The position numbers were made by a program, and so were the translations under genes. Under the pieces are notes generated by a model, which was given only the letters and a program-made list of their open reading frames with translations, ran no database searches and was not told the origin of the DNA. 64,000 nt of DNA. Source: Owenia fusiformis (Eukaryota; Annelida; Polychaeta; Sabellida; Oweniidae). Position 1 is the stretch's first letter. Every line of letters begins with the position of its first letter. Location: the NCBI GenBank assembly GCA_903813345.2, contig CAIIXF020000009.1:33640740-33704739 (forward strand). Direction: 5' to 3'. Shown here one piece after another: positions 1-64,000 of this stretch.

Positions 1-1030
1 TTCCTGTTTTAAGTTATTTCTGTTCAAGATCAATACAGAAAACTCCCCTATGACTCCTGGTTCAAAAGCCATTTTTGTCTCGCGAAATTCACTTTTGACC
101 CATTTCCTAGCTTTACAAATAATTTCAAGTGTCCTACATTGTAAAAATCCATGTCAATGTAAAGAGAAGATGTATGAAATAATTTTGTTACGAGAAATCA
201 GCGAAAAATTATATCAATTTTTTTATTTTCAGCCATTTTAGTTAACATTGATTTGTCCATCTGTCTCGCAAAAACCACTTTTGGACCATTTACCTTAAAC
301 CCTCTGTCGATAGGATTCTCGTTTTAAGTTAATTTTGTTCAACATCAATGCAAAAAACTCTCCTATGACTCTTGGTTCAAAAGCTCGCCTATTTTCAAAA
401 TGGTCGCCATTCTTGTTTCGGGAAATTCACTTTTTGCCCATTTCCTAGCTTTACAAATAATTTCAGCTGTCCTGCATTGTTAAAAGCCATGTCACTGTAA
501 AGAGTAGTTGTATGAAATAATTTTGTTACAAAAAATCGGCAAAATATTATATCTGTTTTTTTATTTTCAGCCATTTTAGTTAACATTGATTTGTTCATCT
601 GTCTCGCGAAATCCTCTTTTGGACCATTTACTTAAAACCTCTGTCGATAGGATTCCAGTTTCACGTTATTTTTGTTCAACATCAATACAAAAAAACTCCC
701 CTTTGACTCCTGCTTCAAAAGCTTGCCTGATTTCAAAATGGTCATCATTTTTGTCTCGTGAAATTCAATTTTGGCCCGTTTCCTAGCTTTACAAATAATT
801 TCAGGTGTCTTGCATTGCAAAAAGCCATGTCATTGTAAAGAGTAGTTGTATGAAATAATTTTGTTCCAAATAATTGAAAAAAAATTATATCCGTTTTTTT
901 TTCACCAATTTTACTTAACATCGATTTGTCCATCTGTCTCTCCGTCAGTCCAAAATAGTGGCAAGTGGCTTGAAATAATTTTGTTACAAAAAATCAGCAA
1001 AAAATTATATCCGTTTTTTCTGTCACCATG
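1..1030. repeat. Tandem array of ~320-335 bp units
   Basis: Three units start near 9, 326 and 661, each with TTTTGTTCAACATCAATRCA, CCTAGCTTTACAAATAATTT, GCCATTTTAGTTAACAT and GATTTGTCCATCTGTCTC. The array is cut by the window edge. The unit is related to DNA at about 5450-5580, so this is probably the end of an element of the 5038-6456 type. Frames within it on both strands are products of the repeats. Confidence 0.75.
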
Positions 1031-1185
1031 TGAGCCCAGTACCCACGGTACTAATTTTTTTTCATACTTTCCACACTTTATGATTTGGAGTGTTCATAAT
1101 ATAATTAATCTCTTTGCTTTGAAGTACAGTACTTTTGGATCTCATTTTATCTCCTCATCATATTTATAGTGATCCTTATATATGT

Positions 1186-1459
1186 ACCATTATACCATGG
1201 TCAGAGCAATATCAGGTATAAAATAGCAAGTGGTAAATCACATATTTGGGACACGGAGGATATCAGGGATGATATCGGGCTTAGAGGGATGATATCAGGG
1301 ATGATATTGATATCATCCCGGGTAAATTCAAAAATTTTACAAATTTTCCCCAAAAATTCATTTTTTCAGAATTTTCTAATTTTTCCAAAGCTTTTCATTT
1401 TTTCGAAATTTTTGAATTTTTTCAAAATAATAATTTATGCTCTTGACCATGGTATAATG
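1186..1459. repeat. Inverted repeat with GATATC-rich hairpin
   Basis: CATTATACCATGGTCAGAGC at 1188-1207 is nearly mirrored by the complement at about 1438-1458. Inside, GGGATGATATCA and TGATATCATCCC (about 1288-1320) form a tight hairpin, and similar GATGATATC words recur to 1560. It may be a small inverted-repeat element. Confidence 0.5.
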
Positions 1460-2024
1460 TCGTTATTCACCTGTTGGGATGATATGGGTAATATCCCTCT
1501 GATGATATCGATATTTAAAAATTGGTATCATCATTGTGATATTCCCCATATCAGATCCCTTCTGGTGAATAACTACTTCATATACAGTGTATGTTTGTGA
1601 TACCTGCAAATATATTCGCCATTGATGCTGTCATTTGGAATTGAGTCTCCAGATATTTTGGTAGAAATGTTGTGCCATACATGCCATAGACCCACACAGG
1701 AGAACAATTCCCTATCACCAATCCTAGTAATAAATTAATAATTAGACATTTATTGAAATCATGGACATGAACATCTTTGTGGAATGAGTCTCATTCCCCA
1801 GCACATACACATAATATGTGGGTTTAAGACATTTTGGATTATAATATATTTATATTTGTTTACATTGTTAAATCAATTTATTGAACTTTCCAAGTAAGGC
1901 CTGTACTTAAATTTTGCCATTTTCATATGTTGGAAAACATGGAAAATATCCATTGAATATTTTATGTGTAATTTTTCAGTCACTTTTATCGATTTTTTGT
2001 TAATATTATCTGGTTTGATTTTAC

Positions 2025-2432
2025 CCATTAACACAGGATTCTGAAGCAGTTGTTTCACATTGGACAACACTTTGAATTCTTTGTCTGCATTTCCCTCATC
2101 ATCTGCTTTAAGGCCCATCTCTTTTGCATTTGCGTGGTCATCATCTTCATTATCAACTTCAGGTTCAATCATTTTTTCCTTCTCATCTGTCGATCTCAAT
2201 TTTCTTTCTTTCTCTTCATCATTTCCATAACTCAGAGCATTGATATTTGTTAATTCTGTCTCAGTATGTTTAAGTTCATATGCTTTGTCTTCATCTGTAT
2301 TGTTTAGTATTGGTATTTGACTGGGTATCAGGAAATATAGGGCGGAGTGTATGAAGCACACGCAACATATTGTCACGGAGCCTAGCCACCATGCCCCAAC
2401 CCACGCTGGGTCATCCTGATCAAGGTTGACAT
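2025..2432 (-). CDS. SLCO/OATP coding exon 3 with WVGAWW signature
   Basis: The acceptor is GTTTTATAG|ATGTCAACC and the donor ATGG|GTAAAATC, in phase 1 and out phase 1. It encodes the signature DPAWVGAWWLG, one hydrophobic helix, then a long charged loop rich in Glu, Asp and Lys, and KQLLQNPVLM, which leads into the next membrane helix in the family. Translation past the donor to 1873 is intron readthrough. A mariner-like element begins 26 bases upstream of the acceptor, so the branch point may lie in or near its terminal repeat. Confidence 0.87.
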
Positions 2433-5400
2433 CTATAAAACATGGTAGAAGGTATATACAGGGTGACCAAAAAATGCAACCCTCCATTTCTTCAATATTT
2501 TTCTTAAATGGAGGTTAAATTCGGCACACAAGGACTTCATTCAATGTGAGATCCTCTGGCAAAGTTTCAATAATCATAGTCTTATATTAATAGAGTTATG
2601 GTCGTTCCAAAATATGCTCCAAATGTCGTCCAGATGAAGTGCTTCAAAGGCCCTATTCATTCTGTGAAATGCACAGCTTGGGCTGCCAATTTCCAAACAT
2701 GCAATCATCAGTCCCTTTTGGTTTGAGGTTGATAATGGCAACACTGTTACTGTTAACACACAGCGCATTATTGGCGTTCCCAGGAAGTTCTAGGCAGTTC
2801 TATATTGACATAGAGGCTTCAATAGACAGGAACAGTGGTTCTAGAAGGTTGGAGCTCCTCCTCACACTTCTAATGATAGCATAGCCTGGCTCACTAGTCA
2901 TTTCTATGAGAAGATAATCTCTCCTAGGATGGAGATCCCATGGTCATCCCACAGTCTTGATCTCAATGCCCCGGACTTCTATATATGGGGTTATTTAAAG
3001 GATGATGTGTATGAAAATAATCCTACCGCAATTGCAGAACTCCAACAAGCAATGGCTGCAAAAATTTGAGCCATACCCATGGGGAAGAATGCATCCATGT
3101 TATGAACAGTTTTCCTTGAACATTGCAAGTTAGTTTTCAGCGAAATTGACGACATCTGGAGCATATTTTGAAACAACCATAACTCTGTCAATATAAGACT
3201 ATGATTATTAAAACTTTGCCAGAGGATCCCACATTGAATGAAGTCCTTGTGTGCCAAATCTCAGCGCAATTTACCTCCATTTAAGAAAAATATTGAAAAA
3301 ATGGAGGGTTGCATTTTTTGAGGTCACCCTGTAGTAGAAGGTGCCAATGTCAGGGGTTTAGCTAGGATAGAAAAAACATTAATGTTATGTTATTTAATCA
3401 GATAAGGTAAAATGATTAAAATAAATCACTTATTGCATTTTTAAAATTTGGAATCCCGATCCCCTATTCAATAACAATGGTTGCAAAAAAAGTTATGACT
3501 TTTCTTTTTCTGTAATATTCTTTAATTAGCTAAACAAACATTTTGAATCGGCTAATGGTGAAAGTGAGGAAAATGCATATGGCAATAGGCCCGGGGGGTT
3601 CACTCTAAATGATTTGGGAAAGAGGGAAATTGAGAGGAAATTGACATGGAAAAATGTTCAAAAGGGGATCTTTGGCGTGGCACATGGGTATTAAGAGGCA
3701 TATTGGTAGTGGTGTAACGAGTGACTCTGGTAATCGACTAGAACTCAAATGAGCCTAGATATGATCAATCGATTGAAAATTTGAAAATCGTGATCCCAAA
3801 TATTTCTGAGAAAAATCGCGATTTACCCTCCATACTCACGATTTAAGCAAGGATTGTAGCTGCCTTTACTTTTTTCTAATAAATTACACACTTCTGACTA
3901 TATTCTGCAGATTGTTTTGTTGATTTAATGGTTCAGTTGATGAGAAAAAGTATGAGAATCATATTCATTGCTTTTTATGTTTGTTTATATCCGGTATATC
4001 GCATGCGCATGCGCATATGTATTTTGACGGAAGTGGGAATTTCAAAGTCGAAAAAATCCATAAAAGGCTTATGTCATTGCTGATATACGGTAAATGTGCG
4101 TCTAAAACATCCAAAACGGAACTCAATCCATTCAGATCTACATCATTGAGTGGTCATTAAACCAAAAGTCGATGTAAGTAGTGACAAATGCCTTGATTTT
4201 CCAGGTTCTAATTTTCTCAATTTAAAAAAAAAAAATCGCCAAAATCGTCTACACGATCGTCAAATGTATCATTCTACTCGAGTAGAAATTTTGGTGGCGA
4301 GTCTCACCACTACATATTGGAGTGAAACCCCCGGGCAATAGGCCCAGTGTGTCACTCGTAGTTTAATATCTCTAAACATATTGTTATTGCACTTTCAGAA
4401 CTTCAACAAGTTAACATTTAATGTGATTTTATTGCACATTTTGCAATTCAAAATAAAACTATTTCCATGTATTTAAAAACCATACTTTGAGAAAATTAAG
4501 TTGAAATATTACCTAGTGGAGTTTTAAAAAAACAGTTAAAAAAAGTATTCTAGAAAGTAATTAAGGTAGTAGTATGGTATCGCTCAAACTTTTTTCTACA
4601 ACCCAGCTTTTTCTTGAAAATAAACTCGATGAAAGATACTAATGCATAACAAAGTATGTGAAAATTAAAAAGATTGACAGTTTATTCAGTTTTCCTTTTG
4701 GGCATGACTTCTCTCGTCACCGTTGGAATTTATGTGAGAATGGGATTTGAATGTGCAATCGATACTATACTACCTTAAAGTGACACGTAGACGAGTTTAT
4801 ATCAGAGTCGTGACAGTAATAAATGCTTGAGTCACATGTTTGGTTACCATAATATATAATACATTGCCTTTTATGGTTCCTAGACACATAAAAACAACCT
4901 GATTTAGGCTGCATTTTTGTACATGCTCAAAATATTTTTGAGTTTAGTTTTTCACATAATTATGATTTGGCCAGTTAACAGTCTCTATTATCAACAATTT
5001 TATTTTACATAACTTCATGGGTGACTTACCGTTTTTATGTCCCCACCACATAGTGTGGGGCCATATTGTCGGCCTAGGCGCGTCCGTCTGTCTGTCCGTC
5101 TGTCTGTCCGTCCGTACGTCCGGCAGTTTTCTCCAAAACTGCTACAGATATCACCTTCAAATCTTCAGGGATAACTTATGAGTGCATACAGATGTGGATG
5201 AAAAAAAATTAACTCAATACCTACTTCCTGTCGGCCATTTTGAAGTCAAATGCTAAAATCCTTGTCTGCAAACTTTAAGAAAAACGGCTTCACAGTTGCT
5301 TTTAAAACTTTAAAATCTTGTTCAGCTCACTTCATTCTAGATCTGATTAGGTTTTGGCCATTTTGAATGTTTTAAGAAAAGTTAGCGCACGATAATACTT

Positions 5401-7917
5401 TGTATCATATTGAATGGTGTTTTTCAGTTTTCATACTTTAACTTTTTAGTAGCTTTATAAATAATTTCAGGTGTACTTTGTTGTAAAAGCTTATGTTATT
5501 GTTAAGAGTAGTTATATGTGATAATTTTGTAAAAAGATTTCAGCAAAAACTCATAATCACTTTTTTATTGTCAGCCATTTTGGATTTTTCCGTCCTAAAA
5601 TCTTGTCTGTAAAGTCTTGTCTACGCGTTTTCAGGTGAACCGTTGGGTAGATCAATTTCAAATTTTCAGGGATGATTCTTAGTATGAGAATCTAGATCTG
5701 ATTAGTTTTTGGGCATTCTGGGTAAATGTCAAAGCAGCCATTTTGGATTTTCCGTCCTAAAATCTTGTCTGTAAAGTCTTGTCTACGCATTTTCAGGTGA
5801 ACAGTTTGGTAGATCAATTTCAAATTTTCAGGGATGATTCTCAGTATGAAAATCTAGATCTGATTATTTTTACGGCATTCTGGATAAATGTCAAGGCAGC
5901 CATTTTGGATTTTCCGTCTTAAAATCTTGCCCGTAAAGTCTTGTCTATGCGTTTTTAGGTGAACCGTTTGGTAGATCAATTTCAAATTTTCAGGGATGAT
6001 TCTTAGTATGAAAATCTAGAACTGATTAGTTTTTGAGCATTCTGGGTAAATGTCAAGGCAGCCATTTTGGATTTTCTGTCCTAAAATCTTGTCTGTAAAG
6101 TCTTGTCTACACATTTCCAGGTGAACTGTTTGGTAGATCAATTTCAAATTTTCAGGGATGATTCTTAGTATGAAAATCTAGAACAGATTAGTTTTTGGCA
6201 TTCTGGATAAATGTCAAGGTAGCCATTTTTGGATTTACTGTCCTCAAATCTTGTTTACATGTTTTCTGGTTAATTGTGTGACGGATCAATTTCAAATTTT
6301 CAGGGGTGGTTCTTAGTATGAAAATTTAGAACTGACTAATTTTGGTAAATTTTAAGGTGGCCATTTTGGATTCTCCGTCCTCAAATTGTGTCGGTAAAGT
6401 CTTGTCTACTCATTTTTAGGATAACCATTTGACAGGATCACCCATAGGTGGGGACATATTGTACACATTTGTGTTCTTGTTGCATATTGCTATTAAGACC
6501 AAACCTCTTACCTGATAGATCTATGTAGTAACTTGTGTACAATGCACCAAGAAGGTATCCTGCTGTGTAGCCAAAGAAACCAGAACTCCATATACATGCT
6601 GAAGGTAAAGATCCAGACACCTTTCAGCACAATGTATGTAATATTCATTATCAATGATAAAGAGATCTTGTGACAAAATCCTTAGGAGGTATCAGAGTTT
6701 GGGGTTTTATTGGCAGCAGGCAACGGGCGATTTTCACCAGTTGTTTTCACAAAATTGCCTGTTGTTTTTTAAGGTTTTTTCAACTTTTCCATGCTAAAAT
6801 TATGATTTCCATTAATTTTGCTTGTTGTTTTCATTTTTTTAACCTGTTGTGAGATATTCTAGCGAAACCCCTGAAAGTGTATCTTTTGTTAAAGAAACCC
6901 AAAGATCCATACACATTTTTACAGACCTGGTGACGTTATATTGCTCCCATTGGTAAAGTCTCAACGATTTAGAATATTTTATGTCATATTTTACATACTG
7001 GTATTAAATATGAATTTTAAGATTATTTAGAGAATTGACATAAAAAGGAATGCTTTTTTGTTTTTGAAGTGTTGCCCTTTGTGCATTCTCATCAAATTTC
7101 TACTTCCTACTAATATAACAGTGTTTTATATAAGTTTTATTGTTAACAGCTGTTTACATGTCTGTATTGATACCAATAGTTAAAAAATTATGAAATTGTG
7201 AATTCACTATGAATCTAAATAGAGACTACTGAAAATTCAGAATTTGTTAAAACTTCATGGTCGTGAACTTGATTTATGTATGTACGATTTTCACTTGTTA
7301 CCTATATATATGGAGGTGCCCTGTTGTCTTAGAAGTTTGTCAATGTATGAGATTGAAACATTTAGCATGGCAACTAGATTGAAACCTATCGCTATCTTTG
7401 CAAACACCAAAAAAAATCCTGTGATCCCCTGCTCTAGTTGATTTCCATTTAGACTGTTATCCTTGCATTCTTCAAGATGGTTGTTTGAGTTTGATGTTTT
7501 GTTTGAAATCAAGTTGCTGATCGTTACTTTGCTGGGAGAATCACAGAGATGTATCCTATTGTTATATCCGAACTCATGTGTGCTATTTCCAATGCTATCG
7601 TTAGGTAGTTCCTCAGCGCCAAATATGATATGTGGCAAGAAAAATAAGAAGCTTGACAAACAAAGTCCATAACCACAGGCTTGAATTAAGCGTGGTACTT
7701 TCTTGAATTTATGACCTATGGCCCCAAAAACTATGGTCCCAAAGATATATCCAATGTCATAGCAGCTATAGATAAATCCGAGAATGGTTGTTTTATAGTG
7801 GAATCGTTTTTCAAGTGTTGTAAAGACTGCTTGGCGATATGCTGTCTCTGTTCCAAATAGAAAAGTATATATGCATGTCATGATTGCAAAAATGTAAACC
7901 ATGTTACATCTCATCAT
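2025..7917 (-). CDS. Organic anion transporting polypeptide (SLCO/OATP), 5' part of gene
   Basis: Three exons on the minus strand (7917-7302, 6598-6512, 2432-2025) join in frame (616+87+408 nt, phases 1 and 1) into about 370 residues. The product is a multi-pass plasma-membrane carrier of the major facilitator type that moves amphipathic organic anions. The N-terminus holds the first membrane helices, with TLEKRFHYKTTILGFIYS and YDIGYIFG typical of OATP helices 1-2. A glycosylation-rich loop follows (NSTH, NKTS). ISYIDK..TSIYIG precedes a Gly-rich helix (YLLGALYTSYYID), and DPAWVGAWWLG matches the family signature. The last exon adds a very acidic, charged cytoplasmic loop and the KQLLQNPVLM segment. 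A family member has about 650-720 residues and 12 helices, so the 3' half lies outside the window to the left. The ATG at 7917 is preceded by an in-frame TAA (7924-7926), which supports this start. The subfamily is unknown. Confidence 0.88.
2459..3331 (+). mobile_element. Mariner/Tc1-like element with decayed transposase
   Basis: The ends are CAGGGTGACC...GGTCACCCTG within TA on both sides. Long terminal inverted repeats (over 80 bp) share CTCCATTTCTTCAATATTTT and the block around CAAGGACTTCATTCAATGTG. Inside, on the plus strand, are relics of an IS630/mariner transposase: KVGAPPHTSN after an in-frame TAG (from about 2841), then SLDLNAPDFYIWGYLKDDVY (about 2952-3013), equal to the SPDL.P.DF.LWG..K block with the third catalytic Asp. 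Stops and a large deletion make it nonautonomous. It lies in an SLCO intron. Confidence 0.8.
3592..4333. mobile_element. TIR element with ~11 bp target duplication
   Basis: The ends CGGGGGGTTCACTC and GAGTGAAACCCCCG are inverted with one mismatch. GGCAATAGGCC flanks both sides (3581-3591 and 4334-4344). A duplication of 9-11 bp suggests a Mutator-like element. An inner inverted pair, GTAGTGGTG near 3704 and its complement near 4306, hints at a second element nested inside. No coding capacity is seen. Confidence 0.7.
4001..4016. repeat. Alternating purine-pyrimidine GCATGCGCATGCGCAT
   Basis: A 16-base self-complementary alternating tract that could adopt a Z-DNA or cruciform form. It lies inside the 3592-4333 element. 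Confidence 0.5.
4565..4774. mobile_element. piggyBac-like MITE flanked by TTAA
   Basis: The 210-bp unit begins GGTAGTAGTATGGTATCG and ends CGATACTATACTACC, inverted apart from small differences, with TTAA at 4561-4564 and 4775-4778. TTAA duplication is the mark of piggyBac transposases. No ORF. Confidence 0.72.
5038..6456. mobile_element. Terminal-hairpin element with ~168 bp tandem units
   Basis: It begins TGTCCCCACC, folding on itself with GTGTGGGG, then a GTCCGTCTGTCTG run, then units of about 165-170 bp. Each unit has GCCATTTTGGAT, CTAAAATCTTGTCTGTAAAG and CAATTTCAAATTTTCAGGG. It ends GGTGGGGACA, complementary to the start. TA flanks both ends. It fills the SLCO intron up to 55 bases from exon 2. 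Confidence 0.72.
6512..6598 (-). CDS. SLCO/OATP coding exon 2
   Basis: An 87-nt exon between acceptor TTACCTTCAG|CATG and donor ATCAG|GTAAGAGG, phase 1 on both sides. Joined to its neighbours it reads YIACIWSSGFFGYTAGYLLG and so on to YIDLS, the Gly-rich helix plus the YxD turn of OATPs. Its donor is only 55 bases from the edge of the repeat element at 5038-6456. Confidence 0.85.
6599..7301. other. SLCO intron, nothing further seen
   Basis: The 703-base intron between SLCO exons 1 and 2. It is A+T-rich, with no repeat ends, RNA gene or second open frame that I can support. Confidence 0.6.
7302..7917 (-). CDS. SLCO/OATP coding exon 1 (N-terminal helices)
   Basis: Encodes about 205 residues from MMRCNMVYIF to TSIYIG. 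The donor is ATAG|GTAACAAG, with the exon ending at 7302 after one base of a split codon. It covers about four hydrophobic stretches and an extracellular loop with several N-x-S/T sites. The start codon is doubled (ATGATG); either Met could serve. Confidence 0.85.
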
Positions 7918-8402
7918 TGTGCCTTATGGGTCTTTAAATCACCTGAATTAATCCGGCAATAATGGCTTCTATATGGCTACAAAAATATTTAGCGAATGTC
8001 CTGGAACTCGAATTGTCTGTTGCAATATGGCTCAGGTACATTATATTTTATAGCTCTGCTTACGTGAATTTCAGGTGAATGTTTTATTTATTATCCAATC
8101 CTGTAAAGATACTGACAATGCCATGGTAATTTGTTGCAGATTTATGATATTTGTTATAATAAAAGGTACAACACATTGCATAGATTTTTATTGGGCTATA
8201 ATGATCTGCACATGAGTTTGCCCTCCAAGCAGTGATGTTGCGTTTTCGCTACTAAATGAAATAGATAAATTATACTACAGGTTTTTGTCTGAACTAGAAA
8301 ACTTCTGAACCTTGATATTTAAGTCAGAAATTTGAGACTTAATTTACATTTTACAATGCAATTAATGCATGCCTACATATGTAAATTTGGTTGTGTGGAT
8401 TT

Positions 8403-8579
8403 ACAGTAAAACCTGTCTTAAGTGGAACACCTTTGGTACCTCTAATGAGTATTTCACTCAAGAGATGTTTTACTTATACATGTTCATTTGATATTTATTC
8501 AGTTGGTCTTGGGACTCTAAAAAGTGTTCCACTAATAGGTGTTCAACTTCTAGAGTTGTTTAACTTTACAGGTTTCACC
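8403..8579. repeat. AAACCTGT...GTTCCACT repeat, copy 1
   Basis: It starts ACAGTAAAACCTGTCTTAAG and ends TTTACAGGTTTCACC, with inner GTGGAACACC and GTGTTCCAC words. It matches copies at 29142, 44121 and 44503. The complementary ends and length near 170-180 bp suggest a MITE. It lies just upstream of the first DGKE exon in the window. Confidence 0.6.
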
Positions 8580-8733
8580 ATCTTCGTTCACTCGGCTCCC
8601 GTCGGTCGATGAACGCAGTGAAGACTGAGTGTGCAAAGATGGGTTTCACTGTACTTTATTCATCTAGTCATATGATATGTTTGCCAGAGGGCATGCTACC
8701 CGTTATATTGATGTGTATTCTGTATGTTTTCAG

Positions 8734-8879
8734 CCTGCTCCACAAGTATGTATACTCCCTCTTGGTACTGGGAATGACCTATCAAGGGTACTAGGCTGGG
8801 GAGAGGGATACACTGGTGATGTTGTCATCAAGCATATCCTGAACCAAATGAAACAATCAAGAGTTACTCATCTTGACAG
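8734..8879 (+). CDS. DGKE: DGKE exon with GTGND catalytic motif
   Basis: The acceptor is TATGTTTTCAG|CCTGCT and the donor GACAG|GTAAATAG, starting in phase 0 and ending in phase 2. It encodes [20 protein letters not shown], then [16 protein letters not shown], and ends in [12 protein letters not shown] is a universal DGK catalytic-domain motif. The exon follows directly on a short repeat (8403-8579). Confidence 0.9.
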
Positions 8880-11800
8880 GTAAATAGAAAAACACAAACA
8901 CTATTCAAAGCCTAAGATAATAATAATTAAATAGGAATGATAGAAACCCTTAATTAAAGAATATTTTTTGAAAATGTCTAGTTTGTCTCATTAATGAAGA
9001 TTTCCATGGGGGTTTATGATTGACCACTTCGGCCTAAAATCACTTGAAAAGTGTTCAGAATAGTGAAAAACTGCATAATCCAGAAGGAAAGACCCCCCCC
9101 CCTGGCTACTGGCCTGGATTAATATTAGAAAATGACTCCTAATATGCTCAATTTTGAAGCCTTCTTTTGTATTGTGGGTTGAAACTTTTGAAACATTTAA
9201 ATGTGTTTAATAGATGTCGTGGTTGTGTTTGTATTGTTAAACAGATTGAAAAGCACTCTATTCATATGCTCAAAGTTTAAATGGTCAATACCATTGGCTT
9301 TCAAGCCTGTCACATCTTATCACAGATCAGGCAAACCCACAGAATGTGCAAGCCCCATATAGTGTAGCGAAGACACTGCAAGTTTGCCTTATTCTGTTTG
9401 CTGTTAGACATAAGTCGTCAGCTTTGACTAAAACACAAAAAGCAAATCTGACTCCATGCCTTATAAAAAGATTATCTGTTCTTGCCCCTAAAACTCCCCC
9501 AACTACAACATAAGGTTTTTTGCCATTTTCTCAAAATCTGATTGAATTATTAAATAGAAAGAAAAGCCATAATTATTTATGTTTTGATCCAGGTGGAAGG
9601 TTGAAATCTCGCATGAAAAGAGGATAGGAATTCCATTACCTAGGAAGGTAGGCCCAGTGTTGACAGTGTCAACTTTTAGACCATGTCCTATGATTCTTGG
9701 GGGATATCATTTTTATCTTTTAGTGGATATGCAAATATTCCACAAGCAAACACATTGTTTGTGTGAAGATGATATCATAAAAAATCATAGCACATTGTCT
9801 GTCATTTGACATTTTCTACTATTTAATATTATAAAACAATCAATCATGTTATTTTAATAATGATTGAAATCATGATCACACTCTCCTCATTGTCCATTTT
9901 ACATACTAAAAAACAAAAATGCACAAAGCTATACAAGAACAACATTGTAATCTGTATTTTAGGTAAATCTGTATTTTAGATAAATAGATTAATAGCGCAG
10001 TCAGATGTCCAGAAATGAGCCCTTCATAGTTCGACTTTTTCAGGAAAGCAACAAACTTGGCACAGTTGTAGAAACACATGATCTGAGTGGAAAATGATTT
10101 CGGGGCAAGTGATCCGGAGTGGTCTTCATGGATTTTTTAGTCTCCGACCCCAACCCCTATCAGGCGGGGAGGGGGTACATTATAAAAAATAAATAAAAAT
10201 GGTTGTGAAGTAAAAATTTTTAAATGACTCCATTTGGTGATTGCTCTGAGCCTTGAAATTGAGACAAACGGATTGTAGATGTGGTGTTTAGTGTGGAAAA
10301 TGCATTTTGACCCAATTATCTAGCGTGAATTCATCTTTTAAAGGGTCAAATATGGGACATCAAGTACTGTATTTCAAGAATGTGATGTCTGATCATCTTG
10401 GAAAAATTCATTCTAATAGGGGTATAAGTGTTCATCACAAATATAGAATATGGCTTGGGTAGCTCATGTATTTTTTGAGATAAAAATTATCGAAATTTGA
10501 ATTTTTAAGCACTTGCGGCCTAGGGATAACCTTATTCTACCTTAATAATTTTTAAGATATGCAATGTATGGGTCTCATATGAGCTCAAAATGGTGCATTG
10601 AGTCTTATTTTGTCATATTATTCCTAATTGGATTGAAAAATGATTGGAACTTTTCAAAAAAAAAAAAAAAATTTAGTATCGCTTCTGAAGGACCAGGGGT
10701 AACCATATTTTACCTTAATAACTTTCAAGGTTTGTAATATATGTATCCCAAATTAGCTCAAGATGGTGCATATAGTTCTGTTTAATCATTATACCTCCAA
10801 TAAGATGTAGAAAATGATTGGACATTTCTTAAAATTTGAAATTTTCATTTTAGCTTATGATGGCCTGGGGGGGGGGCTTATTTAACCTTGAACTTTTCTT
10901 AATTATGAGACGTATGCATCTCAAATGAGCTTAGAATTGTGTCATATACTCTTGTTTTGTCATAATATTCCTTAGGAGATGTAAAAAATAATGGAAATTT
11001 GAAAAATTACATTTTTAGCTTTTGACAGGTCAGGGGTGATTTTATCATATATTACCATAATATAGAAGCAAAGAATGGAGTGAGTTTAGCAGCCCCGTCC
11101 CCATGACCGATGCCATTGGCAGCTTGGGTCTTAAAGCATTTATGACCCAAGCTGCAATAAACCATGCTGACCTATTCTCAGCCAATCAGTGAGCTTGAAG
11201 GAACAAGTGGTAAATGCGTGCACAAGTGGTAAATGTGAGCTGCTTCTGTCAAGGATTCTGTCAGTGAATAATGACAGTCAATGATTGGGCACAAGAATGC
11301 CAAATGTTATCACAATAATTTTCAAGATAAAATGATCTCAAAATGGGGAAAATAGTCTGTTTTTCACTTTATTCCTACTGAGATAATGATTAACAACAAT
11401 TAGAAAATTCAGTGACACATTTAAATCTCAATCCATTTATTCCATTTTTCCATAGCAGTAGAATACAGATGTAACATCACATCCAATGATTGTATGAGAA
11501 ATGGGGAGGATTAAACTTTGGTCATTGGCAGGTAGATATTGATATGTTTTCTCCCTTACCATATGCTATCCAAATTGACTTTTTCAGTTTTTAACATCAC
11601 ATATATGCCAGGATAATCACATCAGAATTAAATGTAAGAAGTATTATTCTTTCTCTTGAAGGCCATGATTGAAGCAGTTTAACTGAAAATATTGAGAAAT
11701 ATCCTTGAATCTGCTTCTTCTTATAAGAGCAAGGGTGATGGCAGAACCTCACTGTTGGGCTAAAACATTCCATTGCCTCCTTAATTTATGTGGTCACTAT

Positions 11801-14800
11801 CTTCTTTCCATCCATTTCAAGGGTTTCAGGTTTTTAGACTATCCTTGTTCCAGTTCCACAAGTCTCTCTAGTGCTGTTTTAAAGGTGCAACAATTAGTGC
11901 AAAGGGGCCATTCAACGATCATGGACCAGTGTCAAAATATATTCAAGTTTTGATATTTCATCAAGACTAACATATATGTTTATTTTTTTCCAAAGAAACC
12001 CCCTGGATGAACATTATTTCAGCTGATTCCTCTTGAAATGTTTTGGATCTTAAAAACCTATAAGTGGGACTCCCTTTATAGAAGCTTTGAACTGAATTTA
12101 CACTTCTTAATGCTGAAATTGATAGTTTATCCATACATTTTAAGAAAATAGGTATGTCAAAGCCAAATATTGCCCTTATAGCTCAGAAAAAGTAAAAAAT
12201 TGAATCTTCTACAGACCTTGTTGCCCCTTTAAGCTAGTGTCCTTGTAAACATCCCAGCTGACATCAAGGCAATGAACTATTTGTAGACTTTTACGTGGGT
12301 AATATCATATTTGCATAATCACCAAATTTTCTTTATATTTCACTGTTAGCATGTTTAACTATACATGCCCTGTCTATTATTTTGGCATCTACTATGTAGC
12401 TTAGTCATTCAACTTTGATGTTAATGAGCATAGATACAAACAGCACAAAACTGGAACAGTGAGGAAAGTATATCCTACTAATTTTCTTCTGTGGAATTGG
12501 CAAGATTTCCTAAGATAGTTGGAACAAGAGGGAGCTGTTTTCCTTCCAGGCATCAAAACTGAAATCCTGGAGGAAGATGGCAAGAAGATAGTGACCTCAC
12601 AATGAGGTAATGCAATATCTTAGCCAGATAGTGAAGTATCTGCCATCACCATTCGCTCATATGAAGAAGCATGCCAAAGACTGCTTCTGTCATGACCTAA
12701 TAAGAATCATAGTCAATACAGTTGATTTTGATGTGGTTTAAACTGGCAGTAACTTGTGCTGAAAATGTCAATTTGGATTGCATATGGCCTATGGTGAGGG
12801 GAAATTCCTCCAGTATGTACGACCTGCCTTAGATATTTCAAGGCCACTTGGCAATGAACGAAGTTTAGCCCTTACCATTTTTCATACAATCGCCAGATGC
12901 ATTCTGCTACTACTCTTAGTCAACTGATTTGCAGGAATAGAAGGTGTACCCAGAGGTTACGCAAGTGTTCTTAAGCTTTAAATCTTTTTTGATACCCTAA
13001 AATTAGAAGACTAGAGTCCTTATTCATTCTGATGCATTCTTACCCACAGTTTCTATCACCACATGAATGTGGCTGGACTACTCCCACTGCTGATACTGAG
13101 GCCACAACATAAAATGTAGGTCATGGGGTAGATACCTGTGTCAAGAGAACAGATGCAAATGTTTGAAAGCAGATCTGATTTGCTCTGAGCTATGTAGCTG
13201 TAGGAGAGACTGTCAGAATCCATAAATTGTGACTCCTTTGATTAGGTTTTATAGATTTGGATTATATACTCAAATGATAATATACAGAATCTTAACAATG
13301 CTACTACTCGTGTGAGTATGAACTGGACTTATCAAACATTTTCATATCTTAGAAAATGTTCTATAAAACTAGATAGTATTGCCATTGGTACTAAAATGGG
13401 CTCTATCAGCGCAGAGCCCATGGTACTAAAAAGGAATAAATGGCTGTTGAGGTTCATTTTTTTATAATTGTTAATCATTATTGTATATCTCAGTAGCAAT
13501 AACATGACAAAACTAGACTATATTCACTATTTCGAGCTCATTTGAGTAGACAATATGATATATCTTTGTTTAAATTTTTAAGGTAAAATTGGGTCATTCC
13601 TGACCTATCATATTTTTATTATATCTTTTATTGACTCTTTAGATGTCATATCATGACATATTAGTCACTAAGGTAGAGCAGTTCTTCCCATTGTCGAGTT
13701 GAAGAACTGGTATCTTTATCCTGGCTAGAACCATAGACAATTCTAGCCAGCGCCAGCCTTTTATCGAGTTAGCAGCACTCTAGTAATCGCCGGTATAGGT
13801 CAGCAGTCATAGGTCAAAGACAAATCACAAGAAGTGCTGTGACCTGGGTTTGAACCCAAGACCTCTACTTTTCAGCTTTAAGCCAGACTTCCTGCTTTTC
13901 AGACCAATGCCTTAACCACTAGGCCAACCCGGCGACCACATAAACTACACTACCAATCTCAAACTGCATCAAACAGCATGGTTTCATAAAACAGTGCTGT
14001 AAAAACAGTACTGAACACAGCTGTTTTCTAAAACAGTACTGAGCTGTAAAAACAGTACTGTACTACGCTGTCCAAAACAGATGGTGTTAGAATAGCATTG
14101 TACATTGCTATATAGTGCAGTACTCTGACTGCACTGTTCAGCACTGTTTACAGCGCTGCAAGAAGATGTTGCGGATTGGGGGTGTAATATGAAAATGTCA
14201 TTTTCTTATAATTTCCAATCATTTTTTCACTCCTTGGGAATGATATGATAAAACAGGACTAAATATACCATCTTAAGCTCATTTGAGGTGACTATGTCTC
14301 ATATTTAGAAAATTATTAAGGTAAAATAAGGTTACCCCAGGGCCATCAAGAGCTTAAGTGAAAATTTTGATTTTTTAGATATATCCGATCATTTTCTACA
14401 TCTTATTGGAAGAAGTATGATAAAACAGAACTATATGCAACATCTTGAGCTAATTTGAGATGCATATATTACATATCTGGGAAATTATTAGGGTAAAATA
14501 TGGTTACCCCTGGCCCTTTAGAACCGAAAATGAAAATTTGATTTTTTTTTAATTTCCAATAATTTTCTTACATTTAATTAGGAATAATATGACAAAACAA
14601 TACTTAATGCAACATTTAGAATTCATATGAGACCCAAACATTGCGTATCTAAAAAATTATTAAGGTAAAATAAGGTCACCCCTAGGCTGCAAGGGCTTAA
14701 ATATCCATATTTCGATAATTTATTTCTCAAAAATTACATGAGCTACACAAGCCATATATCATATGAGTGATTAACACCTATATCTCTATTAGTATGAATT

Positions 14801-17800
14801 TTTTCAGGATGATCAGACATCACATTCTTGAAATACAGTACTTGATGTCCCATATTTGACCCTTTGAAAGATGAATTCACGCTAGATAATTGGGTTAAAA
14901 TGTATTTTCCTTCCTAAACACCACTTCTAAAATAGTTTTTTCTCAATTTCAAGGCTCAAAGCAATCACCAAATGAAGTCATTTAAAGAAATATACATTAC
15001 AACTATTTTTATTTATTTTATTATAATGTACCCCCTCCCCGCCTGATAGGGGTGGGGGTCAGAGGCTTACAATCCATGAAGACCACCCCGAATCACTTGC
15101 CCCGAAATCATTTTTCATTCAGATCATATGTTCATACAATTGTGCCAAGTTTGTTGCTTTCCTGAAAAAGTCGAACTACCAAAGGGACATCTGACTGCGC
15201 TATAAGAGTACATGTACATTTTGTATTATTTCAGATGAAGATGATGAATAATTACGCATCTATAGGAGTTGATGCTCTTGTTACTTTAAACTTTCACCGC
15301 CACAGAGAGAGCCGGCCATCTTTATTTGGAAGCCGTTTATTGAATAAGGTAAGAATACCATTCCTTTTCATATAGAAATAGATTTTTTTGTAAATATTGT
15401 AAGGTCTTGTTATTGCTCAGGAGGAAAAAGAGAAAAATACAGGGTGTCCCAAAAGTTCATGTACTCTGCCTGTCAAATGGTGTATATTGAAACTACAACC
15501 CTGTAATTTTCTCGATGCAATAATATAATAGATACCTTTAAATGTGATTAGTTGGGAGATCATCTCCTCATCCTTTCTTGGTATGAATATCTGATTTTTT
15601 GTGCATGTTGGGTATATTTTGAGACAAACAATTTTTATTATAGGTTATACTGCATATCATTCATCTTATGTCTCATTTAAAAGGATTTTACATTCAAGCA
15701 TTCCGCAATAGTAGAAGAGACTAGCAATAAAATAGAGCCTAGAGTAAAATACATTCTAAACAGAAAACACATGAATTTTACCATGTAGTATACCCATGAA
15801 ACAGAATCTCCATTTTTGTATTATTAGGAGGCCCCAACGGGGGGCCTCCTATAGATTTTATAGATATTATTTATTAGGAGGCCCCAACGGGGGGCCTCCT
15901 ATTAATTTTATAGATATTATTATTATTATTCTTTATTCTTCCTAAACCCTTTTCTCCTACTTCCAACTACCTTTCAACCATCTCCTACATGCACCTTCCA
16001 GGGACCTTGGCTGAACTTGGGGGAAAGAACTTTTTATCTAGGTCAAGGTCAAAGGTCAAAATCTAGGTCAAATCAAAGTTTTTTTTAAGTTTCTCAGATT
16101 TCGTCCTCATACTTTATTATTTCTTGCGATGAATTAAAATGTAACTAGATATAAGCATTCTCTACAAATTGCTCACTATATGTACGCGTTAATTTTTTAC
16201 CGTTTTTGAGATATTTGACGTCAAAAAACGGCAAAAATCGGTCATTTTTCAACTTGCTTCAAATGAACCAGAATTTTTTTTAAAAATCATCTACAAGATC
16301 TCAGGAACTCAAATATGTCCTTACTTTTGACCTCCGACCTTTGGTTGACCTTCGGTGACCTTCGAAAGGTAAAAAAAACTGATTTTTACAATTGATTTTC
16401 TGGATTCAAATTTAGGTATATTTGATCACAAAGGACCCACTGAGGTCTAAAAAAGTAAAATTTGCAAGGTCAAAGGTCAAGGTCATCAAACCAAATCACA
16501 AACTGTGTTTTCCAAGTTTCTAAGTTTTGGTGACTACAAATCAATATTTTTTCATGAAAGTCAGGATATATATTCCTCTATAGGTTTTACACATATTAGC
16601 AATTGACTATTTATTAAAATTGTGTACCAGTTTTGAGATATTAGAACTCAAAAACTGAAAAAAGGTCAAATTTCGAAACTTTGCAAGACTAAATTTCAAC
16701 TTGCTCTAAATTGACCAAACTTTTTTTTAAAAAGCATCTACAAGATCTCAGGAATCCAAATCTGACCTTACTTTTGACCTTTGACCTTTGGTTGACCTTC
16801 AGTGACCTTCGGAAGGTAAAAAAAAGTTGATTTTTCAAATTGACCAAACTTTTTTTTTAAAATCATCTACAAGTTGCCTGGTGTTAATATATGACCCTAG
16901 ATTTGAGATTTGACCTTTGGTTGACCTTGAAATTGCCAAAAACGCCTACAGGGCCTCCTTAAGATTGCTTGCAATCTTAAACCTCTAGTTATTATTCTTT
17001 ATTATTATTTATTCTTCTCTGCACTTTTTCTCCTACTTCTAACTAGATTTCAACTATCTACTATATGAACCTACTAGGGACCTAGGTTGAACTTACCGGG
17101 AAAGGAATTTTTATCTAGGTCAAGGTCAAAGGTCAAAATCTAGGTCAAATCAAAGTTTTTTCTAAGTTTCTCAGATTTCGTCCTCATACTTCATTATTTC
17201 TTGCGATGAATTAAAATGTAACTAGATATAAGCATTCCCTACAAATTACTCACTATATGTTCGCGTTAATTTTTTACCGTTTTTGAGATAATTGACGTCA
17301 AAAAACGGTAAAAATTTGTCATTTTTCAATTTGCTTCAAATTGACCAAATTTTTTTTTTAAAATCATCTACAAGTTCTCAGGAACTCAAATCTGACCTTA
17401 GTTTTGACCTTTGACCTTCAGTGACCTTCGAAAGGTCAAAAAAGTTGATTTTTCAAATTGATTTTCTGGATTCAAATTTAGGTACATTTGATCACAAAAG
17501 ACCCACTGAGGTCTAAAAAAGTAAAATTTGCAAGGTCAAAGGTCAAGGTCATCAAACTAAATCACAAACTGTGTTTTCTAAGTTTCTAAGTTTTGGTGAC
17601 TACAAATCAATATTTTTTCATGAAAGTCAGGATATATATTCCTCTATAGGTTCTACACATATTAGCAATTGACTATTTATTAAAATTGTGTACCAGTTTT
17701 GAGATATTAGAACTCAAAAACTGAAAAAAGGTCAAATTTCGAAACTTTTCAAGACTAAATTTCAACTTGCTTCAAATTGACCAAATTTTTTTTTTAAAAC

Positions 17801-20800
17801 TCATCTACAAGTTCTCAGGATTCCAAATCTGACCTTACTTTTGACCTTTGACCTTTGGTTGACCTTCAGTGACCTCCGAAAGGTCAAAAAAGTTGATTTT
17901 TCAAATTGATTTTCTGGATTCAAATTTAGGTACATTTGATCACAAAAGACCCACTGAGGTCTAAAAAAGTAAAATTTGCAAGGTCAAAGGTCAAGGTCAT
18001 CAAACTAAATCACAAACTGTGTTTTCTAAGTTTCTAAGTTTTGGTGACTACAAATCAATATTTTTTCATGAAAGTCAGGATATATATTCCTCTATAGGTT
18101 CTACACATATTAGCAATTGACTATTTATTAAAATTGTGTACCAGTTTTGAGATATTAGAACTCAAAAACTGAAAAAAGGTCAAATTTCGAAACTTTTCAA
18201 GACTAAATTTCAACTTGCTTCAAATTGACCAAATTTTTTTTAAAACTCATCTACAAGTTCTCAGGATTCCAAATCTGACCTTACTTTTGACCTTTGACCT
18301 TTGGTTGACCTTCAGTGACCTCCGAAAGGTCAAAAAAGTTGATTTTTCAACTCGATTTCTGGATTCAAATTTAGGTATATTTATTCACAAAAGACCCACT
18401 GAGGTCTAAAAAAGTAAAATTTGCAAGGTCAAAGGTCAAGGTCATCAAACGAAATCACAAACTGTGTTTTCTAAGTTTCTCAAAATTGGAGACTACAAAT
18501 CAATTTTTTTTACTGAAAGTCAGAATATATATTCCTCTAAAGGTTCTACACATATTAGCACTTGACTATTTATTAAAATTTTGCTCCAGTTTTGAGATAT
18601 TAGAACTCAAAAACTGAAAAAAAGGTCAAATTTCGAAATTTTTGAAGGTCAAATTTCAACTTGCTCCAAATTGACCAAATCTTATTTTTAAAAGCATCTA
18701 CAAGATCTCAGGAACTCAAATCTGACCTTAGTTTTGACCTATGAGCTTTAGTTGACCTTCAGTGACCTTCGAAAGGTCAAAAAAGTTGATTTTTCAAATT
18801 GATTTTCTGGATTCAAATTTAGGTTTATTCAATCAGAAAAGATATACTGAGGTCTAAAAAAGTAAAATTTTCAAAGTCAAAGGTCAAGGTCATCAGACAA
18901 GATCACAAACTGTGTTTTCTAAGTTTCTCAAAGTTTGTGACTACAAATCAATATTTTTGAATTAAAGTCAGGATATATATTCCTCTAAAGCTTTTACACA
19001 TAATAACAATTGATTATCTATTAAAATTCTGCACCAGTTTTGAGATATTGGACCTCAAAAACTGAAAAAGGTCTAATGTTGAAATTTTTCAAGGTCAAAT
19101 TTCACATTGCTTCAAATTGACCAAACTTTTTTTTTTAAAATCATCTACAAGATGCCTGGAGTTCATATATGACCTTGTTTTTAAGATTTGACCTTTGGCT
19201 GACCTTTAAATGTTCAAAAAAGCCTACGGGGCCTCCGTAAGATTGCTTGCAATCTTTATACGATTGCTTGCAATCTTATACATCTAGTGATACATTATTT
19301 TATTATGATGCATTATATCGTAGTATTGTATATCAGGTATTTATTTAAGTATTTCATCTCTCAATCATATAATGTATTTATAGTGTACATATACCATGAT
19401 TGCTGCATCAATCACAAAAAAAGAAAAATGCATTATTAAAGGTCATAGCAAAATGAAGTGTTTACATTTTTGGTCCACATTTAGCAATTTTTGCTCTCAG
19501 TATACTTTTCTGGATTGTTTTTTTTTAATATAGCATTAGGCATTCTTTGTTTTGATTATGCACAAATCTCCGTATTTCACTGATTAATCTAATATGAGGC
19601 ATGATAAGTAAAAGCATTGTTAGATTATAATGATTCCTTTTTTTGTTGTGTTTACATTACATTATCCATGTTTGTTTTTTAACAACTATAGTAACATCTT
19701 CAAATTGTCACGTTGCTGGTACGGTAGTATTTGAAACTATGTATATAAAGTCACAATGTACATTTTCATTTTACTCAAAAATAGCTAGGAAAATATATAC
19801 AGGGTGGTAAATGGGACACTTTGATTTCAAAAATAGATATTGATTTTTTCATGAAAATGTGACATATTATATATTGTTTATGTAAATAAAGTTGACAAAA
19901 ACTTGGTTTTTGCAAGTTTTGAGAAACCTGCTTTGAAACGAATATGACATCATTTATATTATGGATGCTGGTTGACAGACATTATTATAAATTTGAACTT
20001 ATGATATACCAAATTGAAGATAAGTAAATTCCCTGTACACTGGTATATAAAATGACATGTTTTCATCAAGAAAATCAATATCTATTTTTGAAATCCGAGT
20101 GTCCCATTTTTTGGACCACCCTGTATACATGTATATCCGTATAGGGTTGTTTACTTTTAGACATTCTCTTTGAGTTGCATATTAGTGTAAGACATTCAAT
20201 GAAAAACAAATACGGTACATGTAGAATGTACCCATGGTTTTTATCAACTCCACCAGGCTTCTTTGCAAAGCATCAACAAAATGGCCTTTATATTTGAATT
20301 GAATGTTATATGAGATTTATCTCACAAATTGACTGTATTTTGTGATCACAGTTAAAATCATTCCAATTTAGAGACCATTTTGCATGAAGATCCATACAAT
20401 TCTCATTTCCAGAAGCCTCATCAGGTTGCCCTGGATGCCACTTTGTAAACTCCATTGGTTTTGTCTCAAAGCATGGTCCTCCACTCCATTGCCATTCTCC
20501 TGTCAAATCATTACCACCTATTTGTGAGAAAATCAAAATACATGTACAAGCAAATGCCTTCAAAGTTAATCAGAGAAATGCAGGTGAAATGATTTTTCTT
20601 AGATATCAAAGGATTAGGATATCCATGTGTAGATTTGATTCTGATCAAGACTGCATGTGATTTGTAAGGCACATGCATAACTATTTCTGCATGAATATAT
20701 CTTCTTGTGAAAGGATTGGTATCGATATGGAGATCTGAATTCAACAATGTTTTTCTCTTAAACCAATCATTGAAAACATTCTGTAAAAGAACATGGTATT

Positions 20801-23800
20801 TTATGTAATGTTGACTGATTGACAATAAATTAATGCAAAAAATATTTAGAAATCTTTTATATAACTGTTTTTGTTAACACTTTTTGTTTTTTTAGTGCAA
20901 TTGTTTTTGCTCCTTTCTACCAATTCTTGAGAATGAACTAAAATGTCTTTCCGAACCTTGTTGGAACAAAATAGCATATACAACATGTTTTTAGACCTCT
21001 CAATATTATAGTTATACAAAGGAATTTTTGATTGATTTTAAAAAAGTATTCAAAAAATTAAAACAAAATCCCCCCAAAATAGATAAAAATCAAGAAAAAC
21101 CTTTTATTTCATTAACAAGATACTTTTTTTAAATCAACCAAAATTTCCTTTGTACAATTACAATATTGAGAGACCTAAACATGTTGTGTTTATGTCGTTT
21201 TGTTCCAATGAGGTTCGGAAAGATGTTTCATTTCACTCTAGAAACATGATACCAAGAACAAAACAAGTGTTTGATGTGTTTTTTAAACAATATAGATGTA
21301 AGTATGTATATCTATTTCAAATTATATTGTTACCATTCAAAAGATGGCCATTAAATTGACAATTTGTAAGATTTTCAGAAATATTTGGTGACCGGTTTAA
21401 GAGAAAAGTGTGTTCAAAAAGTTCGCCATATCGATACCCATTCTTTGCTAAACATCTTTACATAAACATAAACAATAAAGATGATATAGTACACAAAAAT
21501 ATTCTCAGCTTTTTAAAAGAGAGTTTAAAATTTTTAATTGATGATATGCTTCTGAGATTATATTTACCTGTCCAAAAATACAGTCCACTTTTGCCATCAG
21601 AATGAAGCTTTCCAACAATGTAGGTATGTTCGGCCTCTGTCTCTATGGCAACAAGATGTGCATTATGTGTTGAACAATAGTAACTGGCGTCAGACCACGT
21701 TGCTGCTGCATTTGGCATGGTTACAAACAAATAACAAGAGTCCAGGTGCCTTGTGAAGTATGTTGGACAACTGCTTTGACATTGAACTGACTTTTTCAAT
21801 GTTTCGATGTCAGATTTTATGCTTTTGATGTCTTTACAACAGTTCTTTGCACTCATACTCAGATGTAGCAGAGTTAGCATTACTGCCATTTGGATTAACA
21901 TGGATTCAATCTTTCTTTGCATCTGCAATAATAAATTTGTTTAGACATATCTCTGCTGATTCCATCATTTGGCTTAGAAATGGCTACACTGTCAGTATGT
22001 AAGCATAAGGGCCAAAGGACCTAAAAGTATTATAAAACATATTAAACAAAAAGCCCATGAGAGAGTAGCAGTATTATAGTGATGGCATGTTCAATATGCA
22101 CAGGTTTTACTGTATTTACAGACAAATTTTTTTACTCCAAAAATGTTTCAGCGACTCACTTTAGACTGATTTGCATCAAATATTGGGACCACAAAAATAT
22201 CATCAGGACTCCAATTTTAAAAATGTCCCAGGTACTCCAACAAATATTTTTATGTCTCTTTTATCTTACCTGAGTTATTCAGTGGCAAATCAGTATCTAA
22301 TTGCTATTTTTTAGAGTTACCTTTAAAGCATCAACTTCCAATCGTTTGCTTTAGTCAGTAGTACCAAGAACAGCACGATAATACATGTAGGATGTCGCAA
22401 AACATGAGATGATAAAATGTTAAGAATGGGTGTGTCAAAACATTAGCCACTATTATATTTTGGATATGTTACCAGATTTTCTTTATATGAAAGTTTAACT
22501 GCATACCAGTATGATTTTCATGTTCAAGCTCACTTTGAATTCTTTTAATTATTGCATTGACACGATACCATTTTAACTGATTTAAATCAGTTAATGCATT
22601 TTGGAAATATATGTCAAAGAATATGGTGTACTAGGTGGTTTCAAAATGGCTTCATTTCCACTGCTGACTATTATATGTGACTGTTAAAAAGCCATCTTCA
22701 AATGATGACAATATTTTGTGTACCTCTGTAGAGAGTATCTGTTCTAGGGTCAAAGAGCCCAATGAACATTTTGAAAAGAATTCTAAGAATTGTTTACATC
22801 TAAAACTTAGTAGACCGAATTATAACTCACAATTCATCTTTTATGATTTTTATACACAAAATAAGTTACATCCAAAGAAAACTGCAGTACAATTGTGAGG
22901 TGTTCAGTCATGCTCCAACAGACACATTAATAATCTGCAAAAGGCTAATGAGCCCATTTAAAGCAGATTTATATAAATTATCCTATATGAGGTTCAAGAT
23001 ATTGGGATTATCCCAAAACCAATATAACATATCTGCCTGAGAGCCATGGCTCCAAAGGGTGGATATATTATATTGGCCAAGGGATGATCCCAATATCCTG
23101 AACCAACTATAGGATGATCTGTTTATCCCATACCAATCTTGCTCATCTTCTTCACATAGTTCAATTGGCCCGAGTTCAGAAAAATGCATCAACAGTCAAA
23201 TGGCAATTATGACTTAGCGGGCAGATATAATATATCTGCCCACTCAGGCCGAGATGTAAAGCTATATCTGCCCACATTATGAAAATATAAATTTTTACAA
23301 ACCTGCTTTATGTACCTGGAACACATCCAAGTATGGGATAAATAGTTTAACACTGATAGAATTTGAATAGAATAGAATTTAAACCTTAGCATTTAAAAAT
23401 TAGATTTATGGTTTGGTTTCAAGTTATTATCCCATCGAACGAAGTTCGGAGGGATATAGGGAACGCCTCCGTCCCTCCGTCCGTCCGTCCGTACGTACGT
23501 CCGTCCGTCAGTCCGTACGTACGTACGTCCGTCTGTCCGTCCGTCCGGGCAATAACTCAAATACCGTTGGCCCGATTTTGTTCATATTTTGTACACATAT
23601 ACCCTATGGGGGTAGAAGTTCTGCTCGAAAGCCGATTTTCAAAATGGCCGCTCATTTCAAAATGGCGGCCATTTTAGTGCCGATTTTACAGTAATTTAGG
23701 TGCAATAAGTAAAACTGTAATAGCAATATGTTTTAAATGTAAAAAATTATAAAGGACATTAATAATGCTACAAATGTAGATATTAAAGAAGCACATGGCA

Positions 23801-26800
23801 GCCATCTTAAAAAATGGCGACCTTTACTCGTCATTTTACGATTTTTGCTGTAACTCAAAAAATAGTGGAGCGATTTTGTTCATATTTGGTATGTGAATAC
23901 TATAAGCATTGCACACTGTCTAAAGACACTTTTCGTAGAAGGCGGCCATTTTGAAAAATGGCCGCCATTTTAACGTATTTTACTATAACTCGAAAAGTCG
24001 TGGAGCGATTTTGTTCATATTTGGTATGTGACTACTATAAGCATGGCACACTGTCCTATGACACTTTTGGTAGAAGGCGGCCATTTTGAAAAAAAATTTG
24101 AAAAATGGCCGCCATTTTAATGTATTTTACTATAACTCGAAACTCGAAAGTCGTGGAGCGATTTTGTTCATATTTGGTATGTGACTACTATGAGCATGGC
24201 ACACTGTCCTATGACACTTTTGGTAGAAGGCGGCCATTTTGAAAAGAATTTTGAAAAATGGCTGCCTTTTTAACATATTTTACTATAACTCGAAAAGTAG
24301 TAGAGCGATTTTGTTCATATTTGATATGTGAATACTTTAAGCATGGCATATTGTCTAATAAAACTTTGGGGAGTAGTCGGCCATTTTGAAAAATGGCCAC
24401 CATTTTTATGTGTGTTATTTTACAAGTATGTGTGCGATTTTTCAAAAAATTTAGAGGTGGCTACTTAAAAGCATATTATTTCTTCTGATGACAACTTGGC
24501 TAGTGAGCAACCATTTTAAAAATGGTGGCCTTTCTGGTGTGTTGTTTTATGATATTTGCTATTCATCTGTAAAAATGCCAGCCATTTCTGTTCGATGGGA
24601 TTCGCTACGCTTTGGCGTTGCCGTTGTTCTGGTTTTAAAATTGAAAGGAAGCTCCCTTGCAGGCCCATGAAGTCCCTTTATGTACACTGAGATAACTGTC
24701 AGGCTACCTATGTAGCACCGTTGTTATGAAGAACCATTGTAGTGTAGAACCATTATAATGTAAAGCCATTGTCTCCAAGATTCACCATCTTTGATTACCA
24801 AGGTATGAAGTCAAACTGGTAAGCGAGTATGAGATTCACACCCCTTCACCATCATGCAATATTTGGTAGTATGCACATCCATACAGTTTTGAAATCATCC
24901 TGAATTAACTTACCATTATACAGTACAATGCTGTACATAGTCTTGCATTAAGACCCTCCTTATCTACCTCTCTTTTTATTGGGTTTTGGATATTTGAGAG
25001 GGAAGGGGCACAAGGGCTTTGAGAGACTATACCATACACAACTTGTACCATATGCCACTTATGCCATCTATTTATAGCAGTTTGCATTACGAAGGGAAAA
25101 GAGTTCAAGAAATCGGTGAAACACATATTCAATTATTAAATATATTCAAATGAATGGCTAGATTACAATCTAATGAAATGACAGATAAATGATTCTCATT
25201 TTCCTGTCTGGTGTGACTCAAAGCATATAAATTACTAAATCTTGAATTTATGATTTGGAATAGATTCCTATTATTCTTCACTTACAATTTGAGATTAATA
25301 AAACATAAAACAAATTGGGTTTTGGGAGATAGGGTGAGTGACTCATGGGGCAAAGAACAAGGTATTTTATTTGACCAATGCGCAAAGCGTTTTTTAGTAA
25401 AGATATATAATGAAATTAAAAATAAGATACATGATTGATGCTTTTAGAACTGATCGTTTTATAATTTGAATGTTATACTATGTAATTTTAATATGTAATA
25501 TGCCGCACTGGGACCTAAGGACCCATGTGCCACTGCTGTAAAAGTGTGTGCAAATAAATAAATAAAAATAAAAATAAAGAAAACAATCAGCCTTTTTATT
25601 CAAAAATAATAAGAAATGTGCAGCTTCTGTATCATTTGCAGTGAGTATGATTCTTGATTGTATGGGCACGTATTCAATAAACATTTTACAGTCACAAAAT
25701 CTTAATTGTAAAATCACTAGTTTAACCATTTTTGTTGTTATCGTGTCAATGTTTTAATTCTTATTCATAAAATCGCATTCTGACCTCTGTGAACTTAGTA
25801 TGGCATCTTCTGCAAGGTTGTTCAGTAGAGATTTTTGTTTTCTATTGTCTCCCCTCCTAGGTATTGTGATTTATTTACTTCTATCTATTGTTATAATTAA
25901 ATTATAGTCTTGCTCTTTGGTTGAGAAATGCTCAATTATTTGCACCTGGATGACAAACAATGGTGTCCCTTTAATTAGAAATACCTGAGGAAAGATTCGG
26001 GAGATTCCAACAAAATGGTACATTAATTTTTTAAATTAATATTTTTATAAATTGGGTGAGGGAACGGTGTTGAGCATATGCTATAGAATCGGTTTTATTG
26101 TCTAAAGAGACTTTAATACTTGGCACGATTCTGTCATTTGGAGTATGATATATTAGTGATTATAGTCTAAATATAGCAATTATAAGACAAGGAATATTCC
26201 TCATCTTGACTATTAAAATATATTACTTTTCATGCCCAGCCCCTAACACTTCATGCTTCAGAAGAGCCATACTGTTTTGACTATCACAATAATATCTTTT
26301 AAAATACATGTACATTTCTTATGTGATGTAGAAGGCAGATATTTAGATTTATTAATCTTCTTCTGATATCAATAGAAAATACTATAGAAATAAACTAAGA
26401 TATTGCACTTGTAATTGAAGTTGGTTTATTTTAATACCCTTATAATATATACTGTATGAGAATGTATATGTATCGTCACATCGTGATTCCACATCCCTAG
26501 ATCTTTTACAAGAGTCTATTGTTGACACTTGTTTTACTAAGTAAAGTTGTAATAATACTAGAATTGCAGAATATAGTCAGCTTTTATCTTAGGGGCAAAT
26601 ACAGTACATACATTGTATTGATAAAATGCTCCTATTGTTCCAGAAATTCACTTTAAACCGCAAAATTAATTCCTTTGCATTTACCATGAGTAATGATTGA
26701 ATATTCGAACATGTTTGGAAATGATTTGTTGAAGTTTTATTTATTTTGCCTTGTTACCCCGAGGGCATGCCAAATTAAATTCTCATGATCAAATTAGATT

Positions 26801-29800
26801 TCATGATTTTCTAGATTTCCTAATTTTGACCATTCCGGGAGGGTATATTTTTTATTCTGATTTAATTAATAATTGTGAATATCCATTTGACTGTTAACAT
26901 TTTAGTGATTTTTTTAACATAATTACTTCAATTATCTTAACTTTTATAAGAAATGTTCATTCTTTCAACTTGAGTTCCCTCCAAATGGAATTTATGGTTT
27001 TACTCTATTCAAAACTTCTGTTTTATTCATATTTTTTCATTTCATTTGTATCAATTATCCATTTATTCTAGTTGAATAATTTTAGTTATGTTTAGTTTTT
27101 TATGATAAAATAATTACATGGATACAAATTATTCGTATTTGTTAAACATGAACACCTGTAAACTTTGGATTTTGGTTTCCAGGTGACCTCGGATTAGCAA
27201 ATTGACCTTGACATTGTTTTAACTCAATATGCGAGTTAGACTTTCACTAGGAACATAATCCTGCTTAATTGATTAATACACACATAAATTAGAGTGAATA
27301 TTGACATAATAATATTTTGGTTTATAACTTGTTCCAGGTATTTTGTTTCTGAATGTATTATATTTGTGTTTATTAGACCAGGAGATCTTATTCTTTTATG
27401 ACTTTGTATTGAGCCATGTGTTCATTATTGGCAGAGTTTCTTGATTGGTTTCATAAGATAGAGGTCAAAACTGGTGAAAACGGCTCATGCCTTATTGAGA
27501 GATACCTTGGCACATGCAGACACTTACAGTGCCCATCCCACATTCTGGCAGTTTTCTTTAATTTCTTTTTCTTTTCAATTCTTTAATGTTTGTTGACTTT
27601 TATAACAATTCATAAAATAGAATAAAATAGAATGAAGTGAAGTTGCTTTGTTCATCTATTGTCATGGAAACCCTTTTGGGATGATGCTGCAGTTCTTTTC
27701 AATTGGACAACCCTTAACAAAATTTGGGATATATTTCCTCGTTGAAATTAATAACAACCGAATAAGGAAACAAACATATCCTGTTTAGAATATTGTATCT
27801 TATTAATGTGAGTTTTGTCTAAACAATCATGCAATATGACAAACATTAATTTTTGATTTAAATGTTCATGATAAAAATACTTAAGGTATCTGACTCGCTA
27901 CAAACTGGTCACTTTTATTAAGGTCCCATCCCAGATTGTTCAGATTTCTCCATTCATCCATTCTTTTGTAAAAGCTCATTGAAAATATATTACTGTAACA
28001 ATAGAATGTAATTTTCACCTCAGAGCTCTACATTTTTAAGAACAGGTCAAAAAAGGTTGCGCTGAATTAGATTCACAGGCAAAATGGTAGAGTATTAACA
28101 ATGGGATGGTGGTGTCATTTTTGAGGAGGTCATAAAAAGGTTGTGTGAAATTGCCAAGTCTTTTTGTTTGGTAAACTGGACATATTTCTTACTAATGTTA
28201 TGAACTCTAATTCACCTAGAATTCATAATTGCGTTTTGACTTTTTGAGAGATATTTGTTATTATTCTTTGTGTTTCTCCATCTGCCACGATTCTAAGATA
28301 AATCAGATACTGACAAGCTAAAGCAATGTCATGGAAACTATCAAAAAAACTCTGTCAATAAAATGTAATAATGATCATACATTTATGCTCAAAAATAATT
28401 GTAATTGATCATATTCTATATAAAGTTATATCATATGATTCAATAATTTTCAAAATAAATAACTTAATCAGTGGATAGATGTTGAGTAAGGTCATTATTA
28501 ACCAAGTATTTATAATGACATTAAAGTGTCTGTACTTATATATAAGCTATGCATAAACTCTCCCAAAACATATAAAAATTAGTATGAATTGTATCAAAGT
28601 GAAGAAGACTTTGGAGAATATTTGGTAGATTACTATATTTTGAAATTTATTTGCACTCATTATTCAAAAATTAATATTTTGTTAAAAACTCTCACCACGA
28701 AAAGAACCACAAAATATGAAATAGAAGCTATTTTATACCTACTGGTTTTTATTTCATGACTAAATATTCTGAAAATGACCAAATCTTTACCTGACCTGTT
28801 AACTGTTTATTTTGTCCTGGTTTACATTTATTCAACTTGTCCACACATTTTCACAATATTTATCTTCTCAGTTCTTCTACTATTAGCAGAACCAAAACCC
28901 TTAGAAAAATACATGAGGGAATTCCAATGGGCGACATTATTCACATTTTACATGGAATTTTACAGTTTAGTGCTTTATTTTTTTAATCACTGTTAATCTT
29001 CTATTTAGCAGAGTCTGCATTCTTCATTTCATGCTTTTTCCTCTTTTGCTTACTTTTCAATTTCTAGGAACTGAGCAATTTTATGTTATAAGAGGTGCCA
29101 ACCTGTTGACCATGTACAAACCTGTTTCCACCTATATAACTACAGTGAAACCTGTAAAGTGATACACCTCTTCAAATAGAACACCTCTGTCAGTAGAACA
29201 CTTCAGTTCCAAGGCCAACTTTCTTAATGTTAAATGAACCTCTATGAATGGAACACCTCCCAAGTGGAACACTTTTTAGATGTACCAAATGTGTTCCACT
29301 TAGACAGGTTTTACTGCAATGTGCTTGTATACAGTATATTGCAGCAATGTGGTTTCACTTCTTGCGACCCTTGGCAAGATGTGTTATCCATTTACAACGA
29401 ACAGGCTACTCACTCTTCTTGAAATAATCACTTTATCTGGAGGACACTTGCTTTATTCATAATTTTTGATCCTTCTTAATTTGATAAAACACAGAAATTA
29501 GATAGATGGATCAACGTTTATAAATGAGTTCAAATACCCAAAATACAAAACAATATGATATAGTACAATACAACACATAGAATACAAAACAAAATATCAA
29601 AAAAGCACACAATGTAAGCACCCAGAACCACAGTCCTGTATTACATCCATCTTTGCAAATTTATACCACTTGTATCATAAAAGACCCCCCACCCCCATCT
29701 GTTTCTCATGCAATTTAGAGCTGTTGAAACATCTTAGAATACTCAAGTTTGTATCAATGCCTTTAATCAACCTGGGACAACAGAATTTGATCCTTTTACA

Positions 29801-32800
29801 AACGTTACTAAATTGTTGCCATGTTTTTGAGAATCTGAGTCCACTATGAAGAAAGTAATGTGATATGGTGTAAAATGTTACTACAGTCATGCATACATGC
29901 ATCTGGTGAATAAACACTAAACCTAAAGGTACAGCAAACACTAGGGGAGTGTTGAGAGTATAGCTTTTCTTATAAATTGTCTCACAAAAGTATTATATTT
30001 TCTGATGATGCTTTTGATGCAACTGCAAAAGAAATAAGTCTTCAATGCCGACTTCTTGCAAAATATTATGAGCTACTATAAATTTTCCCAAACGATTTTC
30101 AGTTTCAATGTGTTGTTTAAAAGTGTTGTCTGTTGTCCAGATGATAACCTATGAATGTGCTATGAATCACATATTGAATTTGTTATCTACTCTTCAATAA
30201 CCTTCCAAGATTGATACATGTACGTTGAAAGATTGAAAAGTATTCTCAGTTATTTGACAATGGGCAAGTATCACATCCCCGGGACTACATCTCGATCTAT
30301 CAAGGTATTATATATGACTGAAGGAATACTCTTTATGCAAGTACCAAAGTGTCAGTATGTCAATTGAAATTTTTATAAATACTTTTGACATAAAAGTACC
30401 AGTGTATATTCTATTGCATATATTCACATTTCCGTTAGTCTTTCATCATATTTCTGGACCCCCTGCCCATCCCATCTACTTGTTCTTCAGAGGTAGAATG
30501 TGTAGGGGCGGCCAGGAACTTTTAGCAAGATATTATCTCTATTCACTTGGCCGGGGAGTATAAAAATTGCAAATCAGAAGAATTAAGGTCTATCATCATT
30601 TCTATGAAGCAGTATACTGTTTCTATTGATGGGTCCATTTCATTTTGACACATTGTAGTAAAAGTGTATTTTAGTCACAGCTCTCTGTCAAACAGTTGTC
30701 AACATTTCAAATGATAAAGCAATATTTGAGAACTTTATTAAACTTACAAAAAATTGAGTTGATGAAAGTGTCAAAATTCTCAGCTTTATTGTAGGACTTT
30801 GGTTTAAACCTTTATTCCATAGAATTATATTAAATAGAGATATTTTGAGATTTTGTCAGGTGTAATTTTAGAAACAAGAAATTAGTGAAATGTTGTATTA
30901 ATAAGACTCCTTTGAAGATAATTATTTTAAGTAAGTCTTTATTGAATCTTTAAATTTTCAATAATGTCTTCATGTATCTGTCAGAAAGTGATCTCTAAGA
31001 AGACACCTGGGCTAAGTATATAATTATAAGAAAGCGTTGCACTTTAAAGTAGAAACAATCATTTTTTTTTATTTCATTAAAACATAATAACATTTGTACA
31101 TATTCGTGGTCGTGACACCTACATAGGTATATAATTGACCACATCATTTATTAAGGAATGAAGTGAACGACTCTAAAAATTGATATGAATTGTGTCACTT
31201 GTGCAAAAATAATTTTGTACCTTGAGATAGTAAAATTTTTAGAAATAACACTAATGTGGATGTCCATATTCATTATTTTAGCGTGACTGCTATAAAGAAC
31301 CAATTACCACCTAGATCACCACATTCTCGTTAAAATAAATGATCACGGTTCTATAAGGGATTTTATGAGATATTAGATTTGGTGGGTAAAGGACATATTG
31401 GTTTAAAAATAATAAATCCTGATTGCACTTATACCTCTGATATTAGCTTCAATAGAAGAAACTCTTATATAGTTATGGACATCTCTAAATGGATGTACCT
31501 TTTGAACAAAAACTTTACCTGTCCAGAAGTGGTTTATTGAGTATTATATGTAAACATAGGCATATGACCATTCTCAATTAGTATGATATCTGAAGTATTC
31601 TGGCATTTGAAAGTGAATGGAGTTTGACTGTTCCTCACAGGTGCACCCAGAAAATATAACATATCTGTCAAGATCGGGATATTATTAAGTTTTGATTTAT
31701 TCGTGTAATTGTTACTCAGCAAATAAGTGTTTACTATAAACCTGATTTAATTTGAGTTTCATATAGTGGGATGTCGTGATGTTGCAAATAGTCTCATCAA
31801 ATGAGAAAGCACTTGATATAATAGGGCCAATGTAAGAATACAGTTGTACAGTAAAACTGATGTATGTGAACAACTTTCTGAAGTTAACACCTGAGCAATA
31901 GTTTCAGTTCAGTTCTTCATTTATTTTGGAAATACCATGGATTAAGCATGTTAACCATTTTTTATGTCAAAATCCACCATATCGAGATAACTTGGACACT
32001 GTGGATAATAGAAAGTAAAATTAAAACATGATATGATTAATTGCTATGATATGTAATCTTATGACCATTGGTCAACATGGTTATAATGTTTTTATAATTT
32101 CATTGAATGATATTCAGTGACCCAAGCTATTCATCAAATTGTAACCACTTTCAAACCACAAATGGCTATTCATGTGCGATAATACCTCTTTTAAGTGCCA
32201 CATGATCCAACCCATTTTATTAAAGAAGTAAAGTAGAATCCATATAAGGTACATGAACACCTCTCTACCTATACATGTACTTATTATGTCACCACCAGAA
32301 GTGGTGAAATATTAGGAGAGTCACTTTTTGTGTTCAGCGGTCTGTGTCTGTAACACATGGCAGGTTGTGACATTTTGCATGCTAATGCCTCATTTTATTT
32401 GTGATATTTTCTGTGCTTGCAGTTCTGGTACTTCACCTATGGAACAAAGGATGTCCTGGAGAGAGAATGTAAGAATCTCCACACCAAACTCAAGGTAATA
32501 CCTGCTATCCACACCCTAGTACTATGATATATACCACTTGTCATATTTATGTAATGGTGTGGTTGTCATCACAATGCGATTGTGTTCCCATGGAGACAAT
32601 TGTTTAGTTAGACCATCAATTAAAATTAGCAAAACAAAAATACAGCTATATAAACTATCACTGCATTTCAACACTAGAGAAATGTACACTTTGTAAATAT
32701 CTTTAAAGAAGTGACATCTCTAATTGGTAGTTGTCCATAAAGGCCGGCATCGGGATCCAATATGACTTTTGCCATGGAAACTGATTAGTTCTTATTTCCT

Positions 32801-35800
32801 CAAAGCTGGATATTTTCAGTGTTTGTTTCTATAGTTACATAATGGTGGGATATGAGGCGGGATTCTTAATTGATTTGAGGATGGTATTGTGTAACAACTG
32901 CCAGGAACAAGTGGTTTCCTATTGGATATTATTCTGACATCTCGCCTCTTGTATTTCTTGATCAGATAGCATTTGACATAAAGTCTTTACCCTAACCCCA
33001 CTCCACTGTAATCTATGTTTTACATTTATACAACTTTGTAGACCAAGGGGTCACAAGGGTTTGATACCAATTTCACTGGGTCAAAACTCTCCTGAAATGG
33101 TGCTTGATTCTTGACAGAGAATAGTGCCTGGAGAGAGGGGAAGGGAGGGGAAAGTGTTAACACAAGGATTCTATACAAGACTCAACTTGTCCAATATAAA
33201 AGAGAGACACTAGACTCAGATGATATCAGATTAATTCTGGAATGCCAGACAAATTCTCATTTCTCTAAATGTAGTCAATATTTTTAAAAGATCTTTGATA
33301 TCCCATCTTATTCAATTCACTGATGATAAATAAAGCTTGGGGTAGTAGGATGACATGTGTGATTGTATCTGAGGAATTGTCACTTGCCTCTCAAAAATGT
33401 CATCTTGAAATGTGATTGAAACTTGGCTGAATAAGCATGTTTTATGAAATTGAACTTTTATAACAACCCTTTGTTTTCGAATTATAAAATAATACATTAT
33501 AAAGTGGCAGCATAGTTAACATATATAATATTCAACTAAAAATAAAAATTGGATAGACCATCATGAATTTGGACTAGTATATTGTCATACAATGTTAAGG
33601 ATGCCAAATGAGATTGTGAATAAACCCTTCCACTAGAGGCTGCTGAAAGCAGAAACCTGATGCAGTATAAAAATTAAAAGAACTTAAGATCCCTGCACCA
33701 GGGAAGACTATTGAAGTAAAGTCTATTGAATATAAGCTTATATTTTGTAAAGGTGAACCAAAACAAACTTTTTTCAGGTGTGTTTTGATCTTGTCATCTT
33801 TTCAATAGTTTGATGCTAATTTGATCATATCTATTTATATTTACATGATTGGGTGTATTCTATCATGTTGCTGTATTTCATCTGATCATCTTTCATATTA
33901 AAATAAGTTTGAACAAAGCATGGTTTCAAATTGTGGTCTCGTTGTGTTTTGTGGTGCCAGAATTCTACCCTTTGTGAGACACCGACTCTATCTACCTCTT
34001 TGACTTAAAGAAATTCATCATTTCATAAAATATTTTGCTTATAAGTAGCTTTAACATCAAATTCAAATTCAAACTCCCATGACAGGCCATGTAATTTACA
34101 TGTGAGATTATTAAGATCATAAAAACATCAAACGTATAAAATTATCTGTATTAGTCAGAGGGGTGTATAGCTAGAGAATATGGATTCAGAGTATTTGTTG
34201 GCACCAGCATTCCAGATCTCAGGTCATAATGGTCACAGGTCATATCCACCAGATAATTAAATATCTCAAAAGACAAAGTGAGCCCCAGATTCTGTGGTTA
34301 TCAGAAATCCTCATGGAAATGAATCACTTCCATACATAAATATTTCATATTTGTATTTTAAATAAATTAACTGTTATTGTAAAATTTCATTGGTATTCAT
34401 ATTTTATGGGGATTTATGAAAATGTATTGTAGAGGGAACATACATGATGTTTTCCCTGAAATTGTTATTGGAAGTGCCAATAATTAAATAGTACAGGACA
34501 TGTTTATTTCTAAGAAAATAATAACATGTCATTTTAATATGGTTCCTGTAAATCAAATTGAAATTAATGATATGTTTTGAAACAGCCATATGCACTGTAT
34601 AAACAGCTTGTGTTTTTATACATTGAAACAATATAAGTTTGTGTTTTTAATGAAACTGAACTCCAATATGAGTTGATGGTGAGAAATACTCATTAATCAA
34701 GTCGTGCAGTCAAATTCAGTTCAGATTTAAGAAAGCCCTCGGTGAACAATTCTTGAACCTTTCTTGGATTTGGCCAGTTTTGTACATTGATTGCATTGTG
34801 ATCTGTTGGCACATAACAGTCGATGTATATACCTTAGTGTAAAGGTCTTTTGCACTAATTCTTAATTACAGAATTGAATTTTTTCCATCATTGTAAATGT
34901 GGAAATAGAAAACAATATACTGATGAATTCCTTAAAGAAATGTTGCAAGAAATGTACCCCTGAGATTTTTCATTCTACATGTACTTGATTTACCTAACTA
35001 GCTATTAAACTGAATACTTTTCTTATTCTTCAGATTATATCTAACGCTTTGAAATTTGTGGCTTGATCTTGAGGCTTGATCCATACATAATGAATGGTAC
35101 TAGGCAACAATATGAATTAACAAAACCTGGTACAATCTAAACCCAATGCTTTTTAGGTTGTGCTGGATGGTAAAGAGCTTAAACTACCAGAGATTGAGGG
35201 ACTTGTCATTCTGAACATCAGCAGTTGGGGAGGGGGTTGTAGACCCTGGGGGAACAGTCAAGGAAAATTCCCAACTCCAAGGTAATAAGGTTTACCCTTG
35301 ATAAGAACTTTGCATTTTCTGCCTCTATGAAGACAACATTCATTTCACATTTTGCCTCCAATGAAAGATCGCAAAAGCTACATTTGAGTTATTTAAAATA
35401 TCTTATCAGTTTAAAAAATATAAGATCAACTGGTGTAATCTTGCCCTAGTGTGGTCACATTCTGATACTGATAGAAAAATATTGCTGTGTACGGACAGGA
35501 AGAGATGCAAAAGTAGTTTCATGCCATCGACAATATGATGATTTTAAAATTGATTTTTTGCCCACCCTGTACTAGATGAAAAGAACAATACAAAACATAT
35601 TAGTGTAAAGGCAATTAATTTATATGTGACTTATAAGTAGAGAGTAAAAAAGACAGAAATGTCACAGATGTTAGTGGCATTTCCTATACATTGTCTCAAC
35701 TAAACAGGAAAGTCATTCACTTTTTAAATGAAAATTGAAACCAATTTTACAAAAAAAGTTTATACATTTATATACAATAAGTACATAACCATATTTCATT

Positions 35801-37608
35801 TTTTTCTGCTGTGTGAAATTTTTCTGCTGGACAATTGTTAGTGATATAGTAAAGATTTTCGTCCATCAGTCAGCTTGTTTATCCATTCAAGAAATAGGGG
35901 GGGTTAAAAATTGAATTGGCAGGGAAACCAGATACAAATATCTCCAATTTTTGTCTTTTAATGGTTATTTAAGTGTACATTGTATTTATTGAGGTTTATT
36001 GACGAAGAAACCCAGATTTAGGAATATTTTGAAAGTTGGGATTTATTACCCTATGGTGTTGGTGTTTTCTCGTTTTTAGACGTCTACTAATCATGCACGG
36101 TTTTATGAGTATTTTTTTCATCATGGAGAGTGTATATCATTAAACAGTATATCTTTAGATAGCATATAAATGTTAATGAATTATTTTACAGGATTGATGA
36201 TGGGAAGTTTGAAGTGATGGGTCTGTATTCATCATTCCATATTGCACAACTTCAAGTTGGATTAGCAGAACCTTTACGACTGGGTCAAGGTCACAAGGTC
36301 GAGGTAAGAATACAATCAAGATCATAAGGATGACTTTATTATGACTGCTTCTTAGTCTTAAGGCTCTGGTAAGATAAGATTTGGGTCAAGGTCACATGGT
36401 CAAGATTTGTATACAATGACTATTTATTCGAGGTCAAAAGGTCAAAGATAGTTTAGTCACATGTTTGTTATAAACAAATATGCATGGAAACCTGGATTTT
36501 TTCTGATCCCATAAAAGGAGCCTTCCATGCCCATGTGCCCATGTGAGAAAAATATAAAGGGTAATTGAGTCTTCCAATTGCATGAAGATTAAGATATGAA
36601 AGAAACTATTTGCAATCATACTAACCAGAGAGAAATTCAACAGGATTCTAGGAGAAATTTGTGTTGCATATACTACTCAATAGTGTTACCCTTTGGAAGT
36701 CTAGCAATCACTTTTGTTATACTCTCTTCACATCTCTGAGAAATCTCTGAACTCGCCTACAAAGCTCTGCCAATTTCTAGATGTGTTTAGATACACAAAT
36801 ATATCTGAGTGGCCCTTGAGTGCTCTTTGATTGGTTGAACCACTAACTATGAATTGATTCTTTAAGTTAGAGTGCAATACACTAGCCTGTAATCTCAGGG
36901 TATGCAAGAATTTGAGCTAATGACTCTATAACAGGTGGTTGTTATATTAAGTCAAATGTAAAAGTGAAAATAAGAGAAGGTTTAAGCTTGTTATTGTGTG
37001 TGTATTATGTTTGTCAGTTCTAATGGGTACAGACATAAACAATTACAGAATAAATGATAAGCTAGTGTGTTTTTTATAAACATAAAGCAAGCATTTGACT
37101 CAATTTGACACTTAACACAAGTTCTGCTGTGGGTGGAAAAATATCTCAAGGAGTTTTTTGGATATTATGTAATTTCAGAAACCTCGGATTACACGCTCTT
37201 AGCAATATCGTGCAAAGCTGTAGTTTTTTCTCAAAAATAATCAATCACAATTACTTAATTTCAGTTTTCTTTGAAATTTTACGTTTGTTATTTTTTCTTT
37301 CAAAAGAGTGTGTTATTCACATTGAATTTTCAAAGTATTTGTAATGGGACATATATGAACATTAAAATCATGTTATTTGTCTAAAATATTTTCAAATGAT
37401 ATTTCCTACCACAACTAGGGGTGCCAATATGTATAAAAGAAATGGTAATATCAAACTCCACAACATAATTTCCCTGTTTCTATTTCAGATCACTCTAAGC
37501 GGAGGGAATGCCCCAATGCAGGTAGACGGAGAGCCTTGGGAGCAACATCCAGCAGATATTACAATAACATCCAATGGCCAGGCTACCATGCTTGAATATG
37601 CTGAATAA
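8734..37608 (+). CDS. DGKE: Diacylglycerol kinase epsilon, C-terminal seven exons
   Basis: Seven exons (8734-8879, 9593-9647, 15235-15348, 32423-32494, 35157-35281, 36192-36303, 37489-37608) join to 744 nt: 247 residues and a stop, with every junction in phase. The enzyme phosphorylates diacylglycerol to phosphatidic acid at membranes. Residues 1-48 hold the end of the catalytic domain with [17 protein letters not shown]. The rest is the DGK accessory domain: [57 protein letters not shown] and [11 protein letters not shown]. The protein stops about 16 residues after QVDGEPW, as expected for the short epsilon type, which lacks ankyrin repeats, SAM and PDZ-binding tails. The N-terminal helix, C1 domains and first half of the kinase domain (GGDGT motif) are not found in the window and should lie upstream of it. 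Two other genes lie antisense within the gene's likely span. Confidence 0.9.
9593..9647 (+). CDS. DGKE: DGKE 55-nt exon
   Basis: The acceptor is TTGATCCAG|GTGGAAG and the donor AGGAAG|GTAGGC. It completes the split Arg and reads [18 protein letters not shown], matching the DRWKV start of the linker between the catalytic and accessory domains of DGK-epsilon. It is too short to stand out as an open frame on its own. Confidence 0.82.
9993..11060 (+). repeat. Left inverted arm with tandem ~175 bp units
   Basis: After the outer conserved block (to about 10340), units recur with the order ACCTTAATAA, TCTCAAATGAGCTCAAGATG-like, TTGTCATAATATTCC, then ...AGATGTAGAAAATGATTGGA. Copies are visible around 10520-10680, 10680-10860 and 10860-11040. 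Confidence 0.7.
11119..11155. repeat. Perfect 12-bp stem hairpin
   Basis: GCAGCTTGGGTC at 11119-11130 and GACCCAAGCTGC at 11144-11155 form a perfect stem around a 13-base loop, just inside the left arm of the foldback element. Confidence 0.6.
12420..13205 (+). pseudogene. Decayed ORF core of the foldback element
   Basis: Plus-strand pieces, separated by stops and frameshifts, keep the order of a protein family that I recall as common in invertebrate genomes and linked to repeats. [19 protein letters not shown] and [13 protein letters not shown] (12420-12516) are followed by [16 protein letters not shown] (about 12541). Next come [11 protein letters not shown] (12662), matching HEEADTRLLLH, and NTVDFDVV (about 12715), matching .[25 protein letters not shown] (about 12850) matches LG.EKS.ALP.FHA.TGCD, and [12 protein letters not shown] follows near 12946. 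[16 protein letters not shown] (about 13155) matches the closing CKCKKA.L.CT.LC.C cysteine block. The original function is unknown; this copy is dead. Confidence 0.55.
13676..13938 (-). mobile_element. tRNA-derived SINE
   Basis: Read on the minus strand, the head GCCGGGTTGGCCTAGTGG contains a polymerase III A box (13916-13926). GGTTCAAACCC is a B box (13846-13856). The head has extra bases between the boxes (a partial duplication around CTTTTCAG), so it is not a working tRNA. The body holds a strong hairpin (CTGGCTAGAA / TTCTAGCCAG, about 13722-13749) and a second one at 13680-13711 (CAGTTCTTC / GAAGAACTG). It sits inside the foldback element. The 3' limit is approximate. Confidence 0.7.
13985..14160. 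repeat. ACAGTACTG palindrome cluster
   Basis: The palindromic words ACAGTACTG, ACAGTACTGT and CAGCTG, with CAGCACTGT variants, occur about ten times in 170 bases, in both orientations. It lies next to the right arm of the foldback element and could be a subterminal binding-site cluster. Confidence 0.45.
14165..15202 (-). repeat. Right inverted arm with tandem ~175 bp units
   Basis: Mirror of the left arm: TTATTAAGGTAAAATAAGGT occurs at about 14307, 14486 and 14659, each preceded by GAGCTCATTTGAG-like text. The outer block holds the complement of CAGGCGGGGAGGGGGTACAT. Confidence 0.7.
15235..15348 (+). CDS. DGKE: DGKE accessory-domain exon ([11 protein letters not shown])
   Basis: A 114-nt exon of 38 codons, phase 0/0, with acceptor ATTATTTCAG|ATGAAG and donor AATAAG|GTAAGAAT. 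It reads [20 protein letters not shown] followed by [18 protein letters not shown], close to the MNNYFSVGPDAL / SSRILNK block of vertebrate DGK-epsilon. The right end of the large foldback element lies 32 bases upstream, so most of the branch-point region is element-derived. Confidence 0.88.
15436..15520 (+). repeat. Single mariner-type end
   Basis: TACAGGGTGTCCCAAAAGTT resembles a mariner terminal repeat. I find no partner end before the Helitron-like element at 15826, so this is probably a truncated copy. Confidence 0.4.
15826..19288 (+). mobile_element. Helitron-like nonautonomous elements with ~448 bp tandem units
   Basis: The 5' end is a GC-rich hairpin (AGGAGGCCCC ... GGGGCCTCCT), present twice 50 bases apart (15826-15850, 15876-15900). 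Two tandem bodies each end GGGCCTCC, then the hairpin AAGATTGCTTGCAATCTT (16961-16978; 19239-19256), then CTAGT (16985-16989; 19284-19288). A 3' hairpin a few bases before CTRRT is the Helitron terminus. The second body has ~448 bp units with AAGGTCAAAGGTCAAGGTCA at about 17531, 17979, 18424 and, diverged, 18869. No Rep/helicase is present. Confidence 0.6.
16040..18900. promoter_or_regulatory. Dense AGGTCA direct repeats (nuclear-receptor half-sites)
   Basis: AGGTCAAAGGTCA (DR1) and AGGTCAAGGTCA (DR0) occur at about 16040, 16466, 17117, 17532, 17980 and 18425, and in the opposite orientation as TGACCTTTGACCT at about 16773, 17405, 17839 and 18286. TCAAGGTCA extended half-sites are included. 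DR1 is the known consensus for RXR, HNF4 and COUP-type receptors. Binding in this genome is an inference. Confidence 0.35.
19798..20125. mobile_element. Mariner-type MITE with long TIRs
   Basis: The ends are TACAGGGTGG and CCACCCTGTA. The arms match for about 60 bases (AATGGGACACT, TTTCAAAAATAGATATTGAT and their complements near 20068-20108). No ORF. It ends 180 bases beyond the lectin stop codon, so it may lie in or near that gene's 3'UTR. Confidence 0.75.
20306..20517 (-). CDS. C-type lectin exon: Ca-binding loop and C-terminus
   Basis: The acceptor is TCACAAATAG|GTGGTAATG. The exon encodes [50 protein letters not shown] and the stop. The QPD and WND motifs mark the carbohydrate and Ca sites. 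Confidence 0.86.
20306..21922 (-). CDS. Secreted C-type lectin, two exons, nested in a DGKE intron
   Basis: Exons 21922-21568 (355 nt) and 20517-20306 (212 nt) join in phase 1 to a 188-residue protein. It begins [20 protein letters not shown], a likely signal peptide ending near SMSA. A short heptad-like Ile/Leu/Lys stretch follows (about residues 27-43), then one C-type lectin domain from [15 protein letters not shown] to SICEINLI. Six domain cysteines are at conserved places. The joined [17 protein letters not shown] block fits the fold. QPD is the motif linked with galactose-type binding (EPN marks mannose), and WNDFNC supplies the other Ca ligands, so a Ca-dependent galactose-binding secreted lectin is inferred. 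The exact AG before the ATG at 21922 suggests an upstream 5'UTR exon. It lies antisense in the DGKE intron 15349-32422. Confidence 0.85.
20927..21245. mobile_element. Foldback MITE in the lectin intron
   Basis: Two ~125-base arms (with CTTTCCGAACCTTGTTGGAA, CAACATGTTTTTAGACCTCT and TACAAAGGAATTTTTGATTG on the left, complements on the right from about 21115) surround a short A-rich centre. A transcript would fold into a long hairpin. Confidence 0.72.
21568..21922 (-). CDS. C-type lectin exon: signal peptide, stalk, first half of domain
   Basis: Acceptor-like TTATTATTGCAG directly precedes the ATG, and the donor is GGACAG|GTAAATAT. It includes [19 protein letters not shown], the helix-2 region of the lectin fold. 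Translation past the donor into [10 protein letters not shown] is intron readthrough. Confidence 0.85.
22981..23114. repeat. Long hairpin with ~57-bp arms
   Basis: TCCTATATGAGGTTCAAGAT through AACATATCTGCC is mirrored after a short loop (GAGCCATGGCTC, itself a palindrome) by GGTGGATATATT through AACCAACTATAGGA. Arms match with few mismatches. It could be a MITE or a small-RNA precursor. Confidence 0.6.
23219..23241. repeat. Short near-perfect palindrome
   Basis: GGGCAGATATA and ATATATCTGCCC form 11-bp arms; ATATCTGCCCAC recurs at 23262-23273. It is related to the ATCTGCC tip of the hairpin just upstream. Confidence 0.5.
23429..24636 (+). mobile_element. Terminal-hairpin minisatellite element, copy 1
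   Basis: The start ATCCCATCGAACGAAGTTCG folds back on itself (with GGAGGGAT), followed by a CCGT/ACGT run. Four or so ~130-155 bp units follow with GGAGCGATTTTGTTCATATT, GGCACACTGTC and GAAGGCGGCCATTTTGAAAA. The end GTTCGATGGGAT is complementary to the start, followed by the conserved tail TTCGCTACGCTTTGGCGTTG up to TGGTTTT. It is the same family and strand as 37801-38927. Confidence 0.75.
25440..25595 (+). mobile_element. LINE-like 3' end with (AAATA)n tail
   Basis: The text GGGACCTAAGGACCCATGTG and CCACTGCTGTAAAAG, followed by AAATAAATAAATAAAAATAA at about 25554, resembles the 3' end of a non-LTR retrotransposon. The frame before it (25250-25438) is short and I cannot match it to reverse transcriptase. 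Confidence 0.35.
29142..29316. repeat. AAACCTGT...GTTCCACT repeat, copy 2
   Basis: Starts ACAGTGAAACCTGT and ends GTTCCACTTAGACAGGTTTT followed by ACTG, with TAGAACACCTC and GTGGAACAC words within. The most symmetric of the four copies. Confidence 0.65.
32286..32400 (+). repeat. TGTCACCACC-type element end
   Basis: TGTCACCACCAGAAGTGGTGA forms a terminal hairpin and is followed by GCGGTCTGTGTCTGT, the same plan as the start of 5038-6456. No matching right end is clear before the DGKE exon at 32423. It may be truncated. Confidence 0.4.
32423..32494 (+). CDS. DGKE: DGKE 72-nt exon (YGTKD)
   Basis: A 24-codon exon, phase 0/0, with acceptor GTGCTTGCAG|TTCTGG and donor CTCAAG|GTAATACC. It encodes [20 protein letters not shown] then TKLK; the family has YLFYGTKDCLVQECKDL here. 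It sits behind a 17,074-base intron. Confidence 0.85.
32495..35156. other. DGKE intron, nothing further seen
   Basis: 2.7 kb of A+T-rich sequence between two DGKE exons. I see no repeat ends or exons that I can support. Confidence 0.6.
35157..35281 (+). CDS. DGKE: DGKE exon (WGGGC)
   Basis: A 125-nt exon with acceptor GCTTTTTAG|GTTGTG and donor CCAAG|GTAATAAG, ending in phase 2. It encodes [20 protein letters not shown] followed by [12 protein letters not shown]. The LNI.xWGGGCR.W block is diagnostic of the DGK accessory domain. Confidence 0.88.
35282..37488. other. Last DGKE introns
   Basis: Introns 35282-36191 and 36304-37488 (with the exon 36192-36303 between). They contain only A+T-rich text; GGTCAAGGTCACA at about 36381 and GAGGTCAAAAGGTCAAAG at about 36429 repeat the AGGTCA theme. 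Confidence 0.5.
36192..36303 (+). CDS. DGKE: DGKE exon ([11 protein letters not shown])
   Basis: A 112-nt exon with acceptor TTATTTTACAG|GATTG and donor GTCGAG|GTAAGAAT. It reads [20 protein letters not shown] then [17 protein letters not shown], the penultimate strand-rich block of the accessory domain. Confidence 0.88.
37489..37608 (+). CDS. DGKE: DGKE terminal coding exon
   Basis: The acceptor is TTTCTATTTCAG|ATCACT. It encodes [20 protein letters not shown] and ends [10 protein letters not shown] before TAA at 37606-37608. QVDGEPW is near-invariant in DGKs. The tail is about 20 residues shorter than the human epsilon tail. Confidence 0.88.
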   Translation: MTLSGGNAPMQVDGEPWEQHPADITITSNGQATMLEYAE

Positions 37609-37800
37609 ACTCTTGGATAACAGTTTGTTTTGCATCAAATCTCTGGTCACAAGGGATTGGGCAGTTTTGCAATCTCACAGGAAAATGTTGAAAAAGGCAG
37701 ATCATCAAGTCAATGTAATGTTTTGATTTTGAACTATACGTATGCTCCTATAATGTGTAAATATCCACATAAAAATGTGAACAGTATTTACTGTTTTTTT

Positions 37801-38927
37801 ATCCCATCGAACGAAGTTCGGAGGGATATAGGGAACGCCTCCATCCGTCTGTCCGTCCGTACTCCGTACGTACATCTGTACGTCCGTCCGTCCGTCCGTC
37901 CGTCCGGGCAATAACTCAAATACCGTTGGCCCGATTTTATTCATATTTTGTACACATATATCCTATGGGGGTAGAAGTTCTGCTCGAAAGCCGATTTTCA
38001 AAATGGCCGCTCATTTAAAAATGGCGGCCATTTTAGTGCCGATTTTACAGTAATTTAGGTGCAATATGTAAAACTGTAATAGCAATATGTTTTAAATGTA
38101 AAAAAAATTATATAGGACATTAATAAAGCTAGAAATGTAGATATTAAAAAAGCACATGGCAGCCATCTTGAAAAATGGCGGCCTTTACTCGTTAATTTAC
38201 GATTTTTGCTGTAACTTGAAAAGTAGTGGAGCGATTTTGTTCATATTTGGTATGTGAATACTATAAGCATGGCACACTGTCTAATGACACTTTTGGTAGA
38301 AGGCGGCCATTTTGAAAAATGGCGGATATTTTGAAAAATGGCGGCCATTTTAACTTATTTTACTAAAACTCGAAAAGTAGTGAAGCGATTTTGTTCATAT
38401 TTGGTATGTGAATACATATAAGCATGGCACACTGTCTAATGACACTTTTGGTAGAGGGCGGTCATTTTTTAAAATGGCCGCCATTTTAACGTATTTAACT
38501 ATAACTCGAAAAGTAGTGGAGCGATTTTGTTCATATTCGGTATGTGAATACTGTAAGCATGGCACACTGTCTAATGACACTTTTGGTAGAAGGTGGCCAT
38601 TTTGAAAAATGGCCGCCATTTTAACGTATTTTACTATAACTCGAAAAGTAGTAGAGCGATTTTGTTCATATTTGGTATGTGAATATTATAAGCATGGCAC
38701 ACTGTCTAATGACACTTTTGGTAGAAGGCGGCCATTTTTCAAAATGGCCACCATTTTAACGTATTTTACTATAACTCGAAAAGTAGTAGAGCGATTTTGT
38801 TCATATTTGGTATGTGAATATTATAAGCATGGCACACTGTCTAATGACACTTTTGGTAGAAGGTGCCCCTTTTGAAAAATGTTCGATGTGATTCGCTACG
38901 CTTTGGCGTTGCCGTTGTTCTGGTTTT
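37801..38927 (+). mobile_element. Terminal-hairpin minisatellite element, copy 2
   Basis: Same start, CCGT run, ~130-155 bp units (five or more) and tail as copy 1; here the 3' inner repeat reads GTTCGATGTGAT. It starts 192 bases after the DGKE stop codon and probably forms part of its 3'UTR or terminator region. Long frames on both strands here come from the repeats. Confidence 0.75.
38122..38127 (+). promoter_or_regulatory. Candidate DGKE polyadenylation signal inside a repeat
   Basis: This is the first AATAAA I see after the DGKE stop codon. It lies in repeat copy 37801-38927. The sister copy at 23429-24636 has AATAATG at the matching place, so the signal is specific to this copy. Use as the real 3' end is unproven. 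Confidence 0.25.
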
Positions 38928-39808
38928 GTTTTTATTGGTAATTATGATTGTGAGAGTTACATAAAAATCTCATCAAGTGAATCTACCTTATACAAGACTC
39001 ATAAATATATTACATGTAGTAAAGCAATGTAACAGTATGAGTAGAGAAATGTTGCACATAACTTTAATTGCCATCATTTACAACAGACAGGGTACCATAA
39101 TAGAGTGTATTGGATGCAATGACACGCATCATGATAATCAATTTTGAAAGCCAAAGAAAAATCAGTTTTAGAAAAAATATTAGTAATTAAGAAAAAACAT
39201 GCAAGGGCTTAAATGTTCAATTAAAAGTTATGAAACATTGTTATCCATTGTATAATTGACCAGCAAGTGACAAACATAAAGGAGGAGAAGACTCCTTTAG
39301 AAGACTGGGGACCAATTGAAGCTTCAACTTGAAGCCTTTGCCATAATACAAAAGAAATAGTCATTCCATAATGTGATGTGATAAAGAGAGTTTTGAAAGA
39401 GAATTCCGTAACAAAATGGTGTTAAGATACTGTTTAGATATAAAGGATCAATCTTGGAACTATCTTGAAAATTTTTAAACCCATACAAATGATTGAGCTT
39501 ATACCTATACATACATACTGTATAGGTATCATGACGCATACCAAAAGAGGTTTTTTGGGCATATTACCTCATATTGATTTATTCACGAAATAGACTGTTC
39601 ATTGAAATGTTTAATAATGATTGTATCAGCACATAATGGATATTCAGTGTATTAGCTTTAGTCATTTTATATTTATGTACATGTTTGTGTTATGTAGGCT
39701 ACCGTCCATGTAAGATTCCAGCAATCTGTTTTTACCAAATATTGTGTTTTTAACATAACATATTTTTATTCTTGTTTTTATTATTTATTGCCAAGAGATG
39801 CGGATTAC

Positions 39809-39973
39809 ATGAGGAAGGAATTAAATGTAAGAATGTTACTTGACAATGATGTAAATAATCATGCAAAAACTCATAGATATGCACAAAAAATATCTGAAGA
39901 TTTTGGTTATTGTATTGCTAAAAAAGCTCAGGAAATGGAGGATGGTAACATATTCCATGAGTCAAGGAAGTGA
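39809..39973 (+). CDS. Short hypothetical ORF, possible exon or relic
   Basis: A 54-codon frame starts MRKELNVRMLLDNDVNNHAK and ends FHESRK before TGA. It is hydrophilic with mixed codons and has GAGAG|ATG-like purines upstream. I recognise no family. It may be part of a retroelement relic, a retroposed fragment, or chance. Confidence 0.2.
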   Translation: MRKELNVRMLLDNDVNNHAKTHRYAQKISEDFGYCIAKKAQEMEDGNIFHESRK

Positions 39974-40982
39974 TGCACCCTCCCCTCTGTAATGTTGCAT
40001 TGTGGGTCATCAATGAAAATCTCTGCATATATTTAGCTCTGAGAAAAGTAAACTCAAACAGTTTTGGAACCCAATGAGAAAAATATTAATTGAATTAGTT
40101 TCAAAACTTAAATGAAAATGTACTTTCTTTAATTAGCTAACTTAACTAATTTGATAATTAGATTATAGATTATAATTTACAAAGATTTGTTCTTATTCAG
40201 GTATACGGTCATATTCAATATTAATTCTGTATGGGAACATCTCTATGAAGTAAAGATTTTAATATGAAAAACTAATTCCACGACATGTACATTTATTTTA
40301 ACATATTTTTTAAAATGAATTGAGAACTTGCTGAAAAGTATGTTTACATTAGACAGATGTCTTTCTGTTGTCGTTATAATCTGGATGTATCATGTTTTTT
40401 TTATTATGTTGTGGTATTTGTAATCTTTATTTGTAGTGCAATACTTACATATGCAATGTACTATACCACTATCTGAGTCATACTCTATGTAACTTATATC
40501 AATGCAGGGTTCAAGGAATAACATTACCCATGATACTGTGTGATACTCTGGTGATCCTTACATTTAACGATGAAAAACAAGAGACGTCGTATATCTAGTC
40601 TCTGCTTCTACCTCACTTTTTAAGGTGAGGTGGAGGTGAAGTATATAGGGGAGGTAGCCTTAAAAGCTTTAGTCAAACCTATAAGAGTGGCACACAGTAT
40701 TAAAGGTGCCAACAATCTGTTTTATCCTACTTTGTGAATATGCATATAAATGTTCCGATAATATATACATATACCATGCCTTAATGTTGTACATGCATAT
40801 TATATTCAAGTTTTGAATGTTTTGTACAAGTATTCGATAATAATATTGTAATATACATTGGTGTTGTTCCTTGAATGACAACATAAAAGTCATTTAAAGA
40901 AATAAATGATCCACAAGACTATTTTTGTTGTACATTAAGAAGGTTATTTTGAGCTACTTTGGTAGCATTATACTTTTCATAC

Positions 40983-41347
40983 ACCCTGTAGTCTGACTCT
41001 CTAAATAATAAAATTTCAGTCTGAACACCATGTTATCTGACTCTATGTTATGATAAAGTTTGCTGGGGACAACCTGTAGTTTATTTCTGTCTTATTTTAA
41101 GACTTATTCTGGACACCCTAGAGACAGCATGTTATTTAAAGGCACGTTCTGAACACTCTGTAGACAGTATATTATTTTTTTAAGGCATCTTCTGGACACC
41201 CTGTAGACAGCATGTTATTTTAATGTATGTTCTGAACACTCTGTAGACAGTTGTTATTTTAAGGCATGTTCTGGACACCCTGTAGACAGCATGTTATTTT
41301 AATGTATGTTCTGGACACTCTGTAGACATCGTGTTATGATAAGGCTT
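40983..41347 (+). repeat. Minisatellite, ~58 bp units in dimers
   Basis: Units pair TTCTGGACACCCTGTAGACA, GCATGTTATTTTAATGTATG with TTCTGAACACTCTGTAGACA, GTTATTTTAAGGCATG. The two types alternate, giving a ~115 bp higher-order repeat. Early units (from 40983) are diverged. Confidence 0.7.
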
Positions 41348-43076
41348 GTGGTCATAGCTAAAGGTCACACATCTCTGACACAGAAGAAGACCATCTTCTT
41401 ATAATTAAAACAACATGTAAACTGACTGAAACTTTACCCTTCTATCTGTCTTAGGATTATTAACACAATTTTGAAGATTTATTTTTCTATGGGCTACTGT
41501 AAAATTGCAAAGATTGACAATTTACAATCATAACTGCAAAAATTGAATAATTATTCTGAAGTTTGCCATCAAAAGTGCTATACATTCTGTCCATTTCTTC
41601 CTTCCCGATGAATGCACCCAACCTCTCTTGCGAGGGAAGAAGTTTGATTTGCACAGATAAATTGAAATTACTCTGACCAACAAGTGACTTTAATTTGTCA
41701 TTTTTTCTTCAGATTCCAGTGATATACTAATTATGTTTTGCAATCTGAGTTTTTTAGCCCTTCCATCAAATTAGAGCAATTTAGCAAGCAATCTATCTTG
41801 ATCTGTTGATATAGGATATTGATATGTTTTCTCAGAAGTATTTATTTCATTTGCTTAACTGAGGGTGTATTGTCATAGAGGTGACAGTTTATTTGATAAG
41901 AATGAAACATGTACATGATAAAAATGCCATTAATAGGGTATGTTAACTTAAAATGTTAACAATCTTTTCTTGATCTTGTGAGTCTATAAACATACCTTTC
42001 TTTCCATAAAGTTTCTGTGATGCGGCTGTTTTACTATTGCCATTCAAAAAAGCTGCCCCCTCTGACTCACATGCACAATTCAACCATCTCGAGCTACTTT
42101 CCTAATATAAAATTATTTTTGCCTTGGTGAAATTTAAATCCTATGTTTTTGACTGCAGAATAATGGCCTCAGAAACTACAGATTGAATAAGAGGGGATCA
42201 CATTTTGAATCTGAAAAAATATTTTCATGCTTGTGCGGAAAAAAAACAAAAAAAGGGCCCAAATTTTAAATATTTAATGCCCATTTTCTTGATAATTTGG
42301 CTTAAAATTAAAAATAAGGCCTATTGCTGTCCAAAAAGGCCCGCTAATTAAAATTGTTTTGGGCCAAACTTTTTTCTGGCAGTGGATACAACAATTAAGG
42401 CATTTTGACTAAAATTGGAAACAGGACAGATGCAATGTGGGGGTGCAAAGTTTAGTCTAGCCTAGGGTTGACAACTGGTCATGTCTTCTTAGTGTTTCCC
42501 CACTATTTGTTGATGGGACAATTATACACCAATAGTGCAGCAATTATCTGCTACAACACACTTGCTTTTGGCTCTGCACTGACTCACTGCTTATTACAAG
42601 AGACAGACCATGCTACCCACTCATAAAATCACACAATGGTTACATTTTAAAACTATGAATTAAAGTAAAATCGAGGAATTGGCAATGTATGGAATCAACT
42701 GTGCTTCGTGTATGCAGGTGGAAATAAAGAGAAAAGCAGGGAAACAACAACTTTCTTTCAAATTAAAGAGGAATTTTGTGGAATATGCATGATCAGATTG
42801 ATATTTTCAGAAAGGGAGAGGGATCTTTCATCTCAAGAGTGTTGACAAATATCCACTGGATCAAACTTCCAAAGCATACATAACAAATTAAAATTCCCCT
42901 TCAAAAATTAGTTAGGGATGTTTTGTTATGAGATTTGGAAGTTGAGGTTATAGTTTTTAATCTTCAATGTTTCTGTTCATGTTTATATCATGGTTATTTC
43001 ATGCCTTTTCCATGTCAGCATCTCATTTTCCTATATTCTATATTTGTTTGTCACATAAAACCTTTATGACAATCAT

Positions 43077-43273
43077 CAGTGGCAGACAGGGGGGGTTCCT
43101 AAGGCCCCAAAATCTTTTCCCCATGCAAACTGGGCAATTTAGATAACAAACTGAAATAACCGGGCATTATTCTCTAATTTTGGGCATTACTGGGAATTAT
43201 TTTAATTCCAAGCTTAATTTTAAAGAACGATTTTGCCCCCTCCCCTCATGATCTTTAGGACCACCCCTGACCA
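43077..43273. repeat. hAT-like MITE, weak
   Basis: CAGTGGCAGACAGGGGGGGT opens the unit, and CTTTAGGACCACCCCTGACC closes it with partial complementarity (GGTTCCTAAG / CTTTAGGACC). CAGTGG is a common hAT terminus. The right end is degraded. Confidence 0.4.
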
Positions 43274-44120
43274 TAAGATTCATTACTTATATATTATTGC
43301 CACCAAAATGTAAATCATAGTGACTAGTTACCTACACCAGCATTTATTTGAGATTTCACCTTACAAACTGTTATATAGTATGGATGAAACACTTTTTATT
43401 GAGAAACATAAGCACAGTTGCTTTGTAGTGTCTCTGCAGTATATCTGCGCCTGGAACCTTTTATCAACAAAGTAAAAAGGATTTTGTGGGAATCAACTTG
43501 ATAAATGTTTCCTGCTGTGCTGATCAAAAAAGTACAAATGTAGAATACTGAGATTTCCCTTTTACAAGATAACTAATAATTGATAATTACCATTACCTTT
43601 CCTAGTTATTAAAGCCAAGGATTCCCTTATTTTCTCACATTTTCACATTAACAATAACATCAAATACAGAACTCATCTATGGTGTTAATATACTGATATT
43701 TCTCCCTTTTCCGTCATTCCTTTAACTTTCTTGTGAGGAACTTCAGGGTGAATTTTTTCTGACTTATGGTCAGCTGGTAACATTGTAATAATAAGCTGAA
43801 CAATTAGCTATGTTAGGGTATCACATATCAACTGGGATCATACTTCTCATGACCTTTCTAACCTTTGTCAGTTAAACCATCCATTGTACGGCTTAGATCA
43901 CTGTTTTCATTTGTTTATGTCCAATTATGAAGTCATAAAATATGCTGCAGTCTATGAGACTGTCTTGTCAAGATCAATCCACAAAATGATGAATGATTTT
44001 TACACGTTAACAGTTCTATGGATTCGTCGTGGATCACCAAAACGTTTCGAAAATGTCTAAAAGGATCTTCTATCAAGATTTTGAAATACCCCTGAAACAT
44101 GAGTTTTGACACAACATACA

Positions 44121-44291
44121 TTAAGACCTGTCTAATCTGAACACCTCTGGAACTGTCTAAAAGTGTTCAGATTGGTAGGTGTTCACATTTCAAGGTTTTA
44201 TAATCGTGTAAGTTAATGGGAGAAAACTTTAGCTAAAACATAGAAAATTTGTTCACATTGAGAGGTGTTCAGATTTACAGGTTTCACTGTA
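44121..44291. repeat. AAACCTGT repeat, copy 3
   Basis: TTAAGACCTGTCTAATCTGA to TTTACAGGTTTCACTGTA, with GAACACCTC and GTGTTCAGATT inside. Complementary ends like copies 1 and 2. Confidence 0.6.
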
Positions 44292-44502
44292 CCATTCCTT
44301 CATCATTCAATTCCTGATTTTTTAGTTATGAACTGGTTTCTCTGTCCTCTTATCTCCCTCCTTTAACAAACTTTATCTTTTTCAATGCTGAAACTTTTAG
44401 AAAATCGATTCTGTATACTCGTTGATAACAAGAATCTCATCAGAAGAGTTGAGATTTTAGAAAAATTTGATCAAAATTGTATTATTAAATATAAAATCTA
44501 TG

Positions 44503-44676
44503 TACAGTAAAACCTGTGTATATTGAACATTTTTTGCCAAGAAAAAATGTTCAGTGTTGGTAGGTGTTCACTACAGAGAGAGTAATTTATACAGAGGTCA
44601 GTAGATTGTACGGAGGAAGAGTGTTCACTAGAGACAAGTGTTCACTTGAGAGAGGTGTTCACTAAGGTTTTATTGG
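44503..44676. repeat. AAACCTGT repeat, copy 4
   Basis: ACAGTAAAACCTGTGTATAT to GTTCACTAAGGTTTTATTGG, with repeated GTGTTCACT words. It lies 212 bases from copy 3. Confidence 0.55.
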
Positions 44677-47600
44677 ATGTTGTTTTGTTTGTTCTTGCAA
44701 GCAAAACTGAGTTGTCCAAGAATGTTTTGATCATTGCTATGATCATGTGGGAATATGCTTCAATTCCTTAGACATACACATATTCAAATATTTGTATTTA
44801 CTGATCTATAATATTTGTTAATTCTAATTACATGTTTATGTTTACTTTATTATGTTGACAATAAATATGTTAAGTGTTGCAAACTCTTTGCCCAATAATC
44901 TCTAGGAAATCTCTTATTTTTTCCTCCCTGATGAAAGTCTTGTTCACATACATACTTAACATGGTGATTATGTACTTGAGCAAAAGATCTACAATGTACT
45001 AATAGGGTTGGGATTAAGACAATTGTGTCCAGAAATCATTATATTTATTTTATGGCACAATTTAATAGTCAATAAACATAGTGTTTGCTTGTAAAAGTCA
45101 TCAAATATCAAGAGATGTTAATGTGTGTTCATACAGTAAACATTATACACTGGGAGGGATGGATATAGGGTATATAATAGGCAAAATAAAAAATAATAGG
45201 AAATACAAATATTTCCCCCAAGGGGAATACTACATATATTTCCCAACCAGGATTTATCTCATAGTTACTACCAGATTTAGTGAATCTATTGTTGTATTGT
45301 ACATAATGATTTGAAGTATCATGTAATGATAAAAATAAATATGTGCGGGATTTTTTGATTTCAACATATTAAAATAACATCAAAAGATGTCCACTTTTCA
45401 ATGTGTCAATGTCTTAGTTCAGGTTTCATCGTTGATTTCAAATAGTTTGACAAGCGTGATATTCAATTTCACTCAAGGGTCTTTTAATAAAATGATATTG
45501 CTATTTATGCTTAAACAGTTAAAAGATTGCTAATTTTCTGTCAGTCTGAGAGAAATCCTGTCCAAAGGTTGTCATTCACTATTATGAAAAAAACTAACTA
45601 AAAGTATATTTTATCTCAATACATACAGCCTCCCATGTTTTATTGAATTTCGTTGTAATTAAAGTTCTCTGCGGGTTCTGTTAATCTAAAGATATTAACA
45701 AATCAAACATGCAATAAGTGGGAGGAACTAATTTTTCAATTGCTTTAATCACTGATCATTTCAAGTTGAATTGAAAAACAACATTTTTCAAAGTTATGAG
45801 GAACCTTTGAACTACTTAACTTCAGAAAAACTGTTCTTGTTTTTGAAGAAACTGTAAATCATGCATGCACCTCATTTAACTTTTTAAAGGTTATACATTC
45901 ACCTATTAGGTGAGCAATGTTTTAAGAACTTAAATGACTGCTTTATTATCAAAATTCTAATTTATACAATTTTGGTGTATTTTATGAACAGCAGAAGTCA
46001 CAAGTTAAAAGAGAGATCCACTTAACTTCAACTTGGTCATGGGTGTAAAGGTATTGTGGGGGGGGCATGAACATTTATCTAATTAGATCCTTAATCATTT
46101 GTATCATTTGTGGTTTATCCCATCATTTCTCCTCCATTATTGCCCATTTAAAGATGTCCAATTTCTGCATCAGCAACCTGGAAACAATCCCTTTCAGGTC
46201 TAATATTTTAGGTAAACATTATTTTCAATTGCTTATATTTTGAATTTTGTGCCTCTTCCAGTTCATTTGAGTTACTCTGGCCTGGTCATTCTTGCAAATA
46301 ATAATTTTTATATGCACACCCCTAATTCATTGTTGGTCTAAAAACATCATTAAAATCATTATTAAAATAAAATTAATTATAAAATAATCAGTTTGGTACA
46401 CATTAAGACCCTATAGAGCAAGAAGGGTCTCTGACAATTGATTTATTATTTTCTTAGAATTAATTCTGTTCAATTATCATCAATTTGATTTAAACAGAAA
46501 AGGGTGTGCCATTTTACCTGTGGATTTACCTCTTTCTATGCCTCATAAATTAGAATAAAATACGTTTTAATATAAAAGATATATGGAGACAAAGATTTTA
46601 GTTATTAATATCAGATGGTGGTCATTTTTTGACACGTGTCCATTGTTGTGGAAAGAGAAAGTGGCCCTTGTATTCTTGTAAATGTATGTATTACATTAAA
46701 GCTCAATTTCTTGCTTTGTCTTCTAGATAACTCAGTACAAAAAGTATTCATTTGAGATTTTTTGCCCTGTTTGCAACAAAGTTCATACGTTATATCATTT
46801 TTAAACTTATTTTCATTACAATTCTATCAGCCAGATTAGAATTTTGGCAAGGCATTCACTCAAGGGTGTATAACTGGCTTGTTTTCATATTTTACCGTGA
46901 CCCTATGTACCCACTAAAATATCTACTTGTCTTAAAAACCTTTCATCTCAAATGAATTAAGAAATTTTAGGAGAATTCAATCATTGAAAAACATGAAAAT
47001 CATTAGGTAACTTAAAAATTACTGCCAACTTCTGCGTAATTTTGGACCTGGTTATCCAAAGACCTTTTGACCAGGTCATGTGACCACAATAAAGTTCACG
47101 ACCTATTGTGCCTATTGTAGTCCTGGCACAGTCAAAGGTGAAATCTTTCTATAGACATAGGTTAACGTTTCGGTAAGATGTTAAATTAGATCCCATTATT
47201 CTATGAACAGGGATCATAGGTCAAAACATAAGTATTCATTCTTAAAATTGCTAAATGAATTTGAAATAAAAATGAGTGATTGTTATTGTGTATTGACCAA
47301 ATCTAACAGATGGGTCGAATGGTCAAATGTTTTATTTATTTTCAACAAAGAAATAATGTTCAAGAAAGAGAGGGAAGATTGACCTAGGAATTTGTCTTTC
47401 AAAAGTTTTGACTATGTATAGCCTCTGATAAAGAAAAAATGGAACAGACCCTTCTCTTTGATTGTATTGTGTAATTTTTTCTCAGATAGATTAATAGAAT
47501 CTATTAACATTGCAATTCGGGAAATTATCTTGAATAAACATGTGTATAATCAGCGAATAATCTTTTCAAGAGGCCCTATCAGAGGCCCCCCAATTTTCTT

Positions 47601-47824
47601 GTATTTAATTTTTAGTTTTTTTACTCTGGCAGTTTTTGTGTGACTGTTTTATCTAATAGCTTATCTAACTAAAGCTAACAATTATTCAAGAGGTACATGT
47701 ACACTTGTCATGACAATCTTTCTATTTTTTCAATTTTTCTAATTTGATAGGTAAACAAACAAAAAATGAACACATCCACAGCACTGACTATTCTATTCAA
47801 GATGTTATTCATCATATTATATGC

Positions 47825-47950
47825 CAGGCCCATAGCCGGGGGGGGGGGGGGGGGTCACTTTTTGAAAAATTCCAGGGGGGAGTTCACTTGTGATAATTTT
47901 GGTCCAAAAATGGCCAAAATCACGTCATAACCCCCCTGTCTACGGGCCTG
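47825..47950. mobile_element. hAT-like 126-bp MITE with a 17-G run
   Basis: CAGGCCCATAG and CTACGGGCCTG are terminal inverted repeats with one mismatch; CAGGCCCGTAG-type ends are familiar in nonautonomous hAT elements. A run of 17 G (47838-47854) follows the left end and CCCCCC precedes the right end. TATA-like text flanks both sides. Confidence 0.6.
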
Positions 47951-50900
47951 TATACACATGCCTTATAAAAAACAAAATGTGAAGTAAAGCATTTATCTTA
48001 TGTTTAGGGTCCTCATATCTCACCTTGATGGACCCCCTTTCCCTTGATATAATGTACACCAGATCAAGATTGATTACTTATGTGTCTAAGGTTTATACTA
48101 ATTATTAACAGCATTTAAAAGAAGCAAGTGAATTCTAAGTAATCAGATATAATCTAAGATTACAGATAAAATTTATGTTTTTTCAAAAATGTTCCAATGG
48201 TGCTATATATTATCAAACCACATACTTTTCCACCTGCTCCTAAAAAAGTGACTACAGTTTAATAGAAATAAGTTTGAATGAAAGAAAAGACCCCAAAAGA
48301 TTTTTCTGATATGGATGGTATAGAATTTCATGTTAACAGATCTAACAAAAAATAGTTCCTAACCTTAGCATTAATAATTCTTTTATTCTTACATCAATAT
48401 AATATAACTCATTGTCATTTACTAGGCATTTTTATTGCAAATGTTTTTCATATTTTAAATTAGAGGTTATATATAAAAGCTCCAATTACGAATATTATTA
48501 TTCATTCATAAACAAGTTACAACACCTGGAGGTGCCTGGATTACCATGGAAACACCCCTCTTAGCATGGCACACTACTTTCTGACTTATACCCTGATTCC
48601 AAAGTAGCTATCTACACCACACTCTGACAATTGCAGATAATTGTGGTATCCACAGCTCACAATCTTTCACTTAGAAATAATCTACATTGCTAAAAAATGT
48701 CAGCTTGATCAATGATCATAATGATTGTAAGTATGGTGCTTTACTTGCAGATTGAGGTTGCAAGGCCTTTGTGTCATAATTATTCTATTCTGATTTGATA
48801 AAGACTGGTTCCAAAAATCATTTTCTAGTTACAGAGTGCAAATAAATTTGAACTCTTTATTTGAAAGGGTGTTATTTTAAGGTAGAGGTAGATCAAAGTC
48901 AACATGTTGAAATGATATCTGATTCTAGGTCATTTTAAAATAAAATTCAAAGTTCTTTTATTTCTATAATGTTTCAAACCATCTCAAAAGCTGACAGGAA
49001 CACAACACATTTAAAATTATTTCAATATTTACACAGTTGGTCTGTTATACATGGATTAACAAAGTCAATGAGGGAACAGGATTTAAAAAAATTAATGTCT
49101 TATAGAAAAACCAAAATAGCTGACAGTTACAAACTTTTTGTTGAGCTTTATGAAGTTTTACATTTTCATATGCAATTTTTATCGGTTCTTAAAAGCTTTA
49201 ATGCCATAGTTATATTTATACCACAATAAATAAACATGAACATCTTGGTCAGTTAGATTTGAACAATGAATTTACGTTGGTATTTCTGAAAAGGGAGCTC
49301 ACTTTTCATTTAGATATCCTAATTAATCCCCCTGGAGTAGCTGGCTTCTAATTTCCAAGATTATTTTTCCATCCCTGTCTAATTCTTAGATTTTATCAAG
49401 GTGACAAACAGAAGGAAAACAAGCAAGGTACTTATCTCCCATGATGCCAGGCAAGGTACTTACATACATACATAGTCCCATGATGCAGTATGACTCCCAT
49501 GGTGGTGGATTATTACTAATTATGATGGTGATCTTAATCTCTCCCAATAATCCTAATCTGTTATGTCTGTCACTTAAATGTCTGACACATTAATTATTAA
49601 ATGTGGCAGCCTTGAATGGATAAGATACCTAATTTAGATAAAATATTATGTTTGTATGAGGTTATTGTTCAAATCAACATAAAGATTATGTGATGCTAGC
49701 AAATAAATGTTTTTTTTTAGTTTGTTGCCCATTTCTCCATATCACTCTTTTCTCAATTTGAGGCTTATTTTTGAAAAGGCCCATTTTAGGGCCCCTAGCC
49801 CACGCCTTATTTGCAATGCATATTTTGGGTAATTTTCATTTTTTCAATCGAATCGAATCATGTGAACATTTTCTTGTTCATTGTAGTGTACAAACAGAAT
49901 TAAGCTATGGTGATTGTTGATGTCTGGAGTGTCATATTTTTCATGAATTTGTTTTGCATACTTTGCAGTTTCCCAGGTAATGTTGTTTAGTTGGTCATCT
50001 GGTTCCAATGAACATGCAAACCCTTCCAGATCTTATCAGCACTGGTCATATTCAGGGAAAGATCCAGGATTTTGAGATGGGGATTACACATTGATTAAAT
50101 AAGAGGCCAAGTAGTGTCCATCAGTTTGATACTCATAATATCTTCCTGTAACATATCATGGCTAAGGGGAAATGGTTTATCGTGATGGTGACCATTAGAG
50201 GGATTCAAATCAAAGTTTGAGATGAATGGTTTTCTCATGTAGTGGGGACCCTCCTAAATCCACCATTGACACTCAAAAAACTCCTTATTTGTCTTTTGCA
50301 TCATTCATTTTTAATCCTTGGCTGATTAAAACACTACTAATTTTATATTTTTATATTTGATACAGATAATGTGAGTTAATTATTAAATTCATAAATTTAA
50401 ATCAAGTAACACCATACTAGGTCAGTGCTGTATTTTGAAGGGTTTGTCATATCTCCTCATAGGGTTAAAATAACTGGAGGACATCTGCTGAAACTGAATA
50501 TGCCCAGATCAGTAGGGATGTGGATTGTACACCATATTTATGTCCAAAGACTAGAGAGTGGTGGTCAATATCAGTAGCAAATTAGTTGGTTCTTGTCGTT
50601 TAAAAGTATGGTTTATATAGATACATGCATTGACCATAGATAAGGATTTTGTTAAAAAAGAGTGTATTTATCCCAGACATTTTCAAGGCAACTATAACTG
50701 TAAAATATTTCATCTTACATCCATAGAACTTTATCAGTTTCTGTTGCGGGGTACATTGTTCCAACCACTTAGCAAATATAGAAAATGTATAATTCATGAA
50801 TCCCACCTTTTCTATATTTAAACAGAATTAAACAAAATATTTTTTTCTCTTTGATACAGTAAAACCAGAATCAACTCAGATTTGAAAAGATGCATTCCTC

Positions 50901-51662
50901 ATATGAAAAATGTTATGTTAAACCACACAACTGTTGTATTGAACACAAAATCTAAATTGAACGTCAATAAAATTGATAATGGGTGATAAATGAGGAGTGC
51001 ATTCATATGATACTTCAAGTCTGTGGTTGACCAGTGTGTACTAAAGGGTAAAGGGCAGCCCACTCTGCCAATAGTTCAGACAGATAATTTGTATTTTGAT
51101 CCCTGCCCCTGTAGCTATAACTGTAGTCAGGTCACTTGGACACAAGACTGATTTATAGTTATAGACTAAGAGGTATGTAAGTCCCCACAATCATTTTCAA
51201 TCAATGAGATACTGAAAGGAAATTTTTCACAAATTATTTTCAGTTGATTGAAGATCGCCAATTATGAACTTTAACAAATAAAAAACATTCTGGAGGGCTT
51301 TCTTCAGTGTTCATGTTGTATTTTTGGTTGTGGGTGATGTTTTCCATTCTGAACTGGAAGGAGCCTCTGAATTTTCAGTTGTAAATCATTAATATGGACT
51401 TTTTTTAAAACCAACAACAATGATGTATGTTTCTTATAGATTTGTATTTCTGTATACTGTTACAATTGATGTCTTGATTAAACTCTTGTTTGTAAATACA
51501 GAGGTGTAATGAACAATATAACACCTGAAAATTCAACTTATATTCTACTGTACTGTGACATGTGGATCTTAAGACTATCGAACCAGTTGGCCAGAAAATT
51601 CTTGGTCAAAGTATAAAGTTCTGAACAGCTCTGATTTAACAAATAGCTTAACAAAATGCTTA

Positions 51663-51766
51663 TTAGACTTGTACCAAGTCCTTAGTCCTCACCCCTTCCA
51701 TCTACTTCAGCTCTATGGAAGAGGCGTTTAAAGGGGTCGGGTGATGAGGGTTGGACACAAGACTAA
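51663..51766. repeat. Short TIR element TTAGACTTG...CAAGACTAA
   Basis: A 104-bp unit. The arms pair over about 30 bases with mismatches (CCTCACCCCTT with AAGGGGTCGGGTGATGAGG). GGACACAAGACT also occurs at 51139, a possible related end. Confidence 0.5.
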
Positions 51767-53304
51767 CTGCTAAATGCTCTGCTTATAGTTAAGGCTTATA
51801 AAGATGACAATTAACTGTTCACCAGGTGTTATATCAACCAATACAATCCTGCATAAGTAAATCTCTCTCTTCAATTATGTACATACTCTATATACAAAGT
51901 TTTCAGTTATTTACACTGCTTTTTTACAGATTATATACAAATTGCACGTTTGTCATAAAACTTTATATATACAACTGAAAATGAATATGTACTTATTCAT
52001 GCCTCTTTGTCATCTGACATCACAATTACGAATAATATCAGAGAAAATTATCATTTTAAAACACAAAATAAAAGCTTGATTTTGGTCCCAATAAAAACAT
52101 TACAAAAATAGAAAATGTCCAACTTGATTGAATATACACGATATAGAAATATATACATGTCCTTATACGTATATTTGCAACCAAAACCAGTTCAAAATGT
52201 TAAAAAATGTTAAAAAACATTCAATGATAAAAATTAGTGATAAAAATGTCAGCAATTCATACTTTGAAATGCAGACTGAAAGCCAACCAATTTGATTTCA
52301 AACAATTACTGGTACATATCATTCAAGAAATCTCAGTCTTAGGCAATAGATCATTTATGCAAAGTAATAGCAAAATTCAAAGACAAAAACGTAATAAAAA
52401 TTGACATTATAATGGATTTCATAACATTCAAATATGAAACAAGAAAATAACAAAAACCAGTCTTGGTATCATCACAACAAAATATACAATATAATAGAAT
52501 GAATCTCAGTTTTTGAACACCCCTCGTGTGAAAATATTTCATATGTTAAATCTTGCCAAAGAATCATGACTCAAGATCACTTATGTAGTACTGCCAAGAC
52601 ATGGAGTTTTTATAACAAAGATGTAAAATGTGAAATATATCCCCCAGGGTATACTGCAGCTAGTCATACATACACAGTGTATGAAACATTCATTTACTCA
52701 ACAGCTAAGGGATGGTGTTCAGCTGTAAACAGTTTTGGAAGTAGAAAGTTCACTTTGGTATTGGGAGGGGGTAAATGAAATAAATTCTTTCAAAAATATT
52801 GACAGTGTGTTGAAATTCAAGTAAATGCAAATCAACATTTTTGCAAATTTTGTCAAATGGGGGAAGAATGGGGGATAGGACCTGGCAAAATTAACTTATC
52901 CAAAACTGCTGATATTTAAACACCATCCCCAAACAATATACAACCATAAGATTCTTTTTATTTTAATAATTTTTGTGTTCAGGCCTTTAGCCAAACAGCT
53001 GTTAATGGAGAACCATTACAACATAGTTGTAGTCGAAAAATACAAAATACAATTATGTAATACATAAAGTCAATATTCTTTGATCATAGCTGATTTGTTC
53101 ATGTTGAATATACAAAATACATATACATGTAAACATAGCAATGGGATCAGTTTCACAGTCAATATCTTTGTTCATTATCATATAAAGTATAGTGATTTTT
53201 GATTGTACATGTTTCACTGTACATGTATATCACAAATGTGTTCATATTTTACTTGAAAACATCCTGATCGAGATGCATAAAAACATGTTTGTTCAAACAA
53301 CAAT

Positions 53305-53368
53305 ATACAGGGTGTCCCATGGAACAGTGGTTGAATTCTACTGAGGTAACAGGTCCCTGAACACCCTG
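53305..53368. repeat. Tiny mariner-type palindrome
   Basis: TACAGGGTGTCCC and ACACCCTGTAG lie about 60 bases apart in inverted order, like a mariner element deleted to its ends. Confidence 0.5.
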
Positions 53369-54332
53369 TAGACAAAACAAGACGTGATTACCACAAAGCC
53401 AAACTGTTAAACATAAAGAGATCTGATTTTATTAGAAATTATTTACAAACTCAACTACAGCAGTTCTTGATTGAAAAACACAAAATTAAATCACATATCT
53501 TGCATTTGTACTTGCATAAGATAATTATGTAACACCCCCACACTTCTATTTGGTTGTTCTATTGGGTTGAGGCAACAAGGCAATGACCAAAGAACTAAAT
53601 AAATCAGCTGATCAATGCTGTTCAACCAGCATCAAATGGAAAACCTTGATTGATCAACTCTCCCTCCCAATTTTCTCTCATTTCAAGTTGAGGAAATATC
53701 CAATAGGGGGAGGGAGCGTAAACTTGATACAAGTCTAAAATGATGACGAGACACTATCAACTTTGGGACTATTATGTTCGTACCTCAATAACAAACAACC
53801 GTTGTATCAAAACTAAAGTTATGGTAACATTTGCTCAGTTGTACTTTGTTCATTTGAGACATTTTTTCTTCGACCTCACATTTCATAATTATAATGTTTG
53901 TTCTATGCTCTGAGCCCTTCTGGAACTCAATTGTCCTGGAATTTCCAACCAGGACATAAACCTTTTCACTAATTGTACCTCTGCATCACTTGATGCTCTC
54001 TATAAGAGTCTCTCAACTATACAAGTACATTACTGGGATCATTTTACCCAATTTTGGTGCGATTTAGGTATTGTGTCACTAAGCATTTGATGCTCTTTCG
54101 AGTCCATCTTATTTTGGTTGTACTTTACCAGTGCATACATATGTATTACTGTTCGTGCAACTATGTATTACTAGTTCGTGTATACATACTATGTATCAAT
54201 AGTTCATGTATTTGTTCCATTGTTGATTTTAGCGATTTTGATCGTTCAGTCAATTATTTTCACTTACACACAATCCAACCCGATCTATCTAGATCAGGGT
54301 TTGGACTACTTCTTGGGACTATTTTTTTATCA

Positions 54333-54649
54333 TCAATTTTCAAGATCACAGATATAATCTTCATTCTTAATTGCGATCTTTTTCAACTCTTCCCATTGTG
54401 ATAGCCTAGGAGCACAGTGAAGTATCGCTCGGCCAAGTCGAAGCTTCCCCATGAAGATAAAGTTCCCTTCGCCTTTACGTATATTACATTTCAGGGGTGC
54501 GATCACAGAGCCATGATATCTCCCTTTCTCATTTGTAGTCCTTTTAAATCTTTGAGATTTTTGTCGTATAATTTTGGCGACGCTAAGTGAGAGTTCTGAT
54601 TCGTTTGTGTTAACATCGTGGAATAGTTTATCCATACTGCCAACAACAA
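54333..54649 (-). CDS. Terminal coding exon, NTR-like C-terminal domain
   Basis: The acceptor TTTTTGTATTTCCAG lies just before TTGTTGTTGG. From there an open frame of about 104 residues runs from VVGSMDKLFHDVNTN to a stop after EDYICDLEN. A slightly later AG (…GGCAG|TATGG) is also possible. The pattern (hydrophobic strand SLSVAKII, a basic turn RQKSQRFKRT, VIAPLKC, GEGNFIFMGKLRLGRAILHC, then SQWEELKKI) resembles the netrin/TIMP/C345C (NTR) module: a P..C segment, a Y/F-LIMG strand, GR..I and a late Trp. NTR modules close netrins, sFRPs and related secreted proteins. I cannot name the gene; upstream exons should lie to the right or beyond the window. The exon call is firmer than the domain call. 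Confidence 0.5.
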
Positions 54650-55073
54650 CTGGAAATACAAAAAGGAACAATAAATTACTATTGATCAACACTATTCATA
54701 CAGATTGTAAAAATGTTTGGGATATTATCGGTATCCATTTGGGTTCATAGAGACCTAAAACTATTCAAAAATAATCTGGATTCCATACACAATCTGCAAT
54801 ATTTAAGCTAAAATTCTCAAGCTAAAGCATAACTTGATATTTGGTCATCTGTTGTTGATGTTCCAGAAAGAACATAGCAAGATGTTTGGGTCAACTGATC
54901 CAAAAAGGTTGAAAAACCTGAACATATACATCAGGAGAATGTCCATCTTGATATCATGACCCAAGGAAGGAAGGAAGGATAAAGGTTCCATGAATCTAAG
55001 CAGAATATCTCTCAATTTTAGAGAAAATAGAGATCAATCAGTAACCAACGATTTTGTTATTTTCTACATACAG

Positions 55074-55115
55074 GTTGGATGGAGACCTTGATGTTTGCCA
55101 TGTAGAATCTGATAG
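55074..55115 (+). CDS. Candidate 42-nt microexon
   Basis: Acceptor TTTTCTACATACAG and donor GATAG|GTGACC bound 42 nt. In one frame this reads LDGDLDVCHVESDR, which looks protein-like for A+T-rich DNA. Its length divides by three, so it could be an optional exon. Its end phase does not match the start phase of the exon at 61822, so the two do not join directly. No homology is recognised, and chance is a real alternative. Confidence 0.2.
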
Positions 55116-56913
55116 GTGACCATGTTGATGCTAACAGTTTCTAATTGCTGCCAGGCACATGCTAAAATACATCAACAAACACCTGGATCAACAACTTCAG
55201 TATTTTATATGATCTTGAAAAATGCTTTGGTTTGTATTAACATTCAACAATCTCCTGATAAGTCTGATAAAGTTAAAATTATATACAAAGAGGTGCTTGA
55301 AAATGAACATTTATGTGACCATGTAAGCTAAAATGAACTAAATATGTACAGTACATTTGCAATGAAAGGATTATTCAGAAAATCAGATGAAAAAAGTAGA
55401 TACTTTGAGGCAAAAGGTACAAAGGCTAATTCAAAACAGGATGTAAATCTATCTTTTTTATATCGGTTTAAATCGAAATTTAAATGTCAAATAAAAAGTG
55501 ACATGTGATTTGGGGAACAACTGTGTAAAATAACTTCGTCTTTAGCAAGTTTCTGAACAACATTTTTGTATTCAATTTCTATGAATATCTGCGAATATCT
55601 TTTCATTGGGATTTTAAACCATATTTACTACTAAGTTTAATTGGTGTAGTGAAAGGATGGGAGGAGCAACCCTTATTAATAAGGCCACAGTTGACATTAA
55701 GTAGGCCTATAAATACAACAGTTAAGACTTTTAAAACAAAATAAAATAGTTTTTAAAACAGCTTTTGTTTTTTGATCTTTTGGCAGCTATACTTCATCCA
55801 AACAAAAGCCTAAAATGAACAGTTAACATTTATTTCTGAACACAAGGTTTCAGTAAATAAATGTTATCATTGGAAACGATCAGTCCATATTTCATCAACT
55901 TCTTTAAAATAAATGTTTTTCCTCTGATTTTAATTAAAATATTCTAAAGAAGTCATTTATAACGATCTTTTTGTTAAAAAAATTATAAGGTTATCTGGAC
56001 CATTTAAGGAACCAGAAGGACACACTAATGTCTCAAAGTTCAATTAACTTGAGAAATAGTTATTTTTGCAGCAATTAGGTTGAATTAGGAGCTAATATAT
56101 TTTACAAGCGAGACAAATTATGATATTTTGAAGAATCTGTGAGGCTAGGACCACCTGTTATTTTGCTACGTGAAAATATGCAATGAAACTGGTAAAAACT
56201 TGAACTTTGGTAATACAATGAATATAAAAAGATAATCTAATCTAAGTTTTCTATTCTAGTCAGATAAAGGTGGCACGAAACTGTTCATTCATAAAATGTT
56301 ATTTCTGACTCAAGAGCAGGTACTTTTTGAAAGATAATTAACTGACAGCTTACAAAGAGCTCATAAATTAGTTTAGGCTCAAAAATAAAATTACTAGTTT
56401 CACTAGGTAGTTAGATAACTCAATGACTTTCATAATACATTTGATAAAAAAGTTAAATCAAACATATGAATTATATTAAAAAACAACAACAACATATTAC
56501 AACAAACTAAAGTTTGGTTCATGTCATAGATTGGAGAATGTCATTTCCGAAGCAAAACCAGGAAGGATTTGATGAAAGGATCTTCGCTTGAGGGAAGATA
56601 GATTCCTTTGAAAAACTAAACCACATTATCCCAAAATGCAAATCAACTTCAGGGAATAATCTTGACTCATAGTTGTGGTTTGCTTGAAATTTATTGCATT
56701 TCCCCATTTCTACAAAATGTCAGTTAATCAGTCAGATAACAATACTTCATAGTTTTTTTTCAATTCAGCCAATTCTGGTCGATCAATACTATGTCATTTT
56801 TTGATTTATTCATATAAGTATAATATTTTTGATTTATCATTTGATAATAAAGGACAGGCTAAATACTATTTACTGACTACAACAAACAAATGACAAGGCA
56901 TTAACATACAAAA

Positions 56914-57011
56914 TGTCACCACCTTCCATTTGTTACAAACACTGACCAACAAACACCAACCACAAAAACGTTGGAGACTATAACAATATGTCAACACTTC
57001 TGGTGGTGACA
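56914..57011. repeat. TGTCACCACC...GGTGGTGACA 98-bp MITE
   Basis: Perfect 10-bp inverted ends. The right end CTTCTGGTGGTGACA is the complement of the start of the repeat at 32286 (TGTCACCACCAGAAG), linking the two. Confidence 0.6.
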
Positions 57012-60000
57012 TAAAAAAATTGAGTAACAAGTTAAATGGAAGAAGATTAAAAGTTTATACACAAGATGGACTATTTCTATTTTAATGTTTTAGTATAAAA
57101 AATGTTCTACTTATACATATATAATTTAACTGAAAAACAGGAGGGACCTTGGTCGTCACATTAGTGAAACAATAAATAAAGAGGTTAACAGGCAATATGC
57201 TCCTTGTCTTACAAACTCCATATTGGAAACATACTAATTATAAGAAAATGACCAGGACTTGTAGAGAACAGGAACTCTCAAATAACTCATGTTTTGAAAT
57301 ACAAGATCACAAAACCAATGGTCATGGATTAAAATATTTATCTAAACTCAAAGTGACATTCTGTCAAACTTCTCCTCAACAATCTAACTAGGTAATGGAA
57401 TAGACTCAAGTGTTTCTCAAAGCATGACATCAATCAATCCCATAATCCCACTTATTTTTACAAAGTAGATTAGTCCTTGTATGCAAAGTATGCTGGGATA
57501 ATGTGCCATTGTTTGCCCAATGTTTAAAAGTCTAAGAAAACTGTTTGAAAGTAGCTTGAACCACTTTTCATCAACCAAAAGCAGAACTATTTTTTAAAAC
57601 AAGTCTACTAAATAATTACAACCATTTTATCATAATTAAAAACAACACAAAAGGTCCTAAAATGGAGACTTAAACCTATCATGATTTTGACTTGAAAAAT
57701 GTCCTTATCTAGAGGTTTGTGATGATTATAATGAAATCGATCTCAGGACGGTTGTACTTCCATCAACAGAATTAACTGAGTAACAGAAAAATGAAGTAAA
57801 TCCTGCACCATAAATCAAACTACAGCACCTGTCTATGAGGTGAATCTCAAAGTTATGGAACCATTTTAACAATATCCATTCCCAAATAAAAGGTATAGAA
57901 ATTTCAAAAAAACACATAATAGCTTTGTTGTATAAAGTTATGTGATGTTAAGAGTTTAAAGAAATTTAAAGGACCAGATTGTTTGATTTCACTCTCAGTT
58001 CTTTCAACATTAGCTCTTTTTGGTTTTTTGTAGTTTCTTTCTTAAAGGGACACATTGTGAGTTGGCAATGTCCCTGATAAGATCTGTTATATTAAAAGAA
58101 AAAGGATGTTAAAGACAGAATAAGTAGAAGAGTTTAAAGAGTTTACAGTATGTACAACAATCAGTCTTTGAGGAATAGAGCGTTTGGGTTAAGATCAACT
58201 TTTTTCTTGAAATTGTTTCTTTTTGAAACTTTTAATTGCAGGCAACATGTTAAAAGTCCTACTTGAATATTCTTTATTCAAGGCTTAAATATTTTATTGT
58301 ATTGCATTTCATTCATTTCAGAATCTTTGAAGGTCTATCAGAAAAATCTGCAACAAAATAACAAGATAGTTTGAAAGAAAATATTTATCTTTTTTAATGA
58401 CCACATGTATTTCAGTTATTCATATTCACATACCTGATACAAAAGACCCAACAGCAAAGGAATTTAAAGGATTGACCCTAAATGTACCCACCCCTTGTTG
58501 TATTATACATATTAAAAAAAAATTCTGGTAATTTTTTTGCCACATTTACAAAGTGCTACAAACATAAGGTATTCATTTTCCACAAATCTTTAAAATTTCC
58601 TTGAATCTGGCTTTTAATGGTTCTTTATCTCAACCAATTATATATATTTATTTATTCACTTTTTTTGCTCGGAGTCAAGTGTATTATTTTAAGACTGGCA
58701 GAGACTATCTGATAAGTCATCTTTAACTTTGATTAGCTTATACTTTCCATAAATTAAGTTCTTATTTTTAGACAAACAACCAAGAAAAGGAGAAAAGCAA
58801 GGAGAAATGTTAAGATCTGGTTATCTTTGGTTTTGTGCCTTACCCTTTTGGACAAGAGGTCAAATGGGTAACACATATTTTCCTATAATAACCTTGTCAA
58901 TGTCAGCCATGACTGCCAAGATAGATGATTATGCCATAATCTATATCAAAGTAAAGCTTTATAAAGGATTTGGGTTATGTCCTTTTGAACTCCAGTTTCA
59001 TGCCAATGGAAACATTTATCAGATATTCAATTAAAATAATTGAAATTTGTAAATTTGGCTACTTCTACTTTTCATGATTTTAAGACTCGACATGTGATAT
59101 TTGCGTGTGATAATTTCCTAATGAATGGAATAACATGTTTTCTTTTAACAGGTCCGAGTATGTATTAAACAATCAAAAGCATGATTGAGACCTCTTGGAA
59201 GAATAGCAAAGAAAATATGAAATCAAACTAAAATAACAATTTGTCTTGTTATATGGTGAAACATTTCCTCTTAATAAAGATTATAAAAGCCTTTGGTGGC
59301 CATATATAACACTTTGGTAAGTCTTTTCTTAAGAAATGTGACACTTTCACATTACACAATCATTCATAGAACTATTTAATAATACCGCTACAATAGGTAT
59401 AATTTGAAAGCAATTTAATAATCAGTTTAACTTTTCTGAAATTCTATAGCACTTGGTTAAGCTTTGTTTACTCTTGATATGCCTATAGGAGCACTTGTTG
59501 AGCAAGACATTTGAAAGGATTTTAATTACTTACAATTTTAAATCTAGGGTTTCAACTCAGGAATGAACAAAATTATTTTCTGATTGTATAATCTTTATAA
59601 GTGCAATTTTTCCCTGGTCTACATGTTTTGCATAACATTTTTTATTATTACCACCAGTAATATATTCATTTTATTACTTTTTCAAGCTTCTATACTTCTA
59701 TCTCCTTTCTTTTCCTCAACAAATCTATACTCTCTGATGTTTTTGTTAAGAGAGACCTACACAGCACGACACATTTGTAGAAATAATATCTTGGCACCTG
59801 AATACGTTGAAAAATAGACCCCCATAAAGTTTTAAATGAATTTTAATCGATTCAGCTCATTTTCAAGTGTGGAGCATTAAAACATATTTTCTAATGTTTG
59901 CCAAATTAATGGAAATGCCAATTTGATTATTTTTGTACGTGTGAAATTGAAGAAAATATATAAAGAAACATACGGAATTAGGATAATTTTAGCATTTGAA

Positions 60001-61568
60001 TGTTCGGTAATTTCCAGACACTCGAGATATAACCTCGTGATCAGTACAAATGACAAATTGATGTAAATTAAGAGAAAAAATCTAAAAAGAGATTATTTGT
60101 ATTGCGATGTGTCGTGATGTCTCTCTTGACAAAAACTACATCTAGATCAACTGTTTTACCCTATAACATTTTGTTGATTGTTTCCATATGGCAACCAGGC
60201 CAGGGGCTCTTTTAATTTCAGAAGCTGTGCAAAATTTTTCATGAAAATAAAAATGACAATCTTTTCGCCTCTACTGGAAGATGCCCAATTGCAGAAAAAC
60301 AGTTGCATGGCCACTGTCATGAATAAAACGAATGCTAACACGCATGACCAGATTAAAGATTCAATTTTTTTCTCCTAAAGATTTCAATTTCATAGTTCAG
60401 CTTATGTACAAAATAGCTCAGGCCAAATCCTATGAAGTTATTTTAACACTTGCCTGGATTTTTTTGTAAGCAAAATCAGATGCCTATCAAATCTTTTAAA
60501 CATGTGTATAAAATATCGGTATTTAATGTCGACTTACATGATTTTTGACTTAGGACGTCAAATAAAATATGTGCCTTGTGACAGGCTGTTTTTCAAATAC
60601 ACGTGAATGTAAAGCGAATACCTGAAGGTTTTTGATCCGTTTCTCACCTAACATGGTTCGTACTTTTGCCATCAAGCCAACCATGGGTTTTAATGAACAT
60701 GAGTCTAGACTTTAAAATCAACAGTAATATATTTTTTTACCAAGATACACTGTGGTTTAGAAATGTTTAAAAATGCTGGAAAATGTCACAGTGCACTTTT
60801 AAGTTCTACTGGACAAAAAAGTCACCAAAAAACGAAACCATTTCCTCTGTTCGACTTCTACTTCTCTAAGAGCATCATAAACAAACAACAATTTGTGAAA
60901 ATCACCATCATTTTGATCATAATTTAGCTGATGTCTTTGAGTGGGTTAAAATGAGTAAGTTTTTCTTTGATGCGTTTGATTAAATTTTCCATAAAAACAC
61001 AAGACAAGTTAATGAAAGGATCTTACTTTATCTAGTAAAACATAAAAAGCAACATCAAAGCCGTTACTTAGCACTGCCCACCTTTGATGCTACACCATCC
61101 CCCTGATTTGTATTTAGATTTCACTGAGATGTAATAATTCACCTTACCCAAGGGGATCGTTTGAGTGAACATAAACTTGAAAACAAAATATGGGATTTTT
61201 CAAGAAATCTTTTTTTCATTAGTTGATGATGTATGGCATGAACAGGTATAAGAGCCTTGTAAGCTTGTCACTCTTACAGTGTAGAGTGAAATATTATGAG
61301 GTATGGTTGGTACATACAAAGAATGGTACCTTATAATAATGTGTTGCCTCCTTTGACCAACATTGTATTTCATATCATTATCAACAATCAACATTTACCA
61401 AAATATAAAGCCAAATCTCACATTTCTGCCATTATTATCAAACACTGACATTAGAAGTTTCAGTATGTTTCTCGCAAAAACTAACAAAGCAGATTCATTA
61501 AGAGTTAATCGGGCGTAATCATCTGATGAACTTCATTAACAGTAACACCATGCTCTCTCCAAGTTCCC

Positions 61569-61693
61569 CACCAGGAGTTGATTGTACACTTCAAGTCACC
61601 TTGCTGGTCTTCTTTTTCCTATAATTTCCCCATTTCTTTTTTGCATTTTCATTATGTTTATCACCAGGAGCTGATTCTGCACTTTAAGTTCGT
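61569..61693 (+). repeat. Local duplication ACCAGGAGTTGATT
   Basis: CACCAGGAGTTGATTGTACA (with CTTCAAGT) at 61569 recurs near 61662 as CACCAGGAGCTGATTCTGCA (with CTTTAAGT), giving a ~94 bp tandem pair just upstream of the candidate exon at 61822. Confidence 0.4.
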
Positions 61694-61821
61694 ATTTTCC
61701 TACTCTCCCTTTATACTATGGGTTTCTCTTGATTGTTTTTTTCTGATATTACTACGATCAGAGTGTTTGGTACACATTTACATATGTAATTGCTTGTTGA
61801 TTCTGTTTGTTTCTATTTCAG

Positions 61822-61892
61822 TTTACCCTGAACGTCGCCTAACGCAGTATTCACAAAATACAAGTAATATGGCAGATGAAGCTCTCTTTTAA
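61822..61892 (+). CDS. Candidate terminal coding exon of an unknown plus-strand gene
   Basis: A strong acceptor (TTTGTTTCTATTTCAG) precedes a short frame that finishes a split codon and reads YPERRLTQYSQNTSNMADEA then LF and TAA. The codons are more GC-rich than the surroundings, and an AATAAA follows at 62366. I do not recognise the protein. It could instead be a 5'UTR exon or chance. Confidence 0.3.
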
Positions 61893-62365
61893 AAAGTGAA
61901 ATCAACCTAGTCGAAAGGATAACTTCATTTTGCATTTAAAACAACACATCCACCATGATCCAATGACAACATCTGGAGCACAGCAATATGAAGTCTGTAC
62001 CTGGTGATGTAACAACCACTAAGTAGTTTAACCTGTGATTGTTTTTAAGTGTCACATGCTGCTACCACTGTTGGGAACACCATCTTCATAGTGATGTAAC
62101 CATATGTACGAGAAAGATGTAGGTAATTTTACATATGTACCGTCTATGAAGAAGTTGCAGTAGCCCATTTTGATAAACCATACATAGGTTATACATGTAC
62201 ATGTATGTTCGAATATAAAAAGGCGGTAGAATATAATATGGACCACACCATAGCTTTTCCTCTCATATTTGTTCATATTTGAAAATGTGGGGTCCTAACT
62301 TCTTCAGGGTGGTTGGTTTTTCACGATTGGGTATCACAAAAAAACAATGAAATGATAACAGTTTA

Positions 62366-62371
62366 AATAAA
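62366..62371 (+). promoter_or_regulatory. AATAAA behind the candidate exon at 61822
   Basis: This polyadenylation hexamer (GTTTAAATAAAC) lies about 470 bases after the stop at 61892. It would give a 3'UTR of normal length if that exon is real. Confidence 0.25.
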
Positions 62372-62399
62372 CTAACAATGAGGTAATGTTTCATAAAGT

Positions 62400-64000
62400 T
62401 GCCTGAAATCATGTAAAAGTCATGTAACTATGAAATTAACACAGTATGGAGTAGTTTATAATACACATCTAAAATGTTATTTGTTGATTTTTCACAGTTC
62501 ATCGTAACATGCAAATTGTGTGGTTTGGGTTTCATTACAAAACAATTTTATTTTTCGTGATGATGCCAGGTGACCGTAAAATGTTTTCAAGCTGTACATG
62601 TATCATTTTGATAAGACACAGGTTTTTTAAGGCATGAGAGTTTTAAAACTCAAAACATGCAACAGGACCACCCCTCATCTTAGCCTCAAAAAGATAACTT
62701 GAAGAGGGCTTTAGAATTTTTACTTTAATAACTCATAAGGCCTCATTACTTCAGGAATCCACTCGATGATTTTTTTATGGATTGATGATCTCAAAGAGGT
62801 ATATCAAATCATTTATCAGACCCGATGACTTTACTAGAATCATAAATGTTGCTTCAAAGAGCCGAATGGAAAACTTCTTTATGAATCGTGATTTATTGAA
62901 TTATAAGAATTATGCATCTAAAATACAGACCACTGGCCACTCGAGTGTTTTCAATTTAATTCCTAAAATCAGGCTCAAAGAAAAACCTTGCATTTATGAT
63001 GACTTATATTTTTTGCTCCGTTGTTCAAATTATCTTTACAAAACATATCAAAGGAGTGAAAAATCAGCCTCCAAGATTATACTTACTTTTCAAATAAACA
63101 TAAATAATTTGAGTTTCATTCAAAAGAAAAAATGAAATATTGTTTTGATTTGACAAAAAAGTTCATTAATAAACTTAACAGAAACCAGCTGCACGGACCA
63201 TTTTTCAAACTTTTGATTGGTGTACAATTTTGCGTCATTTATGGACAAGTTAATTTTGCCTGGGGACAGGTCGGTATTGAACGGCTACGGTGATATGTTT
63301 GGACTGTCAGAACAGTCACCACCCATTACACTATCCTTTAATCTGAATTCCAAACATGAGTCTTTGTTGGTATAATATATTTATCAAAAATGAAGCCTGA
63401 CATTTTATATATATGTATATAGAGTATAAATCTAATGAATCTATTGTGAAATTAGAATTAATGTACTTGTATATAGTTGGACATGAACATTTTCAGATGG
63501 AACCATGATTTAAAGGTATAATAATCCTTAGTTAAATCTTTAAAAGTGACTTTCTTCAAGAACCCTTTTCCAGAACTCGTGGTAGTGCCATAAAAAAATC
63601 AAAAATTATCTGTGTATTGGTTCCTAATTGTGTCACACCTTGTTACCTCATAACTGCAAGTGTCCTCAGGATTGTGCATGAACATGGAACAAAAGTAGCT
63701 TTCTTGTTCAACCTATGACATATCCCAAACTGACGTCCAGTTCAATACAATACTTGGGCACCATTCGCAATACTGACATTGATCAATTTGATTTCAGACT
63801 ATCAGTTAACTTGATCATCATCATTAGAGCAAAGATTGAAACACTACACCAGTAAATGAAAGAATAGTATACATTAACACTCAACAAAAAACATATAGTT
63901 ATACTAAATATGGATGTATCTGACAACTAAATAGGTGTTTGTTTAACATGAACCAAACCTGGGGCAGGTGACAGCAGCTTTTCATTTTCTTCATGTAAAA
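62400..64000. other. Right edge, no gene seen
   Basis: A+T-rich DNA with only the weak ORF at 62785-63135 and a short TATATATATGTATATA tract near 63405. Confidence 0.4.
62785..63135 (+). CDS. Hypothetical ORF of 116 codons
   Basis: One of the longest uninterrupted ATG frames in the right-hand part of the window. It reads MISKRYIKSFIRPDDFTRII onward, is rich in Lys, Asn, Ile and Ser, and ends FIQKKK. No signal peptide, membrane helix or known motif is visible. Base composition alone can give such frames in A+T-rich DNA, so this is a weak call. Confidence 0.18.
   Translation: MISKRYIKSFIRPDDFTRIINVASKSRMENFFMNRDLLNYKNYASKIQTTGHSSVFNLIPKIRLKEKPCIYDDLYFLLRCSNYLYKTYQRSEKSASKIILTFQININNLSFIQKKK

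Follow-up and report, generated by a model that had tools for sequence, protein, structure and literature searches.

The 64,000 nucleotides of Owenia fusiformis DNA analysed here (the window) contain an element in which long inverted arms enclose the relic of an open reading frame (ORF). An earlier note on this DNA suggested that the pairing of such an ORF with such arms may define a little-described group of DNA transposons. How, then, did a gene fragment come to lie between these arms, and to which lineage does the element belong? The answer that we favour, with a probability of about 0.72, is that the element is a non-autonomous, foldback-type derivative of an AcademX-like transposon, whose 3' end was fused with its own inverted duplicate and which has been moved in trans.

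Boundaries, arms and copies of the element

The mobile unit at 9993-15202 is a single element, recognised by its identical tips, a TAA target-site duplication (TSD) and inverted arms of about 1 kb:

9990..9992, no strand: left TSD, TAA
9993..10010, plus strand: left 18-bp tip, TAGCGCAGTCAGATGTCC
9993..11015, plus strand: left inverted arm, matching the right arm at 83.6%; ~172-bp units in its inner part, no tandem units in the outer ~520 bp
14189..14683, plus strand: tandem 172-bp units of the right arm
14192..15202, minus strand: right inverted arm
15185..15202, minus strand: right 18-bp tip, exact complement of TAGCGCAGTCAGATGTCC
15203..15205, no strand: right TSD, TAA

The exact complementarity of the tips (9993-10010 with 15185-15202) and the TAA duplication had both been described in the earlier note, and both hold. 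The arms pair over 1029 columns (9993-11015 with 15202-14192). They had been read as ~1-kb inverted arms made of ~175-bp units; the inverted arms stand, but the units, of about 172 bp, are limited to the inner half of each. Tandem Repeats Finder reported an array of period 172 in the right arm (2.9 copies, 74% matches) and none in the left arm, where a repeat search does give a spacing of 173/347 bp; for the outer ~520 bp, the same search picked up no repeat family. The arm unit does not seem to serve as a satellite, as the top matches of one 172-bp unit (best 40 of 279 candidates, with positions viewed collectively and not one by one) apparently lie within copies of the element, although dispersed arrays may exist among the other candidates.

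The genome-wide tip search that had been proposed as a check proved productive: the exact 18-mer occurs 65 times in forward and 63 times in reverse orientation in the 498-Mb assembly (the reversed control has no match in either orientation), and 16 other copies were fetched. TSDs were counted on the 14 with both tips, leaving out L020 and L021, incomplete copies with inserts and with no right tip in the stretch fetched; L027, whose right end was not traced as far as its tip, and L028, for which the fetched sequence ends before the right tip, also fall outside the count. In all 14, as in the window copy, the TSD is exactly 3 bp long and varies in sequence. Pairwise divergence among these 15 copies is 0.4-2.6%, and such low values indicate that the element multiplied recently as a unit. 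The pairing of relic and arms is real: they occur together in each of the 14 complete fetched copies, none of which was seen to have the relic without arms or the arms with a Harbinger or P-type transposase instead, and they are paired again in a second subfamily, with an arm divergence of 18-21%. An empty site for the window insertion was not found, the search returning only the two window flanks. There was no Rfam match in 9801-15400, no tRNA in the 64-kb window and no Pfam match in an arbitrary stretch of it (30001-31500).

A mirrored gene fragment in the core

The core carries the ORF relic twice, in opposite orientations, with the C-terminal sides facing outward:

11330..11408, plus strand: arm-unit remnant of the left half, pairing with 13543-13456 (76%, E 1e-11)
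11446..11833, minus strand: left relic copy, nuclease-like part, aa 593-718 of the intact relative L026 (tblastn E 7e-8 and 2e-8; DNA pairing); C-terminal side towards the left tip
11834..12554, no strand: palindrome centre, pairing not detected
12450..13213, plus strand: right relic copy, L026 aa 550-886, with frameshifts and stops; C-terminal side towards the right tip
13139..13213, plus strand: CXC-like cysteine cluster of the relic (56% to L026, E 1.6e-6)
13453..13610, plus strand: arm-unit remnant of the right half
13613..13938, plus strand: unrelated high-copy repeat, inserted later and not counted with the element proper

The protein motifs that the core had been said to keep were located on the plus strand of the right copy, scattered over frames with stops; the inverted duplication of the core itself had been overlooked. 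Each of the two relic copies has matches to intact proteins, one copy on either strand, and at the DNA level they form inverted pairs, namely 11559-11678 with 12787-12680 (69%) and 11712-11833 with 12671-12555 (76%, E 3e-18). The inner core pairs with itself at a score of 112, and 200 shuffles of two-base blocks reached 29 at most. From the tips through the arms and arm-unit remnants to the relic, all inverted pairs are collinear. The palindrome is incomplete in the left half because the CXC part is absent there; the cysteine cluster of the right half matches Pfam TCR at E 0.0083, under the Pfam cut-off. The right relic begins inside the palindrome centre, and the insertion at 13613-13938 is missing at the same site in the other copies. 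Both relic copies are present in 13 of the 15 complete copies, L022 and L024 being without the left one. The second subfamily (L029) is likewise palindromic through the relic (1654-1872 with 2287-2065, 79%, E 8e-51). The element looks like two 3' ends set back to back, in a palindrome that has since decayed.

Intact relatives and the nature of their protein

Long intact ORFs of 889, 1587 and 1569 aa, related to the relic, are found in the same genome, and two of the three belong to elements that end in TAG...CTA tips and are flanked by 3-bp duplications. The L031 element (6036 bp, TSD ATA, tips TAGACTAGAATCA) contains the 1569-aa ORF. The element formed by L026 and the upstream L049 (8826 bp, TSD TAA) contains the 889-aa ORF between inverted arms of ~320 bp, with the N-terminal part of the gene split upstream. 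By hand count, its 3' tip, TAGCCCAGTCAATAATGG, has 10 of its first 11 bases in common with the window tip, and its 5' tip, TAGTCAAATCACTAATGG, has 7; this 5' end was set by hand after the automatic search, from a TAA-TAG site that lies 32 bp beyond the arm. A third element, L034 (4514 bp, TSD TAT), has a broken ORF and tips TAGCG(A/G)GATAAATAGTG leading into inverted arms. The automatic search itself gave TAG tips with a 3-bp TSD at two of eight loci, L031 and L034, where shuffling predicts 0.1 and 0.3, respectively (0 to 0.5 per locus overall), and none at L025, L026, L028, L030, L032 and L033. An intact partner with the same TAGCGCAG-type tips was not found among the genome matches listed, and every listed match of at least 48% identity over at least 80 residues carries stops (best 150 of 238 candidates). 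No viral-contig relative of the L026 protein was confirmed. The more distant ORF relatives in L026 and L031, about 30% identical, have other arms, as is expected of a transposon family.

The intact proteins share the acidic motifs (L/I)DG, D(I/V)V(W/F)D, EEAD, D(T/S)D and G(C/S)D, in this order, which is also the order of acidic residues in FEN nucleases. L030 and L031 also show conserved D/E residues, candidates for the DDD/E transposase expected of AcademX. Aligned by hhalign with pieces of host XPG, EXO1 and GEN1, the proteins are in register at a score of 26.4 (50 column shuffles gave 22.3 at most), with a weak probability of 15%. A PDB profile search gave no FEN/XPG match, and Pfam scans of the intact proteins did not reveal an XPG domain. 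HflX came first in the solved-structure searches (E 0.015 and 0.0029), but we consider this match to be due to chance, because the aligned part is a GTPase region; L026 had two further matches at E 0.8, and L031 had none. Together, the motif order and the weak profile match suggest that the relic derives from a FEN/XPG-like nuclease ending in a CXC tail, and the intact relatives may possess such an activity.

Assignment to a transposon lineage

With tandem repeats inside its long inverted arms and no intact gene, the element is a foldback-type DNA transposon, as had been recognised from the outset. Harbinger transposons have 3-bp TSDs restricted to TWA, and P elements, including Galileo, have TSDs of 7-8 bp. 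In the 15 complete copies, the TSD is always 3 bp and is TWA in only 6, the others being AAA, ATA, TAT, CAT, AAT and CAC. A Mutator-type foldback would need 8-10 bp, as in Tetris of Drosophila virilis (PMC4079207). Harbinger, P and Mutator were therefore rejected.

AcademX is a lineage of Academ DNA transposons with an XPG-like nuclease; it was reportedly described by Kojima in 2020. For AcademX, a TSD of 3 or 4 bp is expected; it is 3 bp in the 15 complete copies as well as in L031 (ATA), L034 (TAT) and L026 (TAA). Since a nuclease-like ORF is combined with 3-bp TSDs, AcademX is indicated, and the element probably belongs there. Features in common with AcademX (PMC10045372) are 3-bp TSDs of varying sequence, terminal inverted repeats (TIRs) and, in the long relatives, an ORF with a nuclease-like domain. 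Unlike AcademX, the window element is noncoding and has ~1-kb tandem-repeat arms and two 3' ends. Given this fit and the long intact relatives, neither the "uncharacterised" status of the protein family nor the novelty of a little-described group is supported.

Other systems are similar in part. Tetris is also non-autonomous, with long inverted arms and internal tandem repeats of ~220 bp, but it has been suggested to belong to Mutator, and its middle domain has no apparent coding capacity (PMC4079207). Galileo, of the P superfamily, likewise has long TIRs with internal repeats but carries a P-type transposase and differs from the 3-bp TSD seen here. KolobokP is an animal DNA transposon in which a DDD/E transposase is paired with a nuclease and the long terminal repeats are of an unusual kind; however, these repeats are direct, and the nuclease is a His-Me finger (PMC9587614).

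Origin of the palindrome

We suppose that the 3' end of an autonomous ancestor comprised the C-terminal part of the transposase/nuclease ORF, a 3' flank with ~172-bp units and the 3' tip. Joining of this end to an inverted copy of itself would have produced a palindrome with two 3' ends, no 5' end and no working gene. The junction might have formed when a single-stranded end folded back and primed its own copy, or by template switching during gap repair. Probably, the enzyme of the intact relatives would then cut and paste the palindrome in trans, recognising TAG...CTA tips and making 3-bp staggered cuts.

It is also conceivable, with a chance somewhat short of even, that each of the two subfamilies acquired its palindrome separately, starting from related autonomous elements whose 3' ends carried tandem repeats; this is a variant of the scenario above and is compatible with it. 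The arm tree splits by subfamily, each group containing left and right arms (0.999 in FastTree, 100 in IQ-TREE), informative arm sites favour within-family over left-with-left grouping by 23 vs 5, and the central break points differ. However, the same tree results if one old palindrome underwent early conversion between its arms, the relic halves favour no grouping clearly (1, 2 and 1 sites), and palindrome centres are prone to deletion.

A placement outside Academ, in a DDE superfamily with 3-bp TSDs that has yet to be named, seems unlikely to us. The absence of a Pfam XPG domain would agree with it, and the top Pfam match of L026 is DUF6589, under the cut-off; against this, 3-bp TSDs and a nuclease-like ORF fit the published description of AcademX (PMC10045372).

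Still less probable is an ordinary long-TIR transposon, with ~1-kb tandem arms at both ends of the ancestor and ORF pieces inverted by chance through internal deletion and rearrangement. Fairly long arms without ORF loss do exist in this lineage, since the inverted arms of the L026 element flank one long ORF. Nevertheless, both inverted relic pieces represent one stretch of coding sequence, lying within L026 aa 593-714, and in each half the piece is collinear with its arm. The second subfamily repeats this arrangement. Finally, chance nesting of the relic in unrelated arms found no support and is practically excluded by their co-occurrence in all 14 complete fetched copies and the second subfamily.

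Our preferred reading of an inverted 3' end can be taken further, to a bolder claim that we put forward tentatively and regard as more probably wrong than right: that foldback elements were born in one step by 3'-3' duplication of AcademX transposons at least twice in this genome, leaving the gene as a mirror fossil, and that elements with two 3' ends but lacking a 5' end are mobile. Among the listed titles and opening lines of abstracts, none linked Academ with foldback or palindromic forms.

Overall, the origin of this foldback is readable from its sequence, because the arms still run into mirrored gene fragments, and an AcademX-like lineage would join the superfamilies that make foldback forms. 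If the bolder claim is true, the transposase would require one kind of end only. Whether two 3' ends suffice for its recognition thereby becomes a testable question.

A mobile palindromic element

The features of the window are listed below; amino-acid positions given for the relic refer to the 889-aa ORF at genome locus L026, and TSD denotes target-site duplication.

Features of the window
1873-2514 and 7291-7923, minus strand: organic anion transporter exons (Pfam OATP, E 2.7e-12 and 2.7e-22)
9993-15202: transposon unit, bounded by tips and TSD
11812 down to 11446, minus strand: left relic copy (L026 aa 593-718)
12450 to 13213, plus strand: right relic copy (L026 aa 550-886, in pieces)
13613-13938: high-copy repeat of 326 bp, a secondary insertion in the element
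21458-21940, minus strand: C-type lectin exon (Pfam Lectin_C, E 4.7e-6)
23424-24406 and 37796-38757: repeat pair, 87% identity

The transposon lies ~2 kb past the second OATP exon. As the earlier note had read them, its 18-bp tips are perfectly complementary, both being TAGCGCAGTCAGATGTCC read inward with zero mismatches, and TAA stands on either side of the unit. Across the 498-Mb assembly, the 18-mer of the tips has 65 forward and 63 reverse occurrences, against none for the reversed control. The left arm pairs with the right one along 1029 columns, 83.6% of which match. Their description as arrays of tandem units holds for the inner part, built of ~172-bp units, but not for the outer ~520 bp, where no units were found.

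A 568-bp left-end query returned 285 candidates, and the best 40 that were scored, the window's own included, all reached at least 96%. We fetched 16 further copies, 14 of them with both tips within the fetched stretch. All 14 carry an exact 3-bp TSD (TAA, AAA, TTA, ATA, TAA, ATA, AAA, TAT, CAT, AAT, CAT, CAC, TTA and TTA; TAA in the window copy) and none a 4-bp one. Pairwise divergence among these 15 copies is 0.4 to 2.6% (median 1.9%, 105 pairs), and such low values indicate a recent spread of the family. When the two flanks of the window insertion were joined and used as a query, no empty site turned up.

An intact partner with these tips did not appear among the matches listed (150 of 238 candidates scored). 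The relic is broken, and the stop-free matches in that list are either short pieces, none longer than 59 residues, or remote relatives with ~30% identity; therefore, the relic travels as a passenger.

Searched as translated sequence, the proteins of intact relatives match the element core twice, on opposite strands, the C-terminal side of each relic copy facing its nearer tip. At the DNA level, successive inverted pairs lead in order from each tip inward as far as the core. Scored by itself, the inner core reaches 112, vs at most 29 in 200 shuffles. Both relic copies are present in 13 of the 15 complete copies (the left one is missing in L022 and L024). The CXC part, the cysteine-cluster tail, is absent from the left half. 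Overall, the element is a palindrome that is mobile, has spread recently and has no working gene; both of its halves match the 3' part of an autonomous-type relative.

A second subfamily is represented by genomic copies L027 and L029. Compared with the window element, identity is 78-82% in the arms and 69-70% in the relic. L029 (tips TAGCGGGGTCAGATGTCC / TAGCGGGATCAGATGTCC, TSD TTA) is likewise palindromic through the relic. Left terminal arms cluster with right ones inside each subfamily (23 vs 5 informative sites), and the relic halves show no resolved grouping (1, 2 and 1 sites). The palindrome may have originated on two occasions; alternatively, the arms of a single old palindrome may later have been evened out.

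Other repeats in and around the element

The repeat at 13613-13938 is missing from the other element copies and is hence a later insertion. It has 813 first-look candidates genome-wide; the best 40 scored, including the window's own, are 98-100% identical. It contains GGTTTGAACCC, which we take to be a tRNA-like B-box motif, and is probably a SINE; ARAGORN found no tRNA gene in the window.

Less than 1 kb from the transposon, at 15911-19206, a 448-bp tandem array (4.2 units) overlaps a 0.93-kb direct repeat (91.6%). In the repeat pair listed last above, a TCCG microsatellite precedes tandem units of 135-153 bp in which AAAATGGCCGCC is frequent; this repeat may be a further element with tandem-repeat arms.

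Intact relatives of the relic

The ORF type had been called uncharacterised; it has long intact relatives in the same genome (L026, L030 and L031). Besides the L026 ORF, the long relatives include 828- and 394-aa ORFs in L025. Two loci hold intact single ORFs, both candidates for working Academ-like transposases:

L030, 3987-8750, minus strand: 1587 aa
L031, 3682-8391, minus strand: 1569 aa

An automated scan for TAG tips flanked by 3-bp TSDs was positive in two of eight loci, L031 and L034 (shuffled-sequence expectation 0.1 and 0.3). It found none in L025, L026, L028, L030, L032 and L033, one end lying beyond the searched stretch for L026 and L028. The L031 element spans 6036 bp (TSD ATA, tips TAGACTAGAATCA); L034 has a broken ORF, TSD TAT and TAGCG tips running on into inverted arms. 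In L026, the 3' boundary is set by L032, a 99% truncated copy diverging just past the tip; for the 5' end, an upstream TAA-TAG site 32 bp beyond the arm was chosen by hand. So delimited, the element measures 8826 bp, with TSD TAA and inverted arms of ~320 bp. Counted manually over the first 11 bases, its 3' tip matches the window tip at 10 positions and its 5' tip at 7.

The 3' tip TAGCCCAGTCAATAATGG, shared by L026, L032, L050 and L051, has 122 genomic matches with at most two mismatches (control 5), at least 32 of those listed being exact; no facing pair within 10 kb was seen among the matches listed. It is the 3' tip of a large family, in which the 5' and 3' tips are unlike.

The four intact proteins (L025, L026, L030 and L031) align along (L/I)DG, D(I/V)V(W/F)D, EEAD, D(T/S)D and G(C/S)D; a CXC-like tail comes after these motifs. 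Their order fits that of the metal ligands in FEN/XPG nucleases. A comparison by hhalign scored 26.4 vs a maximum of 22.3 in 50 shuffles, at a weak probability of 15%; a PDB profile search returned no FEN, and Pfam gave only sub-threshold DUF6589 and TCR plus chance matches on the intact proteins. According to one published account, TSDs are 3 or 4 bp in AcademX, the candidate lineage, and 9 or 10 bp in AcademH, a difference tied to the encoded nuclease vs helicase (PMC10045372).

Relation to known foldback elements and a possible origin

The earlier note suggested that a little-described group might be defined here. Tetris and Galileo are already described as foldback elements with tandem-repeat arms. 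Tetris has an 8-10-bp TSD and a suggested Mutator affiliation (PMC4079207), and Galileo is assigned to the P superfamily. With its 3-bp TSD, the window element belongs to a lineage other than either.

We suppose that the enzyme of an intact relative would cut at TAG/CTA borders and insert the element with a 3-bp stagger. The palindrome may have arisen from a free 3' end that folded onto itself and served as the primer for its own copying; alternatively, such an end might have switched template during repair. In yeast, foldback inversions through single-stranded hairpins are reported (PMC7467729). The mirrored gene fragments reveal one route by which foldback forms can arise.
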